Part shown: in pieces, positions 1 through 64,000 of the stretch
How positions within the stretch are numbered: position 1 is the first letter of the stretch
Layout: the number at the start of each line of letters is the position of its first letter
Assembly (NCBI RefSeq): GCF_012927085.1
Contig: NZ_JABBFX010000001.1
Coordinates: 1,240,001 to 1,304,000, forward strand
Direction of reading: 5' to 3'
DNA length: 64,000 nucleotides
Origin: Ramlibacter agri
Lineage (GTDB): Bacteria > Pseudomonadota > Gammaproteobacteria > Burkholderiales > Burkholderiaceae_C
The notes under the pieces: generated by a model
Databases searched by the model: none
Told to the model about the DNA's origin: nothing
The model's input: only the letters and a program-made list of their open reading frames with translations
Translations under genes and position numbers: made by a program

Positions 1-2
1 TG

Positions 3-50
3 TCCGCCAACCGCGGAACGCTGTACCTCGCCTGGCAGCTCGAACTTTGA
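3..50 (+). CDS. C-terminal end of an upstream gene (partial)
   Basis: The first 15 codons of the window in this frame end in TGA and read SANRGTLYLAWQLEL. The sense-looking end is followed by a new gene on the same strand, so it is probably the last part of a gene that starts outside the window. The stretch vaguely resembles the C-terminal strand of the Asp-box protein that follows, which would fit a tandem relative, but 15 residues are too few to assign a family. Confidence 0.35.
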   Translation, partial: SANRGTLYLAWQLEL

Positions 51-172
51 AGCCGATGGCCTTCGGGAGCCATGCGCACTCCTGATGGGAAGCCACCTTC
101 TTGCGCAGGGGATGCCCCTTCTTCCACGCCGCCACTGCGCGCACAATGGCCAGCCCGCCCCGGGACACCATC

Positions 173-1507
173 GTGAACACCGCCAAGCGCTCCCCCTGGC
201 GCGCGGGCCTGTTGGCCGGCCTGGTGCTGGCCGTCATCGACGCCGCGGCCGCGGACATCCGATGGCAAGCTCCCCTGGACATCGCGCAGGGAAAGGGCGA
301 GCGCGGCGCCTGGCGGCAGACAGAGACGCACTACGACTTCGTCGACGATGCGACCGTGGCGTGGAGCCCGCGGGGCGAACTGGCCGTGGCCTGGGCGGAC
401 CAGAAGCGCAGGGCGGTGCTGGTGCAGCGCTATTCGGCGACTGGCGAGGCACTCAGGCCCACGCCTGTGCTTCTCTCGGGCGAAGCCAGGACCTTCTCGT
501 GGATGCCTCGCCTGGCCTGGGCGCCGGAGGCGGATGGCCAGCAGCTGCATGTGCTGTGGCAGGAGATCATCTTCTCGGGCGGTTCCCACGGTGGCGAGAT
601 GCTGACGGCGACCTCGAACAACGGCGGACGCTCGTTCGCTGCGACGAGGAACCTGTCGCAATCGAAGGAAGGTGACGGCAAGGGCCGCATCAGCCGCGCC
701 GTCTGGGACAACGGCAGCTTCGACATCGCCACGGCGCCCGGAGGGACGGTCCTCGCGGCCTGGACCGAATTCGACGGCCGGCTCTGGTCCGCGCGTTCCG
801 CCAACGGCGGGTCCAGCTTCGCGGATCCGGTCCTGGTGGCGGGCGAGCCGCCCGAATCCCCCGCACGCGCGCCGGCCCTGGCAGTCGGCAAGGACGGCGC
901 GGTAGCCCTGGCCTGGTCGGTGGGCGAAGACAAGGCCGGCGACATCCACATCGCCGTCTCCAGCGATGGCGGCAAGAGCTTCGGTCCGCCACGCGTGGTG
1001 GCGGTCACGCCAGGCTTTTCGGATGCGCCGAAGCTGGCCTTCGACACGAAGGGCGGGCTGCACCTCGTGTATGCCGAAAGCCGCGGCGGCCCGTTCACCG
1101 ATTCGGCCATCCTTCACCGGCGCTCCAGCGACGGGGGGCACACCTTTGGCCCCGCCCGCGAGATCTCCAAGCCGCTGCCTCCAGGCTATCGCGGCGCCGG
1201 CTTTCCCGCGATCGGCATCGATGGACGCGACCGCGTTGTGGTGGCCTGGGAGTTGCTGCGTGGCGCGGCACCGCCCCATCGGTCCTACGGCCTCGCCATC
1301 GCCGTGTCCGACGACGGCAGGACTTTCGGTGCGCCATCCGAAATCCCCGCCAGCGCGGACCCGCAAGGCGGCTTCAACGGCAGCAGCCAGGGCCTGTTGA
1401 TGAACAAGCTGGCGGTGCGCGCCGATGGCGAGATCGCGGTCGTCAACAGCGCGCTGAAGATCGGCTCGCACAGCCGCGTGTGGCTGCTGCGCGGCGTGCT
1501 GCACTGA
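173..1507 (+). CDS. Secreted Asp-box (sialidase-fold) beta-propeller protein
   Basis: The protein has an N-terminal signal peptide (KR, then a hydrophobic stretch ending AAAAD) and five Asp-box motifs of the S-x-D/N-G-G-x-S/T-F type near residues 148, 208, 262, 319 and 378, one per propeller blade. This is the fold of sialidases and of many non-enzymatic BNR-repeat proteins. I do not see the arginine triad of true sialidases, so substrate and catalysis are open. It should act in the periplasm or outside the cell. I chose the GTG at 173 because it gives a compact signal peptide. In-frame starts upstream at 146 (ATG) and 101 (TTG) would only add a non-hydrophobic tail. The next gene is convergent. 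Confidence 0.75.
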   Translation: MNTAKRSPWRAGLLAGLVLAVIDAAAADIRWQAPLDIAQGKGERGAWRQTETHYDFVDDATVAWSPRGELAVAWADQKRRAVLVQRYSATGEALRPTPVLLSGEARTFSWMPRLAWAPEADGQQLHVLWQEIIFSGGSHGGEMLTATSNNGGRSFAATRNLSQSKEGDGKGRISRAVWDNGSFDIATAPGGTVLAAWTEFDGRLWSARSANGGSSFADPVLVAGEPPESPARAPALAVGKDGAVALAWSVGEDKAGDIHIAVSSDGGKSFGPPRVVAVTPGFSDAPKLAFDTKGGLHLVYAESRGGPFTDSAILHRRSSDGGHTFGPAREISKPLPPGYRGAGFPAIGIDGRDRVVVAWELLRGAAPPHRSYGLAIAVSDDGRTFGAPSEIPASADPQGGFNGSSQGLLMNKLAVRADGEIAVVNSALKIGSHSRVWLLRGVLH

Positions 1508-1539
1508 GTACCGCCCGCCTTCGACCCGCGAAGGGTCTG

Positions 1540-2037
1540 TCAGTACACCCCGAGCGCCATCCCCGCCGCCAGCCCGGCGCCCAGCTCGCGGCAGCGTGCG
1601 AGGTCGGCCTCGCCGATCTGCTTGGCCCGCGCGATGTCTTCCGGCGTCTGGGCGTGGGTGCACACGATCAGAGCCGGCGCCACGGCGCGCAGCCGCCAGC
1701 CGGTGGCGATGCGATCGAGCTGGCGCGCGGCGTTCTGGCCGTCGCTGCCGGCGCAGACCAGCAAGGCGTAAGGGCGGCCGTTCACGCGATCGAGCGCGGC
1801 GTAGTAGCAGCGGTCGAAGAAGTCCTTCATCAGGCCCGCCATCGCGGCCAGGTTCTCGGGCGTGGCGAACACATAGCCGTCTGCGCCCAGCACGTCCCCG
1901 GGCTGCGCCTGCGGCGCGCGCAGCAGGCGCACGCGCACGCCGGGCTCGTCGCCCGCGCCTTCGGCGGCGGCCTGCGCCATCTGTTCGGTGCCGCCCGTCA
2001 TCGTGTGATAGACGACGAGGAGCGTCTTGGGAGTCAT
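1540..2037 (-). CDS. Flavodoxin-like FMN protein (NAD(P)H-dependent reductase type)
   Basis: This 165-residue protein begins with a beta strand followed by an FMN phosphate-binding loop (HTMTGGTEQMA, residues about 11-21), the hallmark of flavodoxin-fold proteins. A second flavin-contacting stretch, YVFATPENLAAMAG, comes near residue 56, where such families carry a conserved TPE/SPxY segment. The size fits single-domain flavodoxin/WrbA-like proteins. It probably carries electrons or reduces quinones or nitro compounds in the cytoplasm, but the partner is unknown. It is convergent with the Asp-box gene and divergent from the DUF1330 gene 64 bases away. Confidence 0.75.
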   Translation of the reverse strand: MTPKTLLVVYHTMTGGTEQMAQAAAEGAGDEPGVRVRLLRAPQAQPGDVLGADGYVFATPENLAAMAGLMKDFFDRCYYAALDRVNGRPYALLVCAGSDGQNAARQLDRIATGWRLRAVAPALIVCTHAQTPEDIARAKQIGEADLARCRELGAGLAAGMALGVY

Positions 2038-2101
2038 GCGCGCAGCATAGCGGCCGGACGGCAGGGGCGTGCCATCATTGGCGCAGGAACAGGAGACAGC
2101 G

Positions 2102-2389
2102 ATGAGTCACGCATACCTGGTCGGCAACATCACCGTCAAGTCGCCCGGGAAGTGGGCCGAGTACACGAGGCAGGTGCCGGGCACCTTGCAGCCCTGGGGC
2201 GCGGAACTCGTCTTCCGCGGCAAGCAGGTCGCGGCGCTGGCCGGCGCGAGCCCGCACGCGGACATCGTCGTGATCCGGTTCCCCGACCTCGCGGCCTTGA
2301 ACCAGTGGTTCACGTCGCCCGCCTACCAGGCGCTCATCCCGCTGCGCGAGGAGGCTGCGGACGTGGTGCTGCTGTCCTACCAGGGCTAG
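2102..2389 (+). CDS. DUF1330 family protein
   Basis: A 95-residue ferredoxin-like alpha/beta-barrel protein. It has the typical pattern of DUF1330: an N-terminal YLVGNITVKSPGKWAEY strand-helix, a central ELVFRGK strand, and the VIRFPDLAALNQWFTSPAYQ segment where the family has a conserved F-P/W-F-S-x-x-Y core. The start at 2102 is supported by a purine-rich ribosome site (ggagaca) 5 bases upstream. A start at 2069 would add residues without family resemblance. These small dimeric proteins are of unknown function. The gene ends 2 bases before the convergent MBL-fold gene. Confidence 0.8.
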   Translation: MSHAYLVGNITVKSPGKWAEYTRQVPGTLQPWGAELVFRGKQVAALAGASPHADIVVIRFPDLAALNQWFTSPAYQALIPLREEAADVVLLSYQG

Positions 2390-2391
2390 CG

Positions 2392-3516
2392 TCAGTCGAT
2401 CGGCCAGGGCATCTGCTTGGGCAGCACTTCGGGCGCAGGCGCCGGCTCGGGAGCCACGTGCGGCGCGCCCTGGTCGACGCCGCGCCACCAGGGCCGGACG
2501 TCTTCCGCGTGCGCGGGCTCCACGGCTTCCCCGAGGCGCGGCATGACGAGCTGCGCGCCCATGCCGGGCGCGAGCTTCAGCAGGGTTTCGGCGGGATCGT
2601 CCCAGGCATGCATCGCCAGGCTGAAGGTGCCCCAGTGCACCGGCAGGAAGGGCCCGCCACCCAGCAAGCGCAGCGCCTCCAGCGCGTTCTTGGGCCCGAG
2701 ATGGATGTCGCCCCAGGCGGGGTGGAAGGCGCCCACTTCCAGCATCACCAGGTCGAACGGACCCAGCTGGTCGCGAATCGCCTGGTACTCCGTCGTCAGG
2801 CCGGTGTCGCCGCTGAAGAACACGCTGTGGCGGTCCGTGCGCAGGACGAAGGAGGACCAGAGCGTCGCGTTGCGGTCCTTCAGCCCGCGGCCCGAGAAGT
2901 GCTGCGAAGGCGCGGCGGTCGCGCTGAGGCCCGTGCCCGGAAGCCGGTGCGTCTCCCACCAATCCAGCTCGGTGATGCGCCGCGCTTCCACGCCCCAGGC
3001 TTCGAGATGCGCACCGACGCCAAGCGAGGTGACGAAGGGCACGTCGACGCCGGCCAGCTCGCGGATGGTGGGGTAGTCGAGGTGGTCGTAGTGGTCGTGC
3101 GAGACCAGCACCAGGTCGATGGGCGGCATCTTGCGCAGCGGCACCGGCACGGGCTGGAAGCGCTTCGGCCCGGCATAGCGCGAAGGCGAGGCGCGCGGGC
3201 CCCACACCGGGTCGGTGAGCACGCGCACGCCGTCGATCTCGAGCAGCAGCGTGGAGTGGCCCAGCCAGGTCACGCGCAGGCCGCTGCCAGGCGTGCGCGC
3301 CCAGGTGTCGCGCGGGTCCATGGCCGGCAGCGGCGCGAGCGGCACGCGGTGTTCCCCGCCGCAGAGGAAATCGGTGAACGAGGGCATCTTGACCTGCGGG
3401 TCGCGCAGGCCCGGCAGGACCGGATGCACGTTCTGGAAACGGTCGCCGGCCCAGAGCGGCGAAGCCTTCATGCGTTCGAGCCGCGCGCCGGCGGCCCGGC
3501 TGCCCAACGATTTCAT
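2392..3516 (-). CDS. MBL-fold metallo-hydrolase (NAPE-PLD/UlaG-like)
   Basis: This 374-residue protein has the metallo-beta-lactamase signature SHDHYDHLD (HxHxDH, residues about 135-143), preceded by TWLGHSTLLLEIDGVRVLTDPVW, the usual entry of UlaG/NAPE-PLD-like hydrolases. Further metal ligands are visible in FFSGDTGL and in PVHWGTFSLA near the C terminus. Long N- and C-terminal extensions around the fold match the bacterial NAPE-PLD-like group, which is expected to hydrolyse phosphodiester or lactone bonds. No signal peptide is evident, so it is probably cytoplasmic. The substrate is not deducible. The upstream histidine kinase gene ends 29 bases away on the same strand, and cotranscription is possible. 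Confidence 0.8.
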   Translation of the reverse strand: MKSLGSRAAGARLERMKASPLWAGDRFQNVHPVLPGLRDPQVKMPSFTDFLCGGEHRVPLAPLPAMDPRDTWARTPGSGLRVTWLGHSTLLLEIDGVRVLTDPVWGPRASPSRYAGPKRFQPVPVPLRKMPPIDLVLVSHDHYDHLDYPTIRELAGVDVPFVTSLGVGAHLEAWGVEARRITELDWWETHRLPGTGLSATAAPSQHFSGRGLKDRNATLWSSFVLRTDRHSVFFSGDTGLTTEYQAIRDQLGPFDLVMLEVGAFHPAWGDIHLGPKNALEALRLLGGGPFLPVHWGTFSLAMHAWDDPAETLLKLAPGMGAQLVMPRLGEAVEPAHAEDVRPWWRGVDQGAPHVAPEPAPAPEVLPKQMPWPID

Positions 3517-3545
3517 GCGTGTCCCCGGTGGATGTTGCGGCTCGC

Positions 3546-6500
3546 TCAGGCAGGAAGCCGCGGCGCCGCCGCCAGCACGGCCTGCAGGTCCGCGCTGCTC
3601 GGTGGCTTGGCCAGGTGGCCGTCGAAGGAAGCCGCCCTGGTCTTCTGCCGGTCGGACTCCTGTCCCCAGCCGGTGAGCGCGACGATCTGCATCGCCGGCT
3701 CGCCGGTGAATTCGTCGCGCAGCCGGCGGGCGACCTCGAAGCCGTCCATGCCGGGCATGCCCAGGTCCAGCAGGACCAGGTCGGGCCGGCGCCGGCGCGC
3801 GTTCTCGAGCGCGTGCTTACCGCTGTACGCCGCCTCGGCGTCGTGGCCCTCCAGGCACAGCAGCTGCGCCAGCGAATCGGCGGAGTCGCGCAGGTCGTCC
3901 ACCACCAGCACGCGCAGGGCGCGCAGCGCCGAGGACGCGTCGGCCGCTGCAGCCTCGGCCAGTTCGACAGCAGTAGCGGACGCCACCGGCAAGCGCACGG
4001 TGAACGTGCTGCCCTGGCCCGGCCCGCCGCTGGCGGCGGTGGCGCGGCCGCCCTGCATCTCCACCAGCTGCTTTACCAGCGCCAGGCCGATGCCGAGGCC
4101 GCCGGCCGAATAGGCCTGCTGGTTGCGGACCTGCGTGAAGAGGTCGAAGACCTGCGGCAGCGCCGCGGCCGGGATGCCGATGCCGGTGTCGCTGACCTCG
4201 ATCACCGCTTCTTCGCCTTCGCGCGCGATGCGCACCGTGATCGTGCCGCCGCCGTCCGTGTACTTGGTGGCATTGGAGAGCAGGTTCGAGACCACCTGCG
4301 TCAGCCGCACGCGGTCGCCGCGCACGGCCAGCTCGGAATCCGCTTCCTCGATGATCGCAAGCCGATGGTGCTTGCGGTCGATGTCCGCGCGGCAGGCATC
4401 GAGCGCCTGGCTCACGATCTCGCGCGCCTTCACCAGCTCCAGATCCAGCTGGATCTTGCCGTTGTTGATGCGGGCCACGTCGAGCAGGTCGTCGACGAGG
4501 CGGACCACGTGCCGCAGCTGGCGGCCCGTCCGCGCGGACAGCTGCTGCAGCAAGGCCGGGTCGGCCAGGCTGCGGCTGCCGATCTCCGCGTTGTAGACCA
4601 TCGGCGCCAGCCCGTTGCGCAGTTCGTGCGCCAGCACGGCCAGGAATTCGTCCTTGCGGCGGTCCGCCAGGTGCAGTGCCGTCTCCGCGCGGGCCCGGGC
4701 CACCGCGGACCAGGTGCGCTGCGCAACCTCCTCCAGCAGCGCCAGGTCCGGCCCGGACCACGCGCGCGGTGCGGCGGAGTGGACGACGAGCATGGCCACG
4801 AGCTGCCCGTTCTTGACCAGGGGCAGGGCGACCTCGGCGCGGATCTGCAGCGCGAGGTGCGCGTCCCGCTCCTGGCTGCCGAGACGCGGGTCGGTCGCCA
4901 TGTCGTCGATGACGACCGACTGCCCGGCCTGGAAGGCCTCGACGATCCAGTCGCCGCAGGCCGACATCTCGAAGGGGCGCTCCGGCAGCGGCTCGATGTC
5001 GCGCTCGAACCCGCGGGTGACGATCCAGTGGCCGTTGTCCGCGTCCGCGTAGAAGGCGCGATGCACGGCCAGCTGTTCGCCGAGCAGGCCCGTCGCCACC
5101 ACCTTGATCCGGGCGGGGTCCGCGATGGGCCGCAGGGCGTCGCTGAACTTCAGCAGGAAGGCCTGGCGCTCCTCGAGCAGGCGGATCTCCTCGACGGCGC
5201 GCACAGCGCTGGTGATGTCCGTGTTCACGGCCACGGCGCCCAGCACCCGGCCGCCGCTGACCACCGGCGACGCCGAGGTCCGCACGATGCGCTCTTCGCC
5301 CGTCAGCCGGTGGCGCACCTTGACGTTGCGGACGACGCGCTCGCCCTGGAGCGCGCGCGAGAACGGCTGGTCCTGCTCGCTCATCTCTTCCCCGGTCGCC
5401 GCGTCGCGGGTCTGGATCTCCTGGGCGAGCAGGCCGATGCGGCGATCCAGTTCTTCTTGGCTGGCGTATCCCAGCTGGTCGAGGGCCGCCTGGTTGGCCA
5501 GGTTGATGCCCTGGGCGTCGCCCATGTAGACGGCATCGCCCATGCTTTCGATCACCGCGCCGAGTTCGGCCGCCCGGCGTTCGGCTGCCCCGAACATCTC
5601 GCGATACTGCTCCTCGCTCTTGTGCAGCCGCTCCGTGGCCTCGCGCCGGTCCGTCACGTCGCTGCCGGCGCCGAACCATTCGGTGATCTCGCCATCCGGC
5701 CCCAGCAGCGGCACGGCGCGCGACAGCACCCAGCCCACGCCGCCATCGGCGAGGTGCACGCGGTGCTCCAGCTGGAACAGCGACTTGGTGCGGATCGCCG
5801 TCTCCATCGCGTGCAGGACGGCGGGAAGGTCTTCTTGCGGGATGTACTTGTCGACCCAGTTCTCGATGGGAGCCGTCGTGTTGGCCAGGGACTGGCTATC
5901 GAGCTGGTACATCAGCCGCCAGTCCGGGCTCATCCGGTAGATCGAGTTGGCGCCGGCCGTGACCAGCGCCCGGAAGCGCGCCTCGTTGTCCCGCAGGCGG
6001 GCGTTGGCGGCGTCGCGCTCGCGCTCGGCGGCGTCCGCGCGATGCTGCCCCGTGGCGTCGACCGTGACGTTCAGCAGGCCCGCGATGGCGCCTGCTTCGT
6101 CCCGCACCGGCGAATAGGAGAAGTTCCACCAGGTGTCCTCGGGGTAGCCGCGCCGGGTCATGACCAGCGGCATGTCGTCGAAGCGCACCGTCTCGCCGGC
6201 GAACACCTGCCGCACCAGCGGCTCGATCTCGTCCCAGACGTCGGGCCAGGCTTCGCGAAAAGGGATGCCGAGCGCGTGGGGGTGCCGGCTCCCCAGCATC
6301 GGGGCGTAGGCATCGTTGTAGAGGACGATGCGTTCCGGTCCCCACGCGAGCTGCATGGCGTGTCCGGAGGCCAGCATCAGGTCCACCGCGGTCTTCAGGC
6401 TCTGCGGCCATGCCGCGATCGGGCCGAGAGGGGTCGCCGCCCAGTCGTGCGCGCGAATGCGGCGGGCCATTTCGCCGCCACCGGGAGGCCAGTCCGTCAT
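3546..6500 (-). CDS. Hybrid sensor histidine kinase (PAS-PAS-PAS-GAF-HisKA-HATPase-REC)
   Basis: This 984-residue kinase has no transmembrane segment, so it should sense in the cytoplasm. In order it carries an N-terminal PAS-like domain (about 30-170, containing WNFSYSPVRDEAG), two more PAS domains (about 185-310 and 325-440), a GAF domain (about 450-600) and a HisKA domain with the phospho-acceptor in HELRNG (His about 625). A HATPase with N-box SNLLSNATKY, G1 DTGIGIP and G2 GGLGIGLALVK follows, then a C-terminal receiver (about 863-984) with acceptor Asp near 910 in LLDLGMPGMDG and Lys in HLAKP. The receiver on the kinase suggests a phosphorelay, but no separate response regulator or Hpt gene is in the window. 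The PAS domains could bind small ligands, and I see no haem or flavin motif that would settle this. Confidence 0.9.
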   Translation of the reverse strand: MTDWPPGGGEMARRIRAHDWAATPLGPIAAWPQSLKTAVDLMLASGHAMQLAWGPERIVLYNDAYAPMLGSRHPHALGIPFREAWPDVWDEIEPLVRQVFAGETVRFDDMPLVMTRRGYPEDTWWNFSYSPVRDEAGAIAGLLNVTVDATGQHRADAAERERDAANARLRDNEARFRALVTAGANSIYRMSPDWRLMYQLDSQSLANTTAPIENWVDKYIPQEDLPAVLHAMETAIRTKSLFQLEHRVHLADGGVGWVLSRAVPLLGPDGEITEWFGAGSDVTDRREATERLHKSEEQYREMFGAAERRAAELGAVIESMGDAVYMGDAQGINLANQAALDQLGYASQEELDRRIGLLAQEIQTRDAATGEEMSEQDQPFSRALQGERVVRNVKVRHRLTGEERIVRTSASPVVSGGRVLGAVAVNTDITSAVRAVEEIRLLEERQAFLLKFSDALRPIADPARIKVVATGLLGEQLAVHRAFYADADNGHWIVTRGFERDIEPLPERPFEMSACGDWIVEAFQAGQSVVIDDMATDPRLGSQERDAHLALQIRAEVALPLVKNGQLVAMLVVHSAAPRAWSGPDLALLEEVAQRTWSAVARARAETALHLADRRKDEFLAVLAHELRNGLAPMVYNAEIGSRSLADPALLQQLSARTGRQLRHVVRLVDDLLDVARINNGKIQLDLELVKAREIVSQALDACRADIDRKHHRLAIIEEADSELAVRGDRVRLTQVVSNLLSNATKYTDGGGTITVRIAREGEEAVIEVSDTGIGIPAAALPQVFDLFTQVRNQQAYSAGGLGIGLALVKQLVEMQGGRATAASGGPGQGSTFTVRLPVASATAVELAEAAAADASSALRALRVLVVDDLRDSADSLAQLLCLEGHDAEAAYSGKHALENARRRRPDLVLLDLGMPGMDGFEVARRLRDEFTGEPAMQIVALTGWGQESDRQKTRAASFDGHLAKPPSSADLQAVLAAAPRLPA

Positions 6501-6602
6501 GAGGGCGATGCTCCTGCTGAGTCAGCCGACGATGGGTTCGCCGGACGCGCCCTCATCGAGGGCTGCGCGGGGCCATCATACCGACGACGGCCCTCCGTGC
6601 GT

Positions 6603-7787
6603 TCAGCGCAAATACGCTTGCACCAGCGACACCCAGTAGCTCGCCGTCGTCGGCAGGATGTCGTCGTTGAAGTCGTAGCCGGTGTTGTGCACCATGCACC
6701 CCGGCCCTTCGCCCGGCTTGCCGTTGCCGTTGCCGACGATGAAGTAGCAGCCCGGCACGGTGTCCAGCATGAAGGCGAAGTCGTCGCTGGCTTGCAGCGG
6801 CGCCATGCCGGGGATCAGCGCGTTCTCGCCCATCGTCTCCACCGCCACCTGGCGCGCGAATTCGGCGGCGGCCGCGTCGTTGATGCAGGGCGGCGACTTC
6901 CACTGGTAGTCCACCTTGGCCGTGGCGCCGTGCACCGCGGCCTGGGCCTGCGACATGGCGATGATGCGATCCCGCAGGAAGGCGCGCACCTCGGGACGGC
7001 GCGCGCGCACGGTCAGCTTCAGTTCGGCGGTGGAAGGGATGACGTTCGGTGCGCGGCCCGCCGTCATCGCGCCGACCGTCACGACGGCCATGTCGTTCGG
7101 GTCGACCTCGCGCGACACCAGCGTCTGCAGCGCCAGGATCAAATGGGCGGCCACCATGATCGGGTCCACCGTGGTGTGCGGCATGGCGCCGTGGCCGCCC
7201 TTGCCTTCGATGGTGATGGTGGCCGTGTCGGACGAGCTGTAGACCGGCCCGGCCAGGAAGCCGAAGCGCTGCGCGGGGAAGCCCGGCTCGTTGTGGAAGG
7301 CGTAGATGTTGTCGCAGGGGAAGCGCTCGAACAGGCCTTCGTCGACCATCTTCTTGGCGCCCAGCAGGCCTTCTTCGGCGGGCTGGAAGATCAGGTTCAG
7401 CGTGCCGTCGAAGCCGCGGGTGACGGCCAGTAGCTGCGCCGCCGCGAGCAGGGTGGCGGTGTGGCCGTCGTGGCCGCAGGCATGCATGCGGCCCGGCGTG
7501 CGGCTGGCCCAGGCCAGGCCGGTGGTCTCGGTCATGGGCAGGGCGTCCATGTCGGCCCGCAGGCCCAGCCGCTTGCTGCCGTCGCCCACCTTCAGCTGCC
7601 CGACGACGCCGGTGCCGCCCAGGCCGCGATGCACCGTGTAGCCCCAGCGCGCCAGGCGCTCGGCCACGCGGTCGGAGGTGGCGTGTTCTTCGTACCCCAG
7701 CTCGGGCTCGGCGTGGATCTGCCGGCGCAGGTTAATCATTTCGTCGCGGGTGGCGGCGATTCCGGGGTGAATGGGCAGTTCCAGCAT
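6603..7787 (-). CDS. M20 family metallopeptidase / amidohydrolase
   Basis: This 394-residue enzyme of the hippurate hydrolase / N-acyl-amino-acid amidohydrolase group has the metal-binding segment MHACGHDGHTATLL (residues about 100-113), the QPAEEGLLGAKKM segment carrying the catalytic Glu pair, and a C-terminal VHNTGYDFNDD with the last metal ligand. The family removes acyl groups from amino acids or small peptides with a two-metal centre. It is divergently transcribed from the peptide-type ABC operon that begins at 7838. A 50-base spacer with an AT-rich TTATATTTTG core probably holds both promoters. The pairing suggests that an acylated amino acid or dipeptide is imported and then hydrolysed. 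This is inference from context. Confidence 0.88.
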   Translation of the reverse strand: MLELPIHPGIAATRDEMINLRRQIHAEPELGYEEHATSDRVAERLARWGYTVHRGLGGTGVVGQLKVGDGSKRLGLRADMDALPMTETTGLAWASRTPGRMHACGHDGHTATLLAAAQLLAVTRGFDGTLNLIFQPAEEGLLGAKKMVDEGLFERFPCDNIYAFHNEPGFPAQRFGFLAGPVYSSSDTATITIEGKGGHGAMPHTTVDPIMVAAHLILALQTLVSREVDPNDMAVVTVGAMTAGRAPNVIPSTAELKLTVRARRPEVRAFLRDRIIAMSQAQAAVHGATAKVDYQWKSPPCINDAAAAEFARQVAVETMGENALIPGMAPLQASDDFAFMLDTVPGCYFIVGNGNGKPGEGPGCMVHNTGYDFNDDILPTTASYWVSLVQAYLR

Positions 7788-7837
7788 GGCTTATATTTTG
7801 CTCGCTCGTTCCGCTCCATTTGCCCCAATATTCCGCC

Positions 7838-9442
7838 ATGCCGAACCAAGTGCCGTTCCCTGACTTCCAGCCCACCATCAACCGACGCCGGGTCATGGGC
7901 TCGGCCCTGGCCCTCGCCGGTGGCCTGGCCGCCCCGCCGCTGTGGGCGGCCGGCGGCAAGGGCACGGCCGTCCTGGCGATCGACGCCGACCCGCCGACCT
8001 TGAACCTCGGCACCACCAGCGATTTCGCCGCCGGCGACATCTCCGCCAAGATCCTCGAAGGCCTGGTGTGGCTGGACAAGGACTACAACCCCAAGCCCGC
8101 GCTGGCCACGGCCTGGACGGTGTCGCCGGACGGCAAGACCTACCGCTTCACGCTGCGCCGCGGCGTCAAGTGGCACGACGGCCGCGAGTTCACCAGCGCC
8201 GACGTGCGCTACAGCCTGATGGAGATCGTCGGCAAGCTGCACCCGCGCGCCGCGCCGGTGTTCAAGAACCTGGGCGTGGAAGTGGACGCGCCCGACGCCG
8301 GCACGGTGGTGGTGCGGCTGCAGAAGCCCTACGCGCCCTTCCTGGCGCAGATGACGGTGTTCGACGCGCCGATCCTGCCGCGCCATATCTACGAAGGCCC
8401 GGCCGTCGTGACGAACCCGGCCAACCAGCGGCCGGTGGGCACCGGCCCGTTCAAGTTCGGCGAATGGAAGCGCGGCACCAGCATCACGCTGGTGCGCAAC
8501 GAACAGTATTGGGACGCCGGCAAGCCCTACCTGGAAGCTATCATCTTCCAGATCATTCCGCAGGCCGCCAACCGCGTGCCGGCGCTGCAGGCCGGCGAAG
8601 TCGACGAACTGCTGGACTTCTACACGCCGAAGCCCGAGGTGCCGCGCATCCTCGCCGACAAGAAGCTGTACGCGCGCCGCGGCGTCAACATCCCGGCCGT
8701 CTACTTCATGATGTTCAACGTGCGCTCGCCGCTGTTCGCCAACAAGGACGCACGGCACGCGCTGGCCTTCGCCATCGACCGGCCGCGGCTGGTGAAGCAG
8801 GTGATGAACGGGCTGGCCCGCCCCGGCTACGGCGCCTTCGGCGACGGCTTCAAGTGGTTGCTGAACGAGGAAGCCAGCTACGCGAAGAAGTATCCCTTCG
8901 ACCCCGCCAAGGCGAAGGCGCTGCTGGCCAAGGCCGGCGTCAAGCCCGACACGGTGACCTTGCGCATGCCTTTCGATGCGGCGCGCGCGCAGATGCGCGG
9001 CCAGGCGCAGATCATCCAGGAAAACCTGCGCGCCATCGGGCTGGAAGTGAGCCTGCAGCCGCTGGAACGCTCGGTGTATTACGACCGCGTGTTCGCCAAG
9101 CACGACTTCGACGTGACGCTGGGCTCGTACTTTTCCGCCGGCGACCCCGCCATCGGCTACACGCGCCTGTACAGCACCTACACCGGCACCTCGCCCAACA
9201 CCAACGCCAGCGGCTACGCCAACCCCAAGGTCGACGAGCTGCTGTCCCAGGGCGCCACGCTCAGCGACCGCGCCGCGCGCGCCAAGGCCTACCGCGAGCT
9301 GCAGGCGATCCTGAACGAGGACCTGCCCACGCTGGTGCTGTTCGACGAGGAGACGGTGGACACCGCCAGCCTGAAGCTGCAGAACGTGTTCCCGGCTCTG
9401 GACGCGCGCGACCAGTGGGCCGGCGTCAAGATGGTGGGCTGA
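7838..9442 (+). CDS. ABC transporter substrate-binding protein, SBP_bac_5 (dipeptide/oligopeptide type)
   Basis: This 534-residue periplasmic protein of the DppA/OppA class carries a twin-arginine type signal (INRRRVMGSALALAGG), suggesting Tat export, then the family landmarks LEGLVWLDKDYNPKPALA, RFTLRRGVKWHDGREFTSADV and GTGPFKF. I prefer the ATG at 7838 to the TTG at 7820 because it keeps a standard-length n-region, although no clear ribosome site precedes either. It is the first gene of a tightly packed operon with two permeases, two ATPases and a phosphoribosyltransferase. The ligand is unknown: this family binds peptides, nickel, opines, glutathione and other solutes. Confidence 0.88.
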   Translation: MPNQVPFPDFQPTINRRRVMGSALALAGGLAAPPLWAAGGKGTAVLAIDADPPTLNLGTTSDFAAGDISAKILEGLVWLDKDYNPKPALATAWTVSPDGKTYRFTLRRGVKWHDGREFTSADVRYSLMEIVGKLHPRAAPVFKNLGVEVDAPDAGTVVVRLQKPYAPFLAQMTVFDAPILPRHIYEGPAVVTNPANQRPVGTGPFKFGEWKRGTSITLVRNEQYWDAGKPYLEAIIFQIIPQAANRVPALQAGEVDELLDFYTPKPEVPRILADKKLYARRGVNIPAVYFMMFNVRSPLFANKDARHALAFAIDRPRLVKQVMNGLARPGYGAFGDGFKWLLNEEASYAKKYPFDPAKAKALLAKAGVKPDTVTLRMPFDAARAQMRGQAQIIQENLRAIGLEVSLQPLERSVYYDRVFAKHDFDVTLGSYFSAGDPAIGYTRLYSTYTGTSPNTNASGYANPKVDELLSQGATLSDRAARAKAYRELQAILNEDLPTLVLFDEETVDTASLKLQNVFPALDARDQWAGVKMVG

Positions 9443-9447
9443 GGCGC

Positions 9448-10413
9448 TTGGCTGCATTCATCCTGCGTCGCGTGCTGCACGCGCTGCCGCTGCTGCTGGC
9501 GGTGGTGGTGCTCAACTTCCTCCTGATCGCCTTCACGCCCGGCGACCCCATCACCTTGCTGGTGGGCGACTTCCCCGCGCCGCCGGAATACCTGGCCCAG
9601 ATGCGGAGCGAGTACGGCCTGGACCAGCCGGTCTGGGTGCAACTGGGCCACTACCTGTGGAAGGTGCTGCATGGCGACTTCGGCTATTCCTTCGCCGCGC
9701 AGCAACCGGTGTCCTCGCTGATCCTGGACCGGCTGGGCGCCACCCTGGAGCTGACGCTGACCGCGCTGCTGTTTGCCAGCGTGGTCGGCATCGCGCTGGG
9801 CGTGATCGCCGCCATGCGCGCCGGCAAGCCGCTGGATGGCGGCATCCAGGCCCTGGGTTCCATCGGCTACTCGGTGCCGGACTTCTGGCTCGGGCAATTG
9901 CTGATCCTGGCCTTCGCCATCGGCCTGGGCTGGCTGCCTTCGCAGGGCTACAACCCGATCCGCGGGGCGGCGCCGGGCTGGGAAGGCTTCGTGCAGCACC
10001 TGCACTACCTGGTGCTGCCGGCCTTCGCGCTGTCCTTGCGCTATCTGACGCTGATCACGCGCATCACCCGCGCCGCGATGCTGGAAGTGCTGCACGCCGA
10101 CTACATCCTGGCCTCGCGCGCACGCGGCGCCGGTGAATGGACCGTGATCGTCGGCCACGCGCTGCGCAACGCGGGCGCGCCGGTGCTCACGGTGATCGGC
10201 TACAACGTGGGCTTCGTGCTGGCCGGCTCTGCACTGGTGGAAACGGTGTTCGGCTGGCCCGGCATCGGCCGGCTGCTGTACGAGTCGATCTCCAAGCGCG
10301 ACTACCCGGTGATGCTCGCCATCCTGTTGATGGTGTCGGCGACGGTGGTCGTGGCCAACCTGCTCACCGATGTGCTGCATCGCTGGCTGGATCCGCGGGT
10401 GGAGCGGGCATGA
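9448..10413 (+). CDS. ABC transporter permease, DppB type
   Basis: This 321-residue membrane protein begins FILRRVLHALPLLLAVVVLNF, the usual first transmembrane helix of DppB/OppB permeases. The periplasmic loop LLVGDFPAPPEYLAQMRSEYG and the cytoplasmic EAA-like loop (ASRARGAGEWTVIVGHALRNA, residues about 220-240) that contacts the ATPases are both present. The start is a TTG at 9448, preceded by gaGG 4 bases upstream and placed 5 bases after the substrate-binding gene. No ATG occurs at a sensible position. The last codons overlap the next permease by ATGA, indicating translational coupling. Confidence 0.85.
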   Translation: MAAFILRRVLHALPLLLAVVVLNFLLIAFTPGDPITLLVGDFPAPPEYLAQMRSEYGLDQPVWVQLGHYLWKVLHGDFGYSFAAQQPVSSLILDRLGATLELTLTALLFASVVGIALGVIAAMRAGKPLDGGIQALGSIGYSVPDFWLGQLLILAFAIGLGWLPSQGYNPIRGAAPGWEGFVQHLHYLVLPAFALSLRYLTLITRITRAAMLEVLHADYILASRARGAGEWTVIVGHALRNAGAPVLTVIGYNVGFVLAGSALVETVFGWPGIGRLLYESISKRDYPVMLAILLMVSATVVVANLLTDVLHRWLDPRVERA

Positions 10414-11237
10414 GCTTTACCCGTCGATTGCTGGGGCGCTGGAGCACGCGTTTCGCACTGGGCTTCCTGGTGCTGCTGGTACTGTGCGCACTGCTGGCGC
10501 CGTGGATCAGCCCGCACGATCCGCTGGTGGGCGGCCAGGACGCGCTGCAGCCGCCGTTGTCAGCCGGCTACCTGCTGGGCACCGACAACCTGGGGCGCGA
10601 CATCCTTTCGCGCACGCTCGATGGCAGCCGCGTGTCGCTGCTGGTGGGCCTGGCCAGTGCCTTCGTCGCCGTGTGCCTGGGCGTGCTGGTGGGCGCGCTG
10701 GCCGGCTACTGCGGCGGCTGGGTCGACCCGCTGCTGATGCGCGTGGCGGAGTTCTTCCAGACCCTGCCGCGCTTCGTGGTGGCGCTGATCGTGGTGGCGC
10801 TGTTCGGCGCCAGCGTGCCCAAGATGATCCTCGTGATCGCGCTGCTGGCCTGGCCGCAGCTCGCGCGCGTGGTGCGGGCCAGCGTGGCCACGCTGCGCAA
10901 TGCGCAGTTCGTGGAGGCGGCGCGCGTTGCCGGCATGGGGCACGTGGGGCTGCTGGCGAAGCAGATCCTGCCCAATGCCGCGGCGCCCATCATCGTGCTG
11001 ACCTCGCTGGACGTCGCGATGGCGATCCTGATGGAAGCGAGCCTGTCCTTCTTCGGCCTCGGTGACCCCAACCGCGTCTCCTGGGGCGCGATGCTCAACG
11101 ACGCGCAGCAGTACCTGCGCGATGCCTGGTGGATGTCGGCCTTCCCTGGCCTCGCGATCGCGCTGACGGTGCTGTCCTTCAACATGCTGGGTGACGCGCT
11201 GAACGATGCGCTCAACCCGAAGAGGCGCGAACGATGA
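10410..11237 (+). CDS. ABC transporter permease, DppC type
   Basis: This 275-residue partner permease has the N-terminal DppC signature (one helix, then LLAPWISPHDPL and YLLGTDNLGRDILSRTLDGSR), followed by a five-helix core and the EAA-like loop EAARVAGMGHVGLLAKQILPN. Together with the preceding permease it forms the membrane channel of a peptide-type importer. It overlaps both neighbours by ATGA, so translation of the operon is coupled. Confidence 0.88.
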   Translation: MSFTRRLLGRWSTRFALGFLVLLVLCALLAPWISPHDPLVGGQDALQPPLSAGYLLGTDNLGRDILSRTLDGSRVSLLVGLASAFVAVCLGVLVGALAGYCGGWVDPLLMRVAEFFQTLPRFVVALIVVALFGASVPKMILVIALLAWPQLARVVRASVATLRNAQFVEAARVAGMGHVGLLAKQILPNAAAPIIVLTSLDVAMAILMEASLSFFGLGDPNRVSWGAMLNDAQQYLRDAWWMSAFPGLAIALTVLSFNMLGDALNDALNPKRRER

Positions 11238-12247
11238 GCCCCGACACTTCCTCCGCGCCGCTGCTGGAGCTGCGCCAGCTGTCGGTCGACATCGGGCAGG
11301 GCGCGAGCGCCGTGCGCGTGGTGCGCGACGTCTCGCTGACCGTGCGGCGCGGCGAGGCCGTGGCGCTGGTCGGTGAGTCGGGCTCGGGCAAGTCGATGAC
11401 GGCCTTCGCGGTGATGCGGCTCTTCCCCACGCCGCAGGCGCGCGTGGCCGGCGGCCAGGTGCTGCTGGCAGGCGAGGACCTGACCGCGCTGGACGCCGCG
11501 GCGCTGCGCCAGGTGCGCGGCGCGCGCGTGGGTATGGTGTTCCAGGATCCGACCAGCTACCTCGATCCGCTGGTGCAAGTGGGCAAGCAGATCGCCGAGC
11601 CGCTGCGCGCCCACGGCCGCACCGAAGGCCTGCAGGCGCGCGTCGTGGAACTGCTGGACCTGATGGAGTTGCCGCGCGCCGCGCAGGTGGCCAGGCAGTA
11701 TCCGCACGAATTGAGCGGCGGCATGCGCCAGCGCGTGCTGATCGCCGCGGCGCTGGCGCTGCAACCGGCGCTGCTGATCGCCGACGAGCCGACGACGGCG
11801 CTCGACGTCACGGTGCAGTCCGGCATCCTGAAGCTGCTGGTGCGGCTGCGGCGCGAGCTGCAGCTGGGCATCCTGCTGATCACGCACGACCTGGGCGTGG
11901 TGGCCGAAACCTGCCAGCAGGTGAACGTGATGTACGCGGGCGAGATCGTCGAGCGGCGGCCGGTCGTGCCCTTGTTCGAGCAGCCGTTGCATCCTTACAC
12001 GCAAGGCCTTCTTGGCAGCATGCTGAGCCCCGCCTCGCGGGCCCATGCGCTGTTCTCGATCCCCGGCGGCGTGCCGGCCGCGGGCCGCTGGCCCACGGGC
12101 TGCCGCTTCCATCCGCGCTGCCCCATCGCGCAGCCCGGCGTGTGTGACGTCGTCGAGCCGCAGCTGGTGCAGCGCCTGGGCGGCGAAGACCGCTGCCACT
12201 TCGGCGGCGAGCCTGTTGCCTTGCACGCGTGGGAGAAGCAGGAATGA
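11234..12247 (+). CDS. ABC transporter ATP-binding protein, DppD/OppD type
   Basis: This 337-residue ATPase has a Walker A GESGSGKS (about residue 47), signature LSGGMRQRV (about 160), Walker B LLIADEPTTALD (about 180) and H-loop ITHDLG. The C-terminal extension contains GCRFHPRCPIA, the Cys-rich OppD/DppD tail that in characterised homologues binds an iron-sulfur cluster. It pairs with the next ATPase to power import. Start and stop both overlap neighbours by ATGA. Confidence 0.9.
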   Translation: MSPDTSSAPLLELRQLSVDIGQGASAVRVVRDVSLTVRRGEAVALVGESGSGKSMTAFAVMRLFPTPQARVAGGQVLLAGEDLTALDAAALRQVRGARVGMVFQDPTSYLDPLVQVGKQIAEPLRAHGRTEGLQARVVELLDLMELPRAAQVARQYPHELSGGMRQRVLIAAALALQPALLIADEPTTALDVTVQSGILKLLVRLRRELQLGILLITHDLGVVAETCQQVNVMYAGEIVERRPVVPLFEQPLHPYTQGLLGSMLSPASRAHALFSIPGGVPAAGRWPTGCRFHPRCPIAQPGVCDVVEPQLVQRLGGEDRCHFGGEPVALHAWEKQE

Positions 12248-13056
12248 GCGCGCTGCTCGAAGCGATCGACGTGTCGCGCCTGTTCCCGGTGCGTGGCAGC
12301 GGCGGCTTTCTGCGCAAACGCACGATGCAGGCGGCGGTGCAAGGCGTGAGCGTGCAGGTCAACCCCGGCGAGGTGCTGGCGGTGGTCGGCGAAAGCGGCA
12401 GCGGCAAGACCACGCTGGGCCGCATGCTGCTGGGCCTGACGCCGCCTTCCACCGGCGAGGTGCGCTACGAAGGCCGCGATCTGCGCTCGCTGCAAGGCGA
12501 GGATTGGAAGCGCTATCGCCGCGAAGTGCAGGTGGTGTTCCAGGACACCGGTGGCTCGCTGAACCCGCGGCATGCCATTGCCGACAGCGTCGCCGTGCCG
12601 ATGCGCTACAACCGCGGCCTGTCTGCTGCTTCGGCGGCGGCCGAAGCGGACGCACTGTTGGACCAGGTGGGCTTGCCCGCGGCGCAGTTCCGCCATCGCC
12701 TGCCCCACGAACTCTCGGGCGGGCAGCGCCAGCGCGTGGGGATTGCGCGTGCACTCGCTTCGCAGCCGCGCGTGATCGTGGCCGACGAGCCGGTGTCGGC
12801 TCTCGATGTCTCGATCCGCGCGCAGGTGCTGCGCCTGCTGGCCGGCCTGCAGCGCGAGCGCGGGTTGGCGCTGCTGTTCATCACGCACGACCTGGGTGTG
12901 GTGCGCGCGCTGGCCGACCGCGTGATCGTGATGACCGGCGGCCGCGTGGTCGAAGCCGCGAGCGCCGATGCGCTGTTCGCCGACCCGCAGCACGAATACA
13001 CCCGCCAGTTGCTGGCCGCCACGCCGGTGCCTGACCCACGCCGCCAGCTCGCATGA
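12244..13056 (+). CDS. ABC transporter ATP-binding protein, DppF/OppF type
   Basis: This 270-residue ATPase has a Walker A GESGSGKT (about residue 48), signature LSGGQRQRVGIA (about 156) and Walker B VIVADEPVSALD (about 176). It is shorter than typical OppF proteins and lacks most of the usual Cys-rich C-terminal extension, ending soon after the core. The ATG at 12244 overlaps the stop of the previous ATPase; an in-frame ATG at 12229 is less likely. Its own stop overlaps the phosphoribosyltransferase start by ATGA. Confidence 0.88.
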   Translation: MSALLEAIDVSRLFPVRGSGGFLRKRTMQAAVQGVSVQVNPGEVLAVVGESGSGKTTLGRMLLGLTPPSTGEVRYEGRDLRSLQGEDWKRYRREVQVVFQDTGGSLNPRHAIADSVAVPMRYNRGLSAASAAAEADALLDQVGLPAAQFRHRLPHELSGGQRQRVGIARALASQPRVIVADEPVSALDVSIRAQVLRLLAGLQRERGLALLFITHDLGVVRALADRVIVMTGGRVVEAASADALFADPQHEYTRQLLAATPVPDPRRQLA

Positions 13057-13757
13057 CGTCCCCTGCTCCCTTCACCGAAGCCACCACGGCCTACTGGCAG
13101 GAAATCCTGCCGGCCGACCGCGCCCCTTCCGCGCAGCCGCCCTGGCGCCACGGCTACCCGGCCCGCCTGCCCGATGGCCGAGTGCTGGTCTTGCCTATCC
13201 GTGCGATGGCGGCCGAGCCGACGCATGCGGTCGCGTCGCTGATCCTGAACCAGGCTTCGCTGGACGTGGCCGATGCGCTGGCCGCGATGCTCGCGCGCGA
13301 GCTCTCGTCGTCGCTGTCTCCCGACCTGCTGGTGGGCCTGCCCACGCTGGGCCTGTCGCTGGCCGCGCCGGTGGCGCGGGCGTTGGGCCACACGCGCTAC
13401 CTGCCCATGGGCTACTCGCGCAAGTTCTGGTACGACGAGGCGCTGTCGGCGCCCGTGCAGTCGATCACCTCGCCGGTGCCGGGCAAGCGGATCTACCTGG
13501 ATCCGAACCTGATGCCGCTTCTGAAGGGCCGGCGGCTGGTGTTGATCGACGACACGGTGAGCACCGGGACGACGATGAAGGCGGCTTGGGATCTGCTGGA
13601 GTCGCTGGGGGCGGATGTGGTTGGCGCGGGGGTGGCGATGAAGCAGGGGCGGCGATGGGTTGAGGCACTCGGGGAGCAGCGCGCAGCGCGCGTCGTGGGA
13701 GTGTTTGACAGCCCGTTGTTGAAGTTGGGCGATGGCGGGTGGGTGTTGCGGGGGTGA
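13053..13757 (+). CDS. Phosphoribosyltransferase-family protein at the end of a peptide ABC operon
   Basis: This 234-residue type I phosphoribosyltransferase-fold protein has the 13-residue PRPP-binding motif LVLIDDTVSTGTT (about residues 163-175), with the two acidic residues and the TGTT phosphate loop, and an upstream GLPTLGLSLAAPVAR segment. The family transfers ribose-5-phosphate from PRPP to purines, pyrimidines or orotate, but some members are regulators that only sense PRPP. It overlaps the OppF-type gene by ATGA, so it is part of the transporter operon. The substrate base is not evident, and the hood region is not clearly that of Apt, Xpt or PyrE. Confidence 0.82.
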   Translation: MTSPAPFTEATTAYWQEILPADRAPSAQPPWRHGYPARLPDGRVLVLPIRAMAAEPTHAVASLILNQASLDVADALAAMLARELSSSLSPDLLVGLPTLGLSLAAPVARALGHTRYLPMGYSRKFWYDEALSAPVQSITSPVPGKRIYLDPNLMPLLKGRRLVLIDDTVSTGTTMKAAWDLLESLGADVVGAGVAMKQGRRWVEALGEQRAARVVGVFDSPLLKLGDGGWVLRG

Positions 13758-13861
13758 GCAGAAGCCTTCCTGCTCAACACCGAAGCTCGTCCGACTCCGC
13801 CTACGCCGGGATGCGTCTCCGATCCCGCGCGCAGCACTCGGCGCTCCCACACAGTGGGGCG

Positions 13862-14683
13862 ATGACGAAGCCGCTCCGTTCCTGCCGAACCCTGATTGCA
13901 TTCGCCACCTTCGCGGCCGCTTGCGCAAGCGCCCTCGCGTTTGCGCCATCCTCCCCGGACGAGCTCGCCTCCATCTTCAACACCGAGGTCGACCGCCGCC
14001 TGGACGTCCCGCCGCAGGAGCTGCAGCGCTACGCCAACCTCGCGGAGCAAGCCTTCGCGCAGGCCAGCGTGATGCCAGTCATGCCCCAGTACGTTGTGGT
14101 CGTCGATCGCAACCCGCACGTGCAGGCCTTGCTCCTGATGTGGCGCTCCATGGACGGCGAATACCAGCTCGCCGGCGCATCGCCCGTGTCTACCGGCCGC
14201 CCCGGCACCTTCGACCACTTCCAGACGCCCTTGGGCGTGTTCGAGCACACCCCTTCCAACATGGACTACCGCGCCGAGGGTACGTACAACGAGAACGGCA
14301 TCCGCGGCTACGGCGTGCAAGGCATGCGCGTGTTCGACTACGGCTGGCAGCAGGTGCCCAAAGGATGGGGCGACCATGCGGTCATCCAGATGCGGCTGCA
14401 GATGCACGCCACCGATCCCGACCAGCTGGAGCAACGGGTCGGCACCATCCAGTCCGAAGGCTGCGTGCGCATCCCGGCCAGCCTGAACCGCTTCATCGAC
14501 CACTACGGCTTGCTCGACGCGGAGTACGACGAGCTCGCCGAGGGCGGCCAGCGGCTGAAGGTGCTGCAGATGGACCGCGAGCCAGTGGCCGACGCGGGCC
14601 GCTACATGGTCGTCGTGGACAGCGGCCGCGGCATGCGGCCGGCCTGGGCCACGCACACGGGCCGGCGGCGGCCCACAAGTTGA
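13862..14683 (+). CDS. L,D-transpeptidase (YkuD-like) family protein
   Basis: This 273-residue exported protein has an N-terminal signal segment (TLIAFATFAAACASALAFA). A catalytic-domain signature, SEGCVRIP (about residues 199-206), matches the S-x-G-C-[IV]-R core of YkuD-type L,D-transpeptidases with its nucleophilic Cys. The family forms 3-3 peptidoglycan crosslinks or anchors proteins to the cell wall. The usual HG(T) motif is less obvious, so substrate contacts may differ. The start at 13862 (MTKPLRS) gives a normal signal peptide. A 41-codon upstream extension in the same frame is not credible as protein. Confidence 0.78.
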   Translation: MTKPLRSCRTLIAFATFAAACASALAFAPSSPDELASIFNTEVDRRLDVPPQELQRYANLAEQAFAQASVMPVMPQYVVVVDRNPHVQALLLMWRSMDGEYQLAGASPVSTGRPGTFDHFQTPLGVFEHTPSNMDYRAEGTYNENGIRGYGVQGMRVFDYGWQQVPKGWGDHAVIQMRLQMHATDPDQLEQRVGTIQSEGCVRIPASLNRFIDHYGLLDAEYDELAEGGQRLKVLQMDREPVADAGRYMVVVDSGRGMRPAWATHTGRRRPTS

Positions 14684-14795
14684 CACCGCAGGCCGCCTGG
14701 CGACGCGGCCGGCGCGTTCGTCGCATCTTTTCGCCGTCTTCACCGCTGCTTGACAGAGCCCACCGAGACTCGTTTCTCCAGTTGAGGAGAAACCC

Positions 14796-15182
14796 ATGCG
14801 CCGAATCCTTCCCGCCCTGTGCCTGGCCGTCGCCGCCACCGTTTGCGGCGGCGCCTATGCCCAGGCTTCCCAGCCGCCTTCGGCCGCGACCCCCGCCGAG
14901 CGCGCGCAGCGCTTCAACGAGCGCATGGCGCATCTGAAGGAGCGCCTGAAGATCACGTCCGCCCAGGAGGGCGCGTGGGGCGCTTTCGTCCAGGCCATGC
15001 AGCCGCAGCCGCATCGCGAGCCGAACGCCAGGGAGCGCCACCAGCAGGCCATGCACACCCTGTACACGCAGCTGAATCCCGAGCAGCAGAAGGTGCTCGA
15101 CGAAGTCATGGCCCGCATGCAGCGCCACGAGCATCACGCGGGCGGCGCCGGCCACGCGCGGGCCGACATGCCGGCGAACTGA
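14796..15182 (+). CDS. Spy/CpxP-like periplasmic protein
   Basis: A 128-residue protein with a cleavable signal peptide (ending AYAQA), then a short all-helical domain containing KERLKITSAQEGAWGAF and LYTQLNPEQQKVLDEV. These are two copies of the L-T/N-x-x-Q-type motif of Spy/CpxP chaperones and related metal-responsive proteins. The C terminus is His-rich (HEHHAGGAGH), suggesting metal binding. A strong ribosome site (gaggag) lies 5 bases upstream. It probably acts in periplasmic stress. The gene abuts the convergent methyltransferase gene with no spacer. Confidence 0.78.
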   Translation: MRRILPALCLAVAATVCGGAYAQASQPPSAATPAERAQRFNERMAHLKERLKITSAQEGAWGAFVQAMQPQPHREPNARERHQQAMHTLYTQLNPEQQKVLDEVMARMQRHEHHAGGAGHARADMPAN

Positions 15183-15884
15183 TCACTTCCTGAACGCGAT
15201 CCAGGCCGTCCAGAACAGGCTGGAGAAGAAGCGCTCCGCCCGCTCGAAGCCTGCCTGCTCCAGCATCTGGAGCGCATGCGCTTCGGATTCCGGCGGCTCG
15301 GCGCCGTGCAGGATCTTGCCGAGTTTCGCCTGCACTTCCTCGGGACCGGCGCCGAACATGCGCCAGCGCTGCGCCCATGCCTTCAGCAGCAGCGGCCGGC
15401 TGGCATACGCATGCGCGTTGCCGGCCAGGATCAGCGGCGCGCCGCTGGGCAAGCGATCCGCGACCGAGCGCAGCAGTTCCATCTTGGCCTCGATGCCCGG
15501 CACGTGGTGGAGCACACCGACGATCGTTGCGGCGTCGAACTGGGCGCCCTGTGGGAGGTCCTGCACGTAGCCAGGCACGGCGGTCATGCGATCGGCAAGT
15601 CCCAGCGCACCGAGCCGTGCGATGGTTTGCTCCAGCATCGGCGGCGAGGGATCGACGGCCGTGAAGCGCCACGCTGGCTGCAAGCGGCCGATCGCCTGGA
15701 CTTCCTGCCCGGTGCCGCCGGCGCCTACCACCAGCACATGCCGCGGTTCGTCGCCGAGCGTGGCCGCCAGCACGCAGGCCGTGAGTTCGTGGCAGGCCTC
15801 GTAACCGGCCAGGCCGATGCGGCTTTGCCGCTCGTATTCGCCGGCGCGGCCGGCGTCGAATTTCTGGGCTCCGATGTCTTGCAT
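15183..15884 (-). CDS. Class I SAM-dependent methyltransferase
   Basis: This 233-residue Rossmann-fold methyltransferase has motif I VLVVGAGGTGQE (about residues 49-60), the acidic ribose contact in FTAVDPSPPML, and motif IV DAATIVGVLHHVPG. The overall arrangement resembles the UbiE/MenG-like group acting on small molecules, but no acceptor-specific motif is visible. It is transcribed divergently from the gene at 16070 across a 185-base spacer in which I recognise no gene. Confidence 0.82.
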   Translation of the reverse strand: MQDIGAQKFDAGRAGEYERQSRIGLAGYEACHELTACVLAATLGDEPRHVLVVGAGGTGQEVQAIGRLQPAWRFTAVDPSPPMLEQTIARLGALGLADRMTAVPGYVQDLPQGAQFDAATIVGVLHHVPGIEAKMELLRSVADRLPSGAPLILAGNAHAYASRPLLLKAWAQRWRMFGAGPEEVQAKLGKILHGAEPPESEAHALQMLEQAGFERAERFFSSLFWTAWIAFRK

Positions 15885-16069
15885 ATCTTGTCGCGAAGGG
15901 TTGCGGGAAGCATATGCGCTCGGCGCAAGCCCGCTCTTCTTCGTTGGCGATGCCGCTCATCGCCACCGGCTTCCCCCAATGGGAGGAGCAACTTCCGGAG
16001 GAGGCCGCCGGGTTGAGTTCCGCGCATCGCGGTGGGAACATTCCCGCCAGATCCAGCGGGGTGAGCGCG

Positions 16070-17131
16070 ATGCCAGACATCTCCCCTTACGACATCAATT
16101 CCGGCCGCACTTTCATTCCCCAGTGCGTGCAGGACCACCGCTTCCACGACCATGGCGTCGTCTACGGCAAGAGCGGCGATCTCTGGTGGGCCGTCATCGA
16201 CCCGCGCCGCCATCCGCTCTGCGTGTGGAAACGCAGCGGCAACGCCGACGACGACTACGCCAGGTCCGCGCGGGCGCTCAGCGCCGCCGTCTTCACGAAC
16301 GGCCCGATGATGGACAAGTTCTCGAAGTGGGAAGTCCGCAAGGCGTTCGCGCTGCAGATGCTGTTCGACGGCATCAACTGGGCCGTGATCGGCGCCGTGG
16401 TCGGCTTCTTCCTGGGGGGCCCCTGGGGCGCCCTGATCGGCGGGCTGGCCGGGGCCGTCTTCGGCTTCTTCATCGGCTACGAGGCCGCGAAGGAAGCCGT
16501 GTTCAAGGACTGGGTTCCCTTCGGTCGGGTGCACGGAACGACGCATTCCGTGGACGACGTCGGCCGCGGCTTCGGCGGGCTGGTGTACCTGGGGCGCACG
16601 GGTTCCACGCTCGATACCTACGCGGTCGGCGACGGCAACCCGCCGCAGATGCTGGAGGTGATCGGTGGAACCATCCCGATCGTGCGGCACTTCTTCCCGA
16701 CCTCCGCCACGAAGGGCGCGGCGAACTACTACGAGAGTTTCGAATCGCTCTCGCAGCGCGCCGGCCTGGTCGCGTGGGGCATCGTCCCCATCGACGTCGA
16801 TCCCGCGGGCGTCGAGGTTCCCAGGTCCAGTGACGGCACGCCGGCCAACATCTCGGAGCGCGTCATGTTGAAGCGTGCGGACTTCGGCGACGCGGACCTC
16901 AGCGTGCCAGGCAGCAACGAGGCGTTCCAGGGCGTGCTCGTGTGCGTCGGCAACGCGGGCACGGCCTTCATGGCAACGGCCGGCGCAACGCTGGCTCACA
17001 TCGGCACGCGCGATGCGGTGGCCCTGGACGGCAGCGACAGCGTGATGATGGGCGACTACGCGGAGATGATGCTGCGCGAGCCTCCGGCCGCCAAGCAGTT
17101 GATCCAGAAGTACGGGTTCTACACGCAGTAG
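16070..17131 (+). CDS. Unrecognised protein with a central membrane hairpin; possible phosphodiester-glycosidase-like domain
   Basis: This 353-residue protein is not confidently recognised. It opens MPDISPYDINSGRTFIP, contains VFTNGPMMDKFSKW near residue 79, and then has a glycine-rich hydrophobic hairpin (about residues 100-140, VIGAVVGFFLGGPWG and GAVFGFFIGYEA). A soluble domain ends with GTRDAVALDGSDSVMMGDY. The last segment recalls the A-x-x-LDGGGS block of NAGPA/DUF2233 phosphodiester glycosidases, and FTNGPM could match their N-G-x-F segment, which would make the membrane hairpin an insertion. This is a weak similarity only. A GTG three codons upstream (16061) is an alternative start. 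It stands alone, followed by a hairpin and a porin-like gene. Confidence 0.6.
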   Translation: MPDISPYDINSGRTFIPQCVQDHRFHDHGVVYGKSGDLWWAVIDPRRHPLCVWKRSGNADDDYARSARALSAAVFTNGPMMDKFSKWEVRKAFALQMLFDGINWAVIGAVVGFFLGGPWGALIGGLAGAVFGFFIGYEAAKEAVFKDWVPFGRVHGTTHSVDDVGRGFGGLVYLGRTGSTLDTYAVGDGNPPQMLEVIGGTIPIVRHFFPTSATKGAANYYESFESLSQRAGLVAWGIVPIDVDPAGVEVPRSSDGTPANISERVMLKRADFGDADLSVPGSNEAFQGVLVCVGNAGTAFMATAGATLAHIGTRDAVALDGSDSVMMGDYAEMMLREPPAAKQLIQKYGFYTQ

Positions 17132-17187
17132 CGGCTCTTTACCCGCGGTTCAAGTGGCGCTACGTGGCGGACATCTGCGCCGCGCAC

Positions 17188-17225
17188 ACTGGTTTTTCCC
17201 GCAGCGATGCGGGAATAAAACCAGT
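17188..17225 (+). other. Long hairpin in the 5' region of the beta-barrel gene
   Basis: The 9-base arm ACTGGTTTT at 17188-17196 and its complement AAAACCAGT at 17217-17225 enclose a second perfect pair, TCCCGCA/TGCGGGA, around a GCGA tetraloop, with only a two-base bulge. It lies just before the ribosome site of the beta-barrel gene at 17240. It could end transcription of the previous gene (there is no T-run after it) or stabilise or regulate the porin mRNA. Confidence 0.6.
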
Positions 17226-17239
17226 CTGAAAGAAAGCCA

Positions 17240-17758
17240 ATGAAAGCCATCGCAATCGCGGCCGCCGCCGCGAGCCTGCTGCTGGGCGCTGCCGCCCACG
17301 CCCAACAAGCTCCCGCCACCTCGCCCCTGTACGGCGAACTCGGATACTCCTGGACCCAGATCCACGGCAACGGCATCAAGGCCACGCCGGGCGCCGTGCG
17401 CGGCATCCTCGGCTACGAGCTGCATCCCAACCTCGCCGTCGAAGGCATGGTGGAAGGCGGCACGGGCCACGACACCGACAACGGCGTCTCCGCCAAGCTG
17501 AATTCCAGCTACGGCCTGTTCGTCAAACCCAAGTACGACTTCGGCAACACCGAAGTGTTCGGCCGCGTGGGCTGGGCCCACACCAACGTCAACCTGTCCA
17601 CCACCGGTGACGTCTCGTCCAGCGACTTCGCCTATGGCGCCGGCGTCAAGTACAACGTCACGCCGCGCGTGAACGTCGGCCTCGACTACACGCGCCTCGC
17701 CGACAAGAACGGCGTGAAGGTCGATGGCGTGACGCTGGGCGTCGGCTACAAGTTCTAA
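17240..17758 (+). CDS. Small outer-membrane beta-barrel protein (OmpA/OmpW-like fold)
   Basis: This 172-residue protein has a signal peptide ending AAAHAQQ, followed by alternating amphipathic strands (LYGELGYSWTQI, VRGILGYEL, VFGRVGWAHTNV, VNVGLDYTRL). It ends VGYKF, the terminal Phe expected for BAM-dependent outer-membrane barrels. The size suggests an eight-stranded barrel like OmpA N-domain/Opa-type porin-family proteins. A strong hairpin precedes the gene, and a G/C-rich inverted repeat follows it. The function may be adhesion, stability or small-solute passage, and nothing in the sequence decides between them. Confidence 0.8.
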   Translation: MKAIAIAAAAASLLLGAAAHAQQAPATSPLYGELGYSWTQIHGNGIKATPGAVRGILGYELHPNLAVEGMVEGGTGHDTDNGVSAKLNSSYGLFVKPKYDFGNTEVFGRVGWAHTNVNLSTTGDVSSSDFAYGAGVKYNVTPRVNVGLDYTRLADKNGVKVDGVTLGVGYKF

Positions 17759-17770
17759 GCCGGTTTGCGG

Positions 17771-17804
17771 AGGCCAGGGCAAGCGCGAAGCGTGGCCCTG
17801 GCCT
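17771..17804. terminator. Inverted repeat between convergent genes
   Basis: AGGCCAGGGC at 17771-17780 and its exact complement GCCCTGGCCT at 17795-17804 form a 10-bp stem with a 14-base loop, in the 53-base gap between the convergent beta-barrel and nucleoside hydrolase genes. There is no T-run, so it may work as a bidirectional mRNA-stabilising or weak termination hairpin. Confidence 0.5.
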
Positions 17805-17811
17805 TCGCGCA

Positions 17812-18744
17812 TCACCGCGCGACCGCCGCCAATCCTCCAAGCACCACCGCGCGTACGGCAGCCGCATCGGCCGTCGTCGCAATGCGCGCGTTCGCCTGCG
17901 CCTTGCGCGGCACCCGCCACTCCACCACGGTCATGCCGCGCGTGTGCTCGCCGCTGCATTCGGCGACCAGGTGCGCCGGCGTGAAGCTGATGCTGCCGGG
18001 CGCCAGCAGCGCCGCGGTGGCCGTCGGGTCGTACAGCGCCATCGTGCTGCGGCCGTCGGCGCCGGCGATGCGCACGTAGCCTTCCAGCAGGTCGCCGATC
18101 AGCATGCCGCGGTCGGTGCCCAGCGCGCGCAGCGCATCGGCATCGGCCTTGTCCACGCGGACCTGGCGGCAGGTGTCCAGCCCCACCATCGCCAGCGGCA
18201 GGCCCGCGGCCAGCACCTCGTTGATGCTCTCCGGGTCGACGTAGGCATTGAACTCCGCCGCCGCCGTGTGGTTGCCGGGGCCCGCGCTGCCGCCCATCCA
18301 CATCAGCTCGCCGATGCGCGCTGCCAGTTCCGGATGGCGGCGCATCAGCAGGGCGATGTTGGTCAGCGGCCCCAGCGCGAGGATCGTCGCGGGTGTCGGC
18401 GACGCGCGCAGCCACGCGGCCAGCGCGCCCACGGCATCTTCCGAGCTGAGTGTCGTGCGTTGTGGCGGCAGGCTGCGGCCGGCCGAACGCATCGCGTCGC
18501 CGCCCAGGATGGCCTGGGCCGTTTCCAGCTCGCCCACCAGCGGCCCGGCCGCGCCGGCGTGGATGGGAAAGCTCCAGCCGAAGCAGGCGGCGGAGCGCAG
18601 GGCGTTGTCGATCACGACCGGCAGCGGCGCATTGCCGGCCACCAGGGACAGGCCGGCGACGGACCAGCCGGGCGTGCCGGTGACGGCCAGCACGGAGGCC
18701 AGGTCGTCGAAGCCCATGTCGGTGTCGATCCAGAGCGGGTTCAT
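17812..18744 (-). CDS. Inosine-uridine-type nucleoside hydrolase
   Basis: This 310-residue enzyme has the N-terminal calcium-binding signature IDTDMGFDDLAS (residues about 6-17) of IUNH-family nucleoside hydrolases, which cleave the N-glycosidic bond of ribonucleosides. Further family blocks are ILALGPLTNIAL (about 121) and EFNAYVDPESINEVL, the DPEA-like segment. The His commonly used as general acid near the C terminus is not obvious, so specificity for purine, pyrimidine or another N-glycoside is uncertain. It is the last gene of the long minus-strand series, 65 bases after the VOC gene, so it may be cotranscribed with the transporter operon. Confidence 0.85.
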   Translation of the reverse strand: MNPLWIDTDMGFDDLASVLAVTGTPGWSVAGLSLVAGNAPLPVVIDNALRSAACFGWSFPIHAGAAGPLVGELETAQAILGGDAMRSAGRSLPPQRTTLSSEDAVGALAAWLRASPTPATILALGPLTNIALLMRRHPELAARIGELMWMGGSAGPGNHTAAAEFNAYVDPESINEVLAAGLPLAMVGLDTCRQVRVDKADADALRALGTDRGMLIGDLLEGYVRIAGADGRSTMALYDPTATAALLAPGSISFTPAHLVAECSGEHTRGMTVVEWRVPRKAQANARIATTADAAAVRAVVLGGLAAVAR

Positions 18745-18809
18745 CTGTTGCGGATTCGGGAAGGAAGCCGCCAGTGTGCCACCCGCGGGGCCTGGTTTCA
18801 GGGGCGATT

Positions 18810-19184
18810 TCAGGCGGTTTCGCCGGGGTCGAAGTCCAGCTCCACGCGCGCGCCGTTCGGGTCATGGCAGAACAGCTGCCACGTGCCCGCGCCCGCCTGC
18901 CGCCGCAGCTCGTAAGGCGTGCCGGCCGCATCGAAGCGCGCCTTCACCTGCGCCAGGTTCCTGGCCGTGAAGGCGATGTGGTCGATGACGCCCGCGCGCT
19001 GCGCCGGCACCGGGCGATCCGCATACAAGTGCACGATGGCGCGGCCGCCGGCGTAGAGCCACGCGCCGGGGAAGCCCAGGTCGGGGCGGTGCCCGAGCTC
19101 GAGCCCCACCAGCTGCGTGTAGAACGCCAGCGTGCGCTCGTAGTCCTCGGCGATCACGGTGACATGGTTCAGGCCTTCGATCAT
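18810..19184 (-). CDS. VOC (glyoxalase/bleomycin-resistance fold) protein
   Basis: This 124-residue protein has the paired beta-alpha-beta-beta-beta modules of the vicinal oxygen chelate family: GLNHVTVIAEDYERTLAFYTQLVGLELG at the start (metal-ligand His near residue 6) and DHIAFTARNLAQVKARFDAAG as the second module, ending with HDPNGARVELDF, where the second-half Glu ligand is expected. Members isomerise, open or oxidise small substrates through a metal. The gene starts 15 bases after the quinone reductase stop, so it belongs to the same operon. Confidence 0.83.
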   Translation of the reverse strand: MIEGLNHVTVIAEDYERTLAFYTQLVGLELGHRPDLGFPGAWLYAGGRAIVHLYADRPVPAQRAGVIDHIAFTARNLAQVKARFDAAGTPYELRRQAGAGTWQLFCHDPNGARVELDFDPGETA

Positions 19185-19199
19185 GGGGGCTCCGTCGTT

Positions 19200-20657
19200 T
19201 CAGGGGACCAGCAGTAGCGAGCCGGTGCTGGCGCGCGATTCGAGCTTTGCATGCGCGTCACGCGCGGCCGCGAGCGCGAAACGCTCGATGCGCGGCGCTG
19301 GCAGCACGCCGGCTTCCAGCGCGCGCCACACGCGGTCGGCGCGCTCCTGCAACTCGCCCGGCGTGGCAACGTAGTCGAACACCACCGGGCGCGAGAAGCT
19401 CATGGACTTGTGCAGCAGGCGGTCGGGGTCCAGTGGCGGCAGCGGCCCGCTGGCCTGGCCCAGGCTGATCCAGTGGCAGCGGCGCGCGGCCGCGGCGAAG
19501 TTCTCGTCGACGGCGGCAGCGCCGAGCCCGTCGACGATGACGTCCGCGCCGCCGCACAAGGCCTGCACCGTGTCGGCGAACTTGCCGTCGGGCGCGACGA
19601 TCACGTGCGCGCAGCCCTGTTCCCGCGCGATGCGCGCCTTGGCCTCGCTGGAGACGGTGCCCACCACGGTGGCGCGCAGGCGCGCGGCCCAGGCGCACAG
19701 CAGCGAGCCCACGCCGCCCGCGGCCGCGTGCACCAGCAGGCGTGTGCCGGGGCGGATGCGCCCCAGGTCGCGCAACAGGTAATCGGCCGTGATGCCTTTC
19801 AGCAGCAAGGCCGCGGCGGTTTCCGCGTCCACCTGCTGCGGCAGGCGCACGACGTGCCGGGCCGCGAGCGTGCGGATGCTGCGGTAGGCGCCGGGCTCGG
19901 GGCAGAGATAGGCGACGGGGTCGCCGGGCAGCAGGCCGGCCACGCCGGGGCCGACGTCGATGATGGTTCCGGCGGCTTCCATGCCCAGCACGCCGGGCAG
20001 CGGCAGCATGCCGGGGATCCAGCCGCGGCGCAGGTAGACGTCGAGGAAGTTGATGCCGATGGCCAACTGGCAGATGCGGACTTCGCCTTGCCCCGGCGAC
20101 GCTGCGGTGCAGGGAACGGCTTCCAGTTCCTGCGGACCGCCATAGCGGGACAGGCGCACTTCGCGCGCGGGGAGGCCCTGGGTCCCCGCCTGCGCGGGGA
20201 TGACGAGGGGTGGGTGGCCAAGGGAGAGGAAGCGGCGCAGGTTGGCGAAGCCGGCTTCGTACACGCCTTCGGCCACCATCTGGCGCAGTTCCGCCTCGCG
20301 ACCTGGCGGCGCCTCGAAGCTCGACTCCCAATGCCAGAAGGTGCGGTCGCCATCCGTCACCGGCTTCAGGGTGACCGTCGCGACATAGCGATGCAGCGGC
20401 ACGGTCGCTTCGAGGATGCAGTAGGTCGACTTCCACTCGCTGTCGGACAGCCCCAGCAACTGCTCGCGGATGCGGTTGCCGTCCTTCAGCGTGAAGCTGC
20501 GCACGCAGCCCACGCGCGAGGAAGGCTCGCCGTGCTCGATGCGGCTGCGATCGACGACGTCGTGCCACTGGTCGTGGCTGTTGAAGTCGCGCAGCACCTC
20601 CCACACGCGCGCGATCGGCGCGTCGATGATCGCGGAGCGCACGACCTTCTGCAGCAT
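19200..20657 (-). CDS. Fusion protein: SRPBCC (polyketide cyclase/START) domain + quinone oxidoreductase
   Basis: One 485-residue frame joins two domains. Residues 1-145 form an SRPBCC domain (VRSAIIDAPIARVWEVLRDF), closely similar to the neighbouring stand-alone SRPBCC protein. Residues about 165-485 form an NADPH:quinone oxidoreductase-type MDR domain, with cofactor loop VHAAAGGVGS near residue 308 and no structural zinc site. The joint, residues 150-161, is encoded by a palindromic repeat sequence (VIPAQAGTQG), which suggests that two genes were merged when this repeat arrived or decayed. The start at 20657 overlaps the upstream stop by TGATG. A sequencing frameshift cannot be excluded, but both parts keep full length and read in one frame. 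Confidence 0.78.
   Translation of the reverse strand: MLQKVVRSAIIDAPIARVWEVLRDFNSHDQWHDVVDRSRIEHGEPSSRVGCVRSFTLKDGNRIREQLLGLSDSEWKSTYCILEATVPLHRYVATVTLKPVTDGDRTFWHWESSFEAPPGREAELRQMVAEGVYEAGFANLRRFLSLGHPPLVIPAQAGTQGLPAREVRLSRYGGPQELEAVPCTAASPGQGEVRICQLAIGINFLDVYLRRGWIPGMLPLPGVLGMEAAGTIIDVGPGVAGLLPGDPVAYLCPEPGAYRSIRTLAARHVVRLPQQVDAETAAALLLKGITADYLLRDLGRIRPGTRLLVHAAAGGVGSLLCAWAARLRATVVGTVSSEAKARIAREQGCAHVIVAPDGKFADTVQALCGGADVIVDGLGAAAVDENFAAAARRCHWISLGQASGPLPPLDPDRLLHKSMSFSRPVVFDYVATPGELQERADRVWRALEAGVLPAPRIERFALAAARDAHAKLESRASTGSLLLVP
20183..20200 (-). repeat. REP-like palindrome inside a coding region
   Basis: TCCCCGC at 20183-20189 and GCGGGGA at 20194-20200 form a perfect 7-bp stem with a CTGC loop, flanked by GGG and TGACGAGG. 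From memory, this sequence and its translation (VIPAQAGTQ) are typical of an intergenic palindromic repeat common in Burkholderiales and Neisseriales genomes. Here it encodes the linker of the SRPBCC-quinone reductase fusion. A diverged relative may lie near 41638-41652. Confidence 0.65.
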
Positions 20658-21100
20658 CAGCGGCGCGACCCGAAGTGGCGCTTCAGCGCCGAGAAGCCGC
20701 CCTGGAACACGTTGCCGCCGATCTGGTCCGACAGCTCCTGTTCGCGCCGTGGCTCGCAGTCGAACTCGGCGCTCCACTCGGCGAAGGTGCGCCCGCCATC
20801 CGTCACCGGCGTGAGCTTCAGCGTGGCCGTGTAGTTCTCCACACCCATCGGGCTTTCGAGGATGGCGTAGCTGCAGCTGTAGTCGAAGTCCGAAAGCGCC
20901 AGCAGGCGCTCGCGGATCCGTCCGCCGTCGCGCGTGTGGAAGTTGCGCACGCAGCCGACCTTGTCGGCCGGCTCGCCGTTCTCGATGCGGCTGTCGGCGA
21001 TGCCGGGATGCCACTGCGGCAGCGCGTTGAAATCGCGGATGCGCTGCCACACGGCGGCCGCATCGGCGTCGATGACGCTGGAAACGTAGACGCGGACCAT
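20657..21100 (-). CDS. SRPBCC family protein (polyketide cyclase/dehydrase-like)
   Basis: This 147-residue single-domain helix-grip protein has the start VRVYVSSVIDADAAAVWQRIRDF, GCVRNFHTRDGGRIRERLLAL and a C-terminal amphipathic helix. This is the pattern of SRPBCC proteins that bind hydrophobic ligands and sometimes cyclise or hydrolyse them. It is clearly a tandem paralogue of the N-terminal half of the next protein, and the two are joined by a TGATG stop-start overlap. The start lies 3 bases after the flotillin stop. Ligand unknown. Confidence 0.82.
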   Translation of the reverse strand: MVRVYVSSVIDADAAAVWQRIRDFNALPQWHPGIADSRIENGEPADKVGCVRNFHTRDGGRIRERLLALSDFDYSCSYAILESPMGVENYTATLKLTPVTDGGRTFAEWSAEFDCEPRREQELSDQIGGNVFQGGFSALKRHFGSRR

Positions 21101-21103
21101 GCC

Positions 21104-22831
21104 TCAGGCCTTCTTGCCGGGGTCCTGCACCGGGATCGCCGGCACCGTGCCGCCCGCGGGAGCCACCGCCTGCGAGACGCCGAGCGCGCCGCCGACCAGG
21201 CCGTTGATGTCGGCGCCGCCTTGCAGCCCGATCTCCTTGAGCAGTTGGTCGACGATGGGCGCCTGCGCGCGGAAGCGCAGCGCCGAATTCACCACGCCGT
21301 CGGCGAAGCTGGATTGCGTGGCGATCGGCGCCAGGCCGTTGCCGCCGCCCAGCAGGCCGTCGACCTGCAGGATCTTGATGCCTTCGATGCGCTCCATGGG
21401 CTTGACCGATTCGCGGATGATGCCTTCGGCCTTTTCGACCACACGCAGGCGCAGTGCCGAAGCGCGCGCCTCGGGCGAGAGCACGTTATGCGCCTCGTTC
21501 ATCAACCGCAGTCCCTCGGCCTCGGCCTCCGAACGCACGCGGACCGCCAGCGCCTTGATCTTCTCCGCTTCGGCATCGGCCTGCGCCTGCAGGCGGATCG
21601 CTTCGCCGCGGTCCACGCTGGCCAGCTTCTCGGCTTCGGCGGCGCGCGTCAGCTGCAGAGCCTCGCGCTCGGCGGCCTGGGCGGCGGCGATCAGCTCGAT
21701 CGCCTTGCGGCGCTCGGCGACTTCCACTTCGCGGGTGGTGAACACCTTCTCCTCGGCCGCCACGGCCGCGGCGCGGGCAACGTCGGCCGCGGCCTGCGCT
21801 TCGCTCTGGTTCTTGCTTTCGCGGGCCACGGCGATCGCGCGCTGCTGCTCGGCGAGGTCCATCGCCTGGCGGCGCAGGATCTCGGCGGCCTGCAAGGCCT
21901 TCTCGCGGGCGATGCGCTCTTCCTCCAGCGACTGCTCGCTGCGGATGCGCGCGGCCTCGATGGCTTGCTTGGCCGCGATCTGCACGGTCTCGGCGTCCTG
22001 CTCGCGCCCAGCCCGCTCGGTGGCCAGCTCGGCGCGCTGGCGGGCGCGGGCGACTTCCACCTCGCGCTCCTGCGCCAGCCGCGCGTACTCGCTGTCGCGG
22101 TCGATCTCCAGCGACAGCTTCTCGGCCTCGAGGTTCTTGTTGCGGATGGCGACCAGCGTGTCCTGCTCCACGTCGTTGCGCTGCTTCTTGCGCCGCTCGA
22201 TCTGCTCGGTGAGACGGGTGAGGCCCTCGGCGTCGAAGGCGTTGCTCGGGTTGAAGTACTCCATGGCGGTCTGGTCCAGTTGCGTCAGCGAGGCCGATTC
22301 CAGCTCCAGGCCGTTCTTGGTCAGGTCCTCCGCCACCGACTCGCGCACGCGCCGCACGAAGGCGCCGCGCTTTTCGTGCAGTTCCTCCATGGTCATCTCG
22401 GCGGCCGCGGTGCGCAGGGCGTCGACGAACTTGCCTTCCACCAATTCCTTCAGCTGCTCGGGCGCCAGCGTGCGCAGGCCCAGCGTCTGCGCTGCCGCCG
22501 CCACGGCCTGAGGTTCGGCCGCCACGCGCACGTAGAACTCTGCCACCACGTCCACGCGCATGCGGTCCTTGGTGATGAGCGCCTTGTCGCGCCCGCGCGC
22601 GACCTCCAGGCGCAAGGTGTTCATATTCACCGGAATCACCTCGTGCACGATGGGCAGGACGAAGGCGCCGCCATCGAGGACGACGCGCTGGCCGCGCAGG
22701 CCCGTGCGCACGAACGCCCGCTCCTTGCTGCTGCGCAGGTACAGCCAGTGCAGCAGCCACACCGCGATGGCCACGACGATCGCGGCCACGACGAGGCCGA
22801 GGAGGAAGGTGCCGAATTGGGCGCCGGTCAT
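21104..22831 (-). CDS. Flotillin-family (SPFH domain) membrane scaffold protein
   Basis: This 575-residue protein has one N-terminal transmembrane helix (about residues 8-30), a basic YLRSSKERAFVRTG segment, then an SPFH/Band-7 domain (about 35-230). A long Ala/Glu/Arg-rich coiled coil (about 240-450, repeated EAEKL, AEIL and AAQAAERE units) and a Gly/Ala/Pro tail follow. This is the bacterial flotillin/YqiK plan, a membrane-bound oligomer that organises membrane microdomains. It sits inside the transporter operon, 15 bases after the PEP-hydrolase-like gene and 3 bases before the SRPBCC gene, without a partner NfeD gene. Its presence in a catabolic/transport operon is unusual. Confidence 0.88.
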   Translation of the reverse strand: MTGAQFGTFLLGLVVAAIVVAIAVWLLHWLYLRSSKERAFVRTGLRGQRVVLDGGAFVLPIVHEVIPVNMNTLRLEVARGRDKALITKDRMRVDVVAEFYVRVAAEPQAVAAAAQTLGLRTLAPEQLKELVEGKFVDALRTAAAEMTMEELHEKRGAFVRRVRESVAEDLTKNGLELESASLTQLDQTAMEYFNPSNAFDAEGLTRLTEQIERRKKQRNDVEQDTLVAIRNKNLEAEKLSLEIDRDSEYARLAQEREVEVARARQRAELATERAGREQDAETVQIAAKQAIEAARIRSEQSLEEERIAREKALQAAEILRRQAMDLAEQQRAIAVARESKNQSEAQAAADVARAAAVAAEEKVFTTREVEVAERRKAIELIAAAQAAEREALQLTRAAEAEKLASVDRGEAIRLQAQADAEAEKIKALAVRVRSEAEAEGLRLMNEAHNVLSPEARASALRLRVVEKAEGIIRESVKPMERIEGIKILQVDGLLGGGNGLAPIATQSSFADGVVNSALRFRAQAPIVDQLLKEIGLQGGADINGLVGGALGVSQAVAPAGGTVPAIPVQDPGKKA

Positions 22832-22846
22832 GGTTGTCTCCTTGTC

Positions 22847-23677
22847 TTATCGGGTGATCTGGACGAAGCGCCGGGCCGTGTCCGTCAGTGCCACTTCGGT
22901 CGGCAGGCGCTCCATCGAGCTGGCGCCGTAGAAGCCGTGGCAGCCGGGGCATTGCGACAGGATCCACTGCGCGTCCTGCGGCTCCGCGATGGGCCCGCCG
23001 TGGCACAGCACCAGCACGTCCGGCTTCACGGCGCGCGCCGCGGCCGCCCAGGCGTTGATCGGCTCCACGCAGCCTTCGAGCGCGAGCGCCGTGTCGGCGC
23101 CTATGCTGCCGCCGGTGGTGAGCCCCATGTGGCAGACGACCACGTCGGCGCCGGCGCGGGCCATGGCGCGCGCGTCGTCCTCGCCGAAGACGTAGGGCGT
23201 GGTCAGAAGATCCAGCGCATGGGCCCGCGCGATCAGCTCCACCTCCAGGCCGTAGCCCATGCCGGTTTCTTCGAGATTGGCGCGGAACATCCCGTCGATC
23301 AGGCCCACCGTGGGAAAGTTCTGCACGCCCGAGAAGCCGAGCGCGATCAGGCGCTGCAGGAACTCGTCGGCGATCATGAAGGGATCGGTGCCGTTGACAC
23401 CCGCGAGCACCGGCGTGCGCTTCACGACCGGCAGCACCTCGTGCGCCATTTCGCAGACGATGTCGTTGGCGTTGCCGTAGGCGAGAACGCCGGCCAGCGA
23501 GCCGCGCCCGGCCATGCGGTAGCGGCCGGAGTTGTAGATGACGATGAGGTCCAGGCCGCCGGCCTCCTCGCATTTCGCCGACAGGCCGGTGCCGGCGCCG
23601 CCGCCCACGATGGGCCGCCCGGCCTCCACCTTGCTGCGCAGGCTGTCCAGGATTTCCGCCCGGGGAATGCGTGCCAT
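22847..23677 (-). CDS. Phosphoenolpyruvate-hydrolase-like TIM-barrel protein (Tm-1 C-domain family)
   Basis: This 276-residue protein has the landmarks of the family annotated as PEP hydrolase-like / TIM-barrel signal-transduction proteins: [20 protein letters not shown] near the N terminus, [43 protein letters not shown] and VLCHGGPI. In plant Tm-1 proteins this domain is fused behind a UPF0261 domain. In bacteria the two are often adjacent genes, as here, where the previous gene ends in UPF0261. The biochemical activity is not established, and the pyruvate-family name comes from fold similarity. It begins 18 bases after the LivF-Tm-1 fusion gene. Confidence 0.82.
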
Positions 23678-23695
23678 GGCGTGTCCTTTCGCGGT

Positions 23696-25884
<2,189 letters not shown>

Positions 25885-25885
<1 letters not shown>

Positions 25886-26700
25886 CAGTGCTTGCCTCCC
25901 ATGTAGATCGCCTGCACCTGGGCGTCGGCTTCGATCTCCGCCGGCGTGCCTTCGCGCAGCACGCGCCCGTTGTGCATGACCATCACGCGCTCCACCACGC
26001 GCAGCGCGATGTCCAGGTCGTGTTCGATCAGCACGTAGCTCATGTGCGATGGCAGCGCGGCGAGCAGCGCCACCAATTCGCGCCGCTCCGCCGGCGACAG
26101 GCCGGCAGCCGGTTCGTCGAACAGGATCAACCGCGGCGCGCCGGCCAGCGCCATGCCGATCTCCAGCTGGCGCTGCTGGCCGTGCGCCAGGCTCGACACC
26201 GGCTCGTCGGCCAGGTGCGAGAGGCGCACGCGTTCCAGCAGGTCCTGCGTGGCCAAGGTCGACGCGTGGCGCGCCCGCGCCGGCAGGAAGGAGAAGCGGC
26301 CGCTGGCGACGCCGCGCACCGCGAGGAACAGGTTGTCGCGCACCGACAGCTCGCGGAACAGCAGCGAGGACTGGTAGGTGCGCCGCAAGCCCTTGCGGAT
26401 GCGCTCGTGCGGCGGCAGCGCCGTGATGTCTTCGCCGAAGAAGTGGATGCTGCCCGCGGTGGCCGGGAAGTCGCCGGTGATCGCGTTGAACAGCGTCGTC
26501 TTGCCGGCGCCATTGGAGCCGAGGATGGCGACCTTCTCGCCCGCGGCCACCGTCAGCGAAACGTCGTCCACGGCGCGGACGGCGCCGAAGGCCCGGCTCA
26601 CCCCGCGCAGCACCAGCGCGTCGTCGGACAGCAGCGCGGCGGCGGCCGGTGCCGGCAACGCCGCACCGGAGCGCGGGCGCAGGGAGGTGATCGAGGCCAT
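25885..26700 (-). CDS. Branched-chain-type ABC transporter ATP-binding protein (LivG-like)
   Basis: This 271-residue ATPase has a Walker A GSNGAGKTTLFN, signature SLAHGQQRQLEIGMAL, Walker B LILFDEPAAGLSP and H-loop LIEHDLDIAL. The Q-loop region LRRTYQSSLLFRELSV is typical of LivG. It pairs with the LivF half of the next gene. The N terminus (about 25 residues, Ala/Pro-rich) is longer than usual. The first codon lies 21 bases after the substrate-binding protein gene. Confidence 0.88.
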
Positions 26701-26721
26701 CGTGCCGTCCCGCCCTTCGCC

Positions 26722-27975
26722 CTAGTTGCGGCAGTCCGGAACGTCGCGCGAGCCCAGGCCCATCTTCATGAACTGCTCCTTGGGCAGGCCCAGTGTCTGC
26801 GTGATGTCGGGCACCACCTTGACCACCTTGTTGTAGAAGGAGCCGTCCGGCGCTTTCGCCACCTCGGTGATGTAGGTCGTGCCCACGCCATTGCGGTTCT
26901 CGTCGATCTTGACGATGCCGGCCGGGCCCTTGAAGTTGGTCTTCTGCAGCGCGTCGCGGTAGGCCTTCTGGCCGTTCGAAAGGTCACCCTTCACCGCGTC
27001 CAGCGCATCGAGCGTCGCCTTGGTGTTGATGTAGTACAGGTAGGCGAACAGCGACGGGCTCGGGAAGCCGTCCTTGAAGTTGGCCTTGTAGTCGGCCACG
27101 AACTTCTTCCACTCCGCCGTGTCGATGGAGTCGGCCATCGGGCCGGCCGATGCGGTGCCCAGCAGCGACTCGCGGCGCTTGCCCTTGTAGTTCAGCACCG
27201 TCTGGTCCACGGTGATGGAGCCGCCGATCATGGGCTTGTTGCCGCCGGCCTGTTCGTACTGGGTCAGGAAGTTCACCGCGTCCGAGCCGCCCAGCACCAC
27301 CAGCAGCGCGTCCACGTCCTTCGGGATGCGGGCGATGACCGAGGAATAGTCCTTGGTGCCCAGCGGCACCCAGGCCTTGTCGACCACCTTGCCCCCCTTG
27401 GCGCAATAGCTGGCCATGAAGCCCTGCACCTGCGAGTAGGGGAAGCCGTAGTCCTCCGCGATCAGGAAGGTGCGCTTGTAGCCCTTGGCCAGCGCGTGCT
27501 CGCCCAGGCCCACCATCCACTGCGCACCTTCGGTGTTGAAGCGGTAGAAGTTGGGCGCCGGGTCGCCCCAGGTCGCCGCCTGTGCGCCGGACGAGCCGTT
27601 GACGAAGGTGGTGTTCGGCTGCGTCTTGGCGTAGTTCTTGACCGCGATGCCCTCGTCGCCGGACAGCGGGCCGATGACGATGGGCGTGTGGTCCTGTTCG
27701 ACCAGCTTGCGCGTGGCGGCCACCGCCTTGTCCGGCGTGGCGTCGGACGAGGCCTTGATGAACTCGACCTTCTTGCCGCCGGCCATGCCGTTCTTCTGCT
27801 TCAGCGCGAGGTCGGCGCCGCGCATGCTGTCCTGCCCGGGCGCCGCGAACGGCCCCTCCAGCGTGGCCAGCAGGCCGATCTTCAAGGTCTCCTGGGCCCA
27901 GGCCGCTCCCGTGAAGGCTGCTGCAGTCGCAGCCGCCAGCATCGAGCGAACCAAGATTTTTCTTCCGGTCTTCAC
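26722..27975 (-). CDS. Branched-chain-type ABC transporter substrate-binding protein
   Basis: This 417-residue periplasmic binding protein of the Leu/Ile/Val-binding (Peripla_BP_6) type has a signal peptide ending GAAWAQE, then ETLKIGLLATLEGPFAAPGQ, the characteristic start of the mature domain, and VIGPLSGDEGIAV. The start is a GTG at 27975: its first four bases form a GTGA overlap with the LivM stop, and ggagaca precedes it. The protein is unusually far into the operon for a binding protein. The ligand is unknown, and this family binds amino acids, amides, urea and aromatic acids. Confidence 0.87.
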   Translation of the reverse strand: MKTGRKILVRSMLAAATAAAFTGAAWAQETLKIGLLATLEGPFAAPGQDSMRGADLALKQKNGMAGGKKVEFIKASSDATPDKAVAATRKLVEQDHTPIVIGPLSGDEGIAVKNYAKTQPNTTFVNGSSGAQAATWGDPAPNFYRFNTEGAQWMVGLGEHALAKGYKRTFLIAEDYGFPYSQVQGFMASYCAKGGKVVDKAWVPLGTKDYSSVIARIPKDVDALLVVLGGSDAVNFLTQYEQAGGNKPMIGGSITVDQTVLNYKGKRRESLLGTASAGPMADSIDTAEWKKFVADYKANFKDGFPSPSLFAYLYYINTKATLDALDAVKGDLSNGQKAYRDALQKTNFKGPAGIVKIDENRNGVGTTYITEVAKAPDGSFYNKVVKVVPDITQTLGLPKEQFMKMGLGSRDVPDCRN

Positions 27976-29090
27976 TGCTGTCTCCTTGGGGTGTGGATGG
28001 CCTTCCTGGCGCCCAGGCGCGCGCGAAGCTGCGTCCAGATGCCGACCAGGCCGTTGGGGGAAAACAGGACGATGGCGAGGAACACGCCGCCGATCACCAG
28101 GTTGAAGCGCTCGCGGCTCACCAGGTCGATGGCGAAGTTCTGCAGGAGGACGAAGACCAGCGCGCCGACGAAGGCGCCGATCGGCCGGTTCATGCCGCCG
28201 AGGACGGCGATGACGAGGATGTTGATCATCGCGCCGGTGTTCATGGAGCCGGGCGAGATGCGGTTGTTGTACCAGACCAGCAGCACGCCGCCGACGGCGG
28301 CCAGCAGGCCCGCGACGGCGTAGGCCGCGACGCGATGCGCCGTGACGTTGAAGCCCAGCGAATGCATGCGCCGCGGGTTGTCGCGCACGCCCTGCAGCGC
28401 CACGCCGAAGGGCGCGCGGACCAGCAGCTTGACGAAGAAATAGCCGGCCAGCGCACAGGCCAGCGTGAGGTAGTAGAAGGGCGTGGCTGCGCGGAAGTCG
28501 ATGCCCAGCACCTTGGGCGGGAAGATCTTGTTGAAGCCCTGGAAGCCGTTGAACAGTGTGTAGTTCTGCTGCGCCAGGTAGAAGAAGGCCACGCCGATCG
28601 CCAGCGTGATCATGATGGTGTAGATGCCTTCGGTGCGCACCGAGAGCCAGCCCACGGCGGTGGCGAACAAGGTGGCGAGCACGATCGCGAAGGCCACCGC
28701 CAGCCACCACGGCCAGCCCAGGCTGATGGCGGCGAGGCTGCTGCTGCCGAAGATGGCCACCAGGTAGCCGGCGAGCCCGGCCACCGTCATCTGCGCCAGC
28801 GACACCATGCCGCCGTAGCCGCCCAGGAAGGTGAGCGACAGCGCGACCAGGCCCAGGGCCAGCGATTGCGCGCCGATCTGGAAAGTGAAGAAGGAGTTGG
28901 CGACCGCGGGGTAGAGCAGCAGCGCGAGGAGCACCACGACATGGCGGACACCGATGTGCCGGCCCAGGCGCTGCAGCCACGAGGGCAGTTCGCCGTGCGC
29001 CAGCGGCTCGGCCACCGGGGTCGCAAGCGGCGCCGGACGCGCCGACGCGGCGCCGGAGTTCATCGCGTTTCGCCATTGCGCGGCGCTCAT
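27972..29090 (-). CDS. Branched-chain-type ABC transporter permease (LivM-like)
   Basis: This 372-residue permease has a soluble N-terminal stretch of about 50 residues, then about ten transmembrane segments. LivM landmarks are LTFLGGYGGMVSLAQM, SVRTEGIYTIMITLA and GMNRPIGAFVGALVF. The start at 29090 overlaps the LivH stop by ATGA. An internal ATG at 29063 is possible but breaks this coupling. Confidence 0.88.
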   Translation of the reverse strand: MSAAQWRNAMNSGAASARPAPLATPVAEPLAHGELPSWLQRLGRHIGVRHVVVLLALLLYPAVANSFFTFQIGAQSLALGLVALSLTFLGGYGGMVSLAQMTVAGLAGYLVAIFGSSSLAAISLGWPWWLAVAFAIVLATLFATAVGWLSVRTEGIYTIMITLAIGVAFFYLAQQNYTLFNGFQGFNKIFPPKVLGIDFRAATPFYYLTLACALAGYFFVKLLVRAPFGVALQGVRDNPRRMHSLGFNVTAHRVAAYAVAGLLAAVGGVLLVWYNNRISPGSMNTGAMINILVIAVLGGMNRPIGAFVGALVFVLLQNFAIDLVSRERFNLVIGGVFLAIVLFSPNGLVGIWTQLRARLGARKAIHTPRRQQ

Positions 29091-30031
29091 GCCGGCCTCC
29101 CCATGATCCCGCGCGGCCGGAAAGCCAGCGCCAGCACCATGATCACGAAGGTGAACACGACGCTGTAGGTCGGCGCGTAGGCCAGCCCGAACTGTTCCGC
29201 CAGCCCGATCAGCAGCGCGCCGATGGCGGCGCCGCCGACGCTGCCCATGCCGCCGACGATCACCACCACCAGCGAGGCCAGCAGGTAGCGCGTGTCCTCG
29301 CCCGGCGAGATCGACAGCGCGCTGCCGCCGACCACGCCAGCCAGCCCCGCCATGCCGGCGCCGATGGCGAAGGTGACCGCGAACACCAGCTGCACGTTGA
29401 TGCCGGAGGCGGCCAGCATGCCGCGGTCGTCGACGCCGGCGCGGATCATCATGCCGACCCGGGTGCGCGCCAGGAACCACCACAGCCCCAGGCCGATGGC
29501 GATGGCGCCCACCAGCACCGCGATGCGGTAGGTCGGGAACTTCTCCACCAGCGGCAGCGCGGTGGAACCGTAGATCCACGCCGGCGGGTCGAAGGTGTAG
29601 ATCTCCGCACCCCAGATCCACAGCATCAGGTCCGCCAGCACGATCGCGATGCCGATGGTGACGAGCGTCTGGCGCAGGTCCTGGCCCTGCATGTGGCGGA
29701 AGATGACGACCTGCAGCAGCAGGCCGACCACCGCGGCCGACAGGAAGCCGGCCACCACCGCCAGCACCCAGGAGCCGGTCTGCTCGCCCACCATCCAGCC
29801 CACGTAGGCGCCGAACAGGTAGAGCGAGCCGTGCGCGAGGTTGACGTTGCGCATCAGCCCGAACACCAGCGTGAAGCCGCTGGCGACCAGGAAGTACAGC
29901 GAGGCCAGGGTCAGTGAATTGAGCAGGGTGGTGAAGTAAAGCCTGGCGTTGTCGGCGATGGCCCACAGCGACAGCGCCGCGATGGGCAGGCCCAACACGA
30001 GCCAGGTGGCGAGCTTCTGGTTGCGGCTCAT
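29087..30031 (-). CDS. Branched-chain-type ABC transporter permease (LivH-like)
   Basis: This 314-residue permease has the LivH pattern: LLNSLTLASLYFLVASGFTLVFG, NLAHGSLYLFGAYVG, the cytoplasmic coupling region RAGVDDRGMLAASGIN, and VVVIVGGMGSVGGAAIGA. Together with LivM it forms the membrane channel. Its ATG overlaps the stop of the amidohydrolase gene by ATGA, so enzymes and transporter are translationally coupled. Confidence 0.88.
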   Translation of the reverse strand: MSRNQKLATWLVLGLPIAALSLWAIADNARLYFTTLLNSLTLASLYFLVASGFTLVFGLMRNVNLAHGSLYLFGAYVGWMVGEQTGSWVLAVVAGFLSAAVVGLLLQVVIFRHMQGQDLRQTLVTIGIAIVLADLMLWIWGAEIYTFDPPAWIYGSTALPLVEKFPTYRIAVLVGAIAIGLGLWWFLARTRVGMMIRAGVDDRGMLAASGINVQLVFAVTFAIGAGMAGLAGVVGGSALSISPGEDTRYLLASLVVVIVGGMGSVGGAAIGALLIGLAEQFGLAYAPTYSVVFTFVIMVLALAFRPRGIMGRPA

Positions 30032-31311
30032 GCGGCCCGCCTGAACAGCGACTCTTCGGCCTCGGGCCGCTTGGCGAACACGCCGTCCTTCATGACGGCC
30101 AGGAGGCGCTTGGGGTCGCGCAGGATCGCGATGCTGGCGAGCGGGTCGCCGTCCACCAGCAGCAGGTCGGCCAGCTGGCCTTCCTTCACCTGGCCCAGTT
30201 CCTCGCCGCGCATCATGATCTGGCCGCCGTACACCGTGGTGCTGCGGATCGCCTCGGCCGGCGTCATGCCCAGGTACTTGACGAAGAACTCGAGGTCGCG
30301 CGCGTTCTGGCAGTGCGGCGTCATCGCGAAGCCGTAGTCGCCGCCGGGCAGCACGCGGATGCCGCGCCGGTGCATGGCGCGCAGCGACACGATGGCCGCT
30401 TCCCATTCGCGCTCGTAGCCCATCTCGGCGGCCTTCGCGTGCGTGATGCCGTAGGCCTCGGCCTCGTGCAGCATCGCGTAGATGATGGCGATGCCCGGCG
30501 CCACGAACACGCGGCCCTTGGCGGCTTCCAGCATGTCCAATGTTTCCTCGTCGGTGTAGCTGGCGTGGTAGATGACGTCGATGCCGTGCCGCAGCGCCTG
30601 CTTCACCGAGGCCGCCGACCGCGCGTGCGCCGTGCCGCGCTTGCCGCGCACCCGCACTTCGTCCATGGCGGCGGCCACTTCGGCGTCGCTCATCCAGGTG
30701 GTTTCGGCCGGCGAGTCGGGCGTGAAGTTGTCGCCCGAGAGATTGAGCTTGATCGAGTCGACGCCGTACTTCAGGAACAGGCGCACGGCCTTGCGCATCT
30801 CGTCGGCGCTGTTGACGTTGACGCCGAAGCTGAACTCGGGGAAGGGCAGGTGGGGCAGGGTCTCGTCGCCCAGCCCGCCGGGCACCGTGATCTCCTGGCT
30901 GGCAGCCAGGTAGCGCGGGCCGGGGATCTGGCCGCTGTTGATGGCGTTGCGGATCACCACGTCCAGCCGCGGCTTGGCGCAGGCGGCGCCGACGCAGGAC
31001 GTGAAGCCGGCTTCGAGATAGCGCTTCGCGACCTTCGCGCACCACAGCACGTGTTCCTCCAGTGGCATGCGCTGGATGCCGGAGAGCGTGGCGGCGTCGT
31101 TCCAGGAGAAATGCGTGTGGGCCTCGCACATGCCCGGCATCAAGGTGGCGCCGGCGCCGTCGATCACGGTCGTGGCGCCAGACGCGACCGACGCCACGGA
31201 GCGGCTGACGCGCTTGATGCGATTGCCCTCGACCAGCACGCTGCCCAGGTAAGGGGTGGCATGGACCGGGCCTTCGAGGATGCGGACGTTGGTGAACAGG
31301 ACGCTTTCCAT
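30028..31311 (-). CDS. Amidohydrolase-superfamily metal-dependent hydrolase (copy 2)
   Basis: This 427-residue enzyme has the amidohydrolase plan: an N-terminal beta-sandwich strand (VLFTNVRILEG), the metal-binding HTH in LMPGMCEAHTHFSWND (about residue 63), further His ligands in GTAHARSA and DVIYHASYTDEETLD, and the Asp near PGGDYGFAMTPHC. It ends in a strand returning to the beta-sandwich (VDGDPL). The family removes water-labile amide, imide or C-N bonds, for example in dihydropyrimidines, prolidase-type peptides or N-formyl groups. It is a close tandem paralogue of the next upstream gene, 10 bases apart. The upstream partner is translated first. Confidence 0.85.
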   Translation of the reverse strand: MESVLFTNVRILEGPVHATPYLGSVLVEGNRIKRVSRSVASVASGATTVIDGAGATLMPGMCEAHTHFSWNDAATLSGIQRMPLEEHVLWCAKVAKRYLEAGFTSCVGAACAKPRLDVVIRNAINSGQIPGPRYLAASQEITVPGGLGDETLPHLPFPEFSFGVNVNSADEMRKAVRLFLKYGVDSIKLNLSGDNFTPDSPAETTWMSDAEVAAAMDEVRVRGKRGTAHARSAASVKQALRHGIDVIYHASYTDEETLDMLEAAKGRVFVAPGIAIIYAMLHEAEAYGITHAKAAEMGYEREWEAAIVSLRAMHRRGIRVLPGGDYGFAMTPHCQNARDLEFFVKYLGMTPAEAIRSTTVYGGQIMMRGEELGQVKEGQLADLLLVDGDPLASIAILRDPKRLLAVMKDGVFAKRPEAEESLFRRAA

Positions 31312-31321
31312 GCCGCTCTCC

Positions 31322-32620
31322 TCAGGCTGCCCAGCGGGTGTGTTGGGTGTGCGCGTCGCGCCGCAGCGGCGGGGCGCGGTGGAATTCGCCGTCCTTCATC
31401 ACGGCCAGCAGCCGGCGCTTGTCCTGCAGCACGGCGATGTCCTCCAGCGGGTCGCCGTCGACCAGCAGCAGGTCGGCCAGGCAGCCTTCCCGGACCTGGC
31501 CGATCTGGTTCTTCAGCTTCATCATGGGCGCGCCCCAGGCCGTGGCCGAGAGCAGCGCTTCCATCGTCGACATGCCCACGTGCTGGACGAAGTACTCCAG
31601 GTCCTTGGCGTTGGTGCCGTGCGGCGTCCAGGCGAAGCCGTAGTCGCCGCCCGGCAGGATGCGCACGTCGCGCCGGCGCAGCGCCTTCATCGTCTCGATC
31701 GCCGCTTCCAGTTCGCGGAAGTAGCCCATGCCGCGCGCGACCTGCGGCGTGATGCCGTATTCGCCGGCGTGGTGGCAGGTGTTGATCAGCCAGGCCAGGC
31801 CGGGCGCGATGAAGTGCTCTTTCTTGTGCTCCTCCAGCAGGTCCAGCGCTTCCTCGTCGGCGAAGCTGGCGTGGTAGATGACCTCGATGCCGTGGTGGAC
31901 GCAGCGCTTGATGGACTGCGTGGAGCGTGCATGGGCCGCGACCCGCTTGCCCCAGGCCTTGGCTTCTTCCACGCAGGTGGCGACCTCCGCTTCGGTGAAC
32001 TGCGAGGCCTCGCTGGGCATGCCGGTGATGGATTCGCCGGAGAGGTTGATCTTCAGCGAGTCCACGCCGTACTTGCAGAACACCCGCACGCAGCGGCGCA
32101 TGTCCTCGCAGCCGCTGACGATGGCGCCGAAGGCGAACTCGGGCTGCGGCAGGTGCGGCTGCGTGGTGTCGCCCAGGCCGCCCGGCACCGTGATCTCCTG
32201 GCTGGCGGCCAGGTAGCGCGGGCCGATGATCGTGCCGTCGTTGATGGCGTTGCGGATCACCACGTCCAGCCGCGGCTTGGCCGTGGCGGCGCCGACGCAG
32301 GAGGTCCAGCCCATGTCGAGGTAGCGCTCGGCGACCTGCGCGCACCACAGGATGTGTTCCTCGGGCGGCATGCGCTGGATGGCGTCCAGGCTGGGCTGGT
32401 CGTTCCAGGCGAAATGCGTGTGCGCCTCCACCATGCCGGGCATGAGGAAGGCGCCGGCCGCGTCGACCACGGTCACGCCGCCCACGGGCGCGGTGCGCAC
32501 GCCGCCGGTGGCAGGCGTGACGCGGCTGATGCGCTTGCCCTGCACCAGCACCTCGCCGCGGAAGGGCTGGGCGCCGGAGCCGTCGAAGATGCGCGCGTTG
32601 GTGAACAGCACGTCGGCCAT
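31322..32620 (-). CDS. Amidohydrolase-superfamily metal-dependent hydrolase (copy 1)
   Basis: This 432-residue paralogue of the following gene shares the blocks VLFTNARIFDG, LMPGMVEAHTHFAWND, GKRVAAHARSTQSIK, EVIYHASFADEEALDLL, ILPGGDYGFAWTPHGTNAKDLEYF and LLLVDGDPLEDIA. All expected metal ligands appear to be kept, so both copies look active and probably differ in specificity or form a heteromer. It begins 15 bases after the alpha/beta hydrolase gene. Confidence 0.85.
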   Translation of the reverse strand: MADVLFTNARIFDGSGAQPFRGEVLVQGKRISRVTPATGGVRTAPVGGVTVVDAAGAFLMPGMVEAHTHFAWNDQPSLDAIQRMPPEEHILWCAQVAERYLDMGWTSCVGAATAKPRLDVVIRNAINDGTIIGPRYLAASQEITVPGGLGDTTQPHLPQPEFAFGAIVSGCEDMRRCVRVFCKYGVDSLKINLSGESITGMPSEASQFTEAEVATCVEEAKAWGKRVAAHARSTQSIKRCVHHGIEVIYHASFADEEALDLLEEHKKEHFIAPGLAWLINTCHHAGEYGITPQVARGMGYFRELEAAIETMKALRRRDVRILPGGDYGFAWTPHGTNAKDLEYFVQHVGMSTMEALLSATAWGAPMMKLKNQIGQVREGCLADLLLVDGDPLEDIAVLQDKRRLLAVMKDGEFHRAPPLRRDAHTQHTRWAA

Positions 32621-32635
32621 GGGGTTGTCCTCGGT

Positions 32636-33427
32636 TCAGCGCTGGGCCGCCAGGAAGGCGCGCAGCTCGCGCGCGCAGTCTTCGGCGCGTTCGATGGGCG
32701 TCCAGTGGCCGCAGCGGTTCAGGATGACGGTGCGCAGGCTCTTGGCCTGCACCAGCCGCTCGGCCATGTTGCGCACGGCTTGCGGCGGGGCGACGGCGTC
32801 TTCGTCGCCCGTGACCAGTAGCACGGGCGCGGCGATGCGCTCCACGGCGGCTGGCAGGCAGGCGGCAAGCGCCTCGCAGTTGCGCGCGTAGCCTTCGGGG
32901 TCTTGCCGCATCAGGCTCTCGCGCACGAAGGCAGCGGCCACCGGTTGGCGCTGGCGCGTGTCGGCGGCGGTCGCAGCTTGTACGAGCGAGATCGCGATGT
33001 CGTGCATGCCGCGCAGGCCTTCGCCGCGTGCCTTGGCGCCGCGGGCGCGGATGCCGGCGCGCGCTGTTTCGTTGGGCGCGACCAGCGGGCCGAACAGCGC
33101 GAGGCTGCGCACCAGGTGGGGCTGCGCGGCTGCCAGGTGCTGGGCGACGATCGTGCCCATCGAGTGGCCCAGCACGTGCGCGCGGCCGACGCCCAGCTTC
33201 GTGCAGATGTCGCGCGCGGTGTCCGCGAGCTTCTCGATGCTGAGCGCGCCGCCGGCGCCCGCGGAGCGGCCGCTGCCCGGCAGGTCCGGCCGGATCACGC
33301 GGTAGCCGGCCAGGGCGGGCATCAGCGCCGCCCAGGTGTTCGAGTCGCCACCCAGCCCGTGCAGGCAGAGGATGGCGTCGCCTTCGCCGTCTTCCTCGAC
33401 GGCGATCCGGTCCATGACGTGGAGCAC
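32636..33427 (-). CDS. Alpha/beta hydrolase
   Basis: This 263-residue serine hydrolase has an oxyanion segment ILCLHGLGGDSNTW, a nucleophile elbow GHSMGT (Ser about 103), acid GDEDAV and catalytic His in NRCGHWTPIE. It resembles esterases, lactonases and 3-oxoadipate enol-lactonase-like enzymes. The start is uncertain. I prefer GTG 33427, with tgagg 6 bases upstream; ATG 33415 lies four codons inside. A much stronger ribosome site (ggaggagac) occurs about 90 bases upstream, but there it drives a 23-codon out-of-frame peptide that stops just before this gene. It is the first gene of the long minus-strand operon. Confidence 0.8.
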   Translation of the reverse strand: MLHVMDRIAVEEDGEGDAILCLHGLGGDSNTWAALMPALAGYRVIRPDLPGSGRSAGAGGALSIEKLADTARDICTKLGVGRAHVLGHSMGTIVAQHLAAAQPHLVRSLALFGPLVAPNETARAGIRARGAKARGEGLRGMHDIAISLVQAATAADTRQRQPVAAAFVRESLMRQDPEGYARNCEALAACLPAAVERIAAPVLLVTGDEDAVAPPQAVRNMAERLVQAKSLRTVILNRCGHWTPIERAEDCARELRAFLAAQR

Positions 33428-33558
33428 TGCGGCCTCAGGGAGGCGCCGCGCCCAGGGCGCGGGCGGCTCGCAGCGAGCCGCAGGAAAGCCGGGTTGCCAT
33501 GCGCATGGTGTCTCCTCCATCGCGTTGAACCACAGACCGCCCCGTCGTGGCACTGGCG

Positions 33559-33593
33559 TGAGACGCCAAGACCAATATGAGACTTGCGTCTCA
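33559..33593. promoter_or_regulatory. Probable TetR operator in the divergent control region
   Basis: TGAGAC-TTGC-GTCTCA at 33578-33593 is a perfect 16-bp palindrome, and a third half-site TGAGACG stands at 33559-33565 in the same orientation, 19 bases upstream. It lies between the alpha/beta hydrolase operon and the divergent TetR gene, the usual place for a TetR-family operator controlling both. The rest of the 244-base spacer shows no further gene apart from the 23-codon reading frame noted for the hydrolase. Confidence 0.65.
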
Positions 33594-33671
33594 AAACGGG
33601 GAGGCCATGATAGGCACAAGCCACCTTGACCCGCAACGCCCTTCGGGCACCATGCACCCCCGGAGTTACCC

Positions 33672-34358
33672 TTGCAGCCCATCCGGATCAAACCCACCGA
33701 GGCCCCGCCGCTGCCGAGCAGCGGCGTGCGCGCCTCCACTTTCAAGCTGTTGCTGGACACCGCGATGGACCTGATCCAGCGCGACGGCCACATTCCATCG
33801 ATCGCGGAAGTGGCGGTGCGCTCGAACGTGTCGCGCGCGACGGCCTATCGCTATTTCCCCAGCCGCAGCGCGCTGATCACCAGCGTGGTCGACGCCTCGC
33901 TCGGCCCGGTGCGCAGCGTGCCGCCGGGCACCGACGCGGGCGACGCGCGCGAGCGCGTGCACGCGATGTTCAAGGCCACCTTCCCGCGTTTCCTGCAGTT
34001 CGAGCCGCAGCTGCGCGCGGCGCTGCAGCTGGCGCTGGAGCAGTGGGCGCTGCAGCGCGCCGGGCTGCTGGAAGAAGAGCCTTACCGGCGCGGCCATCGC
34101 GTCGGCATCCTGTCGACCGCGCTGGCGCCGCTGAAGCCCGACCTGCAGCCGGCCGTGCGGGACCGGCTGCATCGCGCGCTGTCGGTGCTCTATGGCATCG
34201 AGGCCTACACCATCCTCAAGGACATGTGGGGCATGGGCGAGAAGGAGATCGAGCGCACCGTGCTGTGGATGGCGGATGCGCTGATCGACGCGAGCGTGCG
34301 GGAAGGGAAGGCGCAGGCCGCCCCGCGCCGCGCGAACGGGCGTCCTAACGGCCGCTGA
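33672..34358 (+). CDS. TetR/AcrR family transcriptional regulator
   Basis: This 228-residue regulator has a helix-turn-helix near residues 39-65 ([25 protein letters not shown]), the canonical TetR DNA-binding segment, and a helical ligand domain with no recognised ligand motif. The start is a TTG at 33672, since no ATG precedes the HTH; a GTG at 33726 is possible. It is divergent from the hydrolase/amidohydrolase/Liv/Tm-1 operon, and the palindrome at 33578-33593 is its likely operator, so it is probably the operon's repressor. Its end overlaps the convergent LysR gene by 14 bases. Confidence 0.87.
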
Positions 34359-35262
34359 ACGGCGAGAACTTGCCGCGGATGTCGGCCAGCAGCTGCTGGC
34401 ACGCGGCGGAGAGCGGCCGGCCCTGGCGCGCCAGCAGGTCGACCTTCGCCGAGCGGCACAAGGGGTGCGCCAGGTCCAGGGCGACCAGCCGGCCGGACTT
34501 GATCTCGGGCTCGGCGGCGAGCCCTGCGCCCACCAGCGTGATGCCATCGGTCGCCTGCACGAAGCGCTTCAGGGCGGCGACCGAGTTGCTCGTGAAGCTC
34601 GGGCGCAGCTTCACATGCTCGGCGAACTCGAGCAGTTCCACGAGGCGTCCGACACCGTAGCCTTGCGGCATCAGGCCCAGCGGGTATTGCAGCAGGTGGC
34701 GCACGCGCAGCGGGCCGCTCAGTTCCGTCAAGGGGTGGCCCTTGCGCACGAGGACCTTCGCGGGCGCGGGGGCGCTGGCGACGATCTCGAGCAGAGGATC
34801 CGAAGGCGGGTTGAACGCAATGCCGATGTGCGCCGCGTCTTCGAGCAGCGCATCGACCAGGTCGTTGACGGGCAGGGCGTCGACGGCGACCGAGAGCGCG
34901 GGGTGGGCCGCGCAGAAGCGGGCCACGACCTGCTCCAGCAGGCCGTCGATGAAGCCTTCGCTGGCCACGATGCGCACGGAGCCCGCGTCCATGGACTCGA
35001 CGGCCTTGAGCCGCTCGGCCAGCTGTTCGTGGTGGGCCTGGCAGCCGCGCCAGTAGTCGAGCAGGTGCGCCGCCGCTTCGGTGGGCACCACGCCGCGCGC
35101 CTGCCGTTCGAACAGCACCAGGCCCAGCTCCTCCTCGAGCAGCGAGACCTGCCGGGTGATCACCGAAGGCGCGGTGTTGAGCGCGTCCGCCGCGCCACGG
35201 ATCGAGCCGTGGTGCAGGACCTCGCGGAAGTAGCGCAGCCGCTTGTGGTTGATCTCTCGCAT
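34345..35262 (-). CDS. LysR family transcriptional regulator
   Basis: This 305-residue regulator has an N-terminal winged HTH ([20 protein letters not shown], then [15 protein letters not shown], residues about 10-45), followed by a periplasmic-binding-protein-like effector domain. The sequence has the unusual [15 protein letters not shown] form seen in the nitrogen-assimilation/CbbR-like branch. The start at 35262 (MREINHKR) matches the family. Upstream in-frame codons overlap the divergent promoter. A 15-bp dyad with T-N11-A spacing directly abuts its start. It probably controls the divergent alpha/beta hydrolase-DipZ-SDR genes. Confidence 0.88.
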
Positions 35263-35266
35263 GGTG

Positions 35267-35281
35267 TTGCCTGGCAGGCAA
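35267..35281. promoter_or_regulatory. LysR-type dyad (T-N11-A) next to the regulator start
   Basis: TTGCCTG-G-CAGGCAA is a perfect 7-bp inverted repeat around one base, and it contains the T-N11-A pattern used by LysR proteins. It is 4 bases upstream of the lysR-type start codon, in the 103-base spacer shared with the divergent hydrolase gene, so autoregulation is likely. Confidence 0.5.
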
Positions 35282-35365
35282 CGAAGTGCTGCCCAAATTG
35301 CTCTTGTTCGAACGGATGCTAGCTCAAACAATGCGTCCATCGCACTCCCACACGCCTCGACCGCC

Positions 35366-36385
35366 ATGAACCTCTTCGCACCGTCCTCCCTCAACCGCCG
35401 CGGCTTCCTGCGCGCCGCCACCGCAACCGTCGTCACCGCGCAGGCCGGTTTGCTGGTGCCTACGGCGGCGCGAGCCAGCGAAACCCAGGGGTTCGCGTCC
35501 TTGAAGACGATAGACGCCGGCGACCTGCGCATCGAGTACGCGGACGTCGGCCCGGCCAACGGCCCGGTCGCCATCCTGCTGCACGGCTGGCCCTACGACA
35601 TCCACGCCTTCGTGGACGTGGCGCCGCGCCTGGCCGCCGCCGGCTACCGCGTGATCGTTCCCTTCCTGCGTGGCTATGGCGGCACGCGCTTCCTCTCCGA
35701 TGCCACCCCACGCAACGGCCAGCAAGCCGCCGTGGCGCAGGACATCATCGCGTTGATGGACGCGCTGAAGATCCGCCAGGCCGTGCTGGGCGCCTTCGAC
35801 TGGGGCGCGCGGACGGCGTGCATCATGGCGGCCATCTGGCCGGAGCGAGTGACGGGCCTGGTCTCCGTCAGCGGTTACCTGATCGGCAACCCGAAGGCCA
35901 ACGCCAAGCCGCTGCCGCCGGCGGCCGAATATGCCTGGTGGTACCAGTCCTACTTCGCCACCGATCGCGGCCGCGACGGCTATGCGACCAACGTGTGGGC
36001 GTTCAACCGCTTCATCTGGCAGCAGGCTTCGCCGCAGTGGCGCTTCGATGAAGCGACCTACCAGCGCAGTGCGCGGTCCTTCGACAACCCGGACCACGTG
36101 GCCATCGTCGTGCACAACTACCGCTGGCGCATCGGGATCGCCGAGGGCGAATCCCGCTTCGACGCGCTGGAGGCCAGGCTGGCGACGGCCCCCGACATCG
36201 CCGTGCCCTCGATCACGATGGAAGGCGACGCCAACGGTGCGCCCCATCCCGACCCGGCCGCGTACGCGAGGAAGTTCACCGGCAAGTACCAACACCGCAA
36301 CGTGCAGGGCGGCATCGGCCACAACCTGCCGCAGGAGGCCCCGGCCGCGTTTGCGCAGGCGGTCATCGACGTCACGCGCCTTTGA
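35366..36385 (+). CDS. Tat-exported alpha/beta hydrolase (epoxide hydrolase-like)
   Basis: This 339-residue protein has a twin-arginine signal ([15 protein letters not shown], residues about 11-25) ending near ARAS, so it should be exported folded. The catalytic domain shows the oxyanion turn LLHGWPYD and a nucleophile elbow with Asp in place of Ser (GAFDWGAR), as in epoxide hydrolases and haloalkane dehalogenases. A catalytic His sits in GIGHNLPQE. The epoxide hydrolase cap tyrosines cannot be assigned by eye. It is divergent from the LysR gene and 10 bases before the DipZ-like gene, which suggests one transcript. Confidence 0.83.
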
Positions 36386-36395
36386 GAGCACTGTC

Positions 36396-38090
36396 ATGAC
36401 CCTCTACCTCGTCGCCTTTCTCGGTGGCCTGTTGACGATCCTGAGCCCGTGCATCCTGCCGGTGCTGCCCTTCGTCTTCGCCCGCAATGACCGGCCGTTC
36501 GCCCAAGGCAGCCTGCCGCTGCTGGCGGGGATGGCCGTCGCGTTCGCGGCGGTGGCTTCGCTGGGCGCGGTGGCGGGGGCCTGGGCGGCGCAGCTGAACC
36601 AGTTCGGCCGCTGGGCGGCGCTGGCCTCGCTGGCGCTGTTCGCGAGTTCATTGCTGCTTCCCCGGCTTGCGGCCTGGTGGACGCGTCCGCTGGTCAGCGC
36701 CGGCGAGCGCTTGGCGCGCACCGAGACAGGAACTCCGTGGCTGACCTCCGCGCTGCTCGGTGTTGCGACCGGCCTGGTCTGGTCGCCGTGCGCCGGCCCC
36801 ATCCTCGGCGTGATCCTGTCGACAGCGGCCCTTGCCGGACCCAGCGCGCGAACCTCCTTGCTCTTGCTCTCCTTCGGCGCTGGCGCGGGCGTGTCCCTGT
36901 GGGCAGCGTTGCGACTGGGCGCGCGTCTCAAGAGGCAGTTCGCTCCTGGCCGCAGCGCCCGCGGCCTCGCCGGTGTTGCGATGCTCGCCGGCGTCGTCGC
37001 TGTGGCTACCGGCCTGGATGGCGCGCTGCTGGCCCGCTTCTCCAGCCCGGACGGCGTGGGACTGGAGGCCGGCCTGCTGCAGCGTGCAATGCCTGCTGCC
37101 AACGCAGCGGAGCCGCGCCCCAGCGTGCTGCCGATCGAGTCCACGCGAGTCAGCCTCGAGGGTGGCAGCAACTGGCTGAATGCGGGCCCGCAGTCCATCG
37201 CCTCGCTGCGTGGCAAGGTCGTGCTGGTGAACTTCTGGACCTACTCGTGCATCAACTGCCTGCGCACTCTGCCTTATGTGAAGGCGTGGTCGGAGAAGTA
37301 CCGCGACCGCGGCCTGGTGGTCGTGGGCGTGCACGCGCCGGAGTTCGCCTTCGAAAGGGAGGCGGGCAACGTGCAGGAGGCGCTGCGGGACCTGGGGATC
37401 TCCTACCCGGTGGTGCAGGACAACCAGTTCCGCATCTGGCGCGCCTTCGGCGACCAGTACTGGCCGGCGCTGTACGTCCTCGATGCGCAGGGACGCGTGC
37501 GGCATCACCAGTTCGGCGAAGGCGGGTACGCCGCTTCCGAACGCGTGATCGAGGACTTGCTGCGGGAAGCCGGTGCCCCTGCGGGCGCTGCCACTGCGGT
37601 CCAGGCCGATACGCGAGGTGTCGGCCTGGCGGCGGACGCCGCCACCCTGCGCAGCGGTGAGACCTATCTCGGCTACGAGAAGGCCGCGGGGCCGCGCGTC
37701 GCGGTCAGCGCCGTGCCGGACCAGCCGGTGAACTATCGGCCGGATCCGCTGCTGCTGAACACCTGGTCGCTGGCCGGCAACTGGACGCTGCGGCCGGAAT
37801 GGGTGGAAGCCAACGAGCCGGGCGGCGCGCTGTCGGTGCGCTTCCAGGCGCGCGATGCGAATCTCGTGCTCGGCCCGGCGGCCGGCCAGCCGGTGCGCTT
37901 CCGCGTGCTGCTGGATGGCCAGCCACCGGGACCGGACCATGGCGCGGACGTCGACGCGCAAGGCAATGGCGTGGCCGACGCCAGCCGCCTCTACCAACTG
38001 GTTCGCCAGGGCGGCGCGGTGAAGCCGCGCACCGTGGAGATCCGGTTCCTCGATGCCGGTGCGCGCGGCTACGCGTTCACGTTCGGCTGA
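36396..38090 (+). CDS. DipZ-type protein: DsbD/CcdA membrane domain + thioredoxin-like domain
   Basis: This 564-residue three-part protein has an N-terminal CcdA/DsbD-like membrane domain (about 1-220) with the redox Cys in LLTILSPCILPVLPF and a second in LVWSPCAGPILG, which would carry electrons from the cytoplasm. A TlpA/AhpC-like thioredoxin domain (about 260-400) follows, with active site SCINCLR (CxxC near 285), and then a C-terminal beta-rich domain (LLLNTWSLAGNWTL to the end) that belongs to DipZ proteins. The predicted role is periplasmic thiol-disulfide exchange or peroxide defence. It lies between the exported hydrolase and an SDR gene on the same strand. Confidence 0.88.
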   Translation: MTLYLVAFLGGLLTILSPCILPVLPFVFARNDRPFAQGSLPLLAGMAVAFAAVASLGAVAGAWAAQLNQFGRWAALASLALFASSLLLPRLAAWWTRPLVSAGERLARTETGTPWLTSALLGVATGLVWSPCAGPILGVILSTAALAGPSARTSLLLLSFGAGAGVSLWAALRLGARLKRQFAPGRSARGLAGVAMLAGVVAVATGLDGALLARFSSPDGVGLEAGLLQRAMPAANAAEPRPSVLPIESTRVSLEGGSNWLNAGPQSIASLRGKVVLVNFWTYSCINCLRTLPYVKAWSEKYRDRGLVVVGVHAPEFAFEREAGNVQEALRDLGISYPVVQDNQFRIWRAFGDQYWPALYVLDAQGRVRHHQFGEGGYAASERVIEDLLREAGAPAGAATAVQADTRGVGLAADAATLRSGETYLGYEKAAGPRVAVSAVPDQPVNYRPDPLLLNTWSLAGNWTLRPEWVEANEPGGALSVRFQARDANLVLGPAAGQPVRFRVLLDGQPPGPDHGADVDAQGNGVADASRLYQLVRQGGAVKPRTVEIRFLDAGARGYAFTFG

Positions 38091-38109
38091 ACCTGAAAGG
38101 ATGAAAACG

Positions 38110-38958
38110 ATGACACGCGTCTGGCTGGTGACAGGATCTTCCCGCGGCATGGGCCGCGCCATCGCCGAGGCGGTGCTCGCGGCGGGCGACCGGCTGGTCG
38201 CGACCGCGCGCGACACGAGCAGGCTGGCGGATCTCGTCGAGCGCCATGGAGAGAACATCTGCCCCGTCACGCTCGACGTGACGGATGAAGGCGCCGTGGC
38301 CGCGGCGATGCAAACCGCACTGGACAGGTTCGGCCGCATCGACGTCGTCGTCAACAACGCGGGCTATGGCGACCTCGCACCGATCGAGGACACGCCGCTG
38401 TCCGCCTTTCGCCAGCAGATCGAGACCAACCTGTTCGGCACGATCATCGTCACGAAGGCCGCGCTGCCCATCATGCGGCGCCAGGGCGGGGGACACTTCC
38501 TGCAGTTCTCCTCCGTCGGTGGCCGCATCGGCTCGGTGGGCCGTGCGCCCTATTCGGCGGCGAAGTGGGGCGTGGAGGGCTTCTCCGAAGTCCTGGCGAA
38601 GGAGGTCGGGCCGCTGGGGATCAAGGTGACGATCATCGAGCCCGGTGGTTTCCGCACCGACTTTGCCGGCGCCTCCACGACCGTGACCGAAGGTGACCCG
38701 GCCTACGACGCCACCGTCGGTGCGGCGGCCCGCTTCCAGCGCAGCTATGACGGCCGGCAACCGGGCGACCCGGCGCGCGCCGCGGCGGTGTTGCTACAGC
38801 TCGCGGCCATGGAAAACCCGCCGTTGCGCTTGCTCCTGGGCAGCGACGCCGTGCGGATCGTGGAGGCCGCGGAGCAGGCGAAGCAGGCGGCGGACCTGCA
38901 GTGGCGGGCGCTGAGTGTTTCGACGGACTTTCAGGAGGCGGCCGGGCCGCTTTCCTGA
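38110..38958 (+). CDS. SDR family oxidoreductase
   Basis: This 282-residue classical short-chain dehydrogenase has the cofactor loop TGSSRGMGRAIA, NNAG motif (VVVNNAGYGD), catalytic Ser in FSSVGGRIG and YxxxK in YSAAKWG. The substrate is not evident. I chose the ATG at 38110, because the purine-rich aaagg then has normal spacing; ATG 38101 would abut it. The 3' end overlaps the convergent PsiF-like gene by 28 bases. Confidence 0.87.
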   Translation: MTRVWLVTGSSRGMGRAIAEAVLAAGDRLVATARDTSRLADLVERHGENICPVTLDVTDEGAVAAAMQTALDRFGRIDVVVNNAGYGDLAPIEDTPLSAFRQQIETNLFGTIIVTKAALPIMRRQGGGHFLQFSSVGGRIGSVGRAPYSAAKWGVEGFSEVLAKEVGPLGIKVTIIEPGGFRTDFAGASTTVTEGDPAYDATVGAAARFQRSYDGRQPGDPARAAAVLLQLAAMENPPLRLLLGSDAVRIVEAAEQAKQAADLQWRALSVSTDFQEAAGPLS

Positions 38959-39179
38959 ACGCACTTCTTCACGTTGCTGTTCTTGGCGGCGCCGGCCAGC
39001 TTCTTTTCGGTGGCGGCGGCCTCGCACTTCGCCTTGACGTCGGCCTCGCACTTCTTGACGAAGGAGTTCTGTGCGGCGCCGGCCAGCTTTTTGTCCTTGG
39101 CGGCGCTCAGGCAGCCGGAGTCGGCGGCATGCGACAGGGACGCGAAAGCGATGAGCGACAGGACGGCAAGCTTTCTCAT
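38931..39179 (-). CDS. PsiF-like small exported protein
   Basis: This 82-residue protein has a signal peptide (MRKLAVLSLIAFASLSHAA), followed by two tandem copies of a short Cys-containing unit, KKLAGAAQNSFVKKC and KKLAGAAKNSNVKKC, the repeat of PsiF-family proteins. The original PsiF of E. coli is phosphate-starvation inducible, and its function is unknown. A very good ribosome site (ggaggaatat) precedes the ATG. The gene's 3' end runs 28 bases into the convergent SDR gene. Upstream in-frame codons to 39233 are not needed. Confidence 0.78.
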   Translation of the reverse strand: MRKLAVLSLIAFASLSHAADSGCLSAAKDKKLAGAAQNSFVKKCEADVKAKCEAAATEKKLAGAAKNSNVKKCVQESGPAAS

Positions 39180-39262
39180 ATATTCCTCCAACTGTAGAAA
39201 TTCAGCGCATTTTTTCACATTCTTTTGGGACAAGAAGTCACGATGATGAAGTGGTGCAACTG

Positions 39263-39517
39263 ATGGTTCCTGAAAGCCCCATGGGCGACCCGCTCTCCCT
39301 CGGCCTGCATCTCCCCAGCCCCGCCTACCTGTTGGGCCTGATCGTCTTCAGCGTCGTCGGCTACGTCGCCTACCGCCGCGGCCGCAAGTCGGGCAACACC
39401 GCGCTCACGTGGATCGGCGTCGCCACGATGCTGTATTCCTACGTCGTGCCGCAGACCTGGCTGCTGTGGCTGATCGGCGCGGCGGCCACAGGCTGGATCT
39501 GGTTCGAGTGGAATTGA
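39263..39517 (+). CDS. Small two-helix membrane protein, unknown function
   Basis: This protein of about 84 residues has two transmembrane segments (YLLGLIVFSVVGYVAY, about residues 22-37, and YVVPQTWLLWLIGAAATGWIW, about 58-78) separated by a basic YRRGRKSGNT loop. It resembles no family I can name. The start is ambiguous: ATG 39263, ATG 39281 and GTG 39251 are all in frame, and none has a clear ribosome site. It ends just before the terminator of the convergent EF-G gene. Confidence 0.55.
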   Translation: MVPESPMGDPLSLGLHLPSPAYLLGLIVFSVVGYVAYRRGRKSGNTALTWIGVATMLYSYVVPQTWLLWLIGAAATGWIWFEWN

Positions 39518-39527
39518 GCGTGCGATG

Positions 39528-39558
39528 AAAAAAGGGCGCGGACCGAAGCCCGCGCCCC
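39528..39558 (-). terminator. Intrinsic terminator of the EF-G gene
   Basis: On the minus strand CCGCGCCC partner bases (39550-39557) and GGGCGCGG (39534-39541) form an 8-bp G/C stem with an 8-base loop, immediately followed by six T (A-run at 39528-39533 on the plus strand). This is a textbook rho-independent terminator, 9 bases after the EF-G stop. Confidence 0.88.
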
Positions 39559-39566
39559 AAGGCACA

Positions 39567-41570
39567 TCACGCCATCGCGTGCTCCGGCGCCAGGCCGTAG
39601 TGCGAGAACTGCATCGCATACTGCGCCCGTCCGGACGACAGTGCGCGCAGGCTGCCGATGTAGCCGAACATCTCCTGCAGCGGCACGTGGGCCTCGACGA
39701 CCGCCGCGTTGCCGCGATGGTCCTGCGCCCGCACCGTGCCGCGCCGGCGATGAAGGTCGCCGATGCAGTCGCCCAGGTACTCCAGCGGTGTGATGACCTC
39801 GACGGCCATCACGGGCTCGAGCAGCCGGGCGTCCGCCTGGGCGAAGCCCTCGCGCATCGCGGCCTGCGCCGCGAGCTCGAAGGCAAGCGCCGACGAGTCG
39901 CGCTCGTGGTACGAGCCATCCAGCAGCAGGACCGCGAAGTCGACGACGGGGTGGCCCGCCACCACGCCCGTGAGCGCCGCGCGTCGCACGCCTGCCTCCA
40001 CCGCGGGGATGAACTCCCGCGGAATGGCGCCGCCGGCGATCCGGCTCTCGAAGCGGATCCCTTCACCGCGCGGCAGCGGTTGCAGCAGCAGCCGGACCTC
40101 GGCGAACTGGCCGGGACCGCCGCTCTGCTTCTTGTGCACATGGTGCACTTCCGCCTCGCGCGAGATCGTCTCGCGGTACGCGACCTGGGGCTGCCCCACG
40201 GCCACTTCCACGCCGCGCCGCGTGCGCAGGTTCTCCACCGCCACCTCGAGCTGCAGCTCGCCCATTCCCGAGAGAAGGGTCTGCCCGGACTCGGCATCCT
40301 GGCGCACGCGCAGGCTCGGGTCCTCCCGCACCATGGCCTGCAAGGCCTCGGCCAGGCGCTGCTGGTCGCCCTGGGCGCGCGGCTCGATGGCCACGTCGAT
40401 CACGGGCTCCGGCACGACGATCTCCTCCAGCAGCACCGGGTGCGCCGGATCGCACAGCGTGTGGCCGGTCAGCGTGCCCTTCAGGCCCGCGACCGCGGCG
40501 ATGTCGCCGGCCACCAGTTCGTCGCGCTCGACCATCTCGTTCGCGCGCACTTCGTAGAGCCGGCTCACGCGTTCGGCCTTGCCCGTGTTCGCGTCCAGCA
40601 CGACGCTGCCACGCCGCAACGTCCCCGCATACACGCGCACGAACACCTTGGCGCCGTGGTCGTCGGTGACGACCTTGAAGGCCAGGGCCGCGAGCGCGTC
40701 GCCGCGGACGTCGCGCGCGATGTCGCCCGGCGCCGGCAGGTAGTCCACGACGGCGTCGAGCAGCGGCTCCACGCCGCGGTTGCGGAAGGCAGAACCGGCC
40801 AGCGCGGGCACGAAGGCACTGGCGAGCACAGCCTTGCGGATGCCACGCCGGAGCGCTTCCACGCTCACGGACTTGCCATCCACGAAGGCATGCAGGACGG
40901 CCTCGTCCACTTCGGCAACGGCCTCGACCAGCTCGGCGCGGCGCCGCAGCGCCTGCTCCAGCAGCTCGGCGGGCACGTCGGTTTCCCGATACGGCTCGCT
41001 CGCATCGTCCTTGTCCCAGGCCAGCGCGCGCAGCGTCACCAGGTCGACCACGCCGCGGAAGCCGCTTTCGGCGCCGATGGGCAGGTGCAGCGGCAGGACC
41101 TTCGCGCCCAGCCGGTCCCGCATCATGTCCACGACGCGGGCAAAGTCCGCGCCCACGCGATCGAGCTTGTTGATGAAGGCGATGCGCGGCACGCCGTAGC
41201 GGTCGGCCAGGCGCCAGTTCGTTTCCGTCTGCGGCTCCACGCCGGCCACGCCGTCGAACACGACGACCGCGCCGTCCAGCACGCGCAGCGAGCGGTTCAC
41301 CTCGATGTTGAAGTCGATGTGGCCGGGCGTGTCGATGACGGTGATGTGCGTGTCCTTCCAGCGCACGGTGATGGCCGCGCTCTGGATGGTGATGCCGCGC
41401 TTGCGCTCCTGCGGGTCGAAGTCCATGCGGGTGTTGCCCTTGTCGACTTCGCCCATGCGATGGCTTTCGCCCGTATAGAACAGGATGCGTTCGGTCGTGG
41501 TCGTCTTGCCGGCGTCTACGTGCGCGATGACGCCGATGTTGCGGAGGTTCTTGTTGTTGCGGGAGTTCAT
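39567..41570 (-). CDS. fusA: Elongation factor G (isolated, probably second copy)
   Basis: This 667-residue translational GTPase has G1 [11 protein letters not shown] (about residues 16-26), G2 [11 protein letters not shown]3 DTPGHIDF and G4 [10 protein letters not shown]. Domain IV contains [14 protein letters not shown], and a C-terminal domain V ends [22 protein letters not shown]. It is some 30 residues shorter than housekeeping EF-G. It does not sit beside rpsL, rpsG or tuf, so it is probably the additional EF-G found in many proteobacteria. It drives translocation and/or ribosome recycling. The start at 41570 has aagga 7 bases upstream. A leader of about 330 bases with a leader peptide, a terminator and hairpins precedes it, implying attenuation control. 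Confidence 0.92.
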
Positions 41571-41590
41571 GTCGGATCCTTCTTGCGGCC

Positions 41591-41644
41591 GCACGCATTC
41601 CTGCGTGCTGCTGCCGCCTGGTTGGCTGGTGCCAGCCCAGGCGG
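41591..41644 (-). other. Two stacked hairpins in the EF-G leader
   Basis: GCACGCA-TTCC-TGCGTGC (41591-41608) is a perfect 7-bp stem with a tetraloop. Just beside it CCGCCTG...CAGGCGG (41614-41620 with 41638-41644) encloses GGCTGG-TG-CCAGCC (41624-41637). Both lie between the small reading frame and the EF-G ribosome site, so they could limit ribosome entry or protect the mRNA. Confidence 0.65.
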
Positions 41645-41658
41645 GGATCCGCCCGGTG

Positions 41659-41757
41659 CTAGCGCGAGAGAGGGGTGCTGCGGCCGGAGCCCGGGCGCGC
41701 GGGGCTCTTGCTCCGGCGGTCGGGAATCGTGGCGATCAGCTTGTCGTAGGTGCGCAT
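41659..41757 (-). CDS. Small reading frame in the EF-G leader (32 codons)
   Basis: ATG to TAG, encoding [12 protein letters not shown] followed by a basic, Pro/Ser-rich tail ending STPLSR. It begins 17 bases after the attenuator T-run and ends 88 bases before the EF-G start. There is no clear ribosome site, although the preceding T-run is followed by gaaccc. It may be a second leader peptide or chance. Conservation in relatives would decide. Confidence 0.35.
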
Positions 41758-41773
41758 GGTCGGGTTCAAAAGC

Positions 41774-41809
41774 AAAAAACCCCGGAGGGCGGGTGCCTGC
41801 CGGGGTTTT
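41774..41809 (-). terminator. Intrinsic terminator/attenuator upstream of EF-G
   Basis: AAAACCCCGG and CCGGGGTTTT (41800-41809 with 41776-41785) form a perfect 10-bp stem with a 14-base loop. On the minus strand the stem runs straight into a T-run (six A on plus at 41774-41779). The hairpin lies between the leader peptide and EF-G on the same transcript, so unless bypassed it should stop transcription before the gene. The segment CGGAGGGC on the plus strand (41783-41790) is complementary to GCCCTCCG at 41828-41835, giving a possible antiterminator that breaks the stem. Confidence 0.78.
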
Positions 41810-41855
41810 CGAGCCGGAAGGCGCAAGGCCCTCCGATTCCGCGATCGAGGGGCGT

Positions 41856-41897
41856 CTAGGTGGCGATGCTCGCCTGGATCACGTTGAATTGCTTCAT
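41856..41897 (-). CDS. 13-residue leader peptide of the EF-G transcript
   Basis: ATG to TAG, encoding MKQFNVIQASIAT. It stops 20 bases before a segment that can pair with the attenuator hairpin and 46 bases before the hairpin itself, the usual geometry of ribosome-dependent attenuation. The ATG follows a good -10 box by only 9 bases, so the message is probably leaderless or nearly so, which may make its translation sensitive to ribosome state. No run of one amino-acid codon is present, so general ribosome stalling is more likely than sensing of one charged tRNA. Confidence 0.6.
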   Translation of the reverse strand: MKQFNVIQASIAT

Positions 41898-41906
41898 GGG
41901 AGCGCG

Positions 41907-41935
41907 ATTATGCGTATGAATTCGAGAACACGCAA
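41907..41935 (-). promoter_or_regulatory. Sigma-70-type promoter of the EF-G leader
   Basis: On the minus strand TTGCGT (41930-41935) and CATAAT (41907-41912) are separated by exactly 17 bases, a good match to -35/-10 spacing with a 5-of-6 -10 box. The predicted start falls within a few bases of the leader-peptide ATG at 41897. The site lies just downstream of the Bug gene that ends at 41954. Confidence 0.6.
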
Positions 41936-41953
41936 CGAGTAGGGGCATGCGCC

Positions 41954-42925
41954 TCAGCGCGCGGGTTGCGCCAGCTTGACCAGCGCCCCCGCCTGCTCGC
42001 GATCGGTCTTCATGAAAGCCGCGAACTGTTGCGGCGACATGGGCGTCGACTCGATGTAGCGCTCTTCCAGGAAAGCGATGAACTTCGGGTCCTGAAACAC
42101 GCGCACGAACTCCGCGTTCACGCGCTGCACCACCGCGCTCGGCGTGCCGGCCGGCGCGGCGAGGCCCCACCACACGCGGGCGGAGAAGCCGTCGAGTCCT
42201 GCTTCCTTCAAGGTGGGCACCTGCGGCATGGACGGCGTGCGCTTCTCGGCGGACACGGCCAGCGGCTTGACCTTGCCGGCCTGCAGCACGCCGGTGAAAT
42301 TGCCGATGCCCATCTGCGCCAGCTGGATCTCGCCCGCGGCCAGCGCGGTGCTGATCGGGCCGCCGCCCTTGTAGGCCACGCCGACGATGGAAGTCTTCCA
42401 CTCGTGGTTGACCCAGGCCAGCATCATCTCCTGCAGCGAGCCTTCGCCCAGCGTGCCGAAGTTCACCGCGGCGGGATTCTTCGCCGCGTAGGCGCGCAGT
42501 TCAGCGACCGTGGAAACGGGCAGCGTGGCCGGCACGAACAGGCCTTCGGTCACCTGGAACAGCTTGGCGATCGGCGCGAAGTCCTTCTCCGGGTCGTAAG
42601 GCAGCTTGGCCGTCGTGTGCGGGTTCAGCGACATCGAACCGAAGTAGACCGAGCACAAGGTGTAGCCGTCCGGCGCCGCGCGGGCGCAGGCTTCGGTGCC
42701 GACGATGGCGCTGGCGCCGGGCTTGTTGTCGATCAGGATAGGCTGGCCCAGCCGCGGCTGGATCTCCTGCGCCGCGGCGCGCATCACCACGTCGGTGACG
42801 CTGCCGGCGGCCAGCGGCACGATGATCCGGATGGCCTTCGTCGGCCACTGCTGTTGCGCGGTGGCCGTGAAGGGCAGCAGGGCCGCGAGGACGGCCAGCG
42901 CGCCCCAGGTGCGTCGCATTTGCAT
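41954..42925 (-). CDS. Bug/TctC-type tripartite tricarboxylate transporter receptor
   Basis: This 323-residue periplasmic receptor has a signal peptide (RRTWGALAVLAALLPFTATAQ), then WPTKAIRIIVPLAAGSVTD, GQPILIDNKPGASAIVGTEACARAAPDGYTL and VPTLKEAGLDGF, the standard Bug blocks. Such proteins bind small carboxylates in a Venus-flytrap fold and often exist as orphans without TctAB, as here. It is preceded 21 bases upstream by another Bug gene and then by the CoA-transferase-family gene. ATG 42919 is an alternative start. Confidence 0.88.
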   Translation of the reverse strand: MQMRRTWGALAVLAALLPFTATAQQQWPTKAIRIIVPLAAGSVTDVVMRAAAQEIQPRLGQPILIDNKPGASAIVGTEACARAAPDGYTLCSVYFGSMSLNPHTTAKLPYDPEKDFAPIAKLFQVTEGLFVPATLPVSTVAELRAYAAKNPAAVNFGTLGEGSLQEMMLAWVNHEWKTSIVGVAYKGGGPISTALAAGEIQLAQMGIGNFTGVLQAGKVKPLAVSAEKRTPSMPQVPTLKEAGLDGFSARVWWGLAAPAGTPSAVVQRVNAEFVRVFQDPKFIAFLEERYIESTPMSPQQFAAFMKTDREQAGALVKLAQPAR

Positions 42926-42946
42926 CGCTTGTCTCCTTGGTTGTCG

Positions 42947-43858
42947 TCAGTGCAGGTTCGAAGCGCTGCCGGCGCGCGGGCCGAGCAGGCGGATGATGCG
43001 GCCGAACATGGCGTCGTCTTCGGCCATGTAGCGCGTGAACTCGTCGCCGAAGCGCCAGTCCACGGTGAACGACGAAGCCTGGGCCTCGCGCTGGAAGTCG
43101 GGGTTGGCGGCCACGCGGCGCAGCGCGGCGACGTAGCGCTCGCGGATCTTCGCAGGCAGGCCCTTGGGCGCGACCAGGCCGCGCCAGTGCGCCACCGACC
43201 AGGGGATGCCGAGCAACTCCTGCACGGTGGGCACGTCGGGGAAAGCCGGATGCCGCGCCGCATCCATGTTGGCCAGCGCGCGCGCTTCGCCGCTGCGCAG
43301 CGGGCCGCGGGCATCGGTCAATGTGATCGGCGCGACTTCGGCTTCGCCCGCGATCACCTTGGCCAGGCCTTGCTCGCCGCTGAGCGTCTCGGCCCACTCC
43401 AGGCGGCCGGCGTCGATCCCCAGCTTGTCCAGCAGCCCGACCAGCGAAAACTTCCAGACGCCGAAGTTGGGTCCGCCAGAGCCGACGATGTTGCGGCCGC
43501 GGCAGGTTTCCAGGAATTCGGCCAGCGTCTTCCAGGGCGCGTCCTGGCGCACGATGACCGCCGCTGCTTCGACGAAGGGCACGGCCAGCGGCGTGTAGTC
43601 CTCGGGCGTGAGCGGCGTGAGGCCGCCGAACCAATGCATCATGCCGATCTCGCCGCTGACCTGGCCGATGGTGCGGCCGTCCGGCGCCGCTTCGGCGATG
43701 GCCGTGTGGCCGACGATCGCGCCGGTGCGGTTGACGACCTCGACGCTTTCGCCGAGCTCGCCTGCGAGATAGCGCGCCACGAGACGCGCCCGTTGGTCGC
43801 TGCCGCCGCCCTGCACATAGGGGACGATCAGCTGGATCGCTTGTGTGTTCATTGTCAT
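42947..43858 (-). CDS. Bug/TctC-type protein without a signal peptide
   Basis: This 303-residue protein starts directly with the mature Bug fold (QLIVPYVQGGGSDQRARLVARYLAGELG). It continues through VVNRTGAIVGHTAIAEAAPDGRTIG and FPDVPTVQELLGIPWSVAHWRGLVAPKGLP. No hydrophobic export signal is encoded upstream in this frame, and the next upstream bases are a typical G/C-rich spacer. It is either cytoplasmic, exported by a partner, or has lost its signal by mutation. It lies in series with the next Bug gene and the CoA-transferase-family gene. Confidence 0.8.
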   Translation of the reverse strand: MTMNTQAIQLIVPYVQGGGSDQRARLVARYLAGELGESVEVVNRTGAIVGHTAIAEAAPDGRTIGQVSGEIGMMHWFGGLTPLTPEDYTPLAVPFVEAAAVIVRQDAPWKTLAEFLETCRGRNIVGSGGPNFGVWKFSLVGLLDKLGIDAGRLEWAETLSGEQGLAKVIAGEAEVAPITLTDARGPLRSGEARALANMDAARHPAFPDVPTVQELLGIPWSVAHWRGLVAPKGLPAKIRERYVAALRRVAANPDFQREAQASSFTVDWRFGDEFTRYMAEDDAMFGRIIRLLGPRAGSASNLH

Positions 43859-43970
43859 CCCGCGCCTCCGGGCGCTTGTCTCCGCGGGGGATCGTAAGCA
43901 GAGGCCGCTGCCATGGACAGCGGGCGGGACGGATATCGTTTATTTGCCGCGTGGATATGCGCGGCGCGGC

Positions 43971-45224
43971 CTACATGCGCGCGCGCATCGCGTCCCAGGC
44001 GTTCGACAGCGCGTCGCGGTGCGCGGGCGCGGCGATGGCAATCAGTGCTTGCGCGCGGGCATCCATGGAGAGGTTGCGCACCTCCGCCCGGCCATGCTCG
44101 GTGACGACGACGTCGCAGCTCGTTCGCGGCAGCGTCACCAGGCCGCTGCTTTCGATGGCCGGCACGATGCGCGAGATGGCGCCCGAGCGCGTGGCCGCCG
44201 GCAGGCAAGTGAGGAAGCGTCCACCTGGCGAGCGCAGCGCGGCGGCGGCGAATGCGGGCAGGCCGCCGGCGCCTGCCAGCAGCGCGCCCTGCGCGCGCTC
44301 CGCGTTGACCTGCCCGAACAGGTCGACCTCGACGGCGCCGTTGATGGCGACGTAGCGCGGGATGGCGCCGCTGGCGCACGGGTCGTGCGTGGTCCGCACG
44401 TCCGTCATCCACAGGTTGGGGCGCGAAGCCGCGAAGGCCTGGAACTCCGTGTCGCCGAGGATGGCACCGGTGATGATCTGTGCGTCTTCTTCCAGGGCGC
44501 CGGCGTCCCACAAGGTCCGGAAGGCAGGCGTGAGCATGCCCGTGCGCAGGCGCAGGCGGCGATGGCCACGCAATCCTTCACCGGCCGCAAGCGGCACATC
44601 GCCGATGCCGACCTGCACCGTATCGCCATCGCGCACCAAGGCCGCGACGGAGGCCGCGATGCGCGCCTCCACCTCGCCTGGCGTCCCGGTGGCGTATTGC
44701 GTGATGGCGTGCTCGGCAAGCACCGCGCCATCCAGCTCCGACACGTGCACGCGGAAGCTGCCCGGCGTGCGCGGCATGCGCGGGTTGAGGTGCGCGATGC
44801 GCCGGCGCGCGCGCGGCCACACGATGGGCAGGAAGTCGCTGGTCAGGCCTAGGCTGCACCAGCCGTTGGCGTCCGGCAGGCTGAGTTGCGCGATGGCCAG
44901 GTCCACGGGCTCGCTGCTTTCCAGGTGCCGCGCGAGCGTGCCGTATTCCATCGGCAGCAGTGTCGCGCGGCCCTCGCGGATGCCCTGGCGCAGGCCGGGT
45001 GACATGAAGAAGCCTTCGGCGCGCGCGCCGGGGTGTAGCGCGAGATAGTCGATGCTGTCGATGCCCGGGAACTGGACGCCGGTGAAGGTGACGCCGTCCG
45101 CGCGTGCCGGGTCGCGGCGCAGTTCGTCCTGCAGCAGCAGCGGCTCGCTGCAGAGGGTGCTGGTCCACACGCGCTGCCCGGGGGCCAGTGCGTCGGACAG
45201 CCGGGGCAGTTCCGGGATTCTCAT
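43971..45224 (-). CDS. Acetyl-CoA hydrolase/transferase-family (CoA-transferase) protein
   Basis: This 417-residue protein resembles the Cat1/succinyl-CoA:acetate CoA-transferase and 4-hydroxybutyrate CoA-transferase family: VWTSTLCSEPLLLQDEL at the start, SLPDANGWCSLGLTSDFLPIV and VQVGIGDVPLAAGEGLRGHRRL in the middle. The AAALRSPGGRFLTCLPAATRSGAISRIVP and VVVTEHGRAEVRNLSMDARAQALIAIA blocks belong to the second half. The active-site Glu expected in an E-x-G-x-x-G context is not obvious by eye. It probably moves CoA onto an imported acid. It is divergent from the MDR gene, and operator A lies 10 bases upstream of its start. Confidence 0.8.
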   Translation of the reverse strand: MRIPELPRLSDALAPGQRVWTSTLCSEPLLLQDELRRDPARADGVTFTGVQFPGIDSIDYLALHPGARAEGFFMSPGLRQGIREGRATLLPMEYGTLARHLESSEPVDLAIAQLSLPDANGWCSLGLTSDFLPIVWPRARRRIAHLNPRMPRTPGSFRVHVSELDGAVLAEHAITQYATGTPGEVEARIAASVAALVRDGDTVQVGIGDVPLAAGEGLRGHRRLRLRTGMLTPAFRTLWDAGALEEDAQIITGAILGDTEFQAFAASRPNLWMTDVRTTHDPCASGAIPRYVAINGAVEVDLFGQVNAERAQGALLAGAGGLPAFAAAALRSPGGRFLTCLPAATRSGAISRIVPAIESSGLVTLPRTSCDVVVTEHGRAEVRNLSMDARAQALIAIAAPAHRDALSNAWDAMRARM

Positions 45225-45233
45225 CGCCGTTCA

Positions 45234-45247
45234 GTAAGCTGACATAC
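45234..45247. promoter_or_regulatory. Regulon operator A (GTAAGCTGACATAC)
   Basis: A member of the six-site dyad family GTAYG-N4-CRTAC. It lies in the 40-base gap between the divergent CoA-transferase and MDR genes. Its right half overlaps TACGAT, a possible -10 box for the MDR gene, whose ATG follows only 14 bases later. Confidence 0.6.
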
Positions 45248-45264
45248 GATATCCTAGCAAACCT

Positions 45265-46290
45265 ATGAAGGCACTCCTCTGCAGGCAATTCGGGCACTAC
45301 CGCGACCTGGACTTCTGCGACGTGGATCCCCCCGCGCTGCAGCCCGGCCACGTGCGCATCGCCGTCCACTACGCGACGGCGGGCTATGGCCAGACGGTGG
45401 TGATCGCCGGCAAGTACCAGCGCAAGCCGCCGCTGCCCTTCGTGCCGGGCACGGAGGCTTCGGGCGTGGTGCTGGAGGCCGCGCCCGACGTCACGGCGTT
45501 CAAGCCGGGCGACCGCGTCGCTGCGTCGCTGGACTGGGGCGCCTATGGCGAGCAGGCGGTGGCGACCGCGGCGACGACCTGGCACGTGCCGGATGCCATC
45601 CCGCTGGAGGTCGCGGCGACGGTTCCCCTCACCTACGGCACGGCGTACGCGGCGCTGCACTGGCGCGCGCGCTTGCAGCCTGGCGAGACAGTGTTGGTCT
45701 ACGGTGCGGCCGGAGGCGTGGGCCTGCCGGCCGTGGAGATCGCCCGCCTCGCGGGCGCGCGGGTGATCGCGGTGGCGGGGTCGGCGGAGCGCGCGCAAGT
45801 GGCCCGCGAACACGGCGCGCATGAAGTCGTCGTGCACCGGGCCGGCGAGGGCGAGGCGCCGCTGTCCGCCAAGGTGCTCGCGGCCACCGGCGGGCGCAAG
45901 GTGGACGTCGTCTTCGATCCCGTGGGCGGCAGCTTCTTCGACGAGGCGCTGCGCTGCATCCGGCCGGAAGGCCGCATCGTCCTGATCGGGTTCGCCAGCA
46001 ACGAGGTGCCGCGCATCCCCGGCAACATCCTGCTGGTGAAGAACGCCGAGGTCATCGGCTTCTGGTTCGGCCTCTACCTCGGCTGGGGCCAGGTCGACGA
46101 GCGCGCCCAGTACCAGGAGCGCCTGCGCCAGCTGATGGACAAGTTGTTCGCGCACGTGGCCGCCGGCGACTTGAAGCCGACCAGTTCCGTCATCTATCCC
46201 TTGCCGCGGCTGGCCGATGCCTTCGACGAAGTGCTGGCGCGGCGCGCCGTGGGCCGCGCGCTGGTGCAGGTCGCCGGCGCCTTGCCCTGA
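45265..46290 (+). CDS. NADPH:quinone oxidoreductase-family (MDR) protein
   Basis: This 341-residue zinc-free medium-chain reductase has the N-terminal GroES-like domain with GTEASGVVLEAAPDV and GDRVAASLDWGAYGEQ. The nucleotide-binding loop VYGAAGGVGLPAVEIAR is near residue 150, and VDVVFDPVGGSFFDEALRCIRPEGR is typical of quinone reductases and enoyl reductases. It probably reduces an enoyl/enone intermediate. No ribosome site is seen, and the message may be nearly leaderless. It is the first of a series with the acyl-CoA ligase 52 bases downstream. Confidence 0.86.
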   Translation: MKALLCRQFGHYRDLDFCDVDPPALQPGHVRIAVHYATAGYGQTVVIAGKYQRKPPLPFVPGTEASGVVLEAAPDVTAFKPGDRVAASLDWGAYGEQAVATAATTWHVPDAIPLEVAATVPLTYGTAYAALHWRARLQPGETVLVYGAAGGVGLPAVEIARLAGARVIAVAGSAERAQVAREHGAHEVVVHRAGEGEAPLSAKVLAATGGRKVDVVFDPVGGSFFDEALRCIRPEGRIVLIGFASNEVPRIPGNILLVKNAEVIGFWFGLYLGWGQVDERAQYQERLRQLMDKLFAHVAAGDLKPTSSVIYPLPRLADAFDEVLARRAVGRALVQVAGALP

Positions 46291-46293
46291 TCG

Positions 46294-46307
46294 GTACGGT
46301 AGCATAC
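46294..46307. promoter_or_regulatory. Regulon operator B (GTACGGTAGCATAC)
   Basis: A full match to the dyad GTAYG-N4-CRTAC, 36 bases before the AMP-ligase start. TTGCCC (46282-46287) and TACGAT (46305-46310), 17 bases apart, may form the promoter, so a bound regulator would cover the -10 box. Confidence 0.65.
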
Positions 46308-46342
46308 GATAAGCAGATCAACAAGACAACGGAGACAAAGCA

Positions 46343-47902
46343 ATGCCGCGACTGCACCAGTGGGCCGCGACCCAGCCCAACAAGCTGGCCATCCAGATGG
46401 CCGACGGGCCCGCACTGAGCTACGAGGAGCTCGATGCGCGCGCAAACCGCGTCGCGAACTGGCTGTTGTCGCTGGGCCTGCCGGAGGGCGCTTCGGTGGC
46501 GTTGCTGCTGGAAAACCGACTGGAGACTTTCGAGCTGTGGTGGGGCGCGCGCCGGGCCGGCGTCTACTACGTGCCGGTGAGCACGCACCTGAAGCCGGCC
46601 GAAGTTGCCTACCTGTTGCGTGACAGCGGCGCCAGCGTGCTGGTGACGAGCGATTGCCTGGCCGAGGTCGCGCAAGGTGTGCTTGCGCTGCTGGAGGACG
46701 GCGAAGTGCGGCACCGCTATGCCATGGGCGGGGAGCTCGCCGGCTTCGCGCGCTACGAGCCGGCCATCGCGGCGGCTTCCGCCTCCGCGGACCTGCCGCC
46801 GCGCAGCCAGGGCCGCGAGTTCATGTATTCCTCGGGCACGACCGGTTTTCCCAAAGGGATCAAGCGCGCGCTCGCGCCCTATGCCCGGCGCATGGACCTG
46901 CCGGAGCTGGAGCGGCAGCTGCGCACCATGTTCCAGCTCGATGCCGAGACGGTCTACATCTCGCCCTCGCCGCTGTACCACGCCACCGGCCGCTTCGTCA
47001 TCCGCGTCATCGAAACCGGCGGCACGGCAGTGATCCTGCCGAAGTTCGACGCCGAAGGCGCGCTGGCCGCGATGGCGCGCTACCGCGTCACGCACGGCCA
47101 CTGGGTGCCGACCATGTTCATCCGCATGCTGGCGCTGGACCCGCAGGTGCGCGCAAGCTACGACCTGTCCTGCGTGCGCGTGGCCTTGCATGCGACGGCG
47201 CCGTGCCCGCCCAAGGTCAAGCAGGCCATGATCGACTGGTGGGGACCGGTGATCAACGAGTACTACGGCGGCTCCGAGAACGTGGGCGTCACCTACATCA
47301 ACGGGCCGGACTGGCTGCGGCATCCCGGCTCGGTGGGCGTGCCCATCACCGGAGAAGTGCACATCACCTCGGAAGACGACCCCGAGCGGGAATTGCCGCC
47401 GGGCGAAATCGGCCTGATCTACTTCAGCGGCGGTGTCGGCTTCGAATACCACCGCGACGCGACGAAGACGCGCGGCGCCTTCAACGGCCGGGGCTGGGGC
47501 ACCTACGGTGACCTCGGGCACGTGGACGGCGATGGCTTCCTGTTCATCAGCGACCGCCGCACCGACCTGGTCATCTCCGGCGGCGTGAACATCTATCCGC
47601 AGGAGGTGGAGAACGCGCTGCTGGATCACGAAGCCGTCGCCGACGCGGCCGTCATCGGCGTGCCGCACGCGGAGTTCGGGCAGGAGGTGAAGGCGGTGGT
47701 GCAGCTGAAGCCGCATTGCGCTGCCAGCCCGCAGCTGGCCGGCGAACTGGTGGAGTGGTGCCGCGGCCGGCTGTCGCGGATCAAGAGCCCGCGCACCGTC
47801 GACTTCGTCGCCGAGGTGCCGCGCAGCGACAACGGCAAGCTGCTGCGCCGCGTGCTGCGGGACCGCTATGCGCAGCAGGCGGCCGTCGCCACGGCCGCCT
47901 GA
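46343..47902 (+). CDS. AMP-forming acyl-CoA synthetase
   Basis: This 519-residue ANL-superfamily ligase has the P-loop MYSSGTTGFPKGIK (about residues 161-174), the A5 region NEYYGGSENVGVT, the hinge/A8 segment ISDRRTDLVISGGVNIYPQE and the C-terminal catalytic Lys in RSDNGKLLRR. It activates a carboxylic acid to its CoA thioester. The binding pocket does not identify the acid. A good ribosome site (ggagacaaagca) precedes the ATG. The upstream operator B and MDR gene place it in the local regulon. Confidence 0.9.
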   Translation: MPRLHQWAATQPNKLAIQMADGPALSYEELDARANRVANWLLSLGLPEGASVALLLENRLETFELWWGARRAGVYYVPVSTHLKPAEVAYLLRDSGASVLVTSDCLAEVAQGVLALLEDGEVRHRYAMGGELAGFARYEPAIAAASASADLPPRSQGREFMYSSGTTGFPKGIKRALAPYARRMDLPELERQLRTMFQLDAETVYISPSPLYHATGRFVIRVIETGGTAVILPKFDAEGALAAMARYRVTHGHWVPTMFIRMLALDPQVRASYDLSCVRVALHATAPCPPKVKQAMIDWWGPVINEYYGGSENVGVTYINGPDWLRHPGSVGVPITGEVHITSEDDPERELPPGEIGLIYFSGGVGFEYHRDATKTRGAFNGRGWGTYGDLGHVDGDGFLFISDRRTDLVISGGVNIYPQEVENALLDHEAVADAAVIGVPHAEFGQEVKAVVQLKPHCAASPQLAGELVEWCRGRLSRIKSPRTVDFVAEVPRSDNGKLLRRVLRDRYAQQAAVATAA

Positions 47903-47911
47903 GCCCAGGCC

Positions 47912-48889
47912 TTACTCGAAGTTGATGTAGGAAACGTCGCGGATGATGGCCTGCCAGCGGGCCATGTCCGTGCGCGTGATCTCGTTGGCCTGCGCGGAGT
48001 TCGTGCCGGTCGTGTCGATGCCGAAGGACAGCAGGCGCGACTGCATGTCCGGCGACTTGACGATCTTCGCCAGCTCGGTCGACAGCCGGTCGACGATGGG
48101 GTGCGGCGTCTGGGCCGGCGCGAACACGGCCCACCAGGGCGAGAACGCTTCCATGCCGGCGATGCCTTGCTCGGCGAAGGTCGGCACGTCGGGCAGCGAA
48201 GCCGAGCGCTTGGTGCCCGTCACCGCGATGGGGCGAATCTTGCCCGCCTTCACCTGGCCGGCGGCGGTGCCGATGTCCGCGACGGCGGACATCAGGTTGC
48301 CCGCCATCAGGTCCTGCAGTTCCGGCGCCACGCCCTTGTAGGGCACGTGGACCATCTTCATGCCGGCCTCGCGGTTCAGGATCTCGCCCAGCACGTGCGC
48401 GCTGGAGCCGTTGCCGTAGGAACCGAAGTTGGCCTTGTCCGGCGCGGCCTTGCTGGCGGCGACCAGGTCCTTGACGTTCTGCACGGGCGACGTGGCGTTC
48501 ACGTACAGCACCAGCGGCGTGCTGCCCAGGTGGGACACGGTCGTCAGGTCCTTCTGCACGTCGTAGGGCACCTTCTTCATCGTGAAAGGTACCATGACGA
48601 TGGGCGTGCTGGTCGTGAACAGCAGCGTGTAGCCATCGGGCTGCGCCTGCGCCACCAGCACCGTCCCCAGCGTCAGCGACGCGCCGGGCTTGTTCTCCAC
48701 GAGCACGGGCTGGCCCAGGGCCCCTCCCAGCTTCTCGGCGAACAGGCGGGCCACGACGTCGCTCGGCCCGCCGGCCGAGGCGGGCACGATGAAGCGGATC
48801 GCCCGGGCAGGGTAGCGGTCCTCGGCCCAGGAGGCTGCGGCGGTGCAGGCCAGGGCGGCAATGGCGGTCTTCAGCAGGATGCGGCGCAT
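47912..48889 (-). CDS. Bug/TctC-type tripartite tricarboxylate transporter receptor
   Basis: This 325-residue periplasmic receptor has a signal peptide (MRRILLKTAIAALACTAAASWA), then YPARAIRFIVPASAGGPSDVVARLF, GQPVLVENKPGAS, PDGYTLLFTTSTP and LPDVPTFAEQGIAGMEAFSPWW. I chose ATG 48889, with ggagaca upstream, over two in-frame codons further up. It is convergent with the ligase gene and divergent from the SDR gene, with operator C between them. Confidence 0.88.
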   Translation of the reverse strand: MRRILLKTAIAALACTAAASWAEDRYPARAIRFIVPASAGGPSDVVARLFAEKLGGALGQPVLVENKPGASLTLGTVLVAQAQPDGYTLLFTTSTPIVMVPFTMKKVPYDVQKDLTTVSHLGSTPLVLYVNATSPVQNVKDLVAASKAAPDKANFGSYGNGSSAHVLGEILNREAGMKMVHVPYKGVAPELQDLMAGNLMSAVADIGTAAGQVKAGKIRPIAVTGTKRSASLPDVPTFAEQGIAGMEAFSPWWAVFAPAQTPHPIVDRLSTELAKIVKSPDMQSRLLSFGIDTTGTNSAQANEITRTDMARWQAIIRDVSYINFE

Positions 48890-48931
48890 CGGTTCTGTCT
48901 CCTTCATGATCTTTACGTCACCGTGCATATG

Positions 48932-48945
48932 GTATCGTTGCATAC
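48932..48945. promoter_or_regulatory. Regulon operator C (GTATCGTTGCATAC)
   Basis: A dyad of the GTAYG-N4-CRTAC family (one mismatch), midway in the 84-base gap between the divergent Bug and SDR genes. A further ATATGG half-site precedes it. It could repress both promoters. Confidence 0.62.
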
Positions 48946-48973
48946 GTTATCTTTCAACGGTTCCGGAGGCGAC

Positions 48974-49888
48974 GTGGCCAGACTGCTCGAAGGCAAGGTG
49001 ATCGTGGTAACCGGCGCGGGCGCCGGCGTGGGCAAGGAAATCGCGCTCGAAGCTGCCCGGCAGGGCGCGCGCGTGGTCGTCAACGACCTCGGTGTCAACA
49101 TCGACGGCAGCGGCGGCAGCGCCGGGCCGGCGCAGCAGGCGGTGGACGAGATCCGCGCCGCCGGCGGCGAGGCCGTGGCCAGCACGGACAGCGTGGCCGA
49201 ATGGAAGTCGGCCCAGCGCATCGTCGGCATGGCGCTGGACATGTACGGCCGCATCGACGGCCTGGTGAACAACGCCGGCAACCTGCGCGACATCATCTTC
49301 CACAAGATGCCGGAAGAGGACTTCGACGCCGTGGTGGCCGTGCACCTGAAGGGCTCGTTCAACATGGCCCGCGCGGCGGCGCCGCACTTCAAGACCGAGG
49401 AGAGCGGCGCCTACGTGCACATGACCTCCACCTCCGGCCTGATCGGCAACTTCGGCCAGGCCAACTACTGCTCGGCGAAGATGGGCGTGGTGGGCCTGTC
49501 GAAGGCGATCGCGCTGGACATGGAGCGCTTCAACGTCCGCTCCAACTGCATCGCGCCCTTCGCCTTCACTCGCATGGTCAACACCATTCCGACCGACACG
49601 CCGGAAGGCCTGGCACGGATGAAAGTGAACCAGCGGCTGGAGGCGGCCAAGATCGCGCCCTTCACCTGCGCGCTGCTCACCGACGCCGCCAAGGGCGTCA
49701 CCGGCCAGATCTTTGGCGTCCGCAACAACGAGATCTACCTGTTCTCGCAGCCGCGGCCGATCCGCACCGCGCACCGCGGCGAAGGCTGGACGGTGGAAGC
49801 CTGCCTGGAGGTGGCCATCCCGATGATGCAACCTTCGTTCTATCCGCTGGACAAGTCGCGCGACGTGTTCTCCTGGGACCCGGTCTGA
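48974..49888 (+). CDS. SDR family oxidoreductase (peroxisomal MFE-2-like)
   Basis: This 304-residue classical SDR has the cofactor loop VTGAGAGVGKEIA, VVVNDLGVNIDGSG, NNAGNLRD, catalytic Ser in HMTSTSGLIG and YxxxK in YCSAKMG. The N-D-L-G-x-x-x-D/H-G-S-G pattern matches the 3-hydroxyacyl-CoA dehydrogenase domain of multifunctional enzyme type 2. The start is a GTG at 48974 with a strong ggaggc site. Upstream in-frame codons lie in the operator region. It probably oxidises a 3-hydroxyacyl-CoA. Confidence 0.87.
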   Translation: MARLLEGKVIVVTGAGAGVGKEIALEAARQGARVVVNDLGVNIDGSGGSAGPAQQAVDEIRAAGGEAVASTDSVAEWKSAQRIVGMALDMYGRIDGLVNNAGNLRDIIFHKMPEEDFDAVVAVHLKGSFNMARAAAPHFKTEESGAYVHMTSTSGLIGNFGQANYCSAKMGVVGLSKAIALDMERFNVRSNCIAPFAFTRMVNTIPTDTPEGLARMKVNQRLEAAKIAPFTCALLTDAAKGVTGQIFGVRNNEIYLFSQPRPIRTAHRGEGWTVEACLEVAIPMMQPSFYPLDKSRDVFSWDPV

Positions 49889-49953
49889 ACGGACTGGGCT
49901 GCCGATTGGGGCGCTAGCGTAAAATCAAAAATCTGCCGTATTTTCGCAAGCCC

Positions 49954-50511
49954 ATGAAAGCTGCCACCAAGACCCGTGCCACCCCGCAGCGCAAGGCGGC
50001 CGCACCGGCTGCCGCCCCGCGCGCTCGCGTGCAAAAAGTCCCGGACGCGGACAACTGGGACGCCCGCCTCGGCTTCCTCATGCACGACGTGTCGCGGCTG
50101 CGCCGCAGCGTGTTCGACGAGTTCATGAGGCCCAGCGGGCTGACGCGCTCGCAATGGTGGATCCTGGCACACCTGTCGCGCCACGACGGGATGATCCAGA
50201 GCGACCTGGCCAACATGCTGGACCTGGGCAAGGCCGCCCTCGGCGGCCTGCTGGACCGGCTGGAAGCCTCGCAGCAGATCGAGCGCCGCGCCGACGAGGC
50301 GGACCGGCGCGTGAAGCGCATCTACCTCACGGGCAAGGGCGCGCAGGCCATCCAGGAAATGCGCGTGAAGGGCCACGAGGTCAGCGAGCGCATCCTCGAG
50401 GGCCTGGACCTCCCGGCCCGCCGCACGCTCCTGGACAACCTGGCGCTGGTCAAGTCCAACCTGCTGGCGCTGCGCGCCGAGGTGCAGAAGACGCGCGGCA
50501 ACGGCGGCTGA
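49954..50511 (+). CDS. MarR family transcriptional regulator
   Basis: This 185-residue winged-helix regulator has a Lys/Ala/Pro-rich N-terminal tail (about 30 residues), then LTRSQWWILAHLSRHDGMIQSDLANMLDLGKAALGGLLDRLEAS as the DNA-binding part (about residues 62-108) and the wing RRADEADRRVKRIYLTGKG. It is central to the catabolic region, and its own upstream region has an AT-rich TAAAAT -10-like box at 49920-49925. It is the nearest candidate to read the six GTAYG-N4-CRTAC sites, although its own promoter lacks one. A terminator follows the gene. Confidence 0.87.
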   Translation: MKAATKTRATPQRKAAAPAAAPRARVQKVPDADNWDARLGFLMHDVSRLRRSVFDEFMRPSGLTRSQWWILAHLSRHDGMIQSDLANMLDLGKAALGGLLDRLEASQQIERRADEADRRVKRIYLTGKGAQAIQEMRVKGHEVSERILEGLDLPARRTLLDNLALVKSNLLALRAEVQKTRGNGG

Positions 50512-50531
50512 GCGCGCCTCCCATCGATGCC

Positions 50532-50556
50532 AAGGGCGCCTGCGGGCGCCCTTTTT
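50532..50556 (+). terminator. Intrinsic terminator after the MarR gene
   Basis: AAGGGCGCC (50532-50540) pairs with GGCGCCCTT (50545-50553) around a TGCG loop, and the stem is followed by more T. It ends the marR-type transcript before operator D. Confidence 0.85.
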
Positions 50557-50575
50557 GCTGGCCGCCGCAAAATAG

Positions 50576-50589
50576 GTCTGCTACCATAC
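50576..50589. promoter_or_regulatory. Regulon operator D (GTCTGCTACCATAC)
   Basis: A dyad of the GTAYG-N4-CRTAC family (one mismatch in the left half), 34 bases before the acyl-CoA dehydrogenase start. TACGAT at 50587-50592 overlaps its right half. Confidence 0.6.
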
Positions 50590-50622
50590 GATCTCGATAC
50601 GAACTGATATGCGAGGCAGGCT

Positions 50623-51789
50623 TTGGATTTCGATCTCAGCGACGACCAGCGTGCGATCCAGGAGGCGGTGGCCGACATCTGCACGCCTTACGACGACGAG
50701 TACTGGCTGAAGAAGGACCGCGAAGGCGGCTTCCCGGAGGACTTCTACCAGGCGATGGCCAAGGCCGGCTGGCTGGGCATCGCGATGCCGCAGGAGTACG
50801 GCGGCTCGGGCCTCGGCATCCTCGAGGCGGCGCTGATGATGGAGACGGTGTCCGCCACGGGCGCCTGCCTGTCGGGCGCCTCGGCCATCCACATGAACGT
50901 GTTCGGCCTGCACCCGGTGGTGGTGCACGGCACGCCGGAGCAGAAGCAGCGCTGGCTGCCGCCCATCATCAACGGCCAGGCCAAGGCCTGCTTCGGCGTC
51001 ACGGAGCCCAACACCGGCCTCAACACGCTGAAGCTGAAGACGATGGCGGTGCGCAAGGGCGACCGCTACGTGGTCAACGGCCAGAAGATCTGGATCTCCA
51101 CTGCGCAGGTCGCGCAGAAGATCCTGCTGCTGGCGCGCACGACGCCGATCGACGAGGTGAAGTCGTCCACGCATGGCCTCAGCCTGTTCTATACCGACCT
51201 GGACCGCAGCCGCATTGAGGTGCGCGAGATCGAGAAGCTGGGGCGCAAGTCGGTCGACTCCAACCAGCTGTTCATCGACAACCTCGAGATCCCGGTGGAA
51301 GACCGCATCGGCGAGGAAGGCCGCGGCTTCGAATACATCCTGCACGGCATGAACCCCGAGCGCGTGCTGCTGGCCGCCGAGGCCACCGGCATCGGCCGCG
51401 CCGCGCTGCGCCGCGCCGCGCGCTATGCGGGTGAGCGCATCGTGTTCGACCGGCCGATCGGCAAGAACCAGGGCGTGCAGCATCCGCTGGCCGAGCGCTG
51501 GGTGGACCTGGAGGCGGGCACCTTGCTGTACCGCCGCGCCGGCTGGCTGTACGACCAGGGCCGCAACTGCGGCGCCGAAGCCAACGCCGCCAAGTTCTTC
51601 TGCGCCGAAGCCGGCTTCCGTGCCGCGGAGACGGCGGTGCTGACGCACGGCGGCATGGGCTACGCCAAGGAATACCACGTCGAGCGCTACCTGCGCGAAG
51701 CCATGCTGCCGCGCATCGCGCCGGTGTCCATCCAGCTGATCCTGTCGTTCATCGCCGAAAAGGTGCTGGGCCTGCCCAAGTCGTATTGA
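50623..51789 (+). CDS. Acyl-CoA dehydrogenase
   Basis: This 388-residue flavoenzyme has a standard three-domain ACAD plan: N-terminal helices (DQRAIQEAVADIC), the FAD-contacting ACFGVTEPNTGLNTLKLKT and the beta domain (NGQKIWISTAQ). C-terminal helices carry GKNQGVQHPLAERWVDLEAG and THGGMGYAKEYHVERYLREA. It dehydrogenates an acyl-CoA to the enoyl-CoA. The chain-length class is unclear. The start is a TTG at 50623 with gagg upstream. The following SDR gene begins 22 bases downstream. Confidence 0.9.
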   Translation: MDFDLSDDQRAIQEAVADICTPYDDEYWLKKDREGGFPEDFYQAMAKAGWLGIAMPQEYGGSGLGILEAALMMETVSATGACLSGASAIHMNVFGLHPVVVHGTPEQKQRWLPPIINGQAKACFGVTEPNTGLNTLKLKTMAVRKGDRYVVNGQKIWISTAQVAQKILLLARTTPIDEVKSSTHGLSLFYTDLDRSRIEVREIEKLGRKSVDSNQLFIDNLEIPVEDRIGEEGRGFEYILHGMNPERVLLAAEATGIGRAALRRAARYAGERIVFDRPIGKNQGVQHPLAERWVDLEAGTLLYRRAGWLYDQGRNCGAEANAAKFFCAEAGFRAAETAVLTHGGMGYAKEYHVERYLREAMLPRIAPVSIQLILSFIAEKVLGLPKSY

Positions 51790-51811
51790 GAAACCCGAGG
51801 AGACGAGAGAA

Positions 51812-52714
51812 ATGAAGCTTTGCGAAGGCCGCGTGGCCATCGTTACCGGCGCCGGCCGCGGCCTGGGCCGGGCCCATGCCCTGATGCTGGCGAAGCACGG
51901 CGCCAAGGTCGTCGTCAACGACTTCGGCGGCGCCGCGGACGGCAGCGGCAGCCACGATGCGACACCGGCGGAGGAAGTGGTCGCCACGATCCGCGCCTTC
52001 GGCGGCGAGGCCGTCACCGACACGCACAACGTGGCCGACTGGCAGGGCGCCAAGGCCATGGTCGATCGCGCCGTGAGCGCTTTTGGCGGCCTCGACATCC
52101 TGGTGAACAACGCCGGCATCCTGCGCGACCGCATGCTGGTGAACATGACCGAGCAGGAGTGGGATTCGGTCATCAACGTCCACCTGAAGGGGACCTTCGC
52201 CCCCACGCACCATGCGGCCAACTACTGGCGCCAGCAGCAGAAAGCGGGCAAGACCGTCGATGCGCGCGTGATCAACACGACTTCGCACTCCGGCCTGTTC
52301 TGCAACATCGGCCAGGCGAACTACGCCGCCGCCAAGGCCGGCATCGCCAGCTTCTCGCTGGTGGCCGCGCGCGAGTTGCAGCGCTATGGCGTCACGGTGA
52401 ATGCAATTGCTCCGCGCGCCGAAACCCGCATGACGCACGGCCTGCGCGAGTGGACGCCGGAACAGCTGGAGCGCCGCGACCCCGAGTGGATCGCCGCGCT
52501 GGTCACCTGGCTGGCCAGCCCGGAAGCCGCGGATGTGAGCGGACGCGTGTTCGAGGCCTGGGGCTACGGCTACACGGTGGCGGAGAGCTGGCAGCACGGC
52601 CCCATCACCGAAGCCTCGCGCGATCCCGCCGGCCTGGGCGAGAAGATCGAACAGGTCGTGCGCTTCGCGCGCCCCAACGCCGGCATCGACCGCGACACCT
52701 GGCTGGCGGTCTGA
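51812..52714 (+). CDS. SDR family oxidoreductase (MFE-2-like 3-hydroxyacyl-CoA dehydrogenase type)
   Basis: This 300-residue SDR has the cofactor loop VTGAGRGLGRAHALMLAKHGAK, VVVNDFGGAADGSG, NNAGILRDRMLVNM, Ser in NTTSHSGLFCN and YxxxK in YAAAKAG. The N-D-F-G-x-x-x-D-G-S-G element again points to the multifunctional-enzyme-2 dehydrogenase group. A good ribosome site (gaggagacgagaga) precedes the ATG. It follows the acyl-CoA dehydrogenase, the order expected for beta-oxidation-type steps. Confidence 0.88.
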   Translation: MKLCEGRVAIVTGAGRGLGRAHALMLAKHGAKVVVNDFGGAADGSGSHDATPAEEVVATIRAFGGEAVTDTHNVADWQGAKAMVDRAVSAFGGLDILVNNAGILRDRMLVNMTEQEWDSVINVHLKGTFAPTHHAANYWRQQQKAGKTVDARVINTTSHSGLFCNIGQANYAAAKAGIASFSLVAARELQRYGVTVNAIAPRAETRMTHGLREWTPEQLERRDPEWIAALVTWLASPEAADVSGRVFEAWGYGYTVAESWQHGPITEASRDPAGLGEKIEQVVRFARPNAGIDRDTWLAV

Positions 52715-52759
52715 ACGCGGGACTCAGGGTAGTCCCGGGGCTTCGTCGGTTTACATACC

Positions 52760-52773
52760 GTATGGTGCCGTAC
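52760..52773. promoter_or_regulatory. Regulon operator E (GTATGGTGCCGTAC)
   Basis: A full match to the dyad GTAYG-N4-CRTAC, 41 bases before the Bug gene. It overlaps on its left with another small dyad, CATAC-C-GTATG (52754-52764), and on its right with TACTAAT, a possible -10 box. Confidence 0.68.
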
Positions 52774-52813
52774 TAATATGGCGGCTTCCGGATCAATCGC
52801 ACTGGAGCCCGTG

Positions 52814-53785
52814 GTGTCCCTTTCCCGTCGCCATCTGCTGGCCGCGCTCGCGGCCGGCGCTTCCCCTCTCGCAGCTCGCGCCATCGACCTGCCCGGCCGG
52901 CCGGTGAAGATCGTCGTGCCGTTCACGCCCGGCGGCGTCGGCGACGTGTTCGCCCGCGTCGCGGGCGAGATCATGGCCAAGGACCTGGGCCAGACCGTGA
53001 TCGTCGAGAACAAGCCTGGCGCCAACCAGATGCTTGCCGCCGCGGCGGTGGGGCAGGCACCGCCGGACGGCCACATGCTGTACCAGGCCACCAGCACGGC
53101 CATCCTGAACCCGATGCTGTACAAGAAGCTGGCCTACGACCCGAAGTCGCTGAAGCCGCTGTGGATAGGCATCGAGACGCCGCTGATCTACGTGATCAAC
53201 CCGAAGGTGCCGGCGAAGACGCTGTCCGAGTTCGCGGCCTGGGCACGCGCCAACGCGGGCAAGGCCAACTACTCGTCGATCGGCCCGGGCAACGTGCTGC
53301 ACCTCGGCGCGGAAAAGCTCAAGCAGGTCGGCAACTTCGACATGGTGCACGTGCCCTATGCCGGGCGCTCGGCGGACGCGATCAACGCGGTGCTCGCCGG
53401 CGACGTCGAGATGATGTGCACCATCGCGGGCCAGGCCGTTCCCTTCGTGCAGGCCGGCAAGCTGCGGGGGCTGGCGGTCACCTCCGCGCAGCGCCTGCCG
53501 GTGCTGCCGGACGTGCCCACCGCCGCCGAGGCGGGCTTCCCGAGCCTGGCGGTGGCGTCCTGGTACGGCCTGTACGTGCACAGCGCGACGCCGGATCCCG
53601 TGGCCAACAAGTTGCGCCTGGCGGCGGACAAGGCGCTGGCGGACACTGCCTTCCGCGAGCGCTTCATCGCCCAGGGCGCCGTCATCGCGCCACCGCGCAG
53701 CGGCGCGGAGGTGGCGCACTACGTCGAAGAGAACTCCAGGTACTGGGGCGAGATCATCCGCGCCCAGAAGATCGAGCTGGACTGA
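52814..53785 (+). CDS. Bug/TctC-type tripartite tricarboxylate transporter receptor
   Basis: This 323-residue receptor has an N-terminal signal with a paired Arg (SLSRRHLLAALAAGASPLAARA), possibly Tat. Bug blocks are GRPVKIVVPFTPGGVGDVFARV, GQTVIVENKPGANQ and VLPDVPTAAEAGFPSLAV. The GTG at 52814 is preferred: ggag precedes it, and the ATG at 52778 lies too close to the probable -10 box. It ends directly against the convergent enoyl-CoA hydratase gene. Confidence 0.85.
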   Translation: MSLSRRHLLAALAAGASPLAARAIDLPGRPVKIVVPFTPGGVGDVFARVAGEIMAKDLGQTVIVENKPGANQMLAAAAVGQAPPDGHMLYQATSTAILNPMLYKKLAYDPKSLKPLWIGIETPLIYVINPKVPAKTLSEFAAWARANAGKANYSSIGPGNVLHLGAEKLKQVGNFDMVHVPYAGRSADAINAVLAGDVEMMCTIAGQAVPFVQAGKLRGLAVTSAQRLPVLPDVPTAAEAGFPSLAVASWYGLYVHSATPDPVANKLRLAADKALADTAFRERFIAQGAVIAPPRSGAEVAHYVEENSRYWGEIIRAQKIELD

Positions 53786-54586
53786 TCACTCGCCGCGGAA
53801 GACGGGCTTGCGCTTTTCCAGGAAGGCGCGCGGGCCCTCCAGGAAATCCTCGCTCGCGGCGGCAGCGCCCATGCCGCGGGCTTCGGCCGCCAGCTGTTCG
53901 GCGAGCGTGCTGCCCAGGGAGCGGTGGATCAGCGCCTTGGCCTGTGCCAGCGCAATCGCCGGGCCGCGGGCCAGCCGGTGCGCCAGGGCCAGTGTGAAGG
54001 TTTCCAGTTCGGCGTCGTCCACCACGTGGCTCACCAACCCTTGTGCCAGCGCCGAAGTCGCATCGAGCCGCTCGCCGAGCAGTGCCATCGCCATCGCGCG
54101 CTTGCTGCCGATCGCCCGCGGCAGGAACCAGCTGGTGCCGCCGTCGGGACACGCTCCGATGTTCACGTGCGCCAGCTGGAAGCCGGCACTGCGCCCCGCC
54201 ACCACCAGGTCGCAGCCCACCGCGAAGCCCACGCCCGCCCCCGCGGCCGTGCCATGCACCATGGCGATGACGGGCTGCGGGATCCGCTGCAGCACGTTGA
54301 ACAGGTAGGTGTTCTTCGCGACGCGTGCTTCCACTGCCTGGCGGCGCTGCGCGGGCTCCAGCTGCGCGTACTGCGCGAAGCTGCGGATGTCGCCGCCGGC
54401 CATGAAATGCTCGCCGGCGCCGGCCAGCACGATGCAGCGGATGCGGCGGTCTTCTTCGGCGCGCAGCAGGAAGGCCAGCAGCGCCTCCAGCATCTCGGGA
54501 CTGGCTGCGTTGCGTGCCTCCGGCCGGTTGAACGTCAGGCGCGCAACGCCGTCCTCGACCGCGACGAGGAGATGGTCCGCGCTCAT
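53786..54586 (-). CDS. Enoyl-CoA hydratase/isomerase family protein
   Basis: This 266-residue crotonase-fold protein has NRPEARNAASPEML, the oxyanion-forming GAGEHFMAGGDIRSF, AAGAGVGFAVGCDLVVAG and GACPDGGTSWFLPRAIG, where the two acidic residues of hydratases would sit. It probably hydrates or isomerises an enoyl-CoA. Its start overlaps the acyl-CoA dehydrogenase stop by ATGA, so the two are coupled. Confidence 0.88.
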   Translation of the reverse strand: MSADHLLVAVEDGVARLTFNRPEARNAASPEMLEALLAFLLRAEEDRRIRCIVLAGAGEHFMAGGDIRSFAQYAQLEPAQRRQAVEARVAKNTYLFNVLQRIPQPVIAMVHGTAAGAGVGFAVGCDLVVAGRSAGFQLAHVNIGACPDGGTSWFLPRAIGSKRAMAMALLGERLDATSALAQGLVSHVVDDAELETFTLALAHRLARGPAIALAQAKALIHRSLGSTLAEQLAAEARGMGAAAASEDFLEGPRAFLEKRKPVFRGE

Positions 54587-55743
54587 GAACGCGCGGCGTC
54601 CGCCTTGAACAGGCTCTTGCCGATGATGGACTTCATGGTCTCGATGGAGCCGCCTGCGATGCGCGTGATGCGCGCATCGGCGTAAGCCCGCGCGATCGGG
54701 TATTCCCACATGTAGCCCCAGCCGCCGAACAGCTGCAGGCACTGGTCGACGACGCGTCCATGCAGCTCGGACAGCCACAGCTTCACCATGGCGGCGTCGG
54801 TTCCATCGAGCTTGCCGTCCATGAACTGGCGCACGCAGTGGTCGGTGAATACGCGGCCCACGGTCACCTCGGTCTTCAGTTCGGCCAGCTTGAACTGCGT
54901 GTTCTGGAAATCGGCCAGCGTCTGGCCGAACATCTTGCGTTCCTTGACGTGGTCGATGGTCCACTGCAGCGCGGCTTCGGCGACGGCCGCCGAGCGCACC
55001 GCCTGCGTCAGCCGCTCCTGCGCCAGGTTCTTCATCAGCAGCTTGAAGCCGCCGTGCTCCGGGCCCAGCAAGGCGGAGGCCGGCACCCGCATGTTGTCGA
55101 AGAAGAGCTCGGAAGTGTCCTGCGCCTTCAGCCCCAGCTTCTCCAGCCGCTTGCCGCGCACGAAGCCGGGCCGGTTGGTCTCGACGATGAACAGCGAAAT
55201 GCCGCCGCCGGCGGCGCCGGGGTCCGTCTTGCAAGCCAGCACCAGCACGTCGCAGATCTGGCCGTTGGAGATGAAGGTCTTCTGGCCGTTGATGACGTAG
55301 CTGTCGCCGTCGCGCTCGGCGCGCGTGCGCATGCCCTTCAAGTCGCTGCCGGCCTGCGGCTCGGTGAGGCCCAGCGCGCCGATCAGCTCGCCGCGCACCA
55401 TGGGCGGCAGGTAGCGCTGCTTCTGCGCTTCGCTGCCGAAAGCCAGGATGTAGGGCATCACCATCTCGTTGTGGACGGCGAAGGCGGGGCCGGTGTAACC
55501 GGCGGCGGACACTTCTTCCACCAGCGCGAAGTTGAAGAGCGCGTCGGCGCCGGCGCCTCCGTATTCCTCGGGGATCGAGCAGCCCAGCAGGCCGGCGGCG
55601 CCGGCCTTGCGCCAAAGCTCGCGCGGCACCTGGCCGTCGCGTTCCCACTGCGCGTGGAAGGGCGCGATCTCGGTATCGATGAAGCGGCGGACGGTGTCGC
55701 GGAAGGCCTGGTGTTCCGGGCCGTACAGGGTGCGTTCCAGCAT
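54583..55743 (-). CDS. Acyl-CoA dehydrogenase (long-chain-type)
   Basis: This 386-residue dehydrogenase has GLTEPQAGSDLKGMRTRAE (FAD-contacting), NGQKTFISNGQ, ERKMFGQTLADFQNTQFKLAEL and LFGGWGYMWEYPIARAYADARITRIAGGS. The last is the C-terminal GGxGY and R-x-x-x-I-x-x-G-x-x block that binds the second FAD of the dimer. The start ATG 55743 has gaggaaa upstream and lies beside operator F. It is transcribed with the hydratase gene. Confidence 0.9.
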   Translation of the reverse strand: MLERTLYGPEHQAFRDTVRRFIDTEIAPFHAQWERDGQVPRELWRKAGAAGLLGCSIPEEYGGAGADALFNFALVEEVSAAGYTGPAFAVHNEMVMPYILAFGSEAQKQRYLPPMVRGELIGALGLTEPQAGSDLKGMRTRAERDGDSYVINGQKTFISNGQICDVLVLACKTDPGAAGGGISLFIVETNRPGFVRGKRLEKLGLKAQDTSELFFDNMRVPASALLGPEHGGFKLLMKNLAQERLTQAVRSAAVAEAALQWTIDHVKERKMFGQTLADFQNTQFKLAELKTEVTVGRVFTDHCVRQFMDGKLDGTDAAMVKLWLSELHGRVVDQCLQLFGGWGYMWEYPIARAYADARITRIAGGSIETMKSIIGKSLFKADAARS

Positions 55744-55780
55744 GTCGTTTCCTCGGCTGCGCAGTGCGGGCGCCGAATTA

Positions 55781-55794
55781 GTATGGTTGCGTAC
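55781..55794. promoter_or_regulatory. Regulon operator F (GTATGGTTGCGTAC)
   Basis: A full match to the dyad GTAYG-N4-CRTAC, in the 96-base gap between the divergent acyl-CoA dehydrogenase gene and the HMG-CoA-synthase-like gene. It is followed by CATAAT (55802-55807), a likely -10 box of the rightward operon. Confidence 0.68.
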
Positions 55795-55839
55795 TGTATG
55801 CCATAATATTTTCCAGAGCAACCAACCCGAAAGGCGGCG

Positions 55840-57300
55840 ATGGCCAGCAAGGATGCCCCGGGGATCACCGGATTCGGCGGGTATGTCCCGCGACTGCGCA
55901 TGGAGCGGACGGCCATCGCGGCCGCCCACAAGTGGATGGCGCCCTCGCTGCGCTCGCTGGCCAAGGGCCGGCGCGCTTTCTGCAGCTGGGACGAGGACAG
56001 CGTGACGATGGCGGTGGAAGCCGCGCGCGACGCACTCGACGGGCGTGCCACGTCCGGCTTCACGAACCTGCTGTTCGCGTCCACCACCATGCCCTTCGCG
56101 GACCTGCAGAACAGCGCCCTCGTGCGCGCTGCGCTGGACCTGCCGCAGGACGTGCGCAGCGCGGACATCGGGCAGTCGCAGCGCGCCGGCACCGCGGCGC
56201 TGCTGCAGGCGCTGGCCAGCGGCCAGGCGGGCGACACGCTGGTGCTCGCGAGCGACAAGCCGCGCGGCAAGCCGGCGAGCACGCAGGAAATGACTTTCGG
56301 TGCCGGCGCCGCGGCTTTCCGCATCGGCCGCGACAACGTCCTCGCCACGCTGGAAGGCAGCGCCAGCAGTTCCACCGTCTTCGTCGACCACTTCCGCTCG
56401 GCCGACAACAAGTACGACTACTTCTGGGAAGAGCGCTGGATCCGCGACGAGGGCTACCTGAAGCTCGTGCCGCCCGTGGCCGCCGCTGCGCTGAAGGCGG
56501 CGGGCGTCACCGCCGGCGAGATCCAGCACTTCGTCATGGCTTCGCCCTTCCGCGGCGTCGTGGCGGCACTGGCGAAGAAGCTCGGCTTGCCCGAGGGCAG
56601 CCTGGCCGACGCGCTGGACGAGTCCTGCGGCTACAGCGGCAGCGCCCACGCCTTGCTGATGCTGGCGAACGTGCTGGAGAAGGCGAAGCCGGGCGAGCGC
56701 ATCCTGCTGGTCGGCTTCGGCCAGGGCTGCGACGCGCTGGTGCTGCAAGCCACGGACGCCATCACCGCCTTCAAGCCACGCCGTGGCGTGAGCGGCGCGC
56801 TGGCCGACGCCCAGCCGCACGATGCCTACCTGCGCATGCTGTCCTTCGAGGACGGGATCGAGCTGGAGTGGGGCATGCGCGCGGAGCGGCCGGTGAAGAC
56901 CGCGCTGACCGAGCAATACCGCTCGCGTGAGCAGATCTCCGGCTTCCGTGCGGGCCGCTGCCGCAAGTGCGGCACGGTGCAGTTCCCGCAACTGCCTTAC
57001 TGCGTGGAGCCGACTTGCGTGGCGCCGCGCGAGCAGTTCGATCAGGTCGGGCTGGCCGACGTCCCCTGCCAGGTGCTGACGCACACCGCCGACTGGCTGT
57101 CCTACCACCCGGCGCCGCCGCTCTACGTGGGCTTCGCGCAGTTCGACAACGGCGCGCGCCTGCAGATGGAGATGGTCGACGTGGGCGGGGCCGGCGTCGA
57201 GGTGGGGACGCAACTGCGCATGGTCTATCGCATCAAGGACCTCGATCGCAGCCGCGGCTACCCGCGCTACTTCTGGAAAGCAACGCCGGTTCAGGCCTGA
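55840..57300 (+). CDS. HMG-CoA-synthase/KAS III-like protein fused to a DUF35 zinc ribbon-OB domain, catalytic Cys missing
   Basis: This 486-residue protein has a thiolase-fold part (about 1-340) that opens ITGFGGYVPRLRM and resembles HMG-CoA synthase/KAS III. The nucleophile block, typically EACYGGTAA, reads GQSQRAGTAA here, with Gln at 114 in place of the Cys. The catalytic His block reads MASPF, with Ala near 234. A DUF35 part (about 365-486) follows, with a four-Cys zinc ribbon (CRKCGTVQFPQ...C...C, about residues 372-394) and an OB fold. It is probably a non-catalytic acyl-CoA-binding partner of the thiolase encoded next, like DUF35-containing thiolase complexes. This role is inferred. 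Confidence 0.8.
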   Translation: MASKDAPGITGFGGYVPRLRMERTAIAAAHKWMAPSLRSLAKGRRAFCSWDEDSVTMAVEAARDALDGRATSGFTNLLFASTTMPFADLQNSALVRAALDLPQDVRSADIGQSQRAGTAALLQALASGQAGDTLVLASDKPRGKPASTQEMTFGAGAAAFRIGRDNVLATLEGSASSSTVFVDHFRSADNKYDYFWEERWIRDEGYLKLVPPVAAAALKAAGVTAGEIQHFVMASPFRGVVAALAKKLGLPEGSLADALDESCGYSGSAHALLMLANVLEKAKPGERILLVGFGQGCDALVLQATDAITAFKPRRGVSGALADAQPHDAYLRMLSFEDGIELEWGMRAERPVKTALTEQYRSREQISGFRAGRCRKCGTVQFPQLPYCVEPTCVAPREQFDQVGLADVPCQVLTHTADWLSYHPAPPLYVGFAQFDNGARLQMEMVDVGGAGVEVGTQLRMVYRIKDLDRSRGYPRYFWKATPVQA

Positions 57301-57315
57301 AAGGAAACACCCGCC

Positions 57316-58518
57316 ATGGCAACAGGCATCAAGGACAAGGTCGCGATCCTCGGCATGGGCTGCGCCCGCTTCGGCGAGCGCTGGGACGCCGGCACCGCGG
57401 AACTGCTGGCGGAAGCCTTCGAAGAAGCGCTGGCGGACGCCGGCATCGAGCGCAAGCAGATCCAGGCCGCGTGGTACGGCTCCGGCGTGGACCAGGTCAA
57501 CGTCGGCAACTCGTGCATCCCGGCGGCGATGGCGCTGCGCCTCGACGGCATCCCGGTGAGCCGGGTGGAGAACATGTGCGCCACCGGCACCGAGGCGCTG
57601 CGCGGCGCGGTGTACGCGGTGGCTTCGGGCGCCTACGACATCGCGCTTGCGGTCGGCGCGGAGAAGCTGAAGGACACCGGCTACGGCGGCTTGCCCACGC
57701 CTTTCAAGGGCACTTTCAACGACCTGTGGCTGAACCTCGGCGCCGCGCCGGCCGGTTTCGCCCAGCTCGCCGCCGGCTACCGTGCCAAGCACGGCATCTC
57801 CAAGGAGCAGCTGAAGCGCGCGCTGACGCACGTGTCCTGGAAGAGCCACCAGAACGGCGCGCTCAGCCCCAAGGCCCACCTGCAGAAGGCGGTGACCAAG
57901 GAGCAGATCCAGGACGCGCCGATGATCTGCGAGCCGCTGGGCCTGTTCGACTGCTGCGGCGTCAGCGACGGCGCGGCGGCGGCGATCGTCACGACGCCGG
58001 AGATTGCCCGCGCGCTGGGCAAGAGGGATCTCGTGACCGTCAAGGCGCTGCAGCTGTCGGCGGCATCCGGTGTCGAAGCCGGCACCACGCAGTGGGACGG
58101 CAGCTACGTGCGCACGACGCGCAACGCGGTGCAGCGGGCCTACGCGGAGGCGGGCATCCGCAAGCCGCGCGAGCAACTGGACCTGATCGAGGTGCACGAC
58201 TGCTTCTCCATCACCGAGCTGGTGACCATGGAGGACCTGGGCATCTCGGGCGACGGCCAGGCCGTCTCGGACATCCTCGACGGCTTCTACGACCGCGAAG
58301 GCGGCGGTGTGGCCTGCCAGGTGGACGGCGGCCTCAAGTGCTTCGGCCATCCCATCGGCGCCAGCGGCCTGCGCATGGCTTACGAGGTCTACACGCAGCT
58401 GCTGGGGCGCGCGGGCAAGCGCCAGCTGAAGGCGCCCAGCATCGGCCTGACGCACAACCTGGGCGGCGTGCCTTTCCAGGGCGTGGCCGCGATCTCCATC
58501 CTGGGCCTGCAGGGCTGA
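57316..58518 (+). CDS. SCP-x type thiolase
   Basis: This 400-residue thiolase has the acyl-accepting Cys in VENMCATGTEAL (about 88), the HDCF block (VHDCFSITEL, about residues 294-303) and the GGLKCFGHPIGASGLRM block with the catalytic His. These HDCF and GHPxGAxG motifs are those of SCP-x/lipid-transfer thiolases, which act on branched or steroid-like 3-ketoacyl-CoAs, or in retro-aldol cleavage. It starts 16 bases after the degenerate HMG-CoA-synthase-like/DUF35 gene, with which it probably forms a complex. Confidence 0.88.
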   Translation: MATGIKDKVAILGMGCARFGERWDAGTAELLAEAFEEALADAGIERKQIQAAWYGSGVDQVNVGNSCIPAAMALRLDGIPVSRVENMCATGTEALRGAVYAVASGAYDIALAVGAEKLKDTGYGGLPTPFKGTFNDLWLNLGAAPAGFAQLAAGYRAKHGISKEQLKRALTHVSWKSHQNGALSPKAHLQKAVTKEQIQDAPMICEPLGLFDCCGVSDGAAAAIVTTPEIARALGKRDLVTVKALQLSAASGVEAGTTQWDGSYVRTTRNAVQRAYAEAGIRKPREQLDLIEVHDCFSITELVTMEDLGISGDGQAVSDILDGFYDREGGGVACQVDGGLKCFGHPIGASGLRMAYEVYTQLLGRAGKRQLKAPSIGLTHNLGGVPFQGVAAISILGLQG

Positions 58519-58521
58519 GGC

Positions 58522-59535
58522 ATGGCGGCGCAAATGCAGAGGCGGGTGGTGCTGGCGTCGCGCCCGCACGGCATCCCGCAGGGGGAGCACTTCCGCATCG
58601 AAGAAGCTGCGGTGCCGGAGCTCCGCACGGGTGAATTCCTGGTGCGCAACCAGTTCCTGTCGGTCGAGCCTGCGATGCGCGGCTGGGTGAACGCTGCTGC
58701 CAACTACTCGGACCCGGTTCCGGTGGGTGGCGTGATGCGCAGCTTCGCCGCCGGCGTGGTGGTGGCTTCGCGCCACCCGGGCTACGCCGAAGGCGATGCC
58801 GTGATGGGCATGCTGGGCTGGCAGGAATACGCGGTCAGCGACGGCAGCGGCATCCGCCGCAAGGTGCGCGAGACCGACCTGCCGCTGTCCTTGTCGCTGG
58901 GCGTGCTGGGCATCAACGGCGTCACGGCGTACTTCGCGCTGACGGAAGCCGGCGAGCCGCGTCCGGGCGACACGGTGGTGGTCTCCACCGCCGCCGGCTC
59001 GGTCGGCTCCGCCGCCGGCCAGATCGCGAAGATGATGGGCTGCCGCACCGTGGGCATCGCCGGTGGCGCGCAGAAGACGGCGCTGTGCCGCGACTTCTTC
59101 GGTTTCGATGCCGCCGTCGACTACAAGTCCGCGGACTTCGCGGGCGCGCTGGCAGCCGCCCTGCCGCAGGGCGTGGACGTCTATTACGACAACACCGGCG
59201 GCGCGGTCAGCGACGCCGTGCTGCCCCGCATCAACAAGGGCGCGCGCATCGTCATCTGCGGCACCGCGTCGGTGGCGAGCTGGGAGCCCTGGCCGTCCGG
59301 GCCGCGGGTGGAGCGCCACCTGTTGAACAAGGCCGCGCGCATGCAGGGTTTCCTGGTCTGGGACTACGAGCATCGCTACGAAGAAGCAGTGGCCAAGCTG
59401 GCCGCCTGGGTGCGTGACGGCCGCCTGAAGGTCCGCGAAGAAGTGCTGCAAGGCCTGGAGGCCGCACCCGATGCGATCGCCGGCCTGTACCGCGGCGAGA
59501 ACCTCGGCAAGCGGGTGATCCGCCTGCACGACTGA
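58522..59535 (+). CDS. NADP-dependent MDR oxidoreductase (leukotriene B4 12-hydroxydehydrogenase/PTGR-like)
   Basis: This 337-residue zinc-free reductase has FLVRNQFLSVEPAMRGWVN near the N terminus, TAYFALTEAGEPRPGDTVVVSTAAGSVGS as the cofactor-binding segment, and VDVYYDNTGGAVSDAVLPRINKGARIVICG. This is the pattern of the PTGR/CurA-type double-bond reductases that act on enones or enoyl-CoAs. It begins 4 bases after the thiolase stop. Confidence 0.88.
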   Translation: MAAQMQRRVVLASRPHGIPQGEHFRIEEAAVPELRTGEFLVRNQFLSVEPAMRGWVNAAANYSDPVPVGGVMRSFAAGVVVASRHPGYAEGDAVMGMLGWQEYAVSDGSGIRRKVRETDLPLSLSLGVLGINGVTAYFALTEAGEPRPGDTVVVSTAAGSVGSAAGQIAKMMGCRTVGIAGGAQKTALCRDFFGFDAAVDYKSADFAGALAAALPQGVDVYYDNTGGAVSDAVLPRINKGARIVICGTASVASWEPWPSGPRVERHLLNKAARMQGFLVWDYEHRYEEAVAKLAAWVRDGRLKVREEVLQGLEAAPDAIAGLYRGENLGKRVIRLHD

Positions 59536-59552
59536 AAAGGCAAGGAGGAGAC

Positions 59553-60410
59553 ATGAATCTCGAGAAGTTGCTGAAGTTCCAGGTGCCTGCCGTCGAAGCG
59601 CGCATGACGGCCAAGGACGCGATGCTCTATGCGCTGGGCGTGGGCGTCGGCGACCGGCCCGAAGACCCCGCCGACCTGCAGTTCGTGTACGAGCGGGCGC
59701 AGCCCTTCAAGGTGGTGCCCTCGTACGTCAACGTCATCTGCCACCCGGGTGGCTGGATCATGGCGCCGGAGCTGGAAGTGGACTGGGTGAAGCTGCTGCA
59801 TGGCGAGCAGGGCTTCGAGATGCACAAGCAGCTGAAGCCGGACACGAGCTATGTGAGCAGCAACCAGATCCTGGGCGTCGTCGACAAGGGCGCGGGCAAG
59901 GGTGCGATGCTGTTCCTGCGCAAGCAGCTGCACGAGGTGGGCAGCGGCGACCTGGTGAGCACCATCGACAGTACCTACGTGCTGCGCGGCGACGGCGGCT
60001 GCGGCTCCACGCTGGCCGAAGCGCCGGCTCCGCATGCGCTGCCGCAACGCGCGCCCGATGCGGAGGTGTCGCTGCCCACGCTGCAGCGCGCCGCACTGAT
60101 CTACCGGTTGTCCGGCGACTTCAACCCGATCCACGCCGATCCGGCGATCGCCCGCAAGGCCGGCTTCGAACGGCCCATCCTGCACGGCCTGTGCTCGCTG
60201 GGCCTCGCCACGCGCGCCGTGCTGCGCGCCTGCTGCGACGACGACCCCGAGCGGCTGAAGTCGCTGAAGCTGCGCTTCTCCTCGCCGGTGTACCCGGGCG
60301 AGACGCTGGTGACGGAAGTCTGGCGCGATGGCAGGGAGGTGAGCTTCCGCACGCGCGTGGCCGAACGCGACGTCGTGGTCTTGAACAACGGCCGGGCCGT
60401 GCTGGCCTGA
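59553..60410 (+). CDS. MaoC-like (MFE-2 type) enoyl-CoA hydratase 2
   Basis: This 285-residue double hot-dog protein has an N-terminal half with TAKDAMLYALGVGVG and a C-terminal catalytic half carrying YRLSGDFNPIHADPAIARKAGF (about residues 184-205), the hydratase 2 motif with its Asp/His dyad, followed by PILHGLCSLG. It corresponds to the (R)-specific hydratase domain of multifunctional enzyme type 2, complementing the MFE-2-like SDRs in the region. A good ribosome site (aaggaggag) lies upstream. Confidence 0.9.
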   Translation: MNLEKLLKFQVPAVEARMTAKDAMLYALGVGVGDRPEDPADLQFVYERAQPFKVVPSYVNVICHPGGWIMAPELEVDWVKLLHGEQGFEMHKQLKPDTSYVSSNQILGVVDKGAGKGAMLFLRKQLHEVGSGDLVSTIDSTYVLRGDGGCGSTLAEAPAPHALPQRAPDAEVSLPTLQRAALIYRLSGDFNPIHADPAIARKAGFERPILHGLCSLGLATRAVLRACCDDDPERLKSLKLRFSSPVYPGETLVTEVWRDGREVSFRTRVAERDVVVLNNGRAVLA

Positions 60411-60424
60411 GGAGGAGACGCTTG

Positions 60425-62410
60425 GTGGAAGCGAACACGCGGCGATTGCGCGACTGGCTGCGCGCCGAAGGCGGCCCGGACCTGCAAGACTTCGAGGCGC
60501 TGCGGCGCTGGTCCGTGGAGCACGTCGAGGATTTCTGGCAGGCGCTGTGGACCTATTTCGGCGTGCAATCGCCCACGCCGCACGAGCGCGTGCTGTCCGG
60601 CCACGCCATGCCGGGTGCGCGCTGGTTCGAGGGCGCTCAGGTCAACTATGCGGGACATTTGCGGCGCCATGTGGAAGGCGCGGGTGCGGCCGGCGTGCCC
60701 GCCGTCGTCTTCCGCAACGAACGCCTGCAGGCCGAAGGCCGCAGCGAGGAGATCGCCTGGCCCGAACTGCTGGACCAGGCCGCGGCGCTGGCGGCAACCT
60801 TGCGGGCACAGGGCGTGGAGCGTGGCGATCGCGTTGCCGCCTACCTGCCCAACATCCCGCAGGCGCTGGTCGCCTTTCTCGCCTGCGCTTCTCTTGGCGC
60901 GGTCTGGACCCTGTGCGCGCCCGACATGGGCCTGGCCACGGTGCGCGACCGTTTCCGGCAGGTCGATGCGAAGGTGCTGATCGCCTGCGACGGCTCCGTC
61001 TACGGCGGCAAGACGGCGGACCGGCGCGAACTGGTCGCCTCGCTGCTGCAGGAGCTGCCCACGGTGCGCTCGCTGGTGCTGGTGCCTTACCTCGAATCAG
61101 CGGGCGCAAGCGGCGGACCTTTCCCCTTCGAACCCGGCGCCTGGCAAGGACGCGTCGTGGCCTGGGACGAGGCGCTGGCCGGCAAGGAGCGCGTCGCGCC
61201 CGAGCCGGTGCCGTTCTCGCATCCGCTATGGATCGTCTACAGCAGCGGCACCACCGGCCTGCCCAAGCCCATCGTCCACGGGCATGGCGGCGTGATGCTG
61301 GAGATGCTGAAGCTGCATGCCTTCCACCTGAACCTGCAGCCCAGCGCGGGCACGAGCGAGCGCTTCCACTGGTACAGCAGTTCGGGCTGGGTGATGTGGA
61401 ACCTGGCCGTGTCCGCCTTGCTGCTCGGGACCACGGTCTGCATCTACGACGGCCACCCCGCCTGTCCGCAAGCCGACACGCTGTGGCGCTTCGCCGACCA
61501 GGTGGGCCTGAGCTTCCTCGGTGCCGGCGCGGCCTTCTACACGTCCTGCATGAAAGCCGGCATCGAGCCGCGCAAGAACTTGCGGCTTGAACACCTGCGC
61601 GCGCTCGGCTCCACGGGCTCGCCGCTGCCGCCGCAAGCGTATGAGTGGGGCGACCAGGCCGTGAAGCCCGGCATCTGGTGGGCCGTCATCTCCGGCGGCA
61701 CCGACCTGGCCAGCGCCTTCCTGGGCGGCACGCCCGAACTGCCCACCGTGGCCGGCGAGATGCAGGCGCGCTGCCTGGGCGCCGACATCCACGCCTGGAA
61801 CGAGCAGGGCCAGGGCGTGATCGACGACGTGGGTGAACTCGTTTGCGTGCAGCCCATGCCTTCCATGCCGCTGTTCTTCTGGGGCGACCAGGGCAACAAG
61901 CGTTACCTGGACAGCTACTTCGACGTCTATCCGGGCGTGTGGCGGCACGGGGACTGGCTGCGCATCACGCCCGCTGGCAGCACCGTCGTCTATGGGCGCA
62001 GCGACGCGACGCTCAACCGCCATGGGCACCGCCTGGGCACCAGCGAGTTGTACCGCGTGGTCGAAGCCATCCCCGAGGTGCTGGACAGCCTGGTGGTCGA
62101 CATCGAGTTCCTGGGCCGTCCCAGCTTCATGCCGCTGTTCGTGGTGCTGCGTCCCGGCGTCGTGCTCGATGCCCCGCTGCAGGATGAAATCCGCAAGCGC
62201 ATCCGGCAGGAGCTGTCGCCGCGCTTCGTGCCCGACGAAGTGAGGCAGGTGGCGGAGATCCCGCGTACGCTCACCGGCAAGAAGCAGGAGCTGCCGGTGA
62301 AGAAGCTGATGCTGGGGCGCCGCCTGGAGGACGTGGTGAACAAGGACGCCTGCGCCAACCCGCAGGCCTTCGACTGGTTTGCCGACTACGCGCGAAGGCA
62401 CGCCGCATGA
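60425..62410 (+). CDS. Acetoacetyl-CoA synthetase-like acid-CoA ligase
   Basis: This ligase of about 661 residues is of acetoacetyl-CoA synthetase length and plan, with an N-terminal cap (FWQALWTYFGVQSP...ARWFEGAQVNYAGH), P-loop IVYSSGTTGLPKPIVHGHGG (about 268-287), WWAVISGGTDLASAFLGG, GVWRHGDWLRI and the C-terminal catalytic Lys in RTLTGKKQELPVKK. The family forms AMP intermediates of acetoacetate or related beta-keto acids. The start is GTG 60425, or TTG 60422 three bases earlier; the ggaggag site suits the GTG better. It follows the MaoC gene. Confidence 0.87.
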   Translation: MEANTRRLRDWLRAEGGPDLQDFEALRRWSVEHVEDFWQALWTYFGVQSPTPHERVLSGHAMPGARWFEGAQVNYAGHLRRHVEGAGAAGVPAVVFRNERLQAEGRSEEIAWPELLDQAAALAATLRAQGVERGDRVAAYLPNIPQALVAFLACASLGAVWTLCAPDMGLATVRDRFRQVDAKVLIACDGSVYGGKTADRRELVASLLQELPTVRSLVLVPYLESAGASGGPFPFEPGAWQGRVVAWDEALAGKERVAPEPVPFSHPLWIVYSSGTTGLPKPIVHGHGGVMLEMLKLHAFHLNLQPSAGTSERFHWYSSSGWVMWNLAVSALLLGTTVCIYDGHPACPQADTLWRFADQVGLSFLGAGAAFYTSCMKAGIEPRKNLRLEHLRALGSTGSPLPPQAYEWGDQAVKPGIWWAVISGGTDLASAFLGGTPELPTVAGEMQARCLGADIHAWNEQGQGVIDDVGELVCVQPMPSMPLFFWGDQGNKRYLDSYFDVYPGVWRHGDWLRITPAGSTVVYGRSDATLNRHGHRLGTSELYRVVEAIPEVLDSLVVDIEFLGRPSFMPLFVVLRPGVVLDAPLQDEIRKRIRQELSPRFVPDEVRQVAEIPRTLTGKKQELPVKKLMLGRRLEDVVNKDACANPQAFDWFADYARRHAA

Positions 62411-63315
62411 GGACGCCCGGCCTGCCGGAACCCGTGGCCGCCGGCACGCCCATGCTGCCGCCCGGCACCTTCGCCGGCGAGGTGGTGCTGATCACCGGTG
62501 GCGGCACCGGCCTGGGCAAGGCCATGGCGGTGGAGTTCGCGCGCCTGGGCGCCTCGGTCGTCATTGCGAGCCGCCGGCCCGAGCACCATGTGCAAGGCGT
62601 GGAAGCGGTGCGGGCGGCCGGCGGCAAGGCGCTGGCGGTCGCCGTCGACGTGCGCCAGCCGGAGCTTGTCGCGGCGGCCTTCGACGAAGCGGAGCGCACG
62701 CTGGGCCCGGTCGGCGTGCTGGTGAACAACGCGGCCGGCAACTTCCCGGTGGCCGCCGAAAGCCTGAGCCCCAATGGCTGGCGCGCGGTGACCGACATCG
62801 TGCTCGATGGCACCTTCTTCTGCAGCCAGGAATTCGCGCGGCGCCGCGTGGCGGCGCAGCGGCCGGGCGCCATCCTGAACATCTCGGTGGCCTACACGCA
62901 CGGCGGCGCACCGGGGCACGCGCACAGCGCCGCGGCCAAGGCCGGCGTCCTCAGCCTGACGGAAACGCTGGCGGTGGAATGGGCGCCGGACGGCATCCGC
63001 GTCAATGCGCTGACGCCGGGTCTGTTCCCGCACGGGGACCACAGCGCCGACATGCGCAGCCAGCGGCCCGAGGGCTACGATGCCGAATGGAAGCGCATCC
63101 CGGCGCTGCGGGTGGGCCGCACGCATGAACTGGGCTGGGCGGCCACCTACCTGTGCTCGCCCTACGCCGTTTACCTCACCGGGCACAACTTCATCCTCGA
63201 CGGCGCCGAGCGCCTGCGCCGCTCCATGCGGATGCCGGAATTCGTGCCCATCCGCGAACAGATGGCCGCCGCCAGCGCGCGCCGCAATTCCCTGGAGCAA
63301 GCAAATGGAACTTGA
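62407..63315 (+). CDS. SDR of the 2,4-dienoyl-CoA reductase type
   Basis: This 302-residue SDR has the cofactor loop ITGGGTGLGKAMA and NNAAGNFPVAAE. The usual catalytic YxxxK is replaced by HSAAAK: the Lys is kept, and the Tyr is exchanged for His. The 2,4-dienoyl-CoA reductase (DECR) branch also lacks this Tyr, and the following segment LAVEWAPDGIRVNALTPG is likewise DECR-like. It probably reduces a dienoyl-CoA. It overlaps the previous gene by ATGA and the next by 11 bases. Confidence 0.82.
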   Translation: MRTPGLPEPVAAGTPMLPPGTFAGEVVLITGGGTGLGKAMAVEFARLGASVVIASRRPEHHVQGVEAVRAAGGKALAVAVDVRQPELVAAAFDEAERTLGPVGVLVNNAAGNFPVAAESLSPNGWRAVTDIVLDGTFFCSQEFARRRVAAQRPGAILNISVAYTHGGAPGHAHSAAAKAGVLSLTETLAVEWAPDGIRVNALTPGLFPHGDHSADMRSQRPEGYDAEWKRIPALRVGRTHELGWAATYLCSPYAVYLTGHNFILDGAERLRRSMRMPEFVPIREQMAAASARRNSLEQANGT

Positions 63316-64000
63316 CCTGCGGCTGTGGGCCACGCAGGACCCCGGGCGCCTCGCCGTCCGCGCCGCGGGCCGCGACACCAGCTACGGCGAACTGGAGGCG
63401 CTGACCAACCAGATCGCGCACGTGCTGCAGCGCCAGGGCGTGCGCCGCGGTGACCACGTGGCCGCGGTGATCGGCAACGACGTCATGATCTTCGCGGTGG
63501 TATGGGGCGCCTACCGGCTCGGCGCCTACATCACGCCGATCCCGTCCACGGCCTCTGCGGCGGACGCGGCCTATGTCGTTGCGGACTGCGGCGCGAGCGT
63601 CGTTGTCGTGAACGCGGCGCTTGCCGAGACCATGGCCAGCCTGCCGGCGCTGGCGCCTTCGGTCGGCACCTGGCTGTCGGTGCACGGCGCCATGCCGGGT
63701 TTCCAGGCGATGGAGCCGCTGCTGCGGGACGCGCCGGCCACGCCGGTGGCCGAGGAGCATTCCGGCGCGCTGATGATGTACACCTCGGGCACCACCGGCA
63801 AGCCCAAGGGCGTGATCCGGCCGCTGCCCGCGCAGCGCCAGGCCACGCCGGCGTTCGCCGCCGACCTGTGCGCGATGTTCGACATCACCGCCGGCGCGCG
63901 CTACCTGTCGACGGCGCCGCTGTACCACGCCGCGCCGCTGCGCTGGGGCCTGGCCTTCCTCGCCGCCGGCGGCTCCGTCATCGCCATGGGCAAGTTCGAC
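63305..64000 (+). CDS. AMP-forming acyl-CoA synthetase (partial, cut by window end)
   Basis: The first 232 residues of an ANL-superfamily ligase: TSYGELEALTNQIAHVL, GDHVAAVIGNDVMIFAVVWGAYRLGAYITPI and the P-loop MMYTSGTTGKPKGVI (about 157-171). STAPLYHAAPLRWGL follows, after which the window ends. ATG 63305 overlaps the upstream SDR gene by 11 bases. It is the third AMP-forming ligase of the catabolic region and probably belongs to the same operon. Confidence 0.87.
   Translation, partial: MELDLRLWATQDPGRLAVRAAGRDTSYGELEALTNQIAHVLQRQGVRRGDHVAAVIGNDVMIFAVVWGAYRLGAYITPIPSTASAADAAYVVADCGASVVVVNAALAETMASLPALAPSVGTWLSVHGAMPGFQAMEPLLRDAPATPVAEEHSGALMMYTSGTTGKPKGVIRPLPAQRQATPAFAADLCAMFDITAGARYLSTAPLYHAAPLRWGLAFLAAGGSVIAMGKFD

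Follow-up and report, generated by a model that had tools for sequence, protein, structure and literature searches.

Which protein reads the palindromic sites that recur at the promoters of one gene cluster in Ramlibacter agri, and to what end? The sites lie in the window (the whole stretch of 64,000 nucleotides analysed), on the promoters of a CoA-dependent catabolic cluster that also encodes a MarR-family regulator. An earlier note had described six 14-bp dyads here as the operators of a local acyl-CoA regulon, a view that the comparison of related genomes supports. We consider it probable (roughly 0.8) that the dyads are operators of the MarR protein encoded at 49954-50511, which would repress an (R)-specific, peroxisome-like beta-oxidation pathway.

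Dyads in the window

All six dyads are present at the positions first reported for them, with columns 1, 2, 7, 10, 12, 13 and 14 invariant as claimed, and three of the sites (45234, 48932 and 55781) do occupy divergent gaps. The report of no further copies was wrong: secondary dyads occur at 52745, 45249, 55796 and, weakly, 48917, and at least one target operon lies outside the window. The sites, with a tentative block upstream of marR, are as follows.

45234..45247, + strand: putative operator 1, GTAAGCTGACATAC, divergent gap CoA-transferase (-)/MDR (+); 24.0 bits by the 24-bp other-genome matrix
45249..45262, + strand: second dyad of operator 1, ATATCCTAGCAAAC, 15 bp downstream; 10.9 bits, and 15.9 bits by the other-genome matrix
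46294..46307, + strand: putative operator 2, GTACGGTAGCATAC, 5' of the acyl-CoA ligase
48917..48930, + strand: second dyad of operator 3 (weak), GTCACCGTGCATAT; 3.0 bits, and 8.8 bits by the 24-bp other-genome matrix
48932..48945, + strand: putative operator 3, GTATCGTTGCATAC, divergent gap Bug (-)/SDR (+)
49909..49922, + strand: degenerate dyad-like block 5' of marR (tentative), GGGCGCTAGCGTAA, found by eye; 0.4 bits
50576..50589, + strand: putative operator 4, GTCTGCTACCATAC, between marR and the acyl-CoA dehydrogenase ACAD1
52745..52758, + strand: second dyad of operator 5, GTCGGTTTACATAC, 15 bp before 52760; 10.5 bits by the other-genome matrix
52760..52773, + strand: putative operator 5, GTATGGTGCCGTAC, 5' of a Bug receptor
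55781..55794, + strand: putative operator 6, GTATGGTTGCGTAC, divergent gap ACAD2-ECH (-)/HMGS-thiolase (+)
55796..55809, + strand: second dyad of operator 6, GTATGCCATAATAT; 15.1 bits by the other-genome matrix

Several operators are thus double, with a second 14-bp dyad at exactly 15 bp. The pitch is fixed: a score of at least 2 was found in 16 of 86 flanks at +/-15, against 0-2 at each other offset from 14 to 60. The matrix built across genomes extends the consensus to a palindrome of about 24 bp, ATWT-N-GTATG-N4-CATAC-N-AWAT. Symmetry therefore exceeds the "one correct half" originally credited to each site, since the sites of relatives are near-perfect palindromes with A/T-rich wings. Trained on 33 sites from six other genomes, the 24-bp matrix ranks exactly the six sites top in 148 kb; only its wings are independent evidence, because the training sites were first found by the six-site core.

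The loose pattern GTNNNNTNNCRTAC has eight matches at seven places in the window, compared with a mean of 0.63 and a maximum of 3 in 100 shuffles, and a chance origin of the window dyads is excluded. Across the 7.2-Mb genome the same pattern has 38 matches at 37 places, seven of which fall within a 10.6-kb stretch. The reversed control has 80 matches, so the enrichment is local; we rejected genome-wide over-representation for this pattern and for a relaxed one (69 versus 126 reversed), and a stricter pattern in five relatives is likewise rarer than its reversed control. Beyond the nearest genomes, enrichment shows up with the matrix only. Of the 37 places of the loose pattern, 29 were classified: 13 lie inside genes and 16 do not. 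All 10 places scoring at least 15 bits on the six-site matrix are intergenic, six of them being training sites. One further strong site, 6.7 kb beyond the window (G000:C1:1310677), has as its target a MaoC-Bug-lyase-CoA-transferase-ACAD run. No clear connection with the pathway is evident for the strong sites elsewhere in the genome, at 809651, 2614005 and 3469401 (the last by its core).

Genes next to the sites

The genes around the dyads are as follows.

41954..45224, - strand: CoA-transferase (AcetylCoA_hyd_C) and two Bug (TctC) receptors, downstream of operator 1 (Pfam, gene calls)
45265..46290, + strand: MDR oxidoreductase (Pfam)
46343..47902, + strand: acyl-CoA ligase (AMP-binding; Pfam)
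47912..48907, - strand: Bug (TctC) receptor (PF03401, 257 bits)
48974..49888, + strand: SDR oxidoreductase, upstream of marR (Pfam)
49954..50511, + strand: MarR-family regulator, proposed reader of all dyads (Pfam MarR_2 PF12802, MarR PF01047)
50623..52714, + strand: ACAD1 and an MFE-2-type (3R)-hydroxyacyl-CoA dehydrogenase-like SDR (Pfam)
52778..53785, + strand: Bug (TctC) receptor (Pfam)
53786..55743, - strand: acyl-CoA dehydrogenase ACAD2 and enoyl-CoA hydratase (Pfam)
55840..60410, + strand: HMG-CoA-synthase-like protein with ChsH2-type zinc ribbon, SCP2-type thiolase, MDR2 reductase and MFE-2-type MaoC hydratase (Pfam, PDB matches)

The top NCBIfam match of the ligase is FadD4, at 557 bits and below the cut-off of 850, and the MFE-2-type SDR matches PDB 2et6 (E 1.7e-100). 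Relatives of the Bug receptor at 47912 (68-78%) occur in L045, L046, L047 and L183, and those of the SDR at 48974 (85-91%) in L045, L046, L047 and L131. The distance of 10-46 bases from site to start codon given in the earlier note varies, at 52760, with the start chosen for the Bug gene: the first ATG is at 52778 and the gene caller's start at 52904, and a signal-peptide start at about 52811 is likelier than the first ATG. The SDR gene is possibly co-transcribed with marR, whose own promoter carries only the 0.4-bit block (by eye, L045 and L047 share its CGCTAGCGTAAAAT); any autoregulation would therefore have to run through a weak site or by way of the SDR operon.

Conservation of the sites with MarR

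Dyads recur at equivalent positions in related loci. Operator 2 has counterparts in a Ramlibacter MAG (L045:9954) and a Polaromonas MAG (L047:9951), with no dyad directly 5' of the L046 ligase. The 14-mer of operator 3 reappears letter for letter at L045:12549, its weak second dyad has an equivalent of 7.8 bits at L045:12534, and the SDR orthologue in L046 is preceded by a dyad at L046:2653. The 14-mer of operator 4 is repeated at L045:14168, and a dyad stands 5' of ACAD1 at L047:19731; operator 6 corresponds to a double dyad at L045:18587/18602. In G572 and G668, from another bacterial family, a double dyad lies between MDR2-MarR and the MaoC-ACAD1 operon, and in G078 a site is found 27 bp 5' of the called MarR start.

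The earlier note had named the MarR protein as the nearest candidate reader and an outside TetR protein as equally possible. The first suggestion stands and the equal footing does not: the evidence strongly favours MarR, since the dyads go with this protein and not with the enzymes or the family of bacteria. MarR is the sole regulator among the window genes that have relatives of at least 50% in other cluster loci. Loci of G440, G078, G458, G572 and G668, retrieved via MarR alone, have promoter matches to the matrix, many at genes for related enzymes. With the six-site matrix, 8 of 16 MarR neighbourhoods (6 of 9 in clade A, 2 of the 7 outside it) outscore every one of the 160 control segments, which overlap each other; the other eight do not, including clade-A L131, L136 and L202, and in L131 dyads are present further away. 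At 13 bits or more, the cluster loci of six genomes, our own included (290,884 bp), hold 38 intergenic matches and five called in-gene, of which two are gene-call errors, because the caller places the HMGS promoter dyads of L045 inside a gene. Control loci have a single match in 147,276 bp, and that one (L182) shares a contig with the G440 cluster. With G required at column 5, the strict pattern has no match in L194/L197 or the cluster loci of G440 and a single place in the G078 cluster, with no enrichment over the reversed control in these genomes; conservation there therefore rests on the matrix.

Eleven HMGS-like loci follow the same association. All three loci with a clade-A MarR carry the clade-A dyad and the one locus with a clade-B MarR carries a variant dyad, and neither form occurs in the seven loci where no MarR was detected, a search covering at most eight candidates per genome at E<=1e-40, which distant MarRs would escape. 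Among 77 ligase-homologue loci (1.49 Mb) there are seven matches of at least 13 bits. None falls in L048-L053, two of which are Curvibacter; MarR absence was tested genome-wide for L048 and L051 and within the locus for L048-L055, the rest being weaker controls.

Proposed mode of action and alternative readers

The MarR protein would act as follows. A homodimer is predicted to bind the palindrome of about 24 bp overlying the core promoter, and a second dimer may join it, perhaps cooperatively, at several of the control points, on the neighbouring dyad, whose centre lies about 1.4 turns (15 bp) from the first. In its bound state MarR would silence the ligase, acyl-CoA dehydrogenases, MaoC/MFE-2 hydratase, MFE-2-type dehydrogenase, SCP2-type thiolase, HMG-CoA-synthase-like protein, CoA-transferase and Bug uptake receptors, until released by a pathway intermediate, most likely the CoA thioester of an imported branched acid. 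The repressor mode proposed earlier remains the likeliest, as judged by site position. MarR could instead be an activator, or a dual repressor and activator, with the dyads as activation sites at promoters with a poor -35. Inspected by eye, the window's -10-like hexamers show no canonical -35 on their 5' side, and activation is known for some MarR proteins according to PMC4737184; against this, the site centre lies 20-65 bp from the start codon in 33 of 56 oriented placements, a position apt for blocking polymerase, and we think activation unlikely.

Palindromic operators over promoters would also suit a TetR protein. One encoded outside the window, such as FadP, a predicted regulator of fatty-acid degradation in Comamonadaceae (PMC5343134), could read the dyads, though we find this still less likely than activation by MarR. 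The motif is missing from the seven same-family HMGS-like loci in which no MarR was detected and, at 13 bits or more, from ligase loci L048-L053, it changes with the MarR clade, and the inspected sites outside the region precede no evident core fad gene. FadP resembles the proposed regulator as a repressor of beta-oxidation operons in the same bacterial order, but belongs to another protein family and serves many fatty-acid operons genome-wide (PMC5343134, PMC12543098), whereas most strong sites here lie within about 25 kb around one MarR. Lastly, the shared element might be a promoter core (an extended -10, CATACGAT) with symmetry by chance. The right half does cover TACGAT-like hexamers at several sites, an overlap partly inherent to a motif whose letters are themselves -10-like. 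Nevertheless, the two halves and the two A/T wings are kept across genomes, the control loci, with promoters of their own, are nearly free of the dyad, and a repeat at 15 bp is foreign to promoters. Shuffles, control loci, control segments and the 24-bp matrix led us to reject the chance and promoter-core readings, the latter being very improbable.

Relation to known MarR systems

The 49954 protein scores 49.9 bits against PF12802 (cut-off 27) and 47.3 against PF01047 (cut-off 24.6). Its best NCBIfam match, the SlyA equivalog NF002926, falls short of its cut-off of 120 with 58.2 bits, so the protein is not SlyA; HpaR (TIGR02337) was also rejected, at 41 bits against 121.2. It belongs to an unnamed MarR group, with 995 relatives at E<=1e-25 (clades pooled). 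This group gains an operator and a probable regulon, and is tied to a beta-proteobacterial beta-oxidation route that is (R)-specific and peroxisome-like. Paired MarR operators are familiar from MexR, where two adjacent palindromes bind two dimers; the double dyads here would share that arrangement, while the 15-bp spacing and GTATG-N4-CATAC come from this analysis.

CouR of Rhodococcus jostii RHA1 is a MarR-family repressor whose DNA binding is abolished by p-coumaroyl-CoA, and as described in PMC4737184 it too has inverted repeats within a single CoA-dependent catabolic cluster, at several of its promoters, with one box serving a divergent pair. By the same account the CouR box (cATTGA/TCAATg, 5-bp spacer) lies over the -35, in contrast to GTATG-N4-CATAC near the -10, and its pathway, for p-hydroxycinnamate, differs from the present cluster. 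A PDB chain named CouR (6c28) matches the 49954 protein at E 1e-6 only. We found no description of this regulon in the open-licence PMC literature; the type of switch is familiar and this regulator appears undescribed.

Two clades of MarR and their putative operators

Both MarR clades are present in each of G440, G001 and G458. Clade-B loci have the variant dyad, and in a leave-one-out test 7 of 7 beat all 160 (overlapping) control segments, the training sites having been picked by eye near MarR genes beforehand and two loci having an identical site. The motif comparison covered clades A and B; a further MarR group, the 43-45% clade C, belongs to other families. It is possible, at somewhat under an even chance, that the paralogous clades split the operator code (A: GTATG-N4-CATAC; B: GTKCR-CTAG-CGTAY-type) and so run parallel, related acyl-CoA pathways in one cell without cross-talk. 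Five residue positions are fixed within clades A and B and differ between them. Judging from the alignment, two of these, Ala94->Val in the recognition helix and Lys121->Asn in the wing, should be at DNA contacts, and exchanging these two residues might therefore be enough to change which dyad is recognised. As a member of the SlyA/MarR superfamily the 49954 protein has an alignable recognition helix, in which Ala95, Gly97 and Gly98 appear to correspond to Ser62, Val64 and Arg65, the residues given as base contacts of SlyA in PMC4737184. The natural A/B pairs would thus be a test bed for DNA recognition by a MarR whose usual base-reading positions hold Ala-Gly-Gly.

Dyads in the window and the genome

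All six dyads claimed in the earlier note are present as written. A pattern built from their invariant columns, GTNNNNTNNCRTAC, has eight matches at seven places in the window, where dinucleotide shuffles give a mean of 0.63 and a maximum of 3. The seventh of these, 52745, precedes 52760 by exactly 15 bp, and secondary dyads at 45249 and 55796 also score; the statement that no further copies could be seen by eye is corrected accordingly.

Dyads and proposed reader in the window
45234/45249, double dyad
46294, dyad
48917/48932, double dyad, weak
49954–50511 (+), MarR, proposed reader of the dyads
50576, dyad
52745/52760, double dyad
55781/55796, double dyad

The Ramlibacter agri genome (7.2 Mb) holds GTNNNNTNNCRTAC at 37 places, seven of them within a 10.6-kb stretch. 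Genome-wide its 38 matches are rarer than the 80 of the reversed control, so the enrichment is local. Among the 29 of 37 places with known surroundings, 13 are in genes and 16 outside; all ten of these 29 that reach at least 15 bits on the matrix from the six window sites are intergenic (six of the ten being its training sites). The refuting outcome named in the earlier note, a motif as common in genes as in promoters, is therefore not seen for the strong sites, although the loose pattern by itself is not promoter-specific. With one mismatch allowed, no comparable run of sites was seen by eye elsewhere in the genome.

Architecture of the proposed operator

Offsets of 14–60 bp were all scored around 43 primary sites (86 flanks). 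At ±15 bp, 16 of 86 flanks reach at least 2 bits, against 0–2 flanks at any other offset. Double dyads are also present in two MAGs, one of Ramlibacter (L045) and one of Polaromonas (L047), and in two further genomes that were retrieved once this count had been made (L194, 8621/8636; L197, 8666/8681). The core is flanked by symmetric, A/T-rich wings (A, T, W, T on the 5′ side and A, W, A, T on the 3′ side), which were counted by orientation with divergent sites entered in both directions, and which are the same when each site is entered once. The predicted operator is thus larger than 14 bp and often double.

A 24-bp matrix of core plus wings, trained on 33 sites from six other genomes, places exactly the six window sites at the top of 148 kb, a set that contains stretches selected for holding the pattern; as the training sites were initially chosen with the six-site core, the independent test is of the wings only. 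Next in rank are genomic positions 1310677, 2614005 and 809651, followed by the secondary dyads 45249, 55796 and 52745.

Ahead of marR, at 49909–49930, lies a block, CGCTAGCGTAAAATMAAAAA, that is conserved in L045 and L047; it corresponds to the dyad core minus one half and ends in a TAAAAT −10-like hexamer. In another genome (G440:C18, L183), near-identical promoter stretches at 6759 and 12187, ~5.4 kb apart, each carry the dyad GTATGCTGGGATAT, which suggests a duplicated operator region.

Conservation at related loci

The earlier note proposed comparing orthologous promoters, and there the dyads recur in L045, L047 and partly in L046 (a Proteobacteria MAG), three loci retrieved by ligase similarity alone. 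L045 repeats four window operators: 5′ of the ligase, in the Bug/SDR gap, 5′ of the acyl-CoA dehydrogenase ACAD1, and in the gap between ACAD2 and the HMG-CoA-synthase-like (HMGS) gene. L047 has dyads 5′ of the ligase and of ACAD1, and L046 has one 5′ of the SDR orthologue, with none directly 5′ of its ligase. With a threshold of 13 bits, cluster loci from six genomes (290,884 bp) give 38 intergenic matches and five called in genes; two of these five are the L045 HMGS promoter, which was wrongly called as genic. Control loci (147,276 bp) contain one match, intergenic.

The MarR protein as candidate reader

MarR at 49954 falls below every NCBIfam cut-off; of the window genes that have relatives of at least 50% identity in other cluster loci, no other encodes a regulator. 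Few genomes hold a close relative of this MarR: 5 of 399 in the family at E ≤ 1e-40 and 4 of 399 in the order at E ≤ 1e-36, with the own genome counted both times. Loci retrieved through MarR alone carry dyads (G440, G078, G458, G572 and G668). G572 and G668 each have a double dyad that separates a MaoC-ACAD1 operon from a divergent pair encoding the reductase MDR2 and MarR, and BKACE, CaiB, hydratase, lyase and Bug genes lie downstream near ACAD1. With the window's own neighbourhood excluded, 8 of 16 MarR neighbourhoods score above all 160 (overlapping) control segments; the other eight, namely clade-A L131, L136 and L202 and five of seven others, do not. In most of these distant clusters the dyads escape the exact pattern, and the matrix is required.

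The MarR tree separates clade A (10 rows, support 85/88) from clade B, relatives of 47–54% identity (support 100/99); L200 has an A-like dyad and an unsure place. Clade-B genes are flanked by GTKCR-CTAG-CGTAY-type dyads (B dyads), which in leave-one-locus-out scoring exceed all 160 control segments at 7 of 7 loci, with training sites picked by eye. Five positions are fixed within each clade yet different between them. Two of the five, residues 94 and 121, would belong to the recognition helix and wing, respectively, as we read the SlyA alignment and PMC4737184. In L044 (G001:C360, ~4115–4165), the gap that separates a clade-B marR paralogue from the gene beside it holds a dense run of overlapping GTAC/TTAGTG palindromes.

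Matches to the window HMGS protein (E ≤ 1e-80) occur in 11 of the 399 family genomes, own included. Those with a clade-A MarR have the window-type (A) dyad upstream in 3 of 3 cases (best 19.2, 14.1 and 13.4 bits). The lowest of these scores comes from G078, where the dyad occupies a divergent gap ~200 bp away from HMGS and another, of 11.3 bits, is closer. The one genome whose MarR belongs to clade B (G163) carries a B dyad. The seven genomes in which no MarR reaches E ≤ 1e-40 have neither at this gene (maximum 9.9 bits for A, 10.8 for B). As the proteins of these seven are only 44–49% identical to the window's, the effect of gene divergence cannot be fully separated from that of MarR absence; the G163 protein, at 46%, is equally divergent, yet its gene still has a dyad.

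The site centre lies 20–65 bp ahead of the start codon in 33 of 56 oriented placements, which suggests repression; overlap with the −10 box is partly built into the motif itself. The closest worked precedent for the proposed regulon is CouR (PMC4737184), a MarR protein that represses a CoA-dependent cluster and loses its DNA binding in the presence of a pathway acyl-CoA. No description of this regulon was found in the literature searched.

Predicted pathway and targets beyond the window

Pfam, NCBIfam and PDB matches describe a putative (R)-specific, peroxisome-like beta-oxidation set: an acyl-CoA ligase, acyl-CoA dehydrogenases, MFE-2-type hydratase and dehydrogenase, an SCP2-type thiolase, an HMGS-like protein with a zinc-ribbon tail, and Bug (TctC) receptors for an imported acid. 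We infer that the substrate is a branched carboxylic acid. In the HMGS-like protein (55840–57300), which neighbours the SCP2-type thiolase, a ChsH2-type zinc-ribbon segment sits close to the C-terminus, so that parts forming separate chains in the archaeal thiolase/HMGCS complex (6esq/6et9) appear to be fused here. After the MaoC gene, 60425–62410 encodes another AMP-binding acyl-CoA synthetase, which begins with an acetyl-CoA-synthetase N-terminal segment; none of the other cluster loci has a relative of it at 50% identity or more.

The dyad GTCTGCTAGCATACGATA at 1310677 (G000:C1), 6.7 kb past the window end, is a predicted new target. Its 14-mer ends 30 bp 5′ of a MaoC-domain hydratase gene followed on the same strand by genes for a Bug receptor, an HpcH/HpaI lyase, a family III CoA-transferase and an acyl-CoA dehydrogenase 68% identical to ACAD2.

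Other strong sites stand elsewhere on this contig. At 3469401 (L040:6402), 61 bp separate the end of the dyad GTACGGTTGCGTAC from the called start of a gene for a PHB-accumulation regulator (PhaR-type); the dyad scores 17.0 bits on the core and only 7.5 on the 24-bp matrix, and could reflect a link between storage-polymer control and the regulon, or chance. Strong intergenic dyads also lie at 809651 (L039), immediately downstream of an IclR gene and adjoining a short unannotated ORF, and at 2614005 (L041), ~60 bp ahead of an alpha/beta hydrolase gene.
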